This document shows positions 1-37,971 of a DNA stretch of 37,971 nucleotides, one piece after another. Each line of letters starts with the position of its first letter. The stretch's first letter is position 1. This DNA comes from a virus. The DNA lies in IMG/VR virus record IMGVR_UViG_3300036832_001028, positions 1 through 37,971 of that record, one strand, 5' to 3'. Under the pieces are notes generated by a model. The model was not told where the DNA came from, ran no database searches, and saw only the letters and a program-made list of their open reading frames with translations. The position numbers and the translations under genes are program-made.

Positions 1-77
1 TCGTGGGTGGGATATGGCGGGCTGACCCAACCACAGCCGGGCAACTGGCACCCCGAACGCTCGCCCTGCTCAGCCAC
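1..77 (-). CDS. Possible partial small CxxxxC protein, cut by the window edge
   Basis: A reading frame starting with GTG at 77 stays open to the window edge (25 codons). It overlaps the stop of the preceding gene by 8 bases, as another pair in this operon also does. It encodes CQLPGCGW near residue 10, a zinc-knuckle-like cysteine pair, and 19 of its 25 codons end in G or C. A competing frame from GTG at 51 is also open but has poorer third-position GC. No function can be assigned. This frame is the better candidate for the next operon gene, but the evidence is short. Confidence 0.38.
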   Translation of the reverse strand, partial: MAEQGERSGCQLPGCGWVSPPYPTH

Positions 78-291
78 TGGCGTGCGCGTGGAAATAGCCG
101 GACCAGAAGTGGGCGAAGCACTTGTCCTCGTCGGATAGCTCGCTGTTGTGGATGACCTGCTGCGCCTTGCAGGTGGCGTCGGCGTCGGACGGGTCGAAGC
201 GGACGATCTCGCGTTCGTCGCCCTCGTGGAAGAGCACCACCTGGCCGTCGATCTGCTGGATCAGCCATGCCTCGCTAGGCAGCCGGGCCAT
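70..291 (-). CDS. Small hypothetical protein (73 aa)
   Basis: I do not recognise this protein. I chose the ATG at 291 because it overlaps the previous stop by one base (TGATG), a coupling used repeatedly in this operon; an upstream extension of the frame would be a shadow of the neighbour. The protein starts MARLPSEAWLIQQ and has a short beta-like segment (GQVVLFHEGDEREIVRF), a central stretch with one cysteine, and an aromatic, His-rich end (FAHFWSGYFHAHASG). It looks like a small soluble protein with no signal peptide or membrane segment. It is translated with its upstream neighbour. Confidence 0.7.
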   Translation of the reverse strand: MARLPSEAWLIQQIDGQVVLFHEGDEREIVRFDPSDADATCKAQQVIHNSELSDEDKCFAHFWSGYFHAHASG

Positions 292-632
292 CAGGTCACG
301 CTCGTGATGATGAGTTCGTTGGTGTTCATGACGACAAAGCGGGTGCTGTAGAAGTCCTTCAGCCACACGTTCATCTCCTCAGGGATCGGGATCGAAGAAC
401 CACTGGTAATGAACTCGGTGGCGGCCTCCGGCGAGATCGCCGCCGAGGGGGCTGAGAACGGGCCGTGCTCGATCTCGGCGCGGACCCGTTCCACCGGGTA
501 GCCGGTCGCGCAGCGCGGTTCGTCGTCGTCAGCGGTACGGACTTTGAACTGGCTCTTGCAGAGTGCACAGAAGCCCTCGGACAGCTGCGCCAGCGCGTCC
601 GCCTGCCACTCCTCGCGAGGCAGCGTGGCCAT
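291..632 (-). CDS. Small hypothetical protein with a CxxC motif (113 aa)
   Basis: The ATG at 632 overlaps the stop of the 52-residue gene before it (TAATG). Near residue 22 there is CALC, followed about 20 residues later by a single Cys in EPRCATG. This could be a partial zinc site, but only three cysteines are present, so a full zinc ribbon is not shown. The C-terminal half (IPIPEEMNVWLKDFYSTRF) appears well folded. No family is recognised. It belongs to the coupled small-gene string downstream of the DinG-like helicase. Confidence 0.72.
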   Translation of the reverse strand: MATLPREEWQADALAQLSEGFCALCKSQFKVRTADDDEPRCATGYPVERVRAEIEHGPFSAPSAAISPEAATEFITSGSSIPIPEEMNVWLKDFYSTRFVVMNTNELIITSVT

Positions 633-790
633 TACTCGCCCTTACGCCGCACGGTCACCGGTCCGGACTCACGCTTGGACTCCGATTCGTAGTTCAGCGC
701 TTTGCGCCTGCCCACCACCGGCACCCGCTTGCGGTCTTTCTCATCGGGCGCGTTGGTGCGCACGAAGGTGCCGTCCTCGTTCCTGGCCAT
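632..790 (-). CDS. Short basic hypothetical protein (52 aa)
   Basis: This short gene lies between 790 and 632. ATG at 790 is preceded by a good ribosome-binding site (AGGAG in ACAGGAGACAGGG), and it ends in TAA overlapping the next ATG (TAATG). The product is strongly basic and charged, with clusters such as DEKDRKRVPVVGRRK and a C-terminal VTVRRKGE. It has no cysteines or hydrophobic segments. It may bind nucleic acid or be mainly disordered, but that is inferred from composition only. The 42-base gap before it is the longest in the left operon, which fits its having its own Shine-Dalgarno sequence. Confidence 0.68.
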   Translation of the reverse strand: MARNEDGTFVRTNAPDEKDRKRVPVVGRRKALNYESESKRESGPVTVRRKGE

Positions 791-832
791 CCCTGTCTCC
801 TGTCTCTCAGTAATCTCTCAGATTGCCGGCAG

Positions 833-1195
833 TCATTCGGGGACCACCGCGTCATCGCCGTAGAGGGCCTTCCAGGCGACCGGCGACATGCGCAGCAGCC
901 GACCCGGCTTGCCGGAACGCAGCTTGACGGTGATCGGCTTGTCGGTCCCGTCCAGCACCCATTCCAGCACCCCTTCACCGCGCAGTTCGTAGACCCGCTG
1001 GTGGCCGGAGGTACCGCGGTCGGCCTCGGTGCAGACCCCACCGACCAGGCAGGCCTGCTCGGCGGCGTAGGCGGGGCGACCAGCCGCCCGGTACACCTCG
1101 ATCAACGCCCGCCGCTGCCACCGCTTGGTCTGAGAGTCCATCGCGGCTTCGTGGCTGGTCTCCGGGTCGGTGTTGCGTGCCAGCGGGGTGTTCAT
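833..1195 (-). CDS. Putative winged-helix DNA-binding protein (120 aa)
   Basis: The start ATG at 1195 overlaps the previous stop by one base (TGATG). The N-terminus holds NTDPETSHEAA, a signature common at the start of small phage proteins that carry a winged-helix fold. It is followed by a helical region (QRRALIEVYRAAGRPAYAAEQACLVGG) and TSGHQRVYELRGEGVLEWV, which resembles the recognition helix and wing of a wHTH domain. The role is probably regulatory or accessory DNA binding. The assignment rests on motif resemblance only; a restriction- or resolvase-associated helper is an alternative. Confidence 0.68.
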   Translation of the reverse strand: MNTPLARNTDPETSHEAAMDSQTKRWQRRALIEVYRAAGRPAYAAEQACLVGGVCTEADRGTSGHQRVYELRGEGVLEWVLDGTDKPITVKLRSGKPGRLLRMSPVAWKALYGDDAVVPE

Positions 1196-1404
1196 CAGTA
1201 CCACCGGCCTTCCTGCTCGATGACCTCGGCCATTTCCCGCAGCCTGGCCGCCACCTGGGCCGGGTCAGCATCGGCGTCCTTGGTCCACCACTCCATCGCC
1301 CAGTGGTTGTCTTCCGGGTACTCCTCGATGCGCAACAGCAGCGCGGTGTGCACGGTGGGGTTCCAATCGGTCGGCTGCAACGGATTGCGGACGGCGTTAG
1401 TCAT
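1195..1404 (-). CDS. Small acidic hypothetical protein (69 aa)
   Basis: ATG at 1404 overlaps the previous stop by four bases (ATGA). The product is acidic and rich in tryptophan (NHWAMEWWTKDADADPAQ), with a C-terminal helix (AARLREMAEVIEQEG) ending RWY. There are no cysteines, membrane segments or recognisable motifs. Its place in the coupled string suggests production together with the neighbouring small proteins. The function is unknown. Confidence 0.7.
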   Translation of the reverse strand: MTNAVRNPLQPTDWNPTVHTALLLRIEEYPEDNHWAMEWWTKDADADPAQVAARLREMAEVIEQEGRWY

Positions 1405-1781
1405 GACGGCGTCTCATCGGCTGCTTCGTGGGCAAACTGGAAGGGGTATTTCCCGGTCAGCCTGTAGATGGCCTCCCAGTGCGCGGCGGCCTGATCGGAG
1501 ATCGCCTGCGCCAGGCTGCGCGGCACCTCCACCGCCTGCCCGGCACGCAGCAGCGCCGCGCCGCAACTCGGGCAGTCCACGAAGGAACTGCGCCCGTACA
1601 TCCACTTGCTGTTCGCCTTGCGGGAGAGTCCCAGCCCGCACACCGTCATCCGATTGTCGGGTTTGCTGTAGTGCCACAGCCCCTGTTGTGGATCAATGTC
1701 CAGGATGTAGGGGTGGGTGCTGATGTCCCCGAGGCTGGTTTGGGTACCGATTACCCACACGATCGGGTCCGAGGTGCTCAT
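1401..1781 (-). CDS. Hypothetical protein with CPSC motif (126 aa)
   Basis: The start is ATG at 1781 (MSTSDPIVWVIG), overlapping the previous stop as ATGA. The frame is open further upstream, but that part is an Arg/Gly-rich shadow of the neighbouring gene. A beta-rich N-terminal half includes DPQQGLWHYSK. The basic patch LGLSRKANSKWMYGR is followed by VDCPSCGAALLRAG, a half zinc ribbon, with one further Cys upstream in MTVCGLG. The C-terminal third is helical. An incomplete or shared zinc site is possible. The function is unknown. Confidence 0.7.
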   Translation of the reverse strand: MSTSDPIVWVIGTQTSLGDISTHPYILDIDPQQGLWHYSKPDNRMTVCGLGLSRKANSKWMYGRSSFVDCPSCGAALLRAGQAVEVPRSLAQAISDQAAAHWEAIYRLTGKYPFQFAHEAADETPS

Positions 1782-1975
1782 CGCGGCTTCGGCCCCTCTC
1801 GCCGGGTGCGCGCGATCACCACGTCGATGATGGCGATGGCGTGCTCGCGAGCTTGGTCGATGCCTGCCTGACCTTCCACCCCGCCCATCGCGGCGGCCAC
1901 TGCGGCCAGCAGCGCGTCCGCGCAGGCCTCGCACACGTCGGCCATCATCCGGGCACGGTCGTCCGCGGCGTTCAC
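1778..1975 (-). CDS. Small helical hypothetical protein (65 aa)
   Basis: I chose GTG at 1975 because it forms a GTGA overlap with the previous stop; GTG at 1978 is equally possible. The protein is almost entirely alanine-rich helix (ADALLAAVAAAMGG, then QAREHAIAIIDVVIARTRREG) with a basic C-terminus. Two cysteines lie close together (DVCEACADAL), a CxxC at a helix start. Similar short helical proteins are frequent in actinophage accessory regions. No function is assigned. Confidence 0.66.
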   Translation of the reverse strand: MNAADDRARMMADVCEACADALLAAVAAAMGGVEGQAGIDQAREHAIAIIDVVIARTRREGPKPR

Positions 1976-2328
1976 CACGGGTTCTCCGAGATCCTGTTCG
2001 GGCTGGCCGCGTCGTCCGGGTGGATGGGCAGCGCCGTGTTGTGCCCCGCGACGGGGCAATCGTTGGCCCTGTTCAACTGCCGCTGCGGCACACCCGCGCC
2101 CGGTCCCTGCTCAGGTGTCCACCAATCACAGGAACATTCTGTGATCGCGGCGATGAAGTCCTTCGACTCCTGTTCAGACAGGTCAAGGATCAACCACCCG
2201 GCCGGATCCGGCGTGGCGACTCGCCGTCGCCAGCGGATCACCAGGCAGGGCAGCAGACAGACGTAGTGGTGGGTCTCGCCTCGGTAGTAGCCGACCCAGT
2301 AATCACGCGGCTCGATATAGATCTTCAT
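1972..2328 (-). CDS. Hypothetical Cys/Trp-rich protein (118 aa)
   Basis: ATG at 2328 overlaps the previous stop (ATGA). The N-terminus (MKIYIEPRDYWVGYYRGETHH) looks like a small beta sheet, followed by CLLPCLVIRWRRR. The middle (AGWLILDLSEQESKDFIAAI) reads as a strand-helix unit. The C-terminal 50 residues are Pro/Asn-rich and contain CSCDWW and a later Cys-Pro. The fold is not recognised. With five cysteines, metal binding is possible but not demonstrated. Confidence 0.7.
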   Translation of the reverse strand: MKIYIEPRDYWVGYYRGETHHYVCLLPCLVIRWRRRVATPDPAGWLILDLSEQESKDFIAAITECSCDWWTPEQGPGAGVPQRQLNRANDCPVAGHNTALPIHPDDAASPNRISENPW

Positions 2329-2516
2329 GATGCGTCCCTGCTTCCGCTGCTCTCGGGCAACGTGGCAGCGGCGCGGACCTGTAGGTCGGCTTGCGCGATG
2401 GCGTACTGAATCTCCATCGCCAGCCCGTGCAATGCGTTATCATCGACCAACTGCACTATGTCGCGCTCGCGAAGCAGCTTCATGATGGCCTGGCAGCGGC
2501 GCTCGATGTCAACCAT
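2325..2516 (-). CDS. Small helical hypothetical protein (63 aa)
   Basis: I chose ATG at 2516 (MVDIERRCQAIMKLL); it overlaps the upstream gene by eight bases, and the longer frame would run inside that gene. The protein is predicted to be mostly helical (RRCQAIMKLLRERDIVQLV, then LHGLAMEIQYAIAQADLQV) with a short Ser-rich tail. It has no cysteine pair and no membrane segment. The function is unknown. Its composition resembles other short helical proteins in this operon. Confidence 0.66.
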   Translation of the reverse strand: MVDIERRCQAIMKLLRERDIVQLVDDNALHGLAMEIQYAIAQADLQVRAAATLPESSGSRDAS

Positions 2517-2769
2517 CTGACTTCCCCTCGGACAACGCGGCAGCGACGCGGACCTCATACGTGCTCACCAGTCCGGGATGTGACTGTGCCGGTGCGTCCG
2601 CCTCGTCGCACAGCGCCAACACTCGTTCCAGCCGCTCGGCCGCGTCCAGGAGAGTGCGGATGTCGCGGGCGTCCACGTGCATCTCGGCGCGTTGCACACC
2701 CCGCCGCTCCGCCCGCTGCAAAGCGATGCGACAGCGCGCCCGCCAAGCGCCAAGGTCGAGGTCGGTCAC
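2509..2769 (-). CDS. Small helical hypothetical protein (86 aa)
   Basis: GTG at 2769 overlaps the upstream stop as GTGA. Two basic helices (AWRARCRIALQRAERRGVQRA) precede LLDAAERLERVLALCDEAD, a helical segment of a type common in actinophage small proteins. A short C-terminal amphipathic helix ends in EGKSDG. Unlike its upstream neighbour it has no zinc-ribbon cysteines. No specific function is recognised. Confidence 0.7.
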   Translation of the reverse strand: MTDLDLGAWRARCRIALQRAERRGVQRAEMHVDARDIRTLLDAAERLERVLALCDEADAPAQSHPGLVSTYEVRVAAALSEGKSDG

Positions 2770-2981
2770 GACGCACCGTCCTCGTCACTCGACCAGCCGC
2801 AGTTGTCGCAAAGCGTGCCCGTCGTCCCAGCCGGACTGTGGAAGTCGGGGTATTGCGCTCGACAGTTGGGGCACTGCATGAACCTCGTCCACGCAGCGAT
2901 CTCGTCGTGCAGATCGGGCTTGGCTGGCTCAGCGAGGAAGTCGAGGATGTCACCGGGCGGATCGAGTTCAGGTTCGGTCAT
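2766..2981 (-). CDS. Small zinc-ribbon protein (71 aa)
   Basis: ATG at 2981 (MTEPELDPPGDILDF) overlaps the previous stop as ATGA. Two CxxC knuckles are seen: Cys37/Cys40 in CPNC and Cys58/Cys61 in CDNC. Their 17-residue spacing is right for one zinc ribbon. The N-terminal 30 residues are acidic and the tail is Asp/Glu-rich (SSDEDGAS). Such stand-alone zinc ribbons are common in phages and may contact nucleic acid or a host protein; the target here is unknown. Confidence 0.74.
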   Translation of the reverse strand: MTEPELDPPGDILDFLAEPAKPDLHDEIAAWTRFMQCPNCRAQYPDFHSPAGTTGTLCDNCGWSSDEDGAS

Positions 2982-3502
2982 GACGCACCGTCCTGGGGCA
3001 ACGCGGCAGCCGTGTATGTCGGACACGGCCATGGGGTTTCCTCGCCGCACTCGGCGCATTGGTTCGGTGCATCCGGCTCGTGCGCGGGTTCCATACCTCC
3101 ACCCCAGACACTGCACCAGTGCTGGACCTTCACCCCGGAGTCGATGTGTAACGCCCGCACTCGTTCCAGCGCTGCTTCGGCTGCCCGTCGTCGTGTGACG
3201 TTCTCTTCCAACCACGCGGCCCAGGTCATCGTGCGCCCGTCAGAAGTGACCACCTCGGTCGCAATTGCAGCATTCTCGGCCGCATGCAGCACCGGTCGCT
3301 CCGCCGTTTCCTCGATTTGCGCCATGGCTGCGACATGGGCGGCACCGCTTATCCACGCAAGAGTCTCGGGGAGGAACGTCCCGCCCCAGCCGCACCGACA
3401 GTTGGCCCGGAACATGCCGTCCTTGTCGTCGGGGGCGGCCCTCAGGTTGGCAGTGGGGGTAATGATCACCGGACCTTCCAGGTCGATGACGTGCCCGCTC
3501 AC
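2978..3502 (-). CDS. Hypothetical protein with two Cys clusters and a helical centre (174 aa)
   Basis: I chose GTG at 3502, which forms a GTGA overlap with the upstream stop. Residues 30-45 carry NCRCGWGGTF. Residues 95-120 form a charged helix (EENVTRRRAAEAALERVRAL). Residues 149-163 carry CAECGEETPWPCP, preceded by Cys130. The C-terminal motif, a CxxC followed by PWPCPT, is a recurrent ending of small actinobacterial and actinophage proteins and supports that host range. A zinc-binding role is likely; the cellular function is unknown. Confidence 0.72.
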   Translation of the reverse strand: MSGHVIDLEGPVIITPTANLRAAPDDKDGMFRANCRCGWGGTFLPETLAWISGAAHVAAMAQIEETAERPVLHAAENAAIATEVVTSDGRTMTWAAWLEENVTRRRAAEAALERVRALHIDSGVKVQHWCSVWGGGMEPAHEPDAPNQCAECGEETPWPCPTYTAAALPQDGAS

Positions 3503-3747
3503 CGGTCGCCGTCCGGATCCGCAGGTGGCCACGGCTCGACGCCGTAGGTACGCCCGTCCTGATGACCTTCGGCGTAGGCGGAAGCCAACGAACGAGCTAG
3601 CTGGGCGGCACGGTCGTCGGGGTCAAGCTCATCGAGGCTGGCCAGCACCGTGCAGGCCCTCTCCATGTAGCTCTCGACCCGTTCCTGAGCGTTCATCGAA
3701 TGCCGGTTGTAAGCCCGCGGGATCAGCGGGAACTCGATCTCGCTCAC
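3499..3747 (-). CDS. Small helical hypothetical protein (82 aa)
   Basis: GTG at 3747 overlaps the helicase stop as GTGA, so translation probably couples to the helicase gene. The product has an N-terminal IEFPLIPRAYNRHS segment, a helix (AQERVESYMERACTVLASL), an acidic patch (DELDPDDRAAQLARSL) and a Pro-rich acidic end. There are no catalytic motifs. Close coupling suggests it could assist the helicase, but that is inferred from position only. Confidence 0.7.
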   Translation of the reverse strand: MSEIEFPLIPRAYNRHSMNAQERVESYMERACTVLASLDELDPDDRAAQLARSLASAYAEGHQDGRTYGVEPWPPADPDGDR

Positions 3748-5807
3748 CGGTCGCCGCCGTCCAGGCCCATCGGGTCGTACCCGGCGGCCTCGGCCGAGTC
3801 GCGCCAGCCGTTGTCGGAGGCCTCCGGTTGGTCGTCCAGTTCGCGCAGGAACTTGGTGGCGTCGTTCAGGTAGGTCAACACCGGGGCCGGGGGCAGCGCA
3901 CCCATCACTTTCGGCCCGTAGGAGCGTTTGGTGTGCAGCCGGGAGTCCAGGATGGCGACGATGCCCCGATCGGTGGTGGAGCGGATCAGCCGCCCGTAAC
4001 CCTGCACCAGGGTCAGGCCCATCTCCGGGACGGTCATCTTCGCGAACGCGCCCTTGGTGAACCGGTCCCGGTCGGAGACGGCGGCGTCCAGCTTGGCGGC
4101 ACGGGCGGAGGTGAGCACGTCCGGGGCGGCGAAGGGCAGCTTGTCGATGACCACCAGCCGCAGCGCGTCGCCGACCACGTCCACCCCGGTGAAGAACGAC
4201 TTGACGGCAAAGAGGACGGAGTGCTCGTCGGCCTTGAAGGTCTGCGCGAGTGCTCGGGTGGGGGCCTCACCCTGCACCAGCACGGTGTGGCCCAGCGCGG
4301 TGATCATCGGGGTGAGCGCGCGTTGCGCGGCCTTCAACCCTTCCCAGGAGGTGAACAGCAGCAGCGCCCGGCCGTCGGCGGCCTTGACCAGTTCTCCGAT
4401 GTTGGCGGCGACCGCGGCCTGGAAGGAGGCTTTCTCCTTCGGTTCGGGCATGTGCCGGGGGATGAAGGTGCGGGCCTGGGTGGTGAAGTCGAACGGGGTG
4501 CCCGCGTCGAAGGTGGCCGCGAAGCAGTCCGGCTCGCCGCCCGGGTTCAGTTCCAGCCCCAGCTGGTTGGCCAGGTAGGAGAAGTCGGTGCCCAGCGCGA
4601 GGGTGGCGGAGGTGAGCACCACGGGGGCCTGCGGCCAGAGCGCGGCGCGCAGGAACGGGGCGACATCCAGCGGCGCGGTGTGCACCTGGGTGACCATCTC
4701 GACCGCCCCGGTGCGCCGGTCCTCCTTCTCGACCCGTTCCACCCAGCGGACCATGTCCTCGAAGTTCGCCATGATGATCGACTGGAAGCGGGCGACGAGG
4801 TTGTCGGCGCGGCGGGTCAGTCGTTGCGCGGCGGCGGCTTCCTTCTTGTTGGTGGTGCGCATGTCCGCGATCCGGGCCGCCAACCCCTGCACCGCCTCGA
4901 TGACGGTGATCAGTTCGTCCTGCAGGTCGAGCACCATCGCCGGGGTGAGCGGCAGTTCCTTCTGCCCGGTGTTGAGGATGGTCTCGGTGAACCGGTCGAA
5001 CAGGTCCGCGGCGGCGGCTTTCAGCTGGTCCCCGGCGTTGTGGTCGGTGAGCAGGTTGGCCGCTTCCCGGGCGTAGACGATCAGGGACAGTTCGCTGAAC
5101 TCGGCGGAGAGCGCGTTGGTGGCGTAGCCGGGTAGTTCGTGGGCTTCGTCCACCAGTACCGCGGAGGGTTGCGGGAGCAGCGTGATGCCCATCCCGGCGA
5201 GCACCGCGTCGATCATCAGCAGCGCGTGGTTGACGATCACCACGTGGCTGTCCCGGGCGCGTTGTTTGGCCCCTTCGGAGAAGCACACCTCCCCGAACGG
5301 GCAATTCTTGCGGCCCAGGCATTCGTTGGGGGTGGAGGTGGTGGCGCGTTTCTGGGTGGGGGTCAGCGTGATCGGCAGCCGGTCGATGTCGCCGAGCACC
5401 TCCGGGTCGTTGCCCATCGCCAGCAGCGCCTCGGCTTTTAGGCCGGTCTTGGTTTCGTCCATGCCGGAGATGGCGTGGTGGCACAGGTAGTTGGAGCGGC
5501 CTTTGAGGACGGTGAAGCGGAAGTCGGTGTAGAGGTTCTGCAACGCTTCGCAGTCGCCGATGTACTGGTCTTGCAGGGCTTTGGTGGCGGTGGCGGCGAT
5601 GACCGGCAGGCCGGTGGCTTTGGCGTGGTCGATGGCCGGGACCAGCCCGGCGTAGGACTTGCCGACCCCGCAGGCGGCCTGGGCGAGCAGGTGACTGCCC
5701 TCGGCCAGGGCTCCTTCGATGCGGGTGGCCAGCGCGCGTTGCGGCAGTCGCGGTTCGTAGCGGTCGAAGCGTTGCGCAAAGTTGGCTTCGGCCACCTCCC
5801 AGGTCAT
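3744..5807 (-). CDS. DinG/XPD-family superfamily 2 DNA helicase (687 aa)
   Basis: An ATP-dependent DNA helicase of the DinG/XPD (Rad3) group, which unwinds 5' to 3' in known members. Visible motifs in order: Walker A AACGVGKS (residues 44-51); Cys109, Cys163, Cys169 and Cys175, spaced like the 4Fe-4S cluster ligands; DEAH at 220-223; TSATL near 399-403; FTGVDVVG (539-546, motif V); and QGYGRLIR (602-609, motif VI). The length is normal for the family. ATG at 5807 overlaps the previous stop (ATGA). As the second gene of the left operon it probably serves phage DNA replication, recombination or repair. Family assignment is strong; the phage role is inferred. Confidence 0.93.
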   Translation of the reverse strand: MTWEVAEANFAQRFDRYEPRLPQRALATRIEGALAEGSHLLAQAACGVGKSYAGLVPAIDHAKATGLPVIAATATKALQDQYIGDCEALQNLYTDFRFTVLKGRSNYLCHHAISGMDETKTGLKAEALLAMGNDPEVLGDIDRLPITLTPTQKRATTSTPNECLGRKNCPFGEVCFSEGAKQRARDSHVVIVNHALLMIDAVLAGMGITLLPQPSAVLVDEAHELPGYATNALSAEFSELSLIVYAREAANLLTDHNAGDQLKAAAADLFDRFTETILNTGQKELPLTPAMVLDLQDELITVIEAVQGLAARIADMRTTNKKEAAAAQRLTRRADNLVARFQSIIMANFEDMVRWVERVEKEDRRTGAVEMVTQVHTAPLDVAPFLRAALWPQAPVVLTSATLALGTDFSYLANQLGLELNPGGEPDCFAATFDAGTPFDFTTQARTFIPRHMPEPKEKASFQAAVAANIGELVKAADGRALLLFTSWEGLKAAQRALTPMITALGHTVLVQGEAPTRALAQTFKADEHSVLFAVKSFFTGVDVVGDALRLVVIDKLPFAAPDVLTSARAAKLDAAVSDRDRFTKGAFAKMTVPEMGLTLVQGYGRLIRSTTDRGIVAILDSRLHTKRSYGPKVMGALPPAPVLTYLNDATKFLRELDDQPEASDNGWRDSAEAAGYDPMGLDGGDR

Positions 5808-6070
5808 GACCGGTAGTCCGTGCCGGTGAGCAGCTGGGCGCGCATGTCGCTCAGCAGCTGGGTGCGGATGCCGGTGAGCAGGTCGATCTGGTCGCTGACG
5901 CTGCCCAGCAACCGGTTGGCCTGTGCGGCGGTCAGTGGGTGGCGGGCCAGCAGTTGGCTCTTGTTCAGCAGCAGCCCGCTGATCAGGGCGAAGTCCTGCT
6001 GGATGTGTTCGGCCACCACGTCGGCGTAGTTTTGCTTGCCGGTGACGTGCCCGGCGGTGTTCCCTGTCAT
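5804..6070 (-). CDS. Small helical protein heading the helicase operon (88 aa)
   Basis: This is the first gene after the promoter at 6110-6138. ATG at 6070 has GGGAG six bases upstream. The product is mostly helical: VVAEHIQQDFALISGLLLNK, LTAAQANRLLGSVSDQIDLL and TQLLSDMRAQLL have heptad-like hydrophobic spacing that could give a helical bundle or coiled coil. It has no cysteines and no signal peptide. It overlaps the helicase gene by four bases, so a helicase cofactor or small structural role is possible. It is not recognised as a known family. Confidence 0.78.
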   Translation of the reverse strand: MTGNTAGHVTGKQNYADVVAEHIQQDFALISGLLLNKSQLLARHPLTAAQANRLLGSVSDQIDLLTGIRTQLLSDMRAQLLTGTDYRS

Positions 6071-6109
6071 GAGGTTCTCCCAGTAGTCGGGTGTTCTGTT
6101 GTCCCGGTT

Positions 6110-6138
6110 ACCCTACACAACCTAGAAGGGTGTTTCAA
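6110..6138 (-). promoter_or_regulatory. Promoter of the left (helicase and small-gene) operon
   Basis: On the minus strand, TTGAAA (6138-6133) and TAGGGT (6115-6110) are separated by exactly 17 bases. These match the -35 and -10 boxes of a primary-sigma promoter; TANNNT is a usual actinobacterial -10. The expected start is about 6103, giving a leader of roughly 33 bases with GGGAG before the ATG at 6070. The bases overlapping and following the -10 read GGTAACCGG, resembling half of the palindrome at 6189-6205. Confidence 0.72.
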
Positions 6139-6188
6139 CCCTATCCGCAACCTGGGTTATTCGACCCTGCTGCACTCTTCTTTGTCCC

Positions 6189-6205
6189 CCGGTAACCGTT
6201 ACCGG
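6189..6205. promoter_or_regulatory. 17-base palindrome, possible operator
   Basis: CCGGTAAC and GTTACCGG form perfect 8-base arms around one central base. It lies about 50 bases upstream of the -35 box of the left-operon promoter. A related half-site (GGTAACCGG) overlaps that promoter's -10 box. Perfect short dyads of this type are typical of dimeric repressor operators. Binding is inferred; a short hairpin is the alternative. Confidence 0.45.
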
Positions 6206-6217
6206 CCGTTCTAATAC

Positions 6218-6247
6218 CGCTCACCCTGGGTCATCCCCCGGTGAGCG
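6218..6247. repeat. Inverted repeat in the intergenic region
   Basis: CGCTCACC (6218-6225) and GGTGAGCG (6240-6247) are perfect 8-base arms around a 14-base loop. There is no T tract on either side. It may be a hairpin upstream of the left-operon promoter or a second protein site. It lies in sequence without a convincing gene. Confidence 0.4.
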
Positions 6248-6406
6248 TTCCACCCCCGTGTTCATTGGTGTCCCTCCCCCCTGGACCCCCCTCCGGGCGT
6301 GCTGCACCACCCGCCCGGGCCAACCAAGATCGACTGGCCTCCCCCAGGTCCAGGTCAGGGGGTTGCTGACACCCGAGCCCACCCCCCGGGGGCAGGGGCC
6401 GCGTAC

Positions 6407-6426
6407 GGGCGGGCTTGTACCCGCCC
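6407..6426. repeat. GC-rich hairpin
   Basis: GGGCGGG (6407-6413) and CCCGCCC (6420-6426) pair perfectly over seven G-C pairs around a six-base loop (CTTGTA). No T run follows on either strand. It is one of several hairpins in the intergenic region and may be a terminator or RNA element. Confidence 0.4.
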
Positions 6427-6553
6427 TTGACACTCCCAGTGCGCCCACCCACCCCGCACGCCTACGCCCAAGCCACGGACCGGCACCGTCTGCGGGGGTG
6501 GCGGGCAGCGCCACCTAACGCCTGCCAGGCAAGATGTGGTGACTCAGGAATGG

Positions 6554-6578
6554 GGGCCCGGGTTGCACCACCGGGTCC
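6554..6578. repeat. GC-rich hairpin
   Basis: GGGCCCGG (6554-6561) and CCGGGTCC (6571-6578) form an 8-pair stem with one G-U pair and a nine-base loop. On the minus strand it lies about 30 bases downstream of the stronger hairpin at 6610-6649, so the two could act together as a tandem terminator. Confidence 0.4.
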
Positions 6579-6609
6579 AATGCCATACCCTAGCGGTGCA
6601 CGACTCTTA

Positions 6610-6649
6610 GACCCCCAGGCCAGAGCACCAACTCGAAAGCCTGGGGGTC
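6610..6649 (-). terminator. Probable terminator of the structural/helicase transcript
   Basis: An 11-base perfect stem, GACCCCCAGGC (6610-6620) with GCCTGGGGGTC (6639-6649), surrounds an 18-base loop. It starts about 75 bases past the stop codon of the last gene of the upper operon (6725). There is no downstream T tract, as is often seen for terminators in GC-rich actinophages. Position and stem strength support termination; a structured RNA is the alternative. Confidence 0.55.
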
Positions 6650-6724
6650 AGTGCTGTCCAGGGGTCCGAGGGCCCAAGGAGAGCACCGACCGCGGGTCAG
6701 CCTGCCGCCTGATACGGCCCGCCG

Positions 6725-7114
6725 TCAAGAGGACGGCTTGAACTCCAACAACGCCGGGATGGCATCGTCCAGCATCGCCACCACCGCCGCCCGGGTCAGC
6801 TTGAACGGCGGCACCGCCGCCACCGAGTACGGAGCCTCCGGCTCCGGACCCACGATCTCCAAATACACCCCGACCAGCGGCACCCAGAATTCCCGCTCCT
6901 CGGTCTCCGGGATGTCCTGCTCATCGCTCATGTCCGGCATCGCCTGCATGAACACCGAGAAGACCACCGGCACCTGCGGGAAGCGTTCGGCCAGGATCGA
7001 CTCCACCCAGCCGCGGACCACCGTCACCACCTCAACGTGGCGCTGCCCCGGGCCCAGCATCGACACCGGGTCCGGGCCGTCATGCGGCACCGGCACCACC
7101 CGCGGGCCGCTCAC
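6725..7114 (-). CDS. Unknown acidic protein coupled to the SNF2-like helicase (129 aa)
   Basis: GTG at 7114 overlaps the helicase stop as GTGA. The protein is acidic, with a Pro-rich N-terminus, a helix (VTVVRGWVESILAERFPQV), a beta-like stretch (VPLVGVYLEIVG) separated by an acidic loop (MSDEQDIPETEEREF), and a C-terminal helix (RAAVVAMLDDAIPALL). No family is recognised. It is the last gene before the noncoding region. A six-base-stem hairpin (6721-6737) spans its stop codon. Coupling suggests a partner of the helicase, but that is inference. Confidence 0.72.
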   Translation of the reverse strand: MSGPRVVPVPHDGPDPVSMLGPGQRHVEVVTVVRGWVESILAERFPQVPVVFSVFMQAMPDMSDEQDIPETEEREFWVPLVGVYLEIVGPEPEAPYSVAAVPPFKLTRAAVVAMLDDAIPALLEFKPSS

Positions 7115-8697
7115 GAATCCACCTGCAGCAGCGCCCGCCGGGCACCGGCATGCACATGCCCGATCGCGCCCACGTCACCATGCAGCCGGTCCTGCCACTT
7201 GTTCCGGTCCACCACGGCCCGCACCGTCCCCACCTCGATGGTCTTCTCCGCCACCATGGTGACCCCGTGCACGAACCCGGCACCAGAGGTGATCCGGGTG
7301 CCGCGCCCGAAACGCTGGGTGCGGCCCGCGAAGGTGCGGGCGGACTCGTACTCGATGATGTAGTGCGCCTGCGGCAGGTTCAGTCCCTCACTCCCGGCGT
7401 CGGAGGACAACAACACCTGCGCCACCCCGGAACCGAACGCGGCCAGCGCCTGCGCGTTCTCGGCCACCGACTGGTCCCCGGTGTAGGTGGCCACACTGAA
7501 CCCGGCCTCGCGCAGGTCCCGGGCCAGTTCCGGCAACACGGTGCGGGCGTAGAAGGTGAACACCAGCACCTGCGCGCCCTGCCCGGTGACCAGCGTGGTT
7601 AGCTCCTCCACCAGCCGCTGGCTCTTCGAGGACATGATCGCCCGCAGGCCCGCCTCCCCCATCGCCGCCACGATCGTCTTGGACAGTTGCGAGTCGGAGT
7701 GCAGGTGTGCCGCCGGATGGGCCGCAGTCAGGCGCAGCGCCATGTTCAGCTTCTGCTCCTGTTCCAGGGTCAACTCGCTGACCTCGGAGCCGTACAACTC
7801 GCTGACGCCCTTGTACAGCGACGCGTGCTCCGGCTCTAGGGTCACCACCAGCAGCCGCTCCACCAGTTTCGGCATCACCGAGGCCACGTCCGGGTCGGTG
7901 TAACGCTTGCGGTAGATCAACGGCTGGAACGCGGTGGCGAACCACTCCCGGGCCCCCGCCTTGTACAAGTACCGGCCGTAGTCATCGCGGCCCCGGGTGC
8001 AGCGCTCCTCGAAGACGGCCACCGTCGGCATCCGGGTCGGGGCCACCACCCGGCCGATGTTGAAGGGCTGCTCGTAGTCGACCGACATCGGGGTCGCGGA
8101 CAGCCCCAGCACCCGCTGGGCATGCGGGCCGCGGCGCAGCTGGGTCAACAGGTACTCATAGGACTGGTACAACTCGCTGCCCCGGTTACCGAGACGGGCC
8201 ACCTCATCGAAGAGCCACAGCACCCGCTTGCTGCGCAGCCCCAACGCCTCCACCAGCGGCCCGTCGGTGCGGGACCCCTTGCCCCGCTGCCCGGGTTTAC
8301 GGACCCGGCGCATCAGATCCGCGCGGCCCGTCTCGTAGGTGGTCAACAGCACATCCGGCACCCCGTCACGGGCCAGCCGCTTCTCCCGGCCAGTGCCGTG
8401 GTAGACCGCCACCCGCAGGCTGGTGAACTGCGCCCAGTCGGCCGGGAACTCGGTCCGGGCGATCTTGTTGCGGCGCGCGATGTGCATCACCAGGTCGACC
8501 GCATCGGCCTCGAACAGTTCCGCCGCCAGGGCCATCGAGACCACCGTCTTGCCGAGCCCGGTGTCCAGCACCCCGACCAGCCCCGGGGTGTAGAAGGCGG
8601 TGGCGACCGCCTCGGCCTGGAACCCGAACAGCCCCAGCGGCGAGTAGAACAGGTGCCCGTTCGGCATCACCCAACGGTCGGTGATGCCTTCGCTCAT
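7111..8697 (-). CDS. SNF2-like superfamily 2 helicase/translocase (528 aa)
   Basis: An ATP-dependent DNA helicase or translocase. ATG at 8697 overlaps the previous stop (ATGA); the longer frame upstream is a shadow. Motifs: Walker A DTGLGKT (residues 45-51); DVLLTTYET (115-123, motif Ia/Ib region); DEVA (164-167) in place of DEAH; GLSATP (198-203); and a second lobe with VLVFTFYARTVLPEL, SSDAGSEGLNLP (motif V) and QRFGRGTRI (motif VI). The motif V wording is SNF2-like. No extra nuclease domain is seen. It sits between two unknown genes behind the tail-fibre gene, unusual for a replication helicase. A role in replication or in countering host defence is open. Confidence 0.9.
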   Translation of the reverse strand: MSEGITDRWVMPNGHLFYSPLGLFGFQAEAVATAFYTPGLVGVLDTGLGKTVVSMALAAELFEADAVDLVMHIARRNKIARTEFPADWAQFTSLRVAVYHGTGREKRLARDGVPDVLLTTYETGRADLMRRVRKPGQRGKGSRTDGPLVEALGLRSKRVLWLFDEVARLGNRGSELYQSYEYLLTQLRRGPHAQRVLGLSATPMSVDYEQPFNIGRVVAPTRMPTVAVFEERCTRGRDDYGRYLYKAGAREWFATAFQPLIYRKRYTDPDVASVMPKLVERLLVVTLEPEHASLYKGVSELYGSEVSELTLEQEQKLNMALRLTAAHPAAHLHSDSQLSKTIVAAMGEAGLRAIMSSKSQRLVEELTTLVTGQGAQVLVFTFYARTVLPELARDLREAGFSVATYTGDQSVAENAQALAAFGSGVAQVLLSSDAGSEGLNLPQAHYIIEYESARTFAGRTQRFGRGTRITSGAGFVHGVTMVAEKTIEVGTVRAVVDRNKWQDRLHGDVGAIGHVHAGARRALLQVDS

Positions 8698-9002
8698 GCG
8701 TGCGCCGTCTCCACCTGCGGACCGGCCAGCACCCACTCCACACAGAAGTTGCCTGCGGTGGGCACGCTCACCGGCATCGAGGACACCGGGTTGCCGCGGC
8801 AGTGCAGGTACAGCTGCTCGGTCGGCTCGGCAGGGGGCCGCTCGAAGTAACCCAAGAAGATCACCCGGTGCGGGGTGCGGACCTTCACCGCGTCCACCGT
8901 CAGGTCCCCGGCCTCGATCTGCCACGGCCCCCGGTCGTGCACGGCCCGTTCCAGCAGCCGGGCACGGGCCACGGCGCTGGCGGCGATGAAATCAAGTGTC
9001 AC
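8694..9002 (-). CDS. Unknown protein heading the helicase unit (102 aa)
   Basis: GTG at 9002 is chosen because AGGAG lies about ten bases upstream (9013-9017), whereas the longer frame has no site. The product starts MTLDFIAASAVARARLLERA (helix), then has a beta-rich centre (VRTPHRVIFLGYFERP, EQLYLHC) and ends with EWVLAGPQVETAHA. Two cysteines are far apart. It overlaps the helicase gene by four bases. No family is recognised. Conserved coupling would make it a candidate partner of the helicase. Confidence 0.74.
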   Translation of the reverse strand: MTLDFIAASAVARARLLERAVHDRGPWQIEAGDLTVDAVKVRTPHRVIFLGYFERPPAEPTEQLYLHCRGNPVSSMPVSVPTAGNFCVEWVLAGPQVETAHA

Positions 9003-9029
9003 GGCCCTGTCGCTCCTGCTGCTCACTAA

Positions 9030-9059
9030 AGTATGTCCGAATGGCTTCACGCTGAGCAA
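9030..9059 (-). promoter_or_regulatory. Possible promoter for the three-gene helicase unit
   Basis: On the minus strand, TTGCTC (9059-9054) and CATACT (9035-9030) are separated by 18 bases and lie about 20-30 bases before the GTG at 9002. The surrounding 9030-9160 is AT-richer than its neighbours and also holds a perfect ten-base palindrome TTCCCGGGAA. The -10 box is a moderate match, so this is a candidate only. Confidence 0.38.
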
Positions 9060-9160
9060 CTGGGTACCTAATACCAGCACGGTAAAGGAATTCCCGGGAA
9101 ACCGGTAGGGCAAACACCGTATCGTTTGATATGACTGGTTTGCGGCTGTGCCGTTACGAC

Positions 9161-12100
9161 CTACGTTTTGACCAGGAAAGTGATCCCCAGGTAGGGCGGC
9201 AGGCCCGCTGCTGCCCCCACGTCATCGGTGTTGCCGTCCAACAACGCGCCCAACGTGCGAGAGATGCTGCTGGCCTGGGTGGCGCTACCCCCGAAAGCGG
9301 AATGCGTTGACTGCCAGGCCGAGGCGGTGACCATGTTGGCGTCGATGTGGTTGTCCACGTTGTTGATCCGGATCTGCGCGTACGGGGTCCGCTGAGCGCC
9401 CAGCCCGTGGTAGTGGCTGGCCGCCCCACCGGTCAAGCCCGGTGTCACCCCGTAGGGGAACACGCTGCGGAAATCCGGCACGTTGAACGTGGTGGACCCG
9501 TCCCCGGCCCCGAAGTTGTAGAAGGTGTAGGTGCCGGAGTTGGCGGTCACCGCGGCAGTCAACGTCACCGAAGTGCTGGTGACCGAGGCGATGGTGTTGA
9601 TGCCGGTGATGCCCGGCCCGGTGACCTGCATGCCGACATAGAGGTTCCCGGTGGCGGACAACCCGGAGATGACCTTGCTGGTGGCCAGCGTGCCGCTGTA
9701 CTGCTGGATGCAGGTCGCGTACAGACCCGCGTAGGTGGACCGCGACACCGCACCCCCGGTGGCGAACAGCCAGCCCGCGGGCGGGGTGCCGGTGCGCAGC
9801 CCGCAGAACATCGTGATCGCGCCCGGCGGCAACCCACCGGAAGGAGTGTTCCAACCCACGTCGTAGTTGGTCGCGGTGTTCTTGGTCAACACCGTCCCGG
9901 CCGCCCCACCGGTCGGCACCCCGGCCCCGGTCGGGCCTGCGGGCCCGGCCACCCCCGCCGGTCCGAGGTTGCCCTGCGGGCCGGTCGGGCCTGGCGCACC
10001 CGTCGCCCCGGTCGCCCCGTTCGGTCCCGGCGGCCCCGGCACCCCCTGCGCCCCGGCCGCCCCGGTGCTACCGGTCGAACCCGGCAGCCCCTGCGGGCCG
10101 ACCACCCCCTGCGCACCTGGCACCCCCTGCGCTCCGACCGGCCCCTGCGGACCGACCGGCCCGGCCGGTCCGGTGGCTCCCGGCGCACCAGCCGGACCGA
10201 CCGGGATGGACGGGGTGGCTTGCAGGTAGGCATAGGTCGGGGTGAGCGTGATCCCGGAATCCTGATAGACGTAGAGCGAATAGTTCACCGCCGCGGTCAG
10301 CTGCTGGAACAACGCCGTCCCGTTGGCGTAGGTCGGCGAAGCCGAACTCCCCGGGCTCACGCTGACATACAGCGAGGAATGCACCCCGGGACCGGCACTG
10401 CCCCGCCCGGCCGGGCCGACCCCGCACATCCGCCGCCCGCCTGCCGCACCAGGCCAACCCACCGACTGAGGCAGGTCGTACCAGCCGGTCACGGTCGGCC
10501 GTAGATAGTGCCCGGTCGCATCAACCGGCACCGTCCCGGCGAAGGCGACCGTCGCGTTGGTGACCTCCACCCAGGTCCCGGTGGTGACCGCGGCGATGCT
10601 GGTGGAACCCAGCTGGGTAGCGTTCGAGACGGTCGGCGGCGGCGGTTGCCAGTTGGCGGCGAAGTCGCTGGCACTGGTCTTGACCAGGATCGAGCCGGTC
10701 GCACCGCCCGGCGGCACCCCCACCCCGGCAGCCCCCACGGCACCTGCCGGACCGACCGGCCCGGTCGCACCCGACGCCCCGGCATTGCCTTGCGGACCGG
10801 TGGAACCGGCCAGACCGGCTAACCCCGGGGTGCCTTGCGGGCCCGCTGGGCCAGTGGCCCCGACCGGTCCCACGGTGCCCTGCGCCCCGGCGGGTCCTGA
10901 CGGGCCTGCCGGTCCGATCGGTCCGGTCGGCCCGCTCGGTCCTGCGGGTCCACCGGACGGTCCGGTCGCACCGACCGGACCCTGCGGGCCAGGCGGGCCG
11001 CCGGGGGTACCGGCCGGGCCGGGAATCCCCTGCGTGCCCTGCTGCCCGGCCGGACCGATCAAACCGGTGGGGCCGGTCGGTCCGGGAACACCCTGCGGGC
11101 CCGCCGGGCCGAGGGCCCCGGTCAACCCGGTCGCACCGGTCGCGCCTCGCGCCCCCAACGGGCCCTGCACCCCAGGAGCACCCTGCGGGCCCGATGCCCC
11201 TAACGGCCCGGCAGGCCCGGTAGCCCCGGCTGGACCAGGGACGGTGGAGGCTGCGCCGGTAGGACCGGCAGGTCCTTGTATCCCGGTGGGTCCGGCCGAA
11301 CCGGCCGAACCGGCGGGGCCGATGGGCCCCTGCGCTCCGGTGGCACCGGCAGCCCCGACCGGCCCTTGCAGGCCGGTGGCTCCCTGCGGGCCGGGACTGC
11401 CGGTCGTTCCGACGGCTCCCGCCGGACCTACCCCGCCTTGCGGACCGGTGGGTCCGGCCAGACCGGTGGGTCCGATCGGTCCGGCCGGGCCGCGGATCAA
11501 GCCGCTGTCGGTCCAGGCAGCCCCGGTCCAGGTCCACAGGTGCCCGGTGTCGGTGGCGATGTAGCCGTCACCGACGGTGTTGCCGGTGGTGGGCAGGTTC
11601 GCCGAGGTCGCCACCTGCCCCTTGATCGCCACGCTGGAACCGGCTGCCCCGGCCGGGCCGGTCTGACCGGCAGGTCCGGCTGGCCCGGTCGGACCCTGGA
11701 TCCCCGTCGCACCGGCCGGGCCGATGGGGCCGCTGCTGCCCGGTACCCCGGCCGATCCTTGCGGGCCTTGCGGCCCTGTCGGGCCGGGTGCGCCCTGCGG
11801 CCCGACAGGACCCGTCGAGTTCAGCCAGGCCACGTCCCGATCCCCGGCGTCCAGTTTGGTCAGCACCTGCCCGGTCGCCCCGCCGGGTGGGATGCCGACG
11901 ATGCTGCCGGACTGGGTGGTCAGCCACTGATCCAAGGCCAAGGTGGTCTGGGAGGCCGGGTTGGTGACCAGCGCGGCGCTGTCCTGATCCAGTTTGGAAC
12001 GCTGCTCCCAGCCCGCGTTGAGCGCGGCGCTGGTCGCGCTGGCACCGCTGACCAGGCCCGCCACCGTCGGGTCCAGGCTGGCTGCTGGGGGAGCCGGGAC

Positions 12101-12619
12101 GGTGGCCGGGTTCATCGCCACCACCGGGTTCTGCGGGTCGGTGTTGTCCACCGTGATCCCGGTGCCTTCGGTCACCGAATGCACCAGGTTGCCGGTGTCC
12201 AGCCCGGTCGGGATCTCCACCCAGGCCGCCGTGTTCGGGTCGGTGGTCTGCAACATCGCCCCGGTGAACGCGGCGTTGCTGATCACCAGCGGGTTAGTGG
12301 CGGCCAGCAGCTGTTCCGCGTTGGGCGGCACCGGCAGCCAGTCGGAGACGGTGGTGTGCCCGGCATAGTTGGTGACCACCGCGACCGTGGTGGCCTGCGG
12401 CAGGTAGACGTCTAGGATCCCGTCGTCCACCACGAAGGGGTTCTCCACCGCGGTGGTCAACGCCTCGTCGGCGTAGACCTGCATACCGATCAGGACGTCG
12501 GTGGTGCCGGGCTGGCACAAGGTGACCGTCGCACCGATCAGGAGGTTGCCTGCCGAATCCTGCAACACCCGGTACAGGTGGCATGCCATCGGGAGGGTGG
12601 GGGGCGCAGTGATTGTCAC
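9161..12619 (-). CDS. Collagen-repeat tail fibre with tail-collar tip (1152 aa)
   Basis: A probable receptor-binding fibre. I chose GTG at 12619; GTG at 12664 lies inside the upstream gene and ATG at 12589 lacks a ribosome-binding site. Order of parts: an N-terminal attachment region (about 1-255); three Gly-X-Y collagen-like stretches (about 270-329, 377-634 and 807-900); between the second and third, a beta-sandwich resembling C1q (near 680-800, [12 protein letters not shown]); and a C-terminal phage tail-collar domain starting GAITMFCG and containing [19 protein letters not shown] and [15 protein letters not shown]. Three linkers share the pattern GG-x-x-G-x-[VI]-L-x-K followed by a Trp about 15 residues on. 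The collar carries an unusual insertion. It is the last structural gene. Confidence 0.9.
9920..10201 (-). repeat. Collagen-like Gly-X-Y segment 3
   Basis: About 94 residues of Gly-X-Y triplets (for example [19 protein letters not shown]), mostly uninterrupted, joining the C1q-like domain to the collar tip. It should form a trimeric triple helix. In DNA it appears as a nine-base periodic GC-rich repeat. Confidence 0.85.
10718..11491 (-). repeat. Collagen-like Gly-X-Y segment 2
   Basis: About 258 residues of Gly-X-Y, the longest stretch. Interruptions are minor (such as GAASTVPGP and GTPGGPPGP). It is the main shaft of the fibre. The coding repeats are imperfect, so expansion or loss of triplets by recombination is likely. 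Confidence 0.85.
11633..11812 (-). repeat. Collagen-like Gly-X-Y segment 1
   Basis: About 60 residues of Gly-X-Y. It is followed by a short non-collagen module ([17 protein letters not shown]) that reads like a small beta repeat found in fibre proteins, and then by segment 2. Confidence 0.85.
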
Positions 12620-12632
12620 ACTACTTTGCTGG

Positions 12633-15600
12633 CTAGCTGCCGTCCTCCACCACGATGTTCTCACCCAGGTATGGGGTCAGCTGCGGCAACGGGGTGACCT
12701 GGTCCAGGTCACGGAAGGCGAACCACCACTGCCGCGGGATCGGCGAATGCCATACCTGCCAGCGTGGGTCGACCTCGATGGGCGGGTAATGGTCCCACGG
12801 GTTGATGTTCGGGCCGTGCAGTGAGCCGCGGGGCCGCACCGGCACCGAGTGCATGAACCCGACGTACCAGGGCCGCACCGCCAGGTGGCTGACCCACGCG
12901 CCGGGCGCGAACGCGGTGACCCGGTAACGCAGCGTGTTGCCCGCAGGCTGGCCCTGCGGGTCGTAGGCGTCGTTGACGTGGCCGAAGCTCACCACCCCGT
13001 TCGGGTCGTTGCGCACGTCCCAGCCCGGCACCCAGCTGGACCCGGCGTCGTTGGAGAACTCCCACAGGATCGGGTCCACGAACAGCGACAGGGTGTCCAT
13101 GTACCAGGCGTCGTCGCTGGCCCCCTTCTGCATGCAACGCACGTACACGTCATCCATCACCTGATCGGCGTGATGGGCCAGATCGCCCCAGAGGGCGGTC
13201 TCATACCGATCCACGTCACCCCAGGTGTTGGACCCGGTGCCTGCACTGACCCCGTTCGCGTTCGGTGACCAGGCGAAGCCGGACAAGGTGCTGACGTTCC
13301 CGGCCCCGTCGGCCACCCCCAGCAACGCCCGGCCCGTCCCGGTGATCAGGTTGTTGTCGGCGTACACACCGACCACCGCATCATCGAGCAGGAACACCAG
13401 CGTCTGCACCTTGCCGGTGTTCGGGATGTTGTAGGTGGTCTTGAACGCGGTGGACAGGGTGAGCGTGCTGGTGAACAGGACGGACAGGTCCCCGCCCGTG
13501 ACGTCGGGCACCATCATGCCCAGTTCGACCAGCGGGGTGGTGGTGTTGGCCGGGTCCAGTGAGACCAGCATCCCGTCGGCGCGCAGCAGTATCAGCCGTC
13601 CCGTCGAAGAGCGGTCCAGCTGCGCCAGGTAGTAGTCGGTCGGGTCGATGCTGACCGGGTCCGGCAGTGAGTCGACCCGGAAGGTGAGCGTGCCGTACAG
13701 GTCGGTGCTGGTGGACACCGAGGAATTGGTGGGCGGGATCTGGTTGGTGATGTCGAAGACGGTGGTGATGTTGGTGGGGCTGCCCAGGGTGGGGTCCCCG
13801 GCGCTGAAGTCGACGTTGACCACCGACCAGACCCGCCCGTCGTCGTTGTTGGTCCAGTTGCGGTGCGCGGCGTCCCATGTTCCTTCCTCCGGGCCGGGTA
13901 CTTCATAGATCACGGTGCCGGTCGGAACGGCGCTGGTGTCCGGCACCCAGTTCATCGACACGAAGCTCTGCCCGAGATCTCCGGCCAACCCGATGACCCC
14001 ACCCAACGCGCGGGGGGTGGTCAGCACCCCGCCGGGCACGGTGGTCCCGTTGCGGGTCACTGTCACCGCCCAGGACTGCACGCTGGCGTCCGCCCCGGTC
14101 GGGACGCTGGCCAGCTGCATGGTGGGTCGGTAGGCGAAGGACAGGTAGTCGCCGTCGGTCAGCCCGTTGATGGTCAGCATCACCCGCCCGGTGTTGGTGT
14201 CCACCAGCCGCCCGTCGTTGAACAGCACCAGAATGCCCAGGTACAGCAGCGGCACGCTGGATGCGGTGTCCACGGCGCTGACCATGTTGTCGATGCCCAC
14301 CGTGAAGGTGCCCCACGGGGTACCGGGGTCGAACGTGGAAACCTGCCCGGCCGCGGTGACGGTCGCGGTGCCGTTGGACAGTCCCAGCGAGGTGCCCAGG
14401 GTGGTCCACACCTGCCCGGAGTCCATCTGCCCCAGGCTGGTGGCGTCCTCGCGGCTGAAGCTGTCCAGGAAGCCGGGGGTCTGGTTCGCATCCCCGGCCA
14501 GGTCACCCCAGGTGTTGCCTTCGGTCGGTCCGGTCCCGATCGGGGTGCCGACATACCATTCGGTGACCTGGTTGGCCCGCACCGTGGCCGGGGCCTCGGC
14601 CAGCACGTGATCGTTGACGGCATCCAGGATCTGTAGGTACAGCGGCTCGCCCAGGTCCTCGGTGGCGATCACCCGGGCTGCCGCGTAGAGCCGCCCACCG
14701 GACGGTGGGGTGACCGTGCTGGAAGCTATCCCGCCTTTCGAGTCGGAATGCCCGACCCGGTATTTCAGGTCGCCGTAGGTGACTTGCGCGGCTTCCAGGT
14801 CTGCCCAGGTGGGGTAGTTCGGGGCGATGTCGCCCCAGAACCCGAACCGGCGCTGCCGGATCAGCGGCATCAGCGTGCCGAAGACATCCGAACTGACCAG
14901 GTCCCCGTTCACTTCGATGTCGCCGACCAAGGTCCAGTTGGCGAAGGTCGGGTCACTGAACTCGTCGTCGGGCAGCTGCTGCACCGGCTGGGACTGCTGG
15001 GCGGCGAACTGCAAGCCGCGGATCAGCCGGTAGGAGCGGAACGTGTTCGAGGTGGCCTGCGCCCAGCCGCGGTCCAGGGAGACCAACGCCTCGTAGGCGT
15101 CGTTGTAGTAGAACGTGCAGTTGTCCAGGTTCTGCTCATCGAAGAACATGTCCTCGTACATGTCGGTGTCGGCGACCGTGTTGAACAGCTGGCGGCCGAA
15201 GATCAGCTGCCGCAACCCCACCTGGTAGGCGATCTTGGTGCTGCGGGTGACGTTCTCGGTGGCATAGATGTGCTTGCTGATGTTGGTGAAGCGCGGCGCG
15301 GACAACCCGGAATGCCACTGCTGGTAGGCCCAGTCCACCCCCTGGTCGGCGCGGATACGCTGCGCGGTGGTGTAGTCCGGGGCCACGTAGGTCTCGGTGT
15401 TGGTGTAGCCGGTGCCGGTGCCCCCGGTGGACACGTACAGCGGGAAGTCCGAGTACGGGGAGTAGCCGATCTGGTCGGCCAGCACATCCTGGCCCAGGTC
15501 GGAGGCCGGTTCGGTGCCGGTGTACTGGGCCAGCCAGGCGGCAACCATCTCCGGCGGGAAACGCTGCACCCGCTGTACGCCGGTCACGAAGATGTCGTGG

Positions 15601-17330
15601 TAGACCGGTTGCAGATTGGTGAACTCCAACTTGAAGAACCGGGCCTTGATCGGCGGCAGCCTCATCCAGCCGCGCTGGGCGGTGTAGTCCCGCGGCACCG
15701 GGGTCCAGATGATCTGCTCGAACTTGGCGGCCGGGCCGCCGTAGAGCCCAAACGGGTTGCTGGGCGAGATCCGGGTGTTGGCCACGTCCAACCGGATCAG
15801 CGCCGAACGACCCAACGGGGTGTCCTGGTTGCGGTAGAGCGGGATGGCGCAGAACGACTCCGGGTCGGCCAGGAACGGGTCATCCGGGTCGTAGACCTCC
15901 TCTTTGAGCACGAACGAGGTCAGTTTCCCGCTCAGGTAGTTCAACCCGGCCAGGTCCGCGCCGATGCTGAAGCTGCTCACCTCGGTCGCCGGTATCGGCA
16001 CCGTGGCGGGGGTGTCGGCGACGAAGTCGTCGCTGCCGTTGTCCACGTGCAGGTGATAGTTGACCCCGTCGTAGGCGGCCACGAAGGCCAACGCCCGCCC
16101 GTCCTGGTAGTCGGCCTCGCAGGTGAGCACGTCCCCGCCCGCGCTGGTCAACGTCAACCCGTCCGCGGTCAACGCCAGCATCCAGGCTCCGCAGTCCAGC
16201 ACCGGGTGCGGGTTGTCATCGACGCCCTGGTCGTAATCGGGGATCAGCACCGCACCCAGCCACCAGGGCGCGTCCGGGTCGTAGCCGATGCCGGAGTTCT
16301 GCATCGACAGCCAGCCGCCTGCCCCGTACACGCCGAAATCCAGGTACCCGTCGTGCAGGCTCACCCCGGAGTTGCCGCGCACCATCGCGATCTTCTTGCC
16401 GATCGGTTCGACCGCCGAATCGAAATTGCCGACCGGGCGCTCGTTGGAGTAGTAGACGGATACGTGCGCCCCGTTGTTGGTCGGGTCCAGGAAGATCTCG
16501 TCCACCACCACCGGCTTGCCTGCTGCGTCGCCCAGATCGGCGTAGAAGCAGACCACCGCGTCGGCGTAGGGCTGCGGCTCGCACAACCAAATCTCGTCCG
16601 CGTCGGCGTCGGTGTTGTCGACCACGCAGGCCGCGGAATGCTGCCGCAGCCCGAAATTCAACGACGAGCCGAGCGCGTCGTCGGCGGCAGCGAACGGTGT
16701 CCAGTAGCAGGTTTCGTCCTCGACGGGCAGCATCCGCGGTATGTCATCGGGGGTCTCGACCCGGTAACCGAGCAGCAGGTTGCGGATGGCCAGCGAGTAG
16801 TTGACCAACTTGCCGTAGTTGTTCACCGGGCCGTTGCCGTTGTCGATGCGGGTCAACAGGAAGCGCACCACCGCAGCGGTGAACGGCTTGACCTGAAGCC
16901 GCACCGTCTCCCAGTGCCCGGTGTAGGAGTGCTGCGGGTGCCGGTGCCCGGTGATCGCGGCCGGGGCGGGTAGCTGCGGCGGCACCGAATGCACCACCGT
17001 CGCCCCGGCCTGGCGCAGCGAGCGGGTCCGCAGCACCGGCCGCCACTGGCGGGTCTGCGGGTCCTGATACTCCATCTGCATGGTGTGCGGGAACGTGGCC
17101 AGGTCCAACAGCACCCAATTGATCAGCCGCTCCCCGGCCAACTCGATCTCCAACACCTCGCTCACCGGGGAGGTGGCCGGACGCGCATCGGTAGCCCAGA
17201 ACGTCTGGTCCTGGCTCTGCCCGGTGCCCGGGGTGCGGTAGGCGTTGGCGTAGGCCACCTGGTTCAGGTCACCCAGGTCGCTGTGATCGCTGAACAGACC
17301 CGCCACCGAGGTGGTCACCGGCTGGCTCAT
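12633..17330 (-). CDS. Very large baseplate/tail protein with LamG-like domain (1565 aa)
   Basis: ATG at 17330 overlaps the previous stop (ATGA). The N-terminal 190 residues (including ERLINWVLLDLATFPHTMQM) resemble a discoidin-like beta-sandwich. Residues 330-480 (GYLDFGVYGAGGWLSMQN to SGKLTSFVLKEE) have the pattern of a concanavalin/LamG-like domain, often sugar-binding. The later half contains repeated Trp-Gly motifs (TEGNTWGDLAGDANQ, GSNTWGDVDRYE) and more beta-sandwich-like segments. No enzyme motif is seen. Its place between the wedge candidate and the fibre gene suggests it forms the outer baseplate or the fibre attachment. The structural role is well supported; exact domain limits are approximate. 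Confidence 0.82.
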   Translation of the reverse strand: MSQPVTTSVAGLFSDHSDLGDLNQVAYANAYRTPGTGQSQDQTFWATDARPATSPVSEVLEIELAGERLINWVLLDLATFPHTMQMEYQDPQTRQWRPVLRTRSLRQAGATVVHSVPPQLPAPAAITGHRHPQHSYTGHWETVRLQVKPFTAAVVRFLLTRIDNGNGPVNNYGKLVNYSLAIRNLLLGYRVETPDDIPRMLPVEDETCYWTPFAAADDALGSSLNFGLRQHSAACVVDNTDADADEIWLCEPQPYADAVVCFYADLGDAAGKPVVVDEIFLDPTNNGAHVSVYYSNERPVGNFDSAVEPIGKKIAMVRGNSGVSLHDGYLDFGVYGAGGWLSMQNSGIGYDPDAPWWLGAVLIPDYDQGVDDNPHPVLDCGAWMLALTADGLTLTSAGGDVLTCEADYQDGRALAFVAAYDGVNYHLHVDNGSDDFVADTPATVPIPATEVSSFSIGADLAGLNYLSGKLTSFVLKEEVYDPDDPFLADPESFCAIPLYRNQDTPLGRSALIRLDVANTRISPSNPFGLYGGPAAKFEQIIWTPVPRDYTAQRGWMRLPPIKARFFKLEFTNLQPVYHDIFVTGVQRVQRFPPEMVAAWLAQYTGTEPASDLGQDVLADQIGYSPYSDFPLYVSTGGTGTGYTNTETYVAPDYTTAQRIRADQGVDWAYQQWHSGLSAPRFTNISKHIYATENVTRSTKIAYQVGLRQLIFGRQLFNTVADTDMYEDMFFDEQNLDNCTFYYNDAYEALVSLDRGWAQATSNTFRSYRLIRGLQFAAQQSQPVQQLPDDEFSDPTFANWTLVGDIEVNGDLVSSDVFGTLMPLIRQRRFGFWGDIAPNYPTWADLEAAQVTYGDLKYRVGHSDSKGGIASSTVTPPSGGRLYAAARVIATEDLGEPLYLQILDAVNDHVLAEAPATVRANQVTEWYVGTPIGTGPTEGNTWGDLAGDANQTPGFLDSFSREDATSLGQMDSGQVWTTLGTSLGLSNGTATVTAAGQVSTFDPGTPWGTFTVGIDNMVSAVDTASSVPLLYLGILVLFNDGRLVDTNTGRVMLTINGLTDGDYLSFAYRPTMQLASVPTGADASVQSWAVTVTRNGTTVPGGVLTTPRALGGVIGLAGDLGQSFVSMNWVPDTSAVPTGTVIYEVPGPEEGTWDAAHRNWTNNDDGRVWSVVNVDFSAGDPTLGSPTNITTVFDITNQIPPTNSSVSTSTDLYGTLTFRVDSLPDPVSIDPTDYYLAQLDRSSTGRLILLRADGMLVSLDPANTTTPLVELGMMVPDVTGGDLSVLFTSTLTLSTAFKTTYNIPNTGKVQTLVFLLDDAVVGVYADNNLITGTGRALLGVADGAGNVSTLSGFAWSPNANGVSAGTGSNTWGDVDRYETALWGDLAHHADQVMDDVYVRCMQKGASDDAWYMDTLSLFVDPILWEFSNDAGSSWVPGWDVRNDPNGVVSFGHVNDAYDPQGQPAGNTLRYRVTAFAPGAWVSHLAVRPWYVGFMHSVPVRPRGSLHGPNINPWDHYPPIEVDPRWQVWHSPIPRQWWFAFRDLDQVTPLPQLTPYLGENIVVEDGS

Positions 17331-18601
17331 CCGCCCACCTGCCCGGCCGCGTACGGGTAGGTGGTCAGCACCCCTTCCGCGCCGGAACGCAGCACCGCCG
17401 CCCGACGCGGCTCCTGCACCGCATCCTGGGGCAGGTAGTCCTTGCTGGTGCCGTCAGTGAAGATGACCGTCTGATAGTCGGTGCCGCTGGTCCGCTTGCC
17501 GTCCACCATCCGGTAGGAGGAGGCCCGCGCCATCCGCGAGTTGTAGGCCCACATCTCGCCCCGGTACTCACCGAAGCCGGGCCGGGCCGCTTCCACCATC
17601 GTCTGGTTCTGGTACAGGCTCAGGCCCAGGTCGTCCAGCCCCTGGTACTGGGCCACCGTGGAGACCACCGCCCAGTCGTTGGAGTCGGAGTAGTAGAAAC
17701 GCGGTGGGCGCACCACCCAGCCGTTCTCCCCGGCCACGTTGTTGACGTTGACGACCACCCCGGCCGGGGCCAGCGTGGCCAGCACGTTGTAGACCTGCAA
17801 CCGCTCGTCTTCCCCGATGGTCTTCCGCGGGGTGATCGCCACCTCGCCGCGGTTGCCCAACGGCAACCCGGTGGAGGTGATCTTCTCCCCGCCGACCAGC
17901 CCGCCCCAGGTGCGGCCCTTCATCGAACCCCAGGTGGGGAACTTGGTGCGCACCGCGAACCAGGTGTTGGAGAACAGGGTGCTGGACCGTCCGCCGGGCG
18001 GCATCAGGTCCGCCCAGATCCACGACTCGACCAGATCCACCTCGCAACCCAGCACCGCCTCCGCCGCGGTCTTGACCCCGGCGTAGGTGGCCCCCAGGTT
18101 GAAGCCGCGGCCCAACTGGAAGATCCGCGACCGGTACCGCCCGTCCCGGCTGGCCGCCGCGGCCCAACTCCCCGAATCCAGCACCGCGGTGGCGGGGTTG
18201 AAGCGGCCCTTGCCGGGCAGCCGCTCGACGGCTAGCCGCGGGCTGGCGAACAATGCCCCCCAGAACCCGTCCAGGTCCAGGAAGTGGGTGCCGGAGACGG
18301 TGTGCGACATCCGGCGGATGGTCTGCTGGCGGCGCAGCCCGCCGATCCCGGCCGCGTTCAGCAGCGCGGACAGGAACCGGGCCAGGTGCGAGTCGCGGTA
18401 CATCCGGTACAGGCCCGGGTCGAAGTTGGCGGCCCGCAGCGCCAGCGTCACGTCCGGCACCAGCGGGTCGGTGACGCTGGTCAGCCCCTGTATCTGCGGA
18501 CCGGTCGGGTCCATCTGGTAGGAGATCAGGTCATCCAGCTGGCCGTTCTGGGTGTAGAAGAACGGCAGCTGGTCACCGGCATTGCGGGCCGGGCTGCTCA
18601 T
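17327..18601 (-). CDS. Putative baseplate wedge protein (424 aa)
   Basis: ATG at 18601 overlaps the previous stop by one base (TGATG). It directly follows the J-like wedge gene, the position of P2 gpI-type or T4 wedge proteins. The N-terminal region holds a helical segment (YRMYRDSHLARFLSALLNAAG), a common feature of tail protein I-like proteins. The rest is beta-rich with many Trp and Tyr. No enzyme motif is found. The call relies mainly on gene order. Confidence 0.62.
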   Translation of the reverse strand: MSSPARNAGDQLPFFYTQNGQLDDLISYQMDPTGPQIQGLTSVTDPLVPDVTLALRAANFDPGLYRMYRDSHLARFLSALLNAAGIGGLRRQQTIRRMSHTVSGTHFLDLDGFWGALFASPRLAVERLPGKGRFNPATAVLDSGSWAAAASRDGRYRSRIFQLGRGFNLGATYAGVKTAAEAVLGCEVDLVESWIWADLMPPGGRSSTLFSNTWFAVRTKFPTWGSMKGRTWGGLVGGEKITSTGLPLGNRGEVAITPRKTIGEDERLQVYNVLATLAPAGVVVNVNNVAGENGWVVRPPRFYYSDSNDWAVVSTVAQYQGLDDLGLSLYQNQTMVEAARPGFGEYRGEMWAYNSRMARASSYRMVDGKRTSGTDYQTVIFTDGTSKDYLPQDAVQEPRRAAVLRSGAEGVLTTYPYAAGQVGG

Positions 18602-20517
18602 CAGGAGGTCCCAAACGTGTTGCGGGCCTTGACGTACTTGACCGCCGAGTCGAAGACCGGGTAGCTGGCGTCATCGAAGTAGATGTCCTTGGCCCGGCCA
18701 CCGGTCTGGATGATCGGGCCGGGCAGCGAGGTCTGGTCCGGGTCCGGGTTCGGGTACATCTGCTGGATGCCGTAGCCGCTGCCGTTCTCCGGGTCGTTGA
18801 GGGTGACGAAGCGGACGTTGTCCACCCCGGCCACGTTGTGCACCGTTTGCAGCACGTCGGAGACCTGCAACGCCGAGTCGAAACCTAGGTTGTTGACCAG
18901 GTCCACCAGCGCCAGGTCGATGGTGTCGTTGACCGTGGCCGGGTTCGAACCGACCGTGTACACCAGGTACAGGTAGAAGCGGTAGAGCTTGGCCAGCCCG
19001 GCATGCACTTGCAGGTCGGTGCCCAACAGCCGCCACTGCCCCTCGACGGTGGACTGCACCTGCTGCGGCACGTAGTTGTAGGTGTAGACGATGGTCAACG
19101 CGGTGCCGTTGGCGGGCGTCTTGGCGGCAGCCCGCGGGTCGGCGGGACTCTGTCCGGCGTAGTTGGACGGGGTGTACCAGATCAGCCCGAAGGAACTGGT
19201 CGGGGTCATCCCGAACGCGTCCATCTGGTAGATCAGGTCGTAGTCCACCCCGGCGGTGTAGTTGGGCAGCGTGCCCGGGTCCAGCTGTAGCGGCGGGCCG
19301 TGCAGCAGCGGCTGGAAGACATCCCCGGCTTTGGGCGCGACCCCCGCGGCGGTGGCGAACCGGTCGGTGCACAGCGGGTCGTTGTGCACCGAGTTGAACT
19401 TCCAGGTGCTGGTGTTGGAGAAGATGCCGGACTGGGTGGCCGTCTTGACGATCATCCCGTTGCACCACAGGTCGATCCGGTTGGAGATGTAGGCGTACGG
19501 CGAACCCCACCGGGTGCCGAACGGGTCGTTGCGGGAGTACTTGGACACGTAGTCGAAGCGCAGGTTGTACACCCCGCCCTCGGTCAACCCGGAGTTGACG
19601 CTGTTCACAATCAGGGTGGCGCTGGCCGGGTAGACCGGGCTGTTGTTGATGGTGACGGTGTAGTGCGCGCCGGGGGTCAGCAGCGGGGTGTCTGCCTCCG
19701 GGGCCGGGTCGTCCGGGTCCGGTATCGCTTGCAGGAACACCGACTGCGGGTAGATGTAGGCCGCGTCGTGGATCTGCGAGGTGAAGCTGCCGTTGGCGAT
19801 CTGGCCCTGTTCCCGCCAGGTCAGCCGCGGCCCGATCACGTTGACGTTGGTCACCGCCCGGGAGTTCGTATCCGTCGGGTCGGCGGTGGTCTGCAAGGCC
19901 AGCGCCCGGTACATGTGCTGGGTGCCTGCGATGTTGCGGAACACGGTGGACTTGAACCGGGCACGCAGGTGCGCGTCGGTTTCTGAGGTGGCCCCGCCGA
20001 TCAGCGCCTGCGCGTTGTAGGCGCGGGTCACCGCGGTCAGCTGGCTGGCGATCTGGGTCAGCGTCCCGGCCGCCACGTTGCCGTCCGGGCCGTAATTGAG
20101 TGCCTGCACCGGAGCGTCCCCGGCGGGTTGGCCCTTGCTCAGCAACGTGTTCGCCATCACCTGCACGTACACCGTCGGGTCGGAGGAGGTGACCACCTGG
20201 GCTCCCAGCGGCACCCGGCCCTCGGCGGCGTTCGCGGTGGCCTGGGTGCGGGAGAAGGTGACCGTGCCGGTGGCTCGTTGGCCCTGCAAGCGGGCCATCC
20301 CGAACAGCGCCACGAAATCGTCCAGGTCACCCCCGGCCTTGGAGTCGATGTCGTAGGCGTAGGTGATCAGGTGGCTGTCGTTGGCATGCTCGGCGATGCC
20401 GCCCGCCACCGCGTCGATGATTTTGCGGGCGATCGAGCCGATGGTGGTGTCCAGGGTCGGCTCGGTCAGCGACAGCGCGGCCACCATGTTGGCGGCGATC
20501 TCGGCCTGGGTGGGCAT
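18601..20517 (-). CDS. Baseplate J/gp47-like wedge protein (638 aa)
   Basis: ATG at 20517 abuts the previous stop (TAG then ATG). Residues 80-125 have the pattern of the baseplate J family: ATGTVTFSRTQATANAAEG, then PLGAQVVTSSDPTVYVQ. A helical segment (SETDAHLRARFKSTVFRN) follows the core region, as in other family members. The protein is longer than P2 gpJ, with a large beta-rich C-terminal part. It follows the gp25-like gene, the expected order for a contractile baseplate wedge. Confidence 0.86.
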   Translation of the reverse strand: MPTQAEIAANMVAALSLTEPTLDTTIGSIARKIIDAVAGGIAEHANDSHLITYAYDIDSKAGGDLDDFVALFGMARLQGQRATGTVTFSRTQATANAAEGRVPLGAQVVTSSDPTVYVQVMANTLLSKGQPAGDAPVQALNYGPDGNVAAGTLTQIASQLTAVTRAYNAQALIGGATSETDAHLRARFKSTVFRNIAGTQHMYRALALQTTADPTDTNSRAVTNVNVIGPRLTWREQGQIANGSFTSQIHDAAYIYPQSVFLQAIPDPDDPAPEADTPLLTPGAHYTVTINNSPVYPASATLIVNSVNSGLTEGGVYNLRFDYVSKYSRNDPFGTRWGSPYAYISNRIDLWCNGMIVKTATQSGIFSNTSTWKFNSVHNDPLCTDRFATAAGVAPKAGDVFQPLLHGPPLQLDPGTLPNYTAGVDYDLIYQMDAFGMTPTSSFGLIWYTPSNYAGQSPADPRAAAKTPANGTALTIVYTYNYVPQQVQSTVEGQWRLLGTDLQVHAGLAKLYRFYLYLVYTVGSNPATVNDTIDLALVDLVNNLGFDSALQVSDVLQTVHNVAGVDNVRFVTLNDPENGSGYGIQQMYPNPDPDQTSLPGPIIQTGGRAKDIYFDDASYPVFDSAVKYVKARNTFGTS

Positions 20518-20946
20518 CTATGCCGTCACCTGCCGGGTCACCGAGATGCTCTGCCCGGCCAGCGTGGTGAGCGTGGCGTTGACCTGCAAAGTGTCCTGCG
20601 TCGGCGTCGCGTTGATCGTCTCAATCTTGCTGACCACCTCGCCCGCGCCGTACATGCCGCGCTGGTTCAGCGCCCCGGCCTTGTTGATCTGGTCGGCCTG
20701 CACCGCGATGTAGTTGTTCAGCACCCGTTGCACCTCCGAGAGCACCGCGGAGTGGGTGCCGGGCAGCATCGGCTGGCCGATGAAGCGGTCCAGCACCGAA
20801 CCCCACTGCGGGTGGTAGGGGTCCGCGCCGTAGTTCTCGTTCAGCGCGAAGAACAGGTCCTGGCTGACCTTGGCCGGGCCGTGGATGGTCATCAGGTCCC
20901 CGGCGGAGAGCACCAGGTCGCCGTTGACGATGGCCAGCGTCTGCAT
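20518..20946 (-). CDS. gp25-like baseplate wedge protein (142 aa)
   Basis: ATG at 20946 has GGAGG eight bases upstream. The sequence (LVLSAGDLMTIHGPAKVSQD, then DPYHPQWGSVLDRFIGQP) matches the GPW/gp25 pattern, in which a conserved Gly/Pro-rich loop and a following helix initiate sheath attachment. The length is typical. It is followed at once by the J-like gene. It is separated from the upstream EEP-domain gene by 88 bases that contain a perfect 16-base palindrome. Confidence 0.8.
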   Translation of the reverse strand: MQTLAIVNGDLVLSAGDLMTIHGPAKVSQDLFFALNENYGADPYHPQWGSVLDRFIGQPMLPGTHSAVLSEVQRVLNNYIAVQADQINKAGALNQRGMYGAGEVVSKIETINATPTQDTLQVNATLTTLAGQSISVTRQVTA

Positions 20947-21001
20947 GTTGTCTCGCCTCCAAGCACACCCCGGAACCTTCTCTACTTCAGTGCCTGGGGC
21001 C

Positions 21002-21017
21002 CGGGCTGCGCAGCCCG
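21002..21017. repeat. Perfect 16-base palindrome in an 88-base gap
   Basis: CGGGCTGCGCAGCCCG is fully self-complementary. It lies 18 bases past the EEP gene stop and about 55 bases before the gp25-like start. It could form an RNA hairpin that attenuates transcription within the structural operon, or be a protein site. No T run follows. Confidence 0.42.
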
Positions 21018-21034
21018 ATCCGGCCCGCCGTGGG

Positions 21035-22516
21035 TCAGGTCTGCCGGAACAGGATCTGCACGGCCCATGCCGCATGCCCGTCGATGTTCAGGACGATCTT
21101 GTCCACGGCCAGTTTGGTGATGGTCACGTCGGGGTTGTTGGGCTGCACCCCGATGACGTAGTCCAACACGCCGTGGACGTACCGCTCCTCGTTGGGGTGG
21201 ATCTTGGGCAGGTGCGGGTTGTTGGTGTCGGAGGTGAAGATGACGGTGTGCCCGGTGCTGACCAGGTCGGCCACTATCTGGGTCAGCTTGTCCCACCATT
21301 CGTTCCACCAGATGCGGCGCAGCGACTCGACCCGCTGCCCGGGGTGGGTGAATGCCCCGTTCACCGGGTGGCTGTCGACATGTGAGTACTGGATCCCGGT
21401 GGTCTGGTGCACCAAGGTGGTGACCCCGATGTACCGGGCCGGGGTGACGTGCGCCATGCCCGGATGGGCGAAGTAGGAGACATGCTTGGCGATCCGCCAG
21501 GTGGGCGGCACCGCGACCGGCTCGTACTTGGTGGGGTTGTCGTGCGCGAACTGATAGGTCGAAGGGAAGGCGGCCACCATCGCGGCCCACTCGTCGCCGG
21601 TATCGCCTTCGTCTATCTCCTGGAACCCCCAGATCGCGTTGGTGTGTGAATCGGCCACGTTGTTGATCGACTGCACCCGGGCGGCGTAGGTCTTGTCCCG
21701 GCCGATGTTGCAGGTACCCACCCAGTTGGTGACGGTGGCGTGCCCGCCCGGATCGGTTTGACCGCCGTCGGTGCCGCCGCCGCTGTCGGTGCTGGTGCCG
21801 CTGACCACTATGCCGCGCGCGGTGAGTTTGACCACCCGGGTGCCGAAGTAGGCGGTCAGATCCGGTGTCGGGTTGGCCCGGAACCGGATCCCGTCCAGGG
21901 AAAGGTTGATGCCGGACCCGGCTACCGCCCGCACGTACCCGTCCGGGCGGACCATGACCGTCCCTGTCCCGTCATCCTCGGCCACTACGAACCGCAGCAG
22001 GCCGTCCGTCGAGGGGTAGCAGCTGTCGTCCAGCTGGAAGATGTCCGAACTGACCGGCCCGGGCTGCCCGCTGTTGGCGACCGGGCCGGTGCCGGTGCCG
22101 CGCAACGTCACCCAGCCCATCGCGTCCTTGCAGTAACTGATCAGCGGGTAGGTGCCGCTGGTCGGAGTCCAGGTGGCGATGGGCGGGTCGAGGTCGAGGG
22201 CGGGATCGGCCACGGAGGTGTTCACCCAGTCGCCCAGCAGGTCCGGGTACTGCCATTCGACGGCGTCGATACCCAGGTAGCCGAGCGGGATCAGGAACGT
22301 CCAGCTGCTGCCGGTGACCTGGTCCAGGATCCACGTCTCACCCGGCTGCGGGGACGCGGACTTGCCGCGCAGCATGTCGGTGCGCACCTGGATCACCCGG
22401 TTGCCGGTGGTCAGCCGCACGGTGGCTACCACCCCGTCGATCCCCATCACCTTCCCGACCTGGGTTTCGGGTCGGGTGGTGCCGCGGTCCTGGTTGCGGG
22501 AGGAGGAGACGCTCAA
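21035..22516 (-). CDS. Tail/spike protein with C-terminal EEP (nuclease/phosphodiesterase) domain (493 aa)
   Basis: I chose TTG at 22516, which makes a TTGA overlap with the hub stop; the longer frame is a shadow of the hub gene. Residues 15-80 (including GNRVIQVRTDMLRGK) could be an OB-fold as in tail spikes. Residues 262-493 match the endonuclease/exonuclease/phosphatase superfamily, with all key positions seen: Asn270 (TCNIG), Glu300 (FQEID), a His-rich strand (SHVDSHPVNG, 378-387), Asp430 and Asn432 (TSDTNN), Asp452 (LDYVIG), and Asp479/His481 (DGHAAW). Known members are Mg-dependent nucleases, lipid phosphatases or sphingomyelinases. Between hub and wedge genes, it is probably virion-associated. 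Substrate unknown. Confidence 0.86.
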   Translation of the reverse strand: MSVSSSRNQDRGTTRPETQVGKVMGIDGVVATVRLTTGNRVIQVRTDMLRGKSASPQPGETWILDQVTGSSWTFLIPLGYLGIDAVEWQYPDLLGDWVNTSVADPALDLDPPIATWTPTSGTYPLISYCKDAMGWVTLRGTGTGPVANSGQPGPVSSDIFQLDDSCYPSTDGLLRFVVAEDDGTGTVMVRPDGYVRAVAGSGINLSLDGIRFRANPTPDLTAYFGTRVVKLTARGIVVSGTSTDSGGGTDGGQTDPGGHATVTNWVGTCNIGRDKTYAARVQSINNVADSHTNAIWGFQEIDEGDTGDEWAAMVAAFPSTYQFAHDNPTKYEPVAVPPTWRIAKHVSYFAHPGMAHVTPARYIGVTTLVHQTTGIQYSHVDSHPVNGAFTHPGQRVESLRRIWWNEWWDKLTQIVADLVSTGHTVIFTSDTNNPHLPKIHPNEERYVHGVLDYVIGVQPNNPDVTITKLAVDKIVLNIDGHAAWAVQILFRQT

Positions 22517-25272
22517 ATGATCCGCCGCCCGCCGGTCGGGCCCGGAGTCGATGCTGCCTTCCTCGGCTGCTTGGTCTTGGTCTGCGGGATTTTCGGCTTG
22601 TTCGGGGTGCGGGCCGTCTGCTGGTCCGAAGCGGGGGCGTTGTCCAACACGCCGCGCCCGCCCTCGGGCAGCAGGGACAGCATGTTGCCCTTGTTCTTGT
22701 CGCCGATCACCGCCGGGGCGCACACCTCCACGGTGGTGGTGAACGCGCCGCCGGGGCCGTAGGAGCCGGTGTGCGTGACCCCCTGCACGTAGCACTGGAA
22801 CCCGTAGTCGGGGATCTTCAGCAGCATCCCCGGGAACACCTCGGGCATGAAGGTGAGCGGGATGGTGGCGGTGAACTGCCCGGCCCAGTTCTTCATGAAC
22901 TGGTAGATCGCCATGTAGAACTCGTTCCTGCCACGGGCGATCTGCGGCATCTGGATCATGTTCGGCCGGGCCCCGAAACGTTGCAGGAACGAGTTGACCC
23001 AGCGGCTGTCCGCCTTCGCCCCGTAGATCGCCTCGAAGATCTCCGGGTAGTCCATGGTGGCCACCCCGGAGGAGCCCAGCGCCAGGCTGACCAGGTCGGT
23101 GGCCACCTCGGAGGTGTAGTCCAGCGAGCCGGTGTCCTGGTCCAGGCTGGTCACCCCCGAATTGCCGAGCACGAACTGGTGAGTGACGATCTGCTGGTCG
23201 GACCAGGTCACCTGGAAGTCCTGCAATTCGATCGGCTCGATGTTGATCGCGCCCATCTGCGAGAAGTTGCCGAAGTAGTCCGGGAACCAGGCGATGAAGT
23301 CGCCGTTGGGGGCCGAGCAGAAGCTGCGCAGCGAGGAGTTGATCAGAGTTTGCAGCCAGGGCAGGAACGGCTGGTCATTGATCATCGCGACCGGCCCGAC
23401 CAGCGACTCGCCGACCTGGTTGATGTCCGCGTTGAACGAGATCGAGTTGATCAGCGCCTCAAAGGCGGCGTTGGTGTCGGAGGAGGCGGTGCCGCCCGTA
23501 CCGGACGGGGCGGTGGCCCCTTTTATGTCGACCTGCGGCCCGACCCGGGTAGGTGACTTGATTATCTTGGCCAGCTGGTCGGCGGCAGCCTGGGTGGTGC
23601 CCGAGGCGGCGTAGTCGATGCCGGGCAGCAGCCCGGCCGAGTCGAACCCGCCACCGGAGTCGATGGGGTCGTAGGTGGCTTCCTTGTAGTGGTCGGGGTA
23701 GGGCTGGTGGTCGGCCACCTCGTAGTTGTTGCCGATGGACATGCCGACGTGGTGTGCACCGGCCCCGCCAATGAACATCACCGCGCCCTGCACGTGCCGG
23801 GCCAGGGGCAGCGGGATGATGTGCGAGCAGAGCGCGTAGATCTCGGCCGCGGTGGGTTTGCCCGTGCCCAGCTTCTTGCCGGTGGCGTTGTAGTAGACCC
23901 AGTCCACCAACGACGAGCAGTCCAACCGCTGCACCGTGGCCATCGGCGTGTCGTAACGGTCCCAGTTGTTGTCGACCCACAGGATCGGCGGGTTGGGTTT
24001 CTGGTGCGCGTTGATCAGCGCCACCGCGGTGGAAGCCAACGACGCGCCCGGGGTCTTGCCGGTGTTGCCGGGGGTGGTGGTGATCGACGGGCTGCCGGTG
24101 GTCGGGTCGGAGCCGGGTGCGGCAGTGGCCAGTTTGCCCGCCGACTTCACCAGCGACTTCGCGACGTCCAGGAACTTCTGGTACTCCCCTCCCGAGGAGA
24201 CCTGCACCACCTGAACCCAGTAGCCGTACTGGGACTCGGCGATGGAATCCGGGTTCTTGATGTTGTGTTTCTTCAGCACCGTCATCAGCCCGTCACCGCC
24301 CTGCCCGCGGGCTGAATTGAGGAACAGGTTGGTGGCGCTGGTCGGGTCCATCCGCTGTGCGACCGAGCCCCAGCCGTCCTGCTGCTGGAACAGCCCGCAG
24401 GAGGTGTTGCCCGGCGAGCCCGGGTCGGTGCCGGAGCCCTCGGTGGAGTACTGCTGGGAACCGGGCACGTTCGGGCTCCACAGGTTGTGCAGGGTCGACT
24501 CGTCCCGGGCGCACATTAACGCCATGGTCGCTACCGCATCCGAGGAACTGACCGCCTTGCACGCGGCGTAGATCAGCCCGGCGTTCTTGACCTGGACCGT
24601 GGACAGTGTCTCCGGCCCGTACTTGCCTGCCGGGATGTCCACCGCGACGTTGGAGGCCGTCCCGCTGATCACGTAGCCGAGCCCGATCTGCTCGTAGACG
24701 GCCAGGTCCTTGTTCTCGTCCTTGATGATCGGGTCGATCAGCGTGGCCCAGGTATTCGGCACCTCCCCGATGTGGATCTTCGGGATGGGCCAGTTGGCCA
24801 CCTTGCTCAACATCGTGGAGATCATCGAGGACAGGCCCTTGTCGCCCAGGGTGGACCCGGCCGCGCCGACCTTGGACTGAGACCCGGACGGGAACTTCTT
24901 CATCGCGTCCAGCATCAGCTGCTGCGCCTGGATGGTGGTCGGGTCCCAGTACAGGTACTGCAAGCGTTTCAGGGTGCAGGAGGCGGAGATGTTCAGCACC
25001 CCAGGCCAGGCTTGGAAGATCGGCCCGGAGTTGATGTAGCCGGTGAAGTTGTGCAGCCAGTTGATCCGTTTCAGGCCGACCGTGATCCGGTCCATCGGCA
25101 GGATCAGGCCGTCGTACTTGCGCAGGTTGTTCTGCAACTCGAAGGTGAAGGTATGCGGCGCGTTCTCGCGCAGCATCAGCTGCCAGCTGACCAGGTCATC
25201 AGAGATGTCCAGGATGCCCTTCGCGGTCTCCACGTGGCAGGAGATCTGCGGAGAGTAGATCAAGGTGGCCAT
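22513..25272 (-). CDS. Baseplate hub with lytic-transglycosylase-like and NlpC/P60 domains (919 aa)
   Basis: ATG at 25272 lies three bases after the previous stop. Residues 1-230 look like a tail hub (ENAPHTFTFELQNNLRKYDG, LPMDRITVGLKR). Residues 235-380 resemble a soluble lytic transglycosylase/lysozyme fold, with Glu258 in ALMCARDESTL and a CGLFQQQ motif near 292-298. A Ser/Thr/Pro/Gly linker (about 385-412) leads to an NlpC/P60 peptidase (about 415-555): Cys452 in RLDCSSLVDWVYY, and His507/His508 in GAGAHHVGMSIG. Hub-like sequence resumes from about 605 to the end. The two enzymes would cut peptidoglycan glycan and peptide bonds during DNA entry. Both hydrolases are inserted inside one hub polypeptide. 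Confidence 0.9.
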   Translation of the reverse strand: MATLIYSPQISCHVETAKGILDISDDLVSWQLMLRENAPHTFTFELQNNLRKYDGLILPMDRITVGLKRINWLHNFTGYINSGPIFQAWPGVLNISASCTLKRLQYLYWDPTTIQAQQLMLDAMKKFPSGSQSKVGAAGSTLGDKGLSSMISTMLSKVANWPIPKIHIGEVPNTWATLIDPIIKDENKDLAVYEQIGLGYVISGTASNVAVDIPAGKYGPETLSTVQVKNAGLIYAACKAVSSSDAVATMALMCARDESTLHNLWSPNVPGSQQYSTEGSGTDPGSPGNTSCGLFQQQDGWGSVAQRMDPTSATNLFLNSARGQGGDGLMTVLKKHNIKNPDSIAESQYGYWVQVVQVSSGGEYQKFLDVAKSLVKSAGKLATAAPGSDPTTGSPSITTTPGNTGKTPGASLASTAVALINAHQKPNPPILWVDNNWDRYDTPMATVQRLDCSSLVDWVYYNATGKKLGTGKPTAAEIYALCSHIIPLPLARHVQGAVMFIGGAGAHHVGMSIGNNYEVADHQPYPDHYKEATYDPIDSGGGFDSAGLLPGIDYAASGTTQAAADQLAKIIKSPTRVGPQVDIKGATAPSGTGGTASSDTNAAFEALINSISFNADINQVGESLVGPVAMINDQPFLPWLQTLINSSLRSFCSAPNGDFIAWFPDYFGNFSQMGAINIEPIELQDFQVTWSDQQIVTHQFVLGNSGVTSLDQDTGSLDYTSEVATDLVSLALGSSGVATMDYPEIFEAIYGAKADSRWVNSFLQRFGARPNMIQMPQIARGRNEFYMAIYQFMKNWAGQFTATIPLTFMPEVFPGMLLKIPDYGFQCYVQGVTHTGSYGPGGAFTTTVEVCAPAVIGDKNKGNMLSLLPEGGRGVLDNAPASDQQTARTPNKPKIPQTKTKQPRKAASTPGPTGGRRII

Positions 25273-25275
25273 TGA

Positions 25276-26130
25276 TCATGGCCCTTCGCCTGGGGTGATC
25301 ACCCCGCCGGGCAGCAGCACGGTCGGCGGCACCGTCGGGGTCGGCGATGGGGCCTGCGGCACCTGCTCGTTGGTGGTGGACTGCAAGTTGCCCCCGGTCG
25401 AGTCGTCCACCGTGGTGGTCAGATCCAGCCCCTCGTCGGCGGTGGTGGCGGTGCCCGGGTCCACGGCGTGCTGAAGGGTGTACCAGTCCGGCGGCTGGCC
25501 GTAGCCGTACATCCAGGCATCGGCGGAGCCCGGGTAGGAGGCCCGCGAATCCGGATAGAAGTACTCGACCGCGAGGGTGGCGGTGTCGGAGTAGTCGGTG
25601 GCCGACGCGCCCTGTTTGAAGATCATGGTGGACTGCGGGTCGCCCGGGTCGCGGGCGGACAGGAACTGGATCGCCGGGCTGAACACGTTGGAGCCGATGT
25701 GGTCGCCGAAGGTGAACAGCCCGACCGGGACACCGCTGCGCCGGAAGTTGCGCGCCTGGCACTGCACCCACATCGCCGGGGGTTGCAGCATGTTCCCGTC
25801 GGAGTTCAGCGCGGCGTCGGTGTAGGCCCGGAACCAGTGCATCAGCGCCTGATGCTCCTGCCAGTGGATCGAGTCGATCTGCAACACGAAATTGCCCAGC
25901 GCCCGGCGGTGCGGATAGAAGCCGCGGGTGCGCCGGGCCTGGGATTCGGTGGAGACCAGCTGGTAGGAGATGGCCAGCTTGGAGACCCGCACCCCGGCCT
26001 GGAACAACGCCCCGGACTTGGCCGTCTGGTAGGACAGCACCGTGTTGTAGTTCGACTGGTAGATCGAGTTGTCGGCGGGTTGCTTGGTGCCCGCCCGGGA
26101 TTGGCCCTGGCTCTTGCCGTGGCTGCTCAT
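25276..26130 (-). CDS. Hub-region tail protein with shared C-terminal peptide (284 aa)
   Basis: ATG at 26130 overlaps the previous stop (ATGA). Residues 40-150 form a beta-rich core (FQAGVRVSKLAISYQLVS, then YPHRRALGNFVLQIDSIHW) of the sort seen in tube-initiator or hub-adaptor proteins. The last 40 residues are Pro/Thr-rich, end PTVLLPGGVITPGEGP, and share 13 residues with the end of the gene at 26327-27202. Position between tape measure and hub supports a structural role in tail-tip assembly. No enzyme motif. Confidence 0.72.
   Translation of the reverse strand: MSSHGKSQGQSRAGTKQPADNSIYQSNYNTVLSYQTAKSGALFQAGVRVSKLAISYQLVSTESQARRTRGFYPHRRALGNFVLQIDSIHWQEHQALMHWFRAYTDAALNSDGNMLQPPAMWVQCQARNFRRSGVPVGLFTFGDHIGSNVFSPAIQFLSARDPGDPQSTMIFKQGASATDYSDTATLAVEYFYPDSRASYPGSADAWMYGYGQPPDWYTLQHAVDPGTATTADEGLDLTTTVDDSTGGNLQSTTNEQVPQAPSPTPTVPPTVLLPGGVITPGEGP
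25292..25330. repeat. Direct repeat copy A (3' end of a hub-region gene)
   Basis: These 39 bases match 26343-26381 with two mismatches and encode the shared VLLPGGVITPG peptide. This copy lies 20 bases before the hub start codon. Confidence 0.8.
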
Positions 26131-26330
26131 CCGCCGTTCTCCTGCGGCGGGGAGAAGGTGGGCGCGAACATGTCGTCCAGCACGTCGGAGTTGACGTTGA
26201 TGCGCAGCCCGGTGGGGGTGAACACGTGGCTGCCCATGTCGGCCATCGGCCGGTACTCGTCGTCCGGGATCGGCTCCGGCATGGAGATCGGCACGTCGCA
26301 GCCCCAGCTGTTGGTGCCCTTACTGATCAT
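26127..26330 (-). CDS. Small hub-region virion protein (67 aa)
   Basis: ATG at 26330 overlaps the previous stop, and its own stop overlaps the next ATG (both ATGA). The 67 residues include SWGCDVPISMPEPIPDDEYR and a segment TPTGLRINVNSDVLDDM. It has one Cys. Its tight coupling between the two proteins that share a C-terminal peptide suggests a shared assembly. It is not recognised as a family. Confidence 0.7.
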   Translation of the reverse strand: MISKGTNSWGCDVPISMPEPIPDDEYRPMADMGSHVFTPTGLRINVNSDVLDDMFAPTFSPPQENGG

Positions 26331-27202
26331 GGGTTACTCCCGGGGGTGATCACGCCGCCGGGCAGCAGCACCGTCGGCGGCGGCTTGGGCGGCTGGCTGG
26401 GCTGCTTCTGCTTGCCCTGCGGGCTCTGGTCGGTCTTGTCGGTCTTGTTCTTGGACTTGCTGGGGTCCACCGGAGCCCCGGACGGGGTGGTGCCCGGTTC
26501 TTGGTTCAGGTTCTGCCCGGTCAGCACCGTGGACAGGTAGCCGTAGATCCCGTTGCCGCTCTGCTGGATGAACTCCTCCACCCCGGCGTTGTCGTACGGG
26601 CCGTGGAAGCCGTCCTTCTTCGTCCAGCCGACCCCCTTCGCGATCCGGGTGATGAACGCGTCGGAGGTGATGGTGTGCGTCACGTCCGACCCGGCTTGCA
26701 GGATGAACAGGGTCAGCGCGTAGCCGTGGTTGAACTTGCCGTTGGAGTAGGTGATGGAGGTCCCCGAGCCGTCCCCGTCGACCAGCGCCTTGATCATCAC
26801 GGTGAAGTCCCAGTTGTGCACCCCGTCCATGTAGGTCAGCCGCCAGCCGCTCTTCACCCAGGTGGACTCAGCCCCCACCGGCACCCAATTGCGCGCCTTG
26901 CCGCCCTTCTTCTGGTAGGCCAGCTGCATCTGCTGGTCCATCATCGTCTTGATCTTGTGGTGGAACCGGGTGGCCAGCTGCCAACTCATCGGCTCGGGAT
27001 GCTGGTTGGCCGGGTCGTACTTGTGCATCGGCTGCCCGAAGTCGCCCACGATGGTCATGTCCGACAGCGACGAGCCGAGCACCTGGATCACCTGCCCGCC
27101 CAGCGTGTTGATCGTCGTGGTGTCCAGGTTGTAGGTCCAGGACACCAGGTTCGGGTCCACCCGCCAATGCAGGTCACCCAGCTTGCAGAAAGCCGCTGCC
27201 AT
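26327..27202 (-). CDS. Hub-region tail protein with shared C-terminal peptide (291 aa)
   Basis: ATG at 27202 (MAAAFCKLGDLHWRVDPN) lies ten bases past the tape-measure stop. A beta-rich core with NTLGGQVIQVLGSSLSDMTI and VGDFGQ has the look of a tail-tube or hub adaptor. The C-terminal 50 residues are Lys/Gln/Pro-rich and disordered-looking and end PPPTVLLPGGVITPGSNP. Gene order (tape measure, this gene, small gene, its tag-sharing partner, hub) supports a baseplate-initiation role. Confidence 0.72.
   Translation of the reverse strand: MAAAFCKLGDLHWRVDPNLVSWTYNLDTTTINTLGGQVIQVLGSSLSDMTIVGDFGQPMHKYDPANQHPEPMSWQLATRFHHKIKTMMDQQMQLAYQKKGGKARNWVPVGAESTWVKSGWRLTYMDGVHNWDFTVMIKALVDGDGSGTSITYSNGKFNHGYALTLFILQAGSDVTHTITSDAFITRIAKGVGWTKKDGFHGPYDNAGVEEFIQQSGNGIYGYLSTVLTGQNLNQEPGTTPSGAPVDPSKSKNKTDKTDQSPQGKQKQPSQPPKPPPTVLLPGGVITPGSNP
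26343..26381. repeat. Direct repeat copy B (3' end of a hub-region gene)
   Basis: Partner of the repeat at 25292-25330, with two mismatches in 39 bases. It encodes the same terminal peptide and lies 12 bases before the start codon of the next gene. Confidence 0.8.
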
Positions 27203-27212
27203 CGCCGCCTGC

Positions 27213-29627
27213 CTAGTCGAACGGGTTGAGCGCCGAGAAGGCCTTGACACCCAGATGCACGGCGGCCCCGAACGGCTCCCCGAAAGAATTGCCGATGTTG
27301 TTCGCGTCGTTGTACAGCTGATCCCAGATGCCGCCCTTGTTCTTCTGGTCCTGCTGTTGGAGCCGGAACCAGCGCTGCGCCTCCGGGCTCAACCCGATCT
27401 GGTAGTTGGTGCCCTTGGCCGGTTTGGTGGTCATCGAGGCCGGGTTGATGTCCTTGGCGTCCTCGTCCCTCTCCTTCTTCGCGTCGTTGAGCGCCTTCTT
27501 CTTGTCGTGTTGGTACTCCAAGGCCAGCTTGGCGATCTGGTCGGTGTGCAACCCGTAGCTCTGGATGGTGTGCCAGTCCTTGCCGAAGATCGACTGCCAG
27601 GTCTTGGCTGGGCCCTTGGTGGAGTGCCTGGTGGACCGGTAGTGCTCGTTGGTCTCCTTGCCCCACAACTCCGCAATGCTCTGCCCGATGTAGCTCTTGT
27701 TGCCGCTGGTCAGGATCACCGCCGAGCCGTCAGCCAGCTGGTCGCGGTAATGCTTGGCGGCCTCCTCCAAGGTCACCTGCGCCGGGCCGTGGCCGGTCTG
27801 CACCTGTACCAAGTCATCCGGTTTCAAGTGCTTGAACGCCTTGCCGATCACCGGGTCGTCGTAGATCTTGCCGCCCTTGCCGACGATGTACTCCCCGGAG
27901 GTGGTGCCCTGCTTCGCGCCCGCCAGGGCACTGCCGCCGCCGCCGAAGATGCCCTTCATCCCGATCCCGCCGGTCTGCGTGTTCGCGCCCTGCACCACCT
28001 GGCGGTTCAACGCCGCCTGCTGCTGCTTGGTCACTTCGGCAATGCCGCCCGGCCCGCCCATCTCCTGGCAGATCAGCACGACCAGGTGCTCGTACCAGAC
28101 GTTCATCGGGGCCTTGCTCACGTCATCGCCACGGGCCCTCAGCACCGCGACCAGCGACTGCGGCTGGATGAATCCGGCGTACATCAGCTTCTGTGCGATG
28201 TGCGACTGGTTGCCCGGGTCAGCCAGCACCGCCCGCGGCCCGCCCGCGGCGTTGATCCAGCCCTCCACCTGCTTGCGTTCGGCCGGGTTCATCAACCCGT
28301 TGATCCCAGTGTTGATCGCCTGCTGCTGCGCGTTGGCCGCGATCATCGGATTCTGCGCGGCGGCTGCCGCGAACTGGGCCGCGTTCTGGTACCCGGCGTA
28401 ACTGGCCAACACGGCCAATGTGTTCGGGTTCTGATAGAAGGTCCCCATGTTGATGCCCGCGTACTGACGGCCCATCCCGACGGTGTTCACCGTCTGCGCC
28501 ACCGCCAGCGGGTTGGCGGCCATCCCCATCCCGGCCTGCGCCAGCTGGGTGACGTTCTGTTGGAAGGAGGCTTGCAACACCTGCGCGTTCTGGCTGGTCG
28601 AGTGCGCCAGGTCGGACAGCCCGCGCAGCGAGGTGTACAGGTCATCGAAGTTGCTGGCCGCGGTCTGGGCCTGCAAGGCGGCCAGTTGCAGCGACTGGGA
28701 CGGGTCCATGCCCAGCGACTGGTAAGCCTTCAACGCGTAGCCGCGGTACTTGGCGGCGGTGTCACCGGAGTACCCCATCGCCGCGACACCCTGATAGATC
28801 TGGTCGGAGATCTTGCCGGACACGCCGTGCAGGGCCAGGTTGCCAAGTTGGAACCAGGACTGCCCGACCCGCTGTCCCATCGCCTGCATCTGGCCCTGTT
28901 CGAAGATGCGCTGGTAGGAGGCGTTGGCCTCACGCTGCCCGGCGACGAAGTTGAGCACCTGCTCGGCCTGCTTCGCGCCGCGCACTACCTGCTCCCCGCC
29001 GGGCACCATCGAGATCGCTTCCCCGGCCATCCCGCCGATCCCACCGCCACGCCCACCCAGCGGCTGCGCGGCCCGGTTCGCCTGGGACCGGGTGTAGGCG
29101 TTGCGCATGATGTTCTGGAACTGGGCCAGCCGACTGGTCGGCCCGGTTGGCCCACCACCGCCGCCACCGCCAGTGCCCCCACCACCACCGCCGCCCCCTC
29201 CGCCGCCGCCGCTGGGGGCGGGGGCGGGAGTGTTCTGCGCCGGGGTGGTCGGATAGAACGGCGCGGAAGCGGGTGGGCTGGTCTGGTTCTGGCTGGCCCG
29301 CGGCTGCCCACTCTGCGGCCGACCGTGGATGCCTTCGGCGGCCCCCGGCGGCATGTTGGGTGCCACCGGGTCACCGAAGAAGCTGGTCAGCAGGTTTACC
29401 AGCGAGTCCATCTGCTGGCGGCTGGAATGCAGCCCGGCCTCCATGTTGGTGGCCACTCGGGAGGAGTCCCGGGCCACCTCTTTGAGCATCTGCGAGGCGG
29501 TTTCCAGGTTCACCAGGGTGGTGTGCAACTCCTCATAGGTGATCATGTTCTGCGGGCCGCCGCCCTGATGGTGGTGCTGGTTACCCCGCGGATGCTGCTC
29601 CGGCGGTGGGCCGATGGATTCGCTCAC
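27213..29627 (-). CDS. Tape measure protein (804 aa)
   Basis: GTG at 29627 overlaps the chaperone stop (GTGA). It follows the two assembly-chaperone frames, the standard place for the tail length ruler. An N-terminal helical part (residues 30-85) is followed by a Pro/Gln-rich stretch, a polyglycine tract (12 Gly, one Thr, 7 Gly at 140-159), and a long mainly helical Ala/Gln/Met-rich body. Near 575-670 is a segment (EYIVGKGGKIYDDPVIGKAF) with a different, more globular look. The C-terminal part is Lys-rich and charged. The length is moderate for a contractile tail. No lytic motif is seen. Confidence 0.82.
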   Translation of the reverse strand: MSESIGPPPEQHPRGNQHHHQGGGPQNMITYEELHTTLVNLETASQMLKEVARDSSRVATNMEAGLHSSRQQMDSLVNLLTSFFGDPVAPNMPPGAAEGIHGRPQSGQPRASQNQTSPPASAPFYPTTPAQNTPAPAPSGGGGGGGGGGGGTGGGGGGGPTGPTSRLAQFQNIMRNAYTRSQANRAAQPLGGRGGGIGGMAGEAISMVPGGEQVVRGAKQAEQVLNFVAGQREANASYQRIFEQGQMQAMGQRVGQSWFQLGNLALHGVSGKISDQIYQGVAAMGYSGDTAAKYRGYALKAYQSLGMDPSQSLQLAALQAQTAASNFDDLYTSLRGLSDLAHSTSQNAQVLQASFQQNVTQLAQAGMGMAANPLAVAQTVNTVGMGRQYAGINMGTFYQNPNTLAVLASYAGYQNAAQFAAAAAQNPMIAANAQQQAINTGINGLMNPAERKQVEGWINAAGGPRAVLADPGNQSHIAQKLMYAGFIQPQSLVAVLRARGDDVSKAPMNVWYEHLVVLICQEMGGPGGIAEVTKQQQAALNRQVVQGANTQTGGIGMKGIFGGGGSALAGAKQGTTSGEYIVGKGGKIYDDPVIGKAFKHLKPDDLVQVQTGHGPAQVTLEEAAKHYRDQLADGSAVILTSGNKSYIGQSIAELWGKETNEHYRSTRHSTKGPAKTWQSIFGKDWHTIQSYGLHTDQIAKLALEYQHDKKKALNDAKKERDEDAKDINPASMTTKPAKGTNYQIGLSPEAQRWFRLQQQDQKNKGGIWDQLYNDANNIGNSFGEPFGAAVHLGVKAFSALNPFD
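29151..29210 (-). repeat. Polyglycine-coding triplet repeat
   Basis: Twenty codons encode 12 Gly, Thr and 7 Gly within the tape measure protein. The mixed GGN codons make an imperfect triplet repeat. It is likely a flexible linker and a site where length can change by slippage. Confidence 0.8.
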
Positions 29628-30546
29628 CAGTCCAGCCCTCCATTCAGTTCGGCCCCGGTGACGGTGCCGCTGCTCATCTGGGACAGCAGTTCCTCCACCT
29701 CACGGGCCGCTTCCTCCGGGTCATATTCGGCCTGGCTGAAGTCCAGCAAGGTGTCCTCGCCCTTTTCCAGGTCGGCGGCGATGGCCTCGTCGGAGTCGGC
29801 CTCGGTAGCCATGTCCGGGAACAGGTCGGTGAACTCGTAGTGGCCGCTGCCCAGCATCGCCTGCCGCAACGAGCGGTCCTGGTGCTCCACCTCGTCGTGG
29901 GTGTCCTGCATCAGCCGCAGGTAGATCGCCTTGACCGCCACCGGGGACAGCCCGCGCCCGGTGAGCAGACCCTGCCGTTCCGCCAGCCGGATCTGGGTGT
30001 CCACCCAGGGGTCGAAGTGTCCGGCGTGGCTCAGGATTCCCCCTGGCCGTCCAGGGCTTCGACCACCGCTCTAGCCCGGAACTCCAACATCATGCACCGG
30101 TCGTAGATGTGCTCGATCATCACCGGGGAGTGGATCGAGTCCTGCACCCACTCCCAGCGGGCCCGCAGCGGGGACACGATCGCCAGCGGCTCCGGGGCCG
30201 GTTCAGCGTCGATGCGGCGCAGGTAGGAGGCCACCATCAGCACCCGCCAGGCCGGTTCGGTGGACACCGTGTTCAGGAACGGCTTGTGCAGCGCGCCGAT
30301 TTCCAACCGTTCGGCCTGGGACGGGGTGCGCAGCAGGAACCGGTGCCCGGCGACCTTGACCTCCTCTTCCAGGTAGCCCAGGTACAGCAGCCCGATGAAG
30401 TCCTGCCGGGCCCGTGGGTCCAGGTCGGTCTTGACCTCTTCCAGGCCTTCCGGCTCCGGTTCCGGCTCCTCGGAGACCGGCAGCACCACGTTCGGCCCGA
30501 ACTGGGCCGCCGCGTCGATCGGCAGGATGTCGTCCAGGTCGGTCAT
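29624..30546 (-). CDS. Tail assembly chaperone, -1 frameshift product (about 307 aa)
   Basis: The frame ending at 29624 is in the -1 frame relative to the upstream 171-residue frame. It is open back through the overlap to a slippery heptamer G GGG GAA at 30043-30037. A -1 shift there joins residue 169 to GILSHAGHFDPWVDTQIRL and the acidic C-terminal domain, adding 138 residues. Long tailed phages commonly make such gpG/gpGT-type chaperone pairs, and GGGGGAA is a usual actinophage site. The C-terminal part has an isolated GTG at 30004 but no clear ribosome-binding site. These chaperones bind the tape measure protein, which is the next gene. Confidence 0.8.
30031..30546 (-). CDS. Tail assembly chaperone, short form (171 aa)
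   Basis: ATG at 30546 overlaps the tube stop (ATGA). An acidic linker (SEEPEPEPEGLEEVKTDLD) precedes a helical domain (ARQDFIGLLYLGYLEEEVKV, LLRTPSQAERLEIGAL) typical of gpG-like chaperones. It ends TCC TGA two codons after the slippery codon GGG. It is predicted to be made in excess over the frameshifted form and to be absent from mature virions. Confidence 0.84.
   Translation of the reverse strand: MTDLDDILPIDAAAQFGPNVVLPVSEEPEPEPEGLEEVKTDLDPRARQDFIGLLYLGYLEEEVKVAGHRFLLRTPSQAERLEIGALHKPFLNTVSTEPAWRVLMVASYLRRIDAEPAPEPLAIVSPLRARWEWVQDSIHSPVMIEHIYDRCMMLEFRARAVVEALDGQGES
30037..30043 (-). promoter_or_regulatory. Programmed -1 frameshift site
   Basis: The heptamer GGGGGAA (30043-30037) in the frame CAG GGG GAA TCC TGA sits just before the stop of the short chaperone. 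The -1 frame is open on both sides of the site. Position, heptamer and gene order agree with programmed frameshifting in tail assembly chaperones. Confidence 0.78.
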
Positions 30547-31031
30547 AGCGGTTTGCTGTAGCAGTAGGCGACCACGATGCCTTTGGTGACCGCCAGCCCG
30601 CCGACGGTGATGGTGTCGTTGTCGCTGATGTCGACCACCACACAGTTGTGGTAGCTCTTGCCGCGCCGTTTCCCGCCGCCCGGCGGGTGGATCACCGTCT
30701 GGCAGGTGACGTAGGACGGGTCGGCGGCCAACTCATCGAAGATCTCCACGATGTTGTTGGTGTCCTTCAGGCCTTGCAACTGCTGCCAGACGGCGGTGTT
30801 CCACAGTTCCCGGACGGTCAGGGTCAGGGTGCCGCCGCCGAGTACCCGGGAGGTGGCGATCTCGATCGGGGTGCGGTGCCCCAGCGGCTGGATGAACTGG
30901 TAGGCGGCACCCGCGTCGGAGAAGGCCCGCTGCCCGGAGTCGTCCACCTGCTCCAAGAACATGATGGCCTTACCGCGGTAGCTGAAGGTAGTGAACCCGG
31001 AACCGACGACGCGGACCCTGGTGTTCGGCAT
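30543..31031 (-). CDS. Tail tube protein (162 aa)
   Basis: ATG at 31031 has TAGGAG about eight bases upstream. The 162-residue protein is beta-rich (MPNTRVRVVGSGFTTFSYRG, GTLTLTVRELWNTAVWQQL), has the size and position (just after the sheath gene) of contractile tail tube proteins, and ends in VVDISDNDTITVGGLAVTKG, a final strand pair. It should polymerise into the inner tube around the tape measure. Assignment rests on size, fold pattern and order. Confidence 0.82.
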   Translation of the reverse strand: MPNTRVRVVGSGFTTFSYRGKAIMFLEQVDDSGQRAFSDAGAAYQFIQPLGHRTPIEIATSRVLGGGTLTLTVRELWNTAVWQQLQGLKDTNNIVEIFDELAADPSYVTCQTVIHPPGGGKRRGKSYHNCVVVDISDNDTITVGGLAVTKGIVVAYCYSKPL

Positions 31032-31050
31032 GACGGTCTCCTAAACGGAA

Positions 31051-32646
31051 TCAGGCTCCGGGGTTGATTAGCTCAGCGGTGGCCCCCGCGGCCCCGGTGG
31101 TGTCGCTGGTAACGGAGAGGGTGCCGGTGGACAGGTTCAGCGTGAACACCACCGAGATGTAGTTCAGTGGGTAGGTCGGGGAGTAGTCGAAGGTCACCGC
31201 GATGATCGACGGGTCCCCGGACGGGGCGGTCTGCTGGCTGACCAGCAGGTTGGTGTAGCCCTGGATGATGTTGTTCAGCAGCGCCGTCTCCAACGCCCCC
31301 TGAACCAGCCCCTTCACGTCCAGCGGGGTGTTCGCGGTGATCGGGCTGCCGATCATGTCCGCGCTGTCCAGGGTGATCTGCATCAGCTGGAACAGCGAGT
31401 CCTGGCAGCGCACGATCGACAGTTCCCGGTTGGCGATGTTGGACATGTCGGTGGTCACCCCGTGCCGGATCACCAGCCCGCCCTGACGGCTGACCTCGGC
31501 CACCGCCACCCCGGAGGAGGACCACTTGTTCTTCGAGGTGACGTCGCAGGCCTGCTGCACGTCCACCGGCAGCCCGGCGAAGCCGCGCACGTTCTGCCGG
31601 GTCAGTCCCTGCGCCGGGGAGTTGTTGGCCAGCACCCCGGCCGCGGCGGCAGCGAAGTAGTAGCCGTCCAGCGTGTTCGGGGCGTTGCCGACCGCGATCG
31701 GGTTGTAGAAGGTGAACTCCTGCGGCCAGATGAACATCACCCGCCGGTAGTTGATGTCCCCGGCGACCCAGTCCGGCGGCTCATCTGGCTGGGACGGGTC
31801 GCTGTTGTAGCTTTTCGGCAGCCCGTAGAGCGCGATCCGGGGGAAACCCTGCGAGTTGGCGGTTTGCAGATGCCCGGTCAGCGAGGCGCTGTAGGCGTGG
31901 CTGTTGGCGGAGGTGACCGCGTCCTCGCACAGCGGCACGACGACGTTGATGTCGTAGTTGGGCATCGTCAGGCCGTAGGCCGCGTCGAACACGGTCGAGT
32001 CCTGGTCGGACGGGTCGTCGGAGCGGATCGCCACCGCGTAGAGCATGTTCGCGCCGTTCTGGAAGGCGTACTGGGCGGCCAGGCTCAACGGCGAGTTGAC
32101 CTGCCCGGTGCTCGGGTCCAGCGCCGCACCGTAGATGCTCTGGAAGGTGGCGTAGTCGAGGAAGCTGTTCAGCGCGTAGTAGTTCTGCGAGGTGAACTGG
32201 TAGGAGACGGTCAGGTCACCCTGCAACAGCGTCATGCTGCCGGAGGGCTCTCTCACGATCCGGGTGTAGGCCTTCACCGGGTCGCCCTGATCCTGGTCCA
32301 GCTGGTAGTCGCGGGTGATCGGCGGGATCGCGTCCGGCTCGGAGGCGATGAAGGTGTACCGGCCCGGCACCCCGTTGATGTCCGGGACCATGTTCCCGGC
32401 CCCGTCGTCAATCAACGGCACCAGACCGGTCACCACCACCGAGGACGCTTTGACGCCCTGCTGGGTCAGGGCCGCCGTGCCGGACTGCGGGTCCAGCGTC
32501 ATCCGTTCGGCGTAGGGCTGGTAACCCTGCCCCCGTCCGACCAGGCAGATGACGGTGGCCCCGATGCCGATGGCCGAGACCGAACCCCGCGTCTGGCTGG
32601 CGATATAGACACCCGGCGGCACGTATCCCTGGGTGAAGTCAGTCAC
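31051..32646 (-). CDS. Contractile tail sheath protein (531 aa)
   Basis: GTG at 32646 has AAGGAG about nine bases upstream; a longer frame begins inside the upstream gene. The start TDFTQGYVPPGVYIASQTRG is the usual sheath opening (PGVY). Residues 410-480 carry the conserved C-terminal pattern (RGFAGLPVDVQQACDV, GGLVIRHGVTTDM, RELSIVRCQDSLFQLMQ), and the end has beta strands that mesh with neighbours. This gene marks the phage as a contractile-tailed virus. Confidence 0.92.
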   Translation of the reverse strand: MTDFTQGYVPPGVYIASQTRGSVSAIGIGATVICLVGRGQGYQPYAERMTLDPQSGTAALTQQGVKASSVVVTGLVPLIDDGAGNMVPDINGVPGRYTFIASEPDAIPPITRDYQLDQDQGDPVKAYTRIVREPSGSMTLLQGDLTVSYQFTSQNYYALNSFLDYATFQSIYGAALDPSTGQVNSPLSLAAQYAFQNGANMLYAVAIRSDDPSDQDSTVFDAAYGLTMPNYDINVVVPLCEDAVTSANSHAYSASLTGHLQTANSQGFPRIALYGLPKSYNSDPSQPDEPPDWVAGDINYRRVMFIWPQEFTFYNPIAVGNAPNTLDGYYFAAAAAGVLANNSPAQGLTRQNVRGFAGLPVDVQQACDVTSKNKWSSSGVAVAEVSRQGGLVIRHGVTTDMSNIANRELSIVRCQDSLFQLMQITLDSADMIGSPITANTPLDVKGLVQGALETALLNNIIQGYTNLLVSQQTAPSGDPSIIAVTFDYSPTYPLNYISVVFTLNLSTGTLSVTSDTTGAAGATAELINPGA

Positions 32647-32704
32647 GACCCACACTCCTTGCTCGCTCAGTACTTCGCTTCCCAGGCCGCTGCCGGGGCA
32701 GGGC

Positions 32705-33391
32705 TCAGTACTGGGTCGGCGGCGTCGGGACCGGGGTCGGGGCCGGGTAGTACGCGTTGGGCACGCCCAGCACCAGCGGGTTGTCATCGGCCGGGTTGAT
32801 CGGGGCATCGGTGTCGGTGCCGATCACGATGATCCGGCTCAACGGCACCAGGGTGTTGGTGGCCCAGTCGGAGACGAACTCGCCCTGCACGTCGAAACCC
32901 AGGCTGATCTCGTAGATCACCTCGTCCTCGGTGCCCCACGGGGTGCCGGGCGCGGCGGCGTCGCCGTGCGGGCGTAGCTGGTCCCAGTTGACGTTGACGG
33001 CGATGAAGTCGTTCTCGGTCACCAGGTCCCGGAACGCGGGCTGAGCCTGCTCCACCCGGCCGAAGGCGAAGACCCGCACCATCTGGTCGTAGAGGGCGTC
33101 CCGCTCCCGGGCGGAGAGCGCCACCATGGTCAGGCTCATCTCCCCGGCGAAGATCCACCGGGTGACCTCGTGCGCACCGTAGGCGTCGACCACCACCTCC
33201 TTGTGGTCGATGGCGGCGATCTCCACCGTGTCGGTGTCGTCATAGTTGACCCAGATGCCCGGGTAGTGCGCCCTGTCCAACGGGAACTCGATGGACACGT
33301 GCGTGTCCCGGAAGTCCTCGGTCATCCAGCCTTCAGCGAAGGTCTGGTTCAGCGCGTCCACCACCAGCGCCTTCAGCAACGTCCGGTACAT
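32705..33391 (-). CDS. Putative tail terminator/completion protein (228 aa)
   Basis: ATG at 33391 lies two bases past the previous stop; the longer frame has no support. Between the neck genes and the sheath gene it occupies the place of T4 gp15-like terminators. It is beta-rich (DTHVSIEFPLDRAHYPGIWV, DEVIYEISLGFDVQGEF) with an N-terminal helix (TLLKALVVDALNQTF) and a Pro-rich tail (APTPVPTPPTQY). No catalytic motif. The function is inferred from order and fold pattern. Confidence 0.62.
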   Translation of the reverse strand: MYRTLLKALVVDALNQTFAEGWMTEDFRDTHVSIEFPLDRAHYPGIWVNYDDTDTVEIAAIDHKEVVVDAYGAHEVTRWIFAGEMSLTMVALSARERDALYDQMVRVFAFGRVEQAQPAFRDLVTENDFIAVNVNWDQLRPHGDAAAPGTPWGTEDEVIYEISLGFDVQGEFVSDWATNTLVPLSRIIVIGTDTDAPINPADDNPLVLGVPNAYYPAPTPVPTPPTQY

Positions 33392-33393
33392 CG

Positions 33394-34098
33394 CTACCCC
33401 CGCACTGCCAGGTCGAAGGTGACCGCGTCCAGCAGCAGCGCCTCGGTGGGCGCGAGGCCCGCCGACCAGGCCGTCTGGGTCACCGCGTAGTTGAGGTACT
33501 TGCGCCCGGTGGTGCCCGGATGCCGCCACCGCACCCCGACGTTGCGGGCCGCGATCCGGGCCGCCACCTTGCCCGGGCTGGTCAGCGGCGGGGCCGCCTC
33601 CCGGCGCACGATCCGACCTGCCGCGCCCGGGTAGGAGGCGGGCACGGTGACTACCTTGCTGGTCCCGCCGGGGCCTTTGCGGCGCACCGTGCGCCGTTGC
33701 CCCTTGCGGGCCGCGCGACGGAAGATGAGCACCTGGGTGCGCCCATCGACCGTGGTGCGGGTCTTGGCTTTCGGGTTGTTCCTGCGTTCGACCCCGGTCG
33801 GGTCGTCAATCCACATCGGGATCGTCTTCCCGGCCAGGCTGGTCATCGTGAACGGCCGGATCCCGGACTCCAAGAACCAGGCGGTGCGGTCCGGGAAGTA
33901 GATGCCGAAGTAGCCCGACCCGGCCACCGGACGCAGCGTGGCCGCGGTGTGCCCACTCACCTTCGGCATCAGGCTGACCGCCAGTGCCACCGCCCGGGAC
34001 GCCAGCGACATGGTGTCCACCGCGATCGGCGCGGACACCGGCACCAGGATCCGGTCCGGGCGGCGGCTGTAGCTGACCTCCGGCAGCAGGTCGGGCAT
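33394..34098 (-). CDS. Putative HK97-gp10-like neck protein (234 aa)
   Basis: ATG at 34098 overlaps the previous stop by one base (TGATG). The segment YFPDRTAWFLESGIRPFTM resembles the E-x-G-T-R-P region of HK97 gp10-like tail/neck completion proteins. A basic stretch (FRRAARKGQRRTVRRKGPGG) lies in the middle. No enzyme motif. It sits three genes upstream of the tail tube in minus-strand order. Confidence 0.62.
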   Translation of the reverse strand: MPDLLPEVSYSRRPDRILVPVSAPIAVDTMSLASRAVALAVSLMPKVSGHTAATLRPVAGSGYFGIYFPDRTAWFLESGIRPFTMTSLAGKTIPMWIDDPTGVERRNNPKAKTRTTVDGRTQVLIFRRAARKGQRRTVRRKGPGGTSKVVTVPASYPGAAGRIVRREAAPPLTSPGKVAARIAARNVGVRWRHPGTTGRKYLNYAVTQTAWSAGLAPTEALLLDAVTFDLAVRG

Positions 34099-34805
34099 CA
34101 GTTGATGTCCTTCGGGATCAGCGGCCCGGAAACCATCTCGTTGCCGTTCGGGGTGGGCCAGTACAGCGGCTCAGCCAGCCAGGCGGCCAGTTCGGAGTCG
34201 TTGGGTGGGATCTGGTAGGCGACGCTGGCCTTGTCTTCCAACGCGGCCGGGATGCGGGCGTAGCCGATCGAGTCGCCCGGCTGGGTGGGGTGCCGGTAGC
34301 CGGTGCGCAGCTGCACCCGGGCGGGGGTGGCCAGCTGCCAGCGGGTGCCGTCGCGGCGGAAGACGAAGTCCCCGGTGCGGGAGCGGAAGTCGTCGGTGGA
34401 CTCCACCACCAGCGACTGGGCGTGGGTGGCACCGCGGGCCGAGCGGCGTTCGTCCTCGTCGGCGTCGGTGAAGATCGCCGGGCGGACCAGTTTGGCCCGG
34501 ATCCCGCCGTAGTAGGTGGTGCCGAAGCAGTACGGGCAGGTGGCGGTCTGCGGCTGCTGGTACACCGCGTCCACCCGGGCCTCGATGGAGCCGTCCTGGG
34601 TGCGGCAGCGCGGGCACGGCACGCAGTAACCACCCTGATAGTCCTCAACCCGCCACAGCAGCACGAACAGCGCCGGTTCACCGACCCACAGCAGCGCCTC
34701 GATGTGCCGCATCCGTTCCTGGTCGATGGCCCACGACTGGGTTTGCCGCACGTAGTAGGGCTGGTTGTTCGGCAACGCCCGCGACGGCGGTTTCGGGGCG
34801 GTCAT
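34098..34805 (-). CDS. Neck-region virion protein with zinc-ribbon cysteines (235 aa)
   Basis: ATG at 34805 overlaps the previous stop (ATGA). Cys64/Cys67 (CPRC) and Cys90/Cys93 (CPYC) give two CxxC knuckles with normal zinc-ribbon spacing; Cys61 is one further. Around it are helix (DQERMRHIEALLWVGEPALF) and beta strands. It is placed among the connector genes. Zinc stabilisation of a connector protein is plausible; the exact neck role is not known. Confidence 0.68.
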   Translation of the reverse strand: MTAPKPPSRALPNNQPYYVRQTQSWAIDQERMRHIEALLWVGEPALFVLLWRVEDYQGGYCVPCPRCRTQDGSIEARVDAVYQQPQTATCPYCFGTTYYGGIRAKLVRPAIFTDADEDERRSARGATHAQSLVVESTDDFRSRTGDFVFRRDGTRWQLATPARVQLRTGYRHPTQPGDSIGYARIPAALEDKASVAYQIPPNDSELAAWLAEPLYWPTPNGNEMVSGPLIPKDIN

Positions 34806-36394
34806 TCCGGGACCTGCCATATCTGGCCGGGTGGCGACGGCTCAGTCCATCCCGGCTCGTCCTGGGTGGGTACCGGTTTGACGGTGATCCCGACCGGTGG
34901 GGTCTCCGGGCGGAACCCGTCGGCGCTGAGCACGGCCTTCGCGGTGAACGAGGCCGCCCTGATCGGGGTGAGATCGGCGGTGCCTTCGACGGTGAGGCTC
35001 AGCGTGGGACCGAAGGAGGCGGACCCGCTGGTGGCCATCGTCAGGCCTTGGGCACGGAGCTTGCCCAACACGGTGAACCCGGTGGTGGTGTCCCCGGACA
35101 TGATCGGAATGGCGTGTTCGATCTGGATCAGCAGCCGGGGGTGGCCGGTGAAGATGGCCTGGCCATGCATCTGCGGGTGACCGACGACGCTCAGGCCGAT
35201 TTCCGGGCCCGGGGTGATGTGCTGGCGGATCTTGGTTTCGCCGTGCGCGGTCAACCCCGCAGTGACCCCCAGCGGCGGTTTGCCGTACATCTTGGCGAGC
35301 CCGCGCACGGTCAACCCGCCGTACCGGGTGAAGACGACCCCGCGGATCATGACGGTATGCCCGCTGCCACTGAGCGCGGCCCGCACCCGGAACAGCGGCG
35401 ACCCGGCCTTCAGGCCGGTGCTGGTGAGCCAGTGGCTGACGTTGAATGCGGCCTTGCCGAGGATGACACCGCGGGCGTTCAGCCCGATCTGGGTGCCGAA
35501 CCCCATCCCGGTGCCCTGCATGGAGCCGGTGTCTGCCAGCCCCGCGTCGGCTTCGAAATCGGCGACGTCGATAACCACGGTGTCCTCGACCGACAACCCG
35601 ACCAGCGGCGCGAAAGTGACCGGGAAACCGAGCAGCGCCCCGGTGGGCAGCAACCCGATCTGCACCCCCAACCCGGACGTGTTACCGGGGCTGTAGCTGG
35701 CGGTGACCGGGTCGGTGAGGCCCATCCCGGTCTGGGTGGCGTCGGCGATCCCGGCCCACATGCTGTTCGGCACCCCGCTCTGCTGCACCTGCAGGACCGC
35801 GTTGTCGACATCCACCTGGTCCGGTGGCGCGGCCTGGATGCCGGTGACGAACAAGGACAGCAGCTGGTCCCCGGCGACGGCGGAGGTGGTGATCGGCGGG
35901 GCGGTGACGAACTCGCTGGTCGCGGGCGGGTTGAGCCCGACCGGCCCGGTCACGTCCGGGCCGTCGATGCCGGGGTACCACACCCCGACCACCATCACCT
36001 GGCGCGGGTCGCCCAGGGCAAGGCTGAAGCTCTGCCCGTCGTTGGCGGCGTCGAAGTTCTTGCCGAACACGGCCATCCCGACCCGGTTGGCCACCGTCGG
36101 TGGCAGCAGCGTCGCCCAGCCTGCGTCGGTCTGGGTTGGGGTGCCGTCCGGGTCGAACCCGTTGAGCACGATGGCGATGTCGGTCAACACGGTGTCGGTC
36201 TCGGCGGTGAAGGCGACCAGCACCACCCCGTAGTCACCGTCCGGGACGGTGATGGTGACCTCCGCGGTGAAGGTGCCGTCACCGTTGTCGATCTGCTCCA
36301 CGGTGTTCGGGTAGGGCACCTCGACCTGGTCGCTGACCACCGAGGTGTGGTCGTAACTGAGGGTGACGTCGGGGACGACGTCGGGGGCCGTCAC
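34802..36394 (-). CDS. Repeat-rich virion protein (530 aa)
   Basis: GTG at 36394 has AAGGCGGT upstream and lies 12 bases past the previous stop. The first 240 residues form a beta-sandwich-like part (YGVVLVAFTAETDT, GMAVFGKNFDAANDG). Residues 246-495 hold nine or ten imperfect repeats of about 20-30 residues starting with a Gly-Leu (IGLNARGVILG, GGLTVRGLAKMYG, AGLTAHGETKI, IGLSVVGHPQMHG, LSLTVEGTADL). Such repeats can make a beta fibre or solenoid. Between the Gp80-like gene and the neck genes it could be a head or neck fibre. No enzyme motif. Confidence 0.7.
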   Translation of the reverse strand: MTAPDVVPDVTLSYDHTSVVSDQVEVPYPNTVEQIDNGDGTFTAEVTITVPDGDYGVVLVAFTAETDTVLTDIAIVLNGFDPDGTPTQTDAGWATLLPPTVANRVGMAVFGKNFDAANDGQSFSLALGDPRQVMVVGVWYPGIDGPDVTGPVGLNPPATSEFVTAPPITTSAVAGDQLLSLFVTGIQAAPPDQVDVDNAVLQVQQSGVPNSMWAGIADATQTGMGLTDPVTASYSPGNTSGLGVQIGLLPTGALLGFPVTFAPLVGLSVEDTVVIDVADFEADAGLADTGSMQGTGMGFGTQIGLNARGVILGKAAFNVSHWLTSTGLKAGSPLFRVRAALSGSGHTVMIRGVVFTRYGGLTVRGLAKMYGKPPLGVTAGLTAHGETKIRQHITPGPEIGLSVVGHPQMHGQAIFTGHPRLLIQIEHAIPIMSGDTTTGFTVLGKLRAQGLTMATSGSASFGPTLSLTVEGTADLTPIRAASFTAKAVLSADGFRPETPPVGITVKPVPTQDEPGWTEPSPPGQIWQVPE

Positions 36395-36406
36395 GGGCCC
36401 ACCGCC

Positions 36407-36751
36407 TTACTGGACGGTGCCGGTGGCGTTGACCTGGTACTGGCCCTGGTTGTTGAAGGTCTGTGCGTTGAGTTGGGCCTTGTCCAGGAACGTGCCGCCG
36501 GTCACCGCGGACCAGGCCCCGACCCAGGCCACGTTGGACCCGGCCGGGATGTCGAAGACGACGGTGCCGGTGAACACCCCGCCGGACGGGGTGGACCAGG
36601 TGGTGGGTTTGCGGGCGTAGGCAGGTGAGCCGCCGGTCAGTTCGTTGGTGCCGGTGCTGCCCGGGTCGGCCGAATGCAACGACAAGAACGCCAGGTCGGT
36701 GGCGTATTTGGTCGCAAGGCTGTTCTTCTCGGAGTCAGTGGCGATCGGCAT
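36407..36751 (-). CDS. Gp80-like small virion (tail-fibre-family) protein (114 aa)
   Basis: ATG at 36751 has AAAGGA about nine bases upstream. The sequence follows a pattern known from many phages: LSLHSADPGSTGTNELTGG, then SPAYARKPTTWSTP, GSNVAWVGAWSAVTGG and a beta end (NNQGQYQVNATGTVQ). In databases such proteins are often named tail fibre or Gp80. It lies after a strong hairpin and a 194-base gap, suggesting a separate transcript start. Confidence 0.76.
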   Translation of the reverse strand: MPIATDSEKNSLATKYATDLAFLSLHSADPGSTGTNELTGGSPAYARKPTTWSTPSGGVFTGTVVFDIPAGSNVAWVGAWSAVTGGTFLDKAQLNAQTFNNQGQYQVNATGTVQ

Positions 36752-36822
36752 GGCCCGTCCTTTCGGCTCACCACTTCTGCGGGGTGGCACAACCGCTGGC
36801 AGGACCGGGCCGGGAGACGAGC

Positions 36823-36853
36823 CACACCCGGGGCTTCCACTGCCCCGGGCGTG
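36823..36853 (-). terminator. Strong hairpin between two structural genes
   Basis: CACACCCGGGGC (36823-36834) and GCCCCGGGCGTG (36842-36853) pair over 12 positions (one G-U) around a seven-base loop, 93 bases past the stop at 36946. No T run follows. It probably ends or attenuates the transcript from the head genes. Confidence 0.55.
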
Positions 36854-36877
36854 GATTACTCGCTGATTCCGTATTCA

Positions 36878-36883
36878 GTTATA
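36878..36883 (-). promoter_or_regulatory. AT-rich patch with a possible -10 box
   Basis: On the minus strand TATAAC (36883-36878) lies in an AT-rich stretch, rare in this GC-rich window. The expected -35 region (GAACAC, 17 bases upstream) is a poor match. A promoter here would start ahead of the hairpin at 36823-36853 and feed the Gp80-like gene. Weak evidence. Confidence 0.25.
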
Positions 36884-36945
36884 TGCGCAAACATCGGCTC
36901 GTGTTCGTAGCTGAGGCGGTGCACGCGCCCGTGCGGCCGGGGACC

Positions 36946-37791
36946 TCACCAGCCGTTGATCCACCAGAACCGGGGCCGCCCCGCGGTGCCGGGCAGGGTA
37001 GACGGGGCGTAGCGGCCGAACACCCCACCGGAGACCAGGATGGCGGGTTTGCCCAGCATCATCTGGCTGATCTTGAACACGTCCACCTGCTGCTTCAGCA
37101 GCACCTGCTCGTCGGCCAGCACGTCCTCCCAGCGCTGCAAATAGTCACGCCGATCCAGCCGTGAAATGGACGAACCCTGATACTCCGGCTGCTCCACGTA
37201 GGAACGGCGCAGGTGTTTCAACGCCTCCACCAAGGTGGCCTGCTCCAACAGCGAGCCCCACTGCGCCACCGGGAAGCTGGTCGCGGTGTAGGTGGAGTAC
37301 GGCTGCGCCATGGTGTTCAGGTAGCCGACCCCGAAACCCATCAGCTGCGCGATCCGGCCCCGGTTCCAGTTGGTCTGGAAGTAGGTTTGCAGGTTCGGTC
37401 CGCCGGAGGGCGAGTCGAACAGGTCCGCGAAGCGGATCCAGACGTTGTCGACCACCTGCTTCAGGTCCGGGGCCAACGAATCGTAGGCAGGTTCGGCCCC
37501 GCCGATCCCGAAGTAGGCGTTGAAGATCTTCAGCACGCCGGATAGCTGGTAGGTCCAGGTGGCGATGTAGTTGCCCAGCACCGCGGTGTCATCCGGGCTC
37601 AGCTGCACCTGGTACTGGCCGGTGCCGGTGTGGTCGGCGGTGCGCACGAATGCCGTCGCCTGGGTGTCCTCGTTGGATACCGCCACCGTCACCGTGTCAT
37701 CGACGTCGGTGGGTACTCCGGCCACCGACACCGACAGGCCCAGCGTCTCCGCCGCGTACTGGGCCAGGTACACCCGGTCGGTGTCAGCCAT
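36946..37791 (-). CDS. Putative head-tail connector protein (281 aa)
   Basis: ATG at 37791 lies six bases past the previous stop. The N-terminal 90 residues are beta-rich with an Ig-like look (DTVTVAVSNEDTQATAFV, TGQYQVQLSPDDTAVLG). The rest is helical (LKQVVDNVWIRFADLFD, NRGRIAQLMGFGVGYLNT, LLEQATLVEALKHLRRSYVE), similar in pattern to head-tail adaptors. It lies between the window-edge virion gene and the hairpin. Assignment from pattern and order only. Confidence 0.6.
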   Translation of the reverse strand: MADTDRVYLAQYAAETLGLSVSVAGVPTDVDDTVTVAVSNEDTQATAFVRTADHTGTGQYQVQLSPDDTAVLGNYIATWTYQLSGVLKIFNAYFGIGGAEPAYDSLAPDLKQVVDNVWIRFADLFDSPSGGPNLQTYFQTNWNRGRIAQLMGFGVGYLNTMAQPYSTYTATSFPVAQWGSLLEQATLVEALKHLRRSYVEQPEYQGSSISRLDRRDYLQRWEDVLADEQVLLKQQVDVFKISQMMLGKPAILVSGGVFGRYAPSTLPGTAGRPRFWWINGW

Positions 37792-37797
37792 GACGGC

Positions 37798-37971
37798 TCA
37801 GATCTCGTAGATGTCCAGGCGCGAGGTGCCCTGCGCGGTGATGATGCCGCCGTCGGACAGGCAGCCGATGTGCACGTTGGCGGTCAGCGTGGTGTTCTGG
37901 ATCGGGTTGGTCATCGCCAGGAAGGTGATGTCGACGTTGGTGCCGTTCAGGTAGGCCGAATCCATCGACCC
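37798..37971 (-). CDS. C-terminal end of an unknown virion protein (partial)
   Basis: 57 codons and a TGA at 37798-37800 are in the window. The visible end is beta-rich (NVDITFLAMTNPIQNTTL, TANVHIGCLSDGGIITAQ) and finishes RLDIYEI. Major capsid, decoration or other virion proteins are possible; the start is outside the window. Confidence 0.62.
   Translation of the reverse strand, partial: GSMDSAYLNGTNVDITFLAMTNPIQNTTLTANVHIGCLSDGGIITAQGTSRLDIYEI

Follow-up and report, generated by a model that had tools for sequence, protein, structure and literature searches.

Organization of the baseplate locus

The window, that is, the whole stretch of 37,971 nucleotides of the IMG/VR viral record IMGVR_UViG_3300036832_001028 that was analyzed computationally, contains a series of minus-strand tail genes, in which a gene for a 493-aa protein (hereafter the EEP-tail gene) lies between the genes for the hub and a gp25-like protein:

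22513..25272, minus strand: hub, 919 aa, matching phrog_2810 (E = 3.5e-103)
21035..22516, minus strand: EEP-tail gene, 493 aa, encoding an OB-like N-terminus, a beta-rich middle and an EEP C-terminus
20518..21075, minus strand: gp25-like sheath initiator/baseplate protein, matching phrog_2669 (E = 1.3e-23) and Sheath_initiator (E = 0.02)
18601..20517, minus strand: gpJ-like baseplate wedge protein, matching Pfam Baseplate_J (E = 4.9e-20) and phrog_6 (E = 7.2e-42)

A phrog_2813/DUF7297 protein is also encoded downstream of the EEP-tail gene, and a tail sheath gene is found further upstream of the hub. This gene content, including the tail sheath, identifies the locus as the baseplate module of a contractile-tailed phage. 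The position between the hub and the gp25-like wedge, proposed in the initial annotation from the sequence, is confirmed by the phrog_2810 and phrog_2669 matches on either side. Two other loci (L003 and L002) keep the order hub, counterpart of the EEP-tail gene, gp25, gpJ, as does the Bxz1 group apart from extra small genes, and this order agrees with the arrangement of phrog_2952-type genes (hub, minor tail gene, an optional small gene, gp25, gpJ). The hub is 28–30% identical to those of phages LinStu, Myrna and Skog. Sequence comparison suggests an actinobacterial, high-GC host; the phage records matched by the hub all come from phages of actinobacterial genera (235/235).

The hub has an NlpC/P60-like region with a DCSS motif at residues 451–454, in which D451, C452 and S453, together with H508/H522, are invariant in six homologues, and a lysozyme/transglycosylase-like region with matches to phrog_700 (endolysin) and phrog_10030 at residues ~209–398. 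Two cell-wall enzymes are thus apparently united within one baseplate protein, and with these regions the tail tip probably attacks peptidoglycan. The gp25 ORF, as called, overlaps the EEP-tail gene by 41 bases. Since its family match starts at residue 47, translation probably begins ~40 codons further downstream, perhaps at a rare start codon. Elsewhere among the tail genes, positions 9161–12664 (minus strand), which are locally GC-rich (0.75), encode a tail fibre of 1167 aa with collagen repeats in seven stretches (Pfam Collagen, E = 3.5e-46). Two helicase genes follow directly after the tail genes (3744–8925, minus strand), one of the SNF2/DEAD type (7111–8925) and one of the Helicase_C_2 type (3744–5807).

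The initial annotation had placed the gene at 21035–22516, correctly, leaving the strand unstated. The plus frame contains stops, whereas the minus frame is open over 493 codons. The gene begins with a TTG codon, and its TTGA overlaps the stop codon of the hub gene. GC content at third codon positions is 0.94 for the OB-coding part, 0.92 for the EEP-coding part and 0.93 for the hub gene, and ranges over 0.91–0.94 across the OB, middle and EEP parts, close to the values of the neighbours; this uniformity argues for one real, single coding gene. A chimeric assembly is unlikely, given the uniform third-position GC, the single open frame and the existence of relatives with the same N-terminus and neighbours.

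Domain architecture and module exchange

The protein is divided as follows:

22277..22471, minus strand: OB-like barrel, residues ~16–80 (predicted model; homology to the phrog_2952 N-terminus via the bridging homologue L031)
21812..22231, minus strand: beta-rich domain, residues ~96–235 (shares 49% identity with the final part of the L003 homologue, which has no EEP)
21731..21799, minus strand: Gly/Thr/Ser-rich linker, residues ~240–262 (from sequence)
21038..21730, minus strand: EEP (DNase I-like) domain, residues 263–493 (from alignment and predicted fold)

An OB-like N-terminus, one of the options raised initially, finds moderate-confidence support for residues ~16–80 (local pLDDT about 60–80, within an AlphaFold2 model of the N-terminal part with an overall pLDDT of 44.3). 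This barrel resembles IF-1/IF5A (Z 9–10), and gp5/VgrG chains are absent among the matches listed for it. The beta-rich middle appears fibre- or head-like by eye, its fold prediction not being confident. No relatives of the N-terminus were detected in the genome-contig scan. The first ~80 residues are 50% identical to the product of the corresponding L003 gene and 63% identical (over 54 residues) to that of L002. The protein has no direct match to phrog_2952, which is matched by the N-termini of the hub-adjacent proteins of LinStu, Myrna and Skog. Homology with this N-terminal domain is established through L031 (blastp E = 8e-11 between the window protein and L031, and 1.5e-10 between L031 and Myrna). 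With this bridge, hhalign scored 28.3 against a maximum of 17.3 in 100 shuffles, whereas without it the match was weak.

The proteins sharing this N-terminus differ in what follows it. The L003 homologue (233 aa from its second start) ends after the beta-rich domain and has no EEP domain, and the L031 homologue has a different C-terminus devoid of EEP motifs. The same hub-adjacent gene in L002 (L002:8565–10454) encodes an unrelated C-terminus of ~500 aa matching phrog_7032 (tail fibre), which may be another enzyme. The Bxz1-group minor tail proteins (LinStu gp135, Myrna gp133 and Skog gp187) occupy the same place directly after the hub and share the homologous OB-like N-terminus via L031, but have fibre-like C-termini and no EEP domain, and an extra Gly-rich minor tail gene precedes gp25 in these phages. 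LinStu and Myrna have a common fibre end; the Skog protein is 1100 aa long. Such differing C-termini behind one N-terminus indicate that the EEP domain was swapped in as one of several interchangeable ends of a tail-tip protein.

Identification of the EEP domain

Searches of the EEP domain against Pfam, NCBIfam, PHROGs and PDB sequences produced no identifying match, and PF03372 (curated cut-off 24.5 bits) did not match the window even at E = 10. The domain is therefore assigned to the EEP superfamily by fold and residues and not by PF03372, and the evidence for it comes from relatives and structure. With tblastn, Streptomyces phages yielded stand-alone genes annotated as 'phosphoesterase' (E = 5e-9 to 2e-6; 27–28% identity), and an IMG/VR contig encodes a 228-aa relative (29%, E = 2e-13). 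Chained searches further led to Yosif gp5 and to L020. No relatives were found in the genome-contig or plasmid scans. The closest annotated sequence relatives (about 20–29% identity) are the 'phosphoesterases' of BillNye and Circinus (Stanwilliamsviridae) and Yosif gp5, which differ from the window protein in being stand-alone proteins of 224–232 aa, in having non-tail gene neighbourhoods and in retaining an intact SDH motif.

The C-terminal catalytic-type positions are listed below; invariance refers to A7, an alignment of the window EEP domain with four phage relatives (five sequences), which are 19–29% identical to the window protein:

21707..21709, minus strand: N270, Asn of EEP motif 1, invariant
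21617..21619, minus strand: E300 (FQEI), metal-binding Glu position, invariant
21368..21370, minus strand: H383 (DSH), His of the NTH motif, invariant
21221..21229, minus strand: D430-x-N432 (SDTN), GDxN motif, D430 and N432 invariant
21161..21163, minus strand: D452 (LDY), (I/L)D motif, invariant
21074..21082, minus strand: D479-G480-H481, counterpart of SDH in which a single residue separates D from H, D479 and H481 invariant

All residues named in the initial annotation are present, and its Glu and Asp/His positions are not replaced in the relatives. Eight positions (N270, E300, H383, D430, N432, D452, D479 and H481) are invariant across the five sequences, all but D479 making up the superfamily order N, E, H, D-x-N, D, H, and at 19–29% identity such a pattern is not expected by chance. 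H379 is located in the same strand as H383. The description of the site as complete and canonical holds for the eight positions but not for the last motif, which is D-G-H instead of a contiguous S-D-H: DGH is found in the window protein and L001, DFH in L020, and SDH in the BillNye and Yosif proteins. The substitution of D-x-H for S-D-H could weaken catalysis.

Structure prediction supports the EEP fold anticipated for the C-terminal part. AlphaFold2 run without templates produced a confident model of residues 263–493 (pLDDT 86.6, pTM 0.88) with the four-layer alpha/beta sandwich of EEP enzymes. Foldseek searches with this model matched 129 PDB chains at E<=1e-3, the best being Tdp2 (1.1e-10), and the 50 of these 129 that were listed are all EEP enzymes. 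In structure comparison, the predicted model also matches Yosif gp5 (TMq 0.81). Superfamily members such as Tdp2, neutral sphingomyelinase, Bt3783 and Nocturnin share the predicted fold over about 200–220 aligned residues (rmsd 2.4–3.3 Å) and the motif order N, E, H, DxN, D, H, but the window domain differs from them in its low identity (~8–15%), the D-x-H motif, the lack of a PF03372 match and the fusion to a phage tail protein. Taken together, the predicted fold and the site have nearly all the certainty that sequence analysis can provide.

EEP domains on other phage tails

EEP domains at the C-termini of tail proteins are already represented by CR44b gp17, which consists of a T7 tail-fibre N-terminus, Tail_spike_N and PF03372, and whose record notes mass-spectrometry matches. 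Other annotated tail-fibre or tail-protein EEPs are those of CR8 (like CR44b, a Citrobacter phage), Escherichia phage BEK2, Cronobacter phage B1 and Salmonella phage Se-J, with further relatives in CrRp3 and Proteus PM 116. Four loci with EEPs on annotated tail fibres or tail proteins (L021:7463–8923, L023:1691–3208, L024:2949–4220 and L026:1763–3226) belong to unrelated Gram-negative phages (Studiervirinae, Drexlerviridae and Kuttervirus). The CR44b/CR8, Cronobacter B1 and BEK2 fibres resemble the window protein in the C-terminal location of the domain, and their PF03372-type EEPs align with it collinearly, motif to motif (hhalign score 39.7, where 200 column shuffles reached 30.1 at most). 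This match was obtained with family alignments; comparing A7 with the CR44b EEP sequence alone was unsuccessful. However, CR44b has a T7 gp17-type N-terminus, whereas the carrier in the window is a hub-adjacent OB protein, and the fibre EEPs constitute a separate sequence lineage that is detectable by PF03372 (as shown for CR44b) and has recorded Gram-negative hosts. No paper on EEP domains of phage tails was found in the part of the literature that our searches covered. The occurrence of such domains in CR44b/CR8 gp17 and other proteins lowers the novelty of the present case. What is new is the hub-adjacent OB carrier in an actinophage-like myovirus, a divergent lineage missed by the libraries, the D-x-H motif and the series of swaps at one locus.

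Possible functions of the EEP-tail protein

The product would be a structural component of the tail tip, at the baseplate centre, and by its N-terminus and gene position an orthologue of the Bxz1-group minor tail protein (phrog_2952). Its OB-like barrel would lie next to the hub, followed by the beta-rich domain and then by the EEP domain on a flexible Gly-rich linker, as exchangeable cargo. At the cell surface, the metal-binding Glu, the Asp/Asn pair and two His would hydrolyse a surface phosphodiester, the candidate substrates being teichoic-acid-type or phosphoglycan polymers, or a lipid, of the actinobacterial envelope. During penetration, the EEP domain would thereby supplement the hub's own peptidoglycan-lysin domains. 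The presence of a putative phosphodiesterase one gene away from a lysin-type hub fits an attack on a second envelope bond. We give a probability of roughly 0.52 to this reading, in which the protein is a virion-borne phosphodiesterase that acts on an actinobacterial envelope polymer or lipid from the tail tip of a myovirus. The initial suggestion of a virion-borne enzyme is borne out as regards the EEP fold, the catalytic residues and the tail-protein setting; presence in the virion, catalytic activity, the envelope substrate and the timing of action are what we infer.

In L020, the stand-alone EEP gene (L020:3549–4262) has a 4-base overlap with the end of a gene for an M15 D-Ala-D-Ala carboxypeptidase and is itself followed by a gene for a TM protein, and in L001 the EEP gene (L001:825–1493) is followed by genes for a 'cell wall-associated hydrolase' homologue and a TM protein. 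Thus, two of the four stand-alone relatives are located in lysis-type cassettes, where the enzyme may serve as an accessory lysis enzyme, and the gene-order evidence for a link to lysis comes from these two loci only. The EEP genes of BillNye and Yosif have no lysis cassette around them and are located next to tRNA genes or the terminase. An analogous case is provided by GDPD phosphodiesterases from tail modules of enterococcal phages, which were proposed to cut wall teichoic acids (PMC10194240). As GDPD represents another fold, the analogy is functional only.

Against an envelope substrate stands the fact that the closest solved structures are those of Tdp2, a DNA enzyme (VIA-align Z = 22.7). 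Together with the weak match of Yosif gp5 to the exodeoxyribonuclease III model TIGR00633 (E = 0.0011, collinear over residues 3–166), this is consistent with a virion-borne nuclease, which would cut extracellular DNA near the host, or host DNA or RNA after entering the cell together with the tail tip. Yet nuclease, lipid and glycan-phosphate EEPs are nearly tied in Foldseek and VIA-align scores (neutral sphingomyelinase, 21.5; mannosyl-6-phosphatase Bt3783, 20.4), so that similarity of the predicted fold cannot separate DNA, RNA, glycan-phosphate and lipid substrates. In addition, two stand-alone relatives reside in the lysis-type cassettes, and a free enzyme at the site of DNA exit could presumably harm the phage's own genome. 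We therefore regard a nuclease as unlikely.

A role similar to that of phospholipase C or sphingomyelinase, in which phospholipid head groups or glycolipids would be cut to ease the passage of the tail through the membrane, is somewhat less probable still. It would agree with the tail-tip position, the similarity to human neutral sphingomyelinase over 222 residues and an aromatic-rich helix segment (RRIWWNEWW). However, the W-rich helix is also present in the stand-alone relatives, which have no known membrane role, no membrane-insertion hairpin was identified, and a fold score by itself does not give the substrate. Finally, enzyme folds are often put to use as binding domains in phage tails, and the replacement of S-D-H by D-x-H might point to an inactive EEP-derived domain for receptor recognition, but this is improbable, because the retention of eight catalytic-type positions in five relatives at 19–29% identity is hard to explain without catalysis. 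A phosphodiesterase directed at the actinobacterial envelope thus remains the preferred reading.

Implications

A broader scenario, which we put forward tentatively and consider doubtful, is that tail-tip EEPs of phages form a class of envelope depolymerases that cut phosphodiesters of cell-wall glycopolymers and were recruited repeatedly onto unrelated tail proteins (hub-adjacent proteins of actinophages, T7-like fibres and other tail proteins of Gram-negative phages) and, as stand-alone enzymes, into lysis cassettes. In that case, a single fold would be used for entry as well as for exit. An entire lineage of phage EEP proteins escapes Pfam, NCBIfam and PHROGs. Should the domain be active, the enzyme repertoire at the tail tip of actinobacterial myoviruses would gain an EEP phosphodiesterase, which would offer a direct route to learning which phosphodiester of the actinobacterial envelope the phage must cut. 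The hub-adjacent gene acts as an attachment point for enzymes or fibres that can be exchanged, which is useful for studies of host-range biology and for enzyme discovery.
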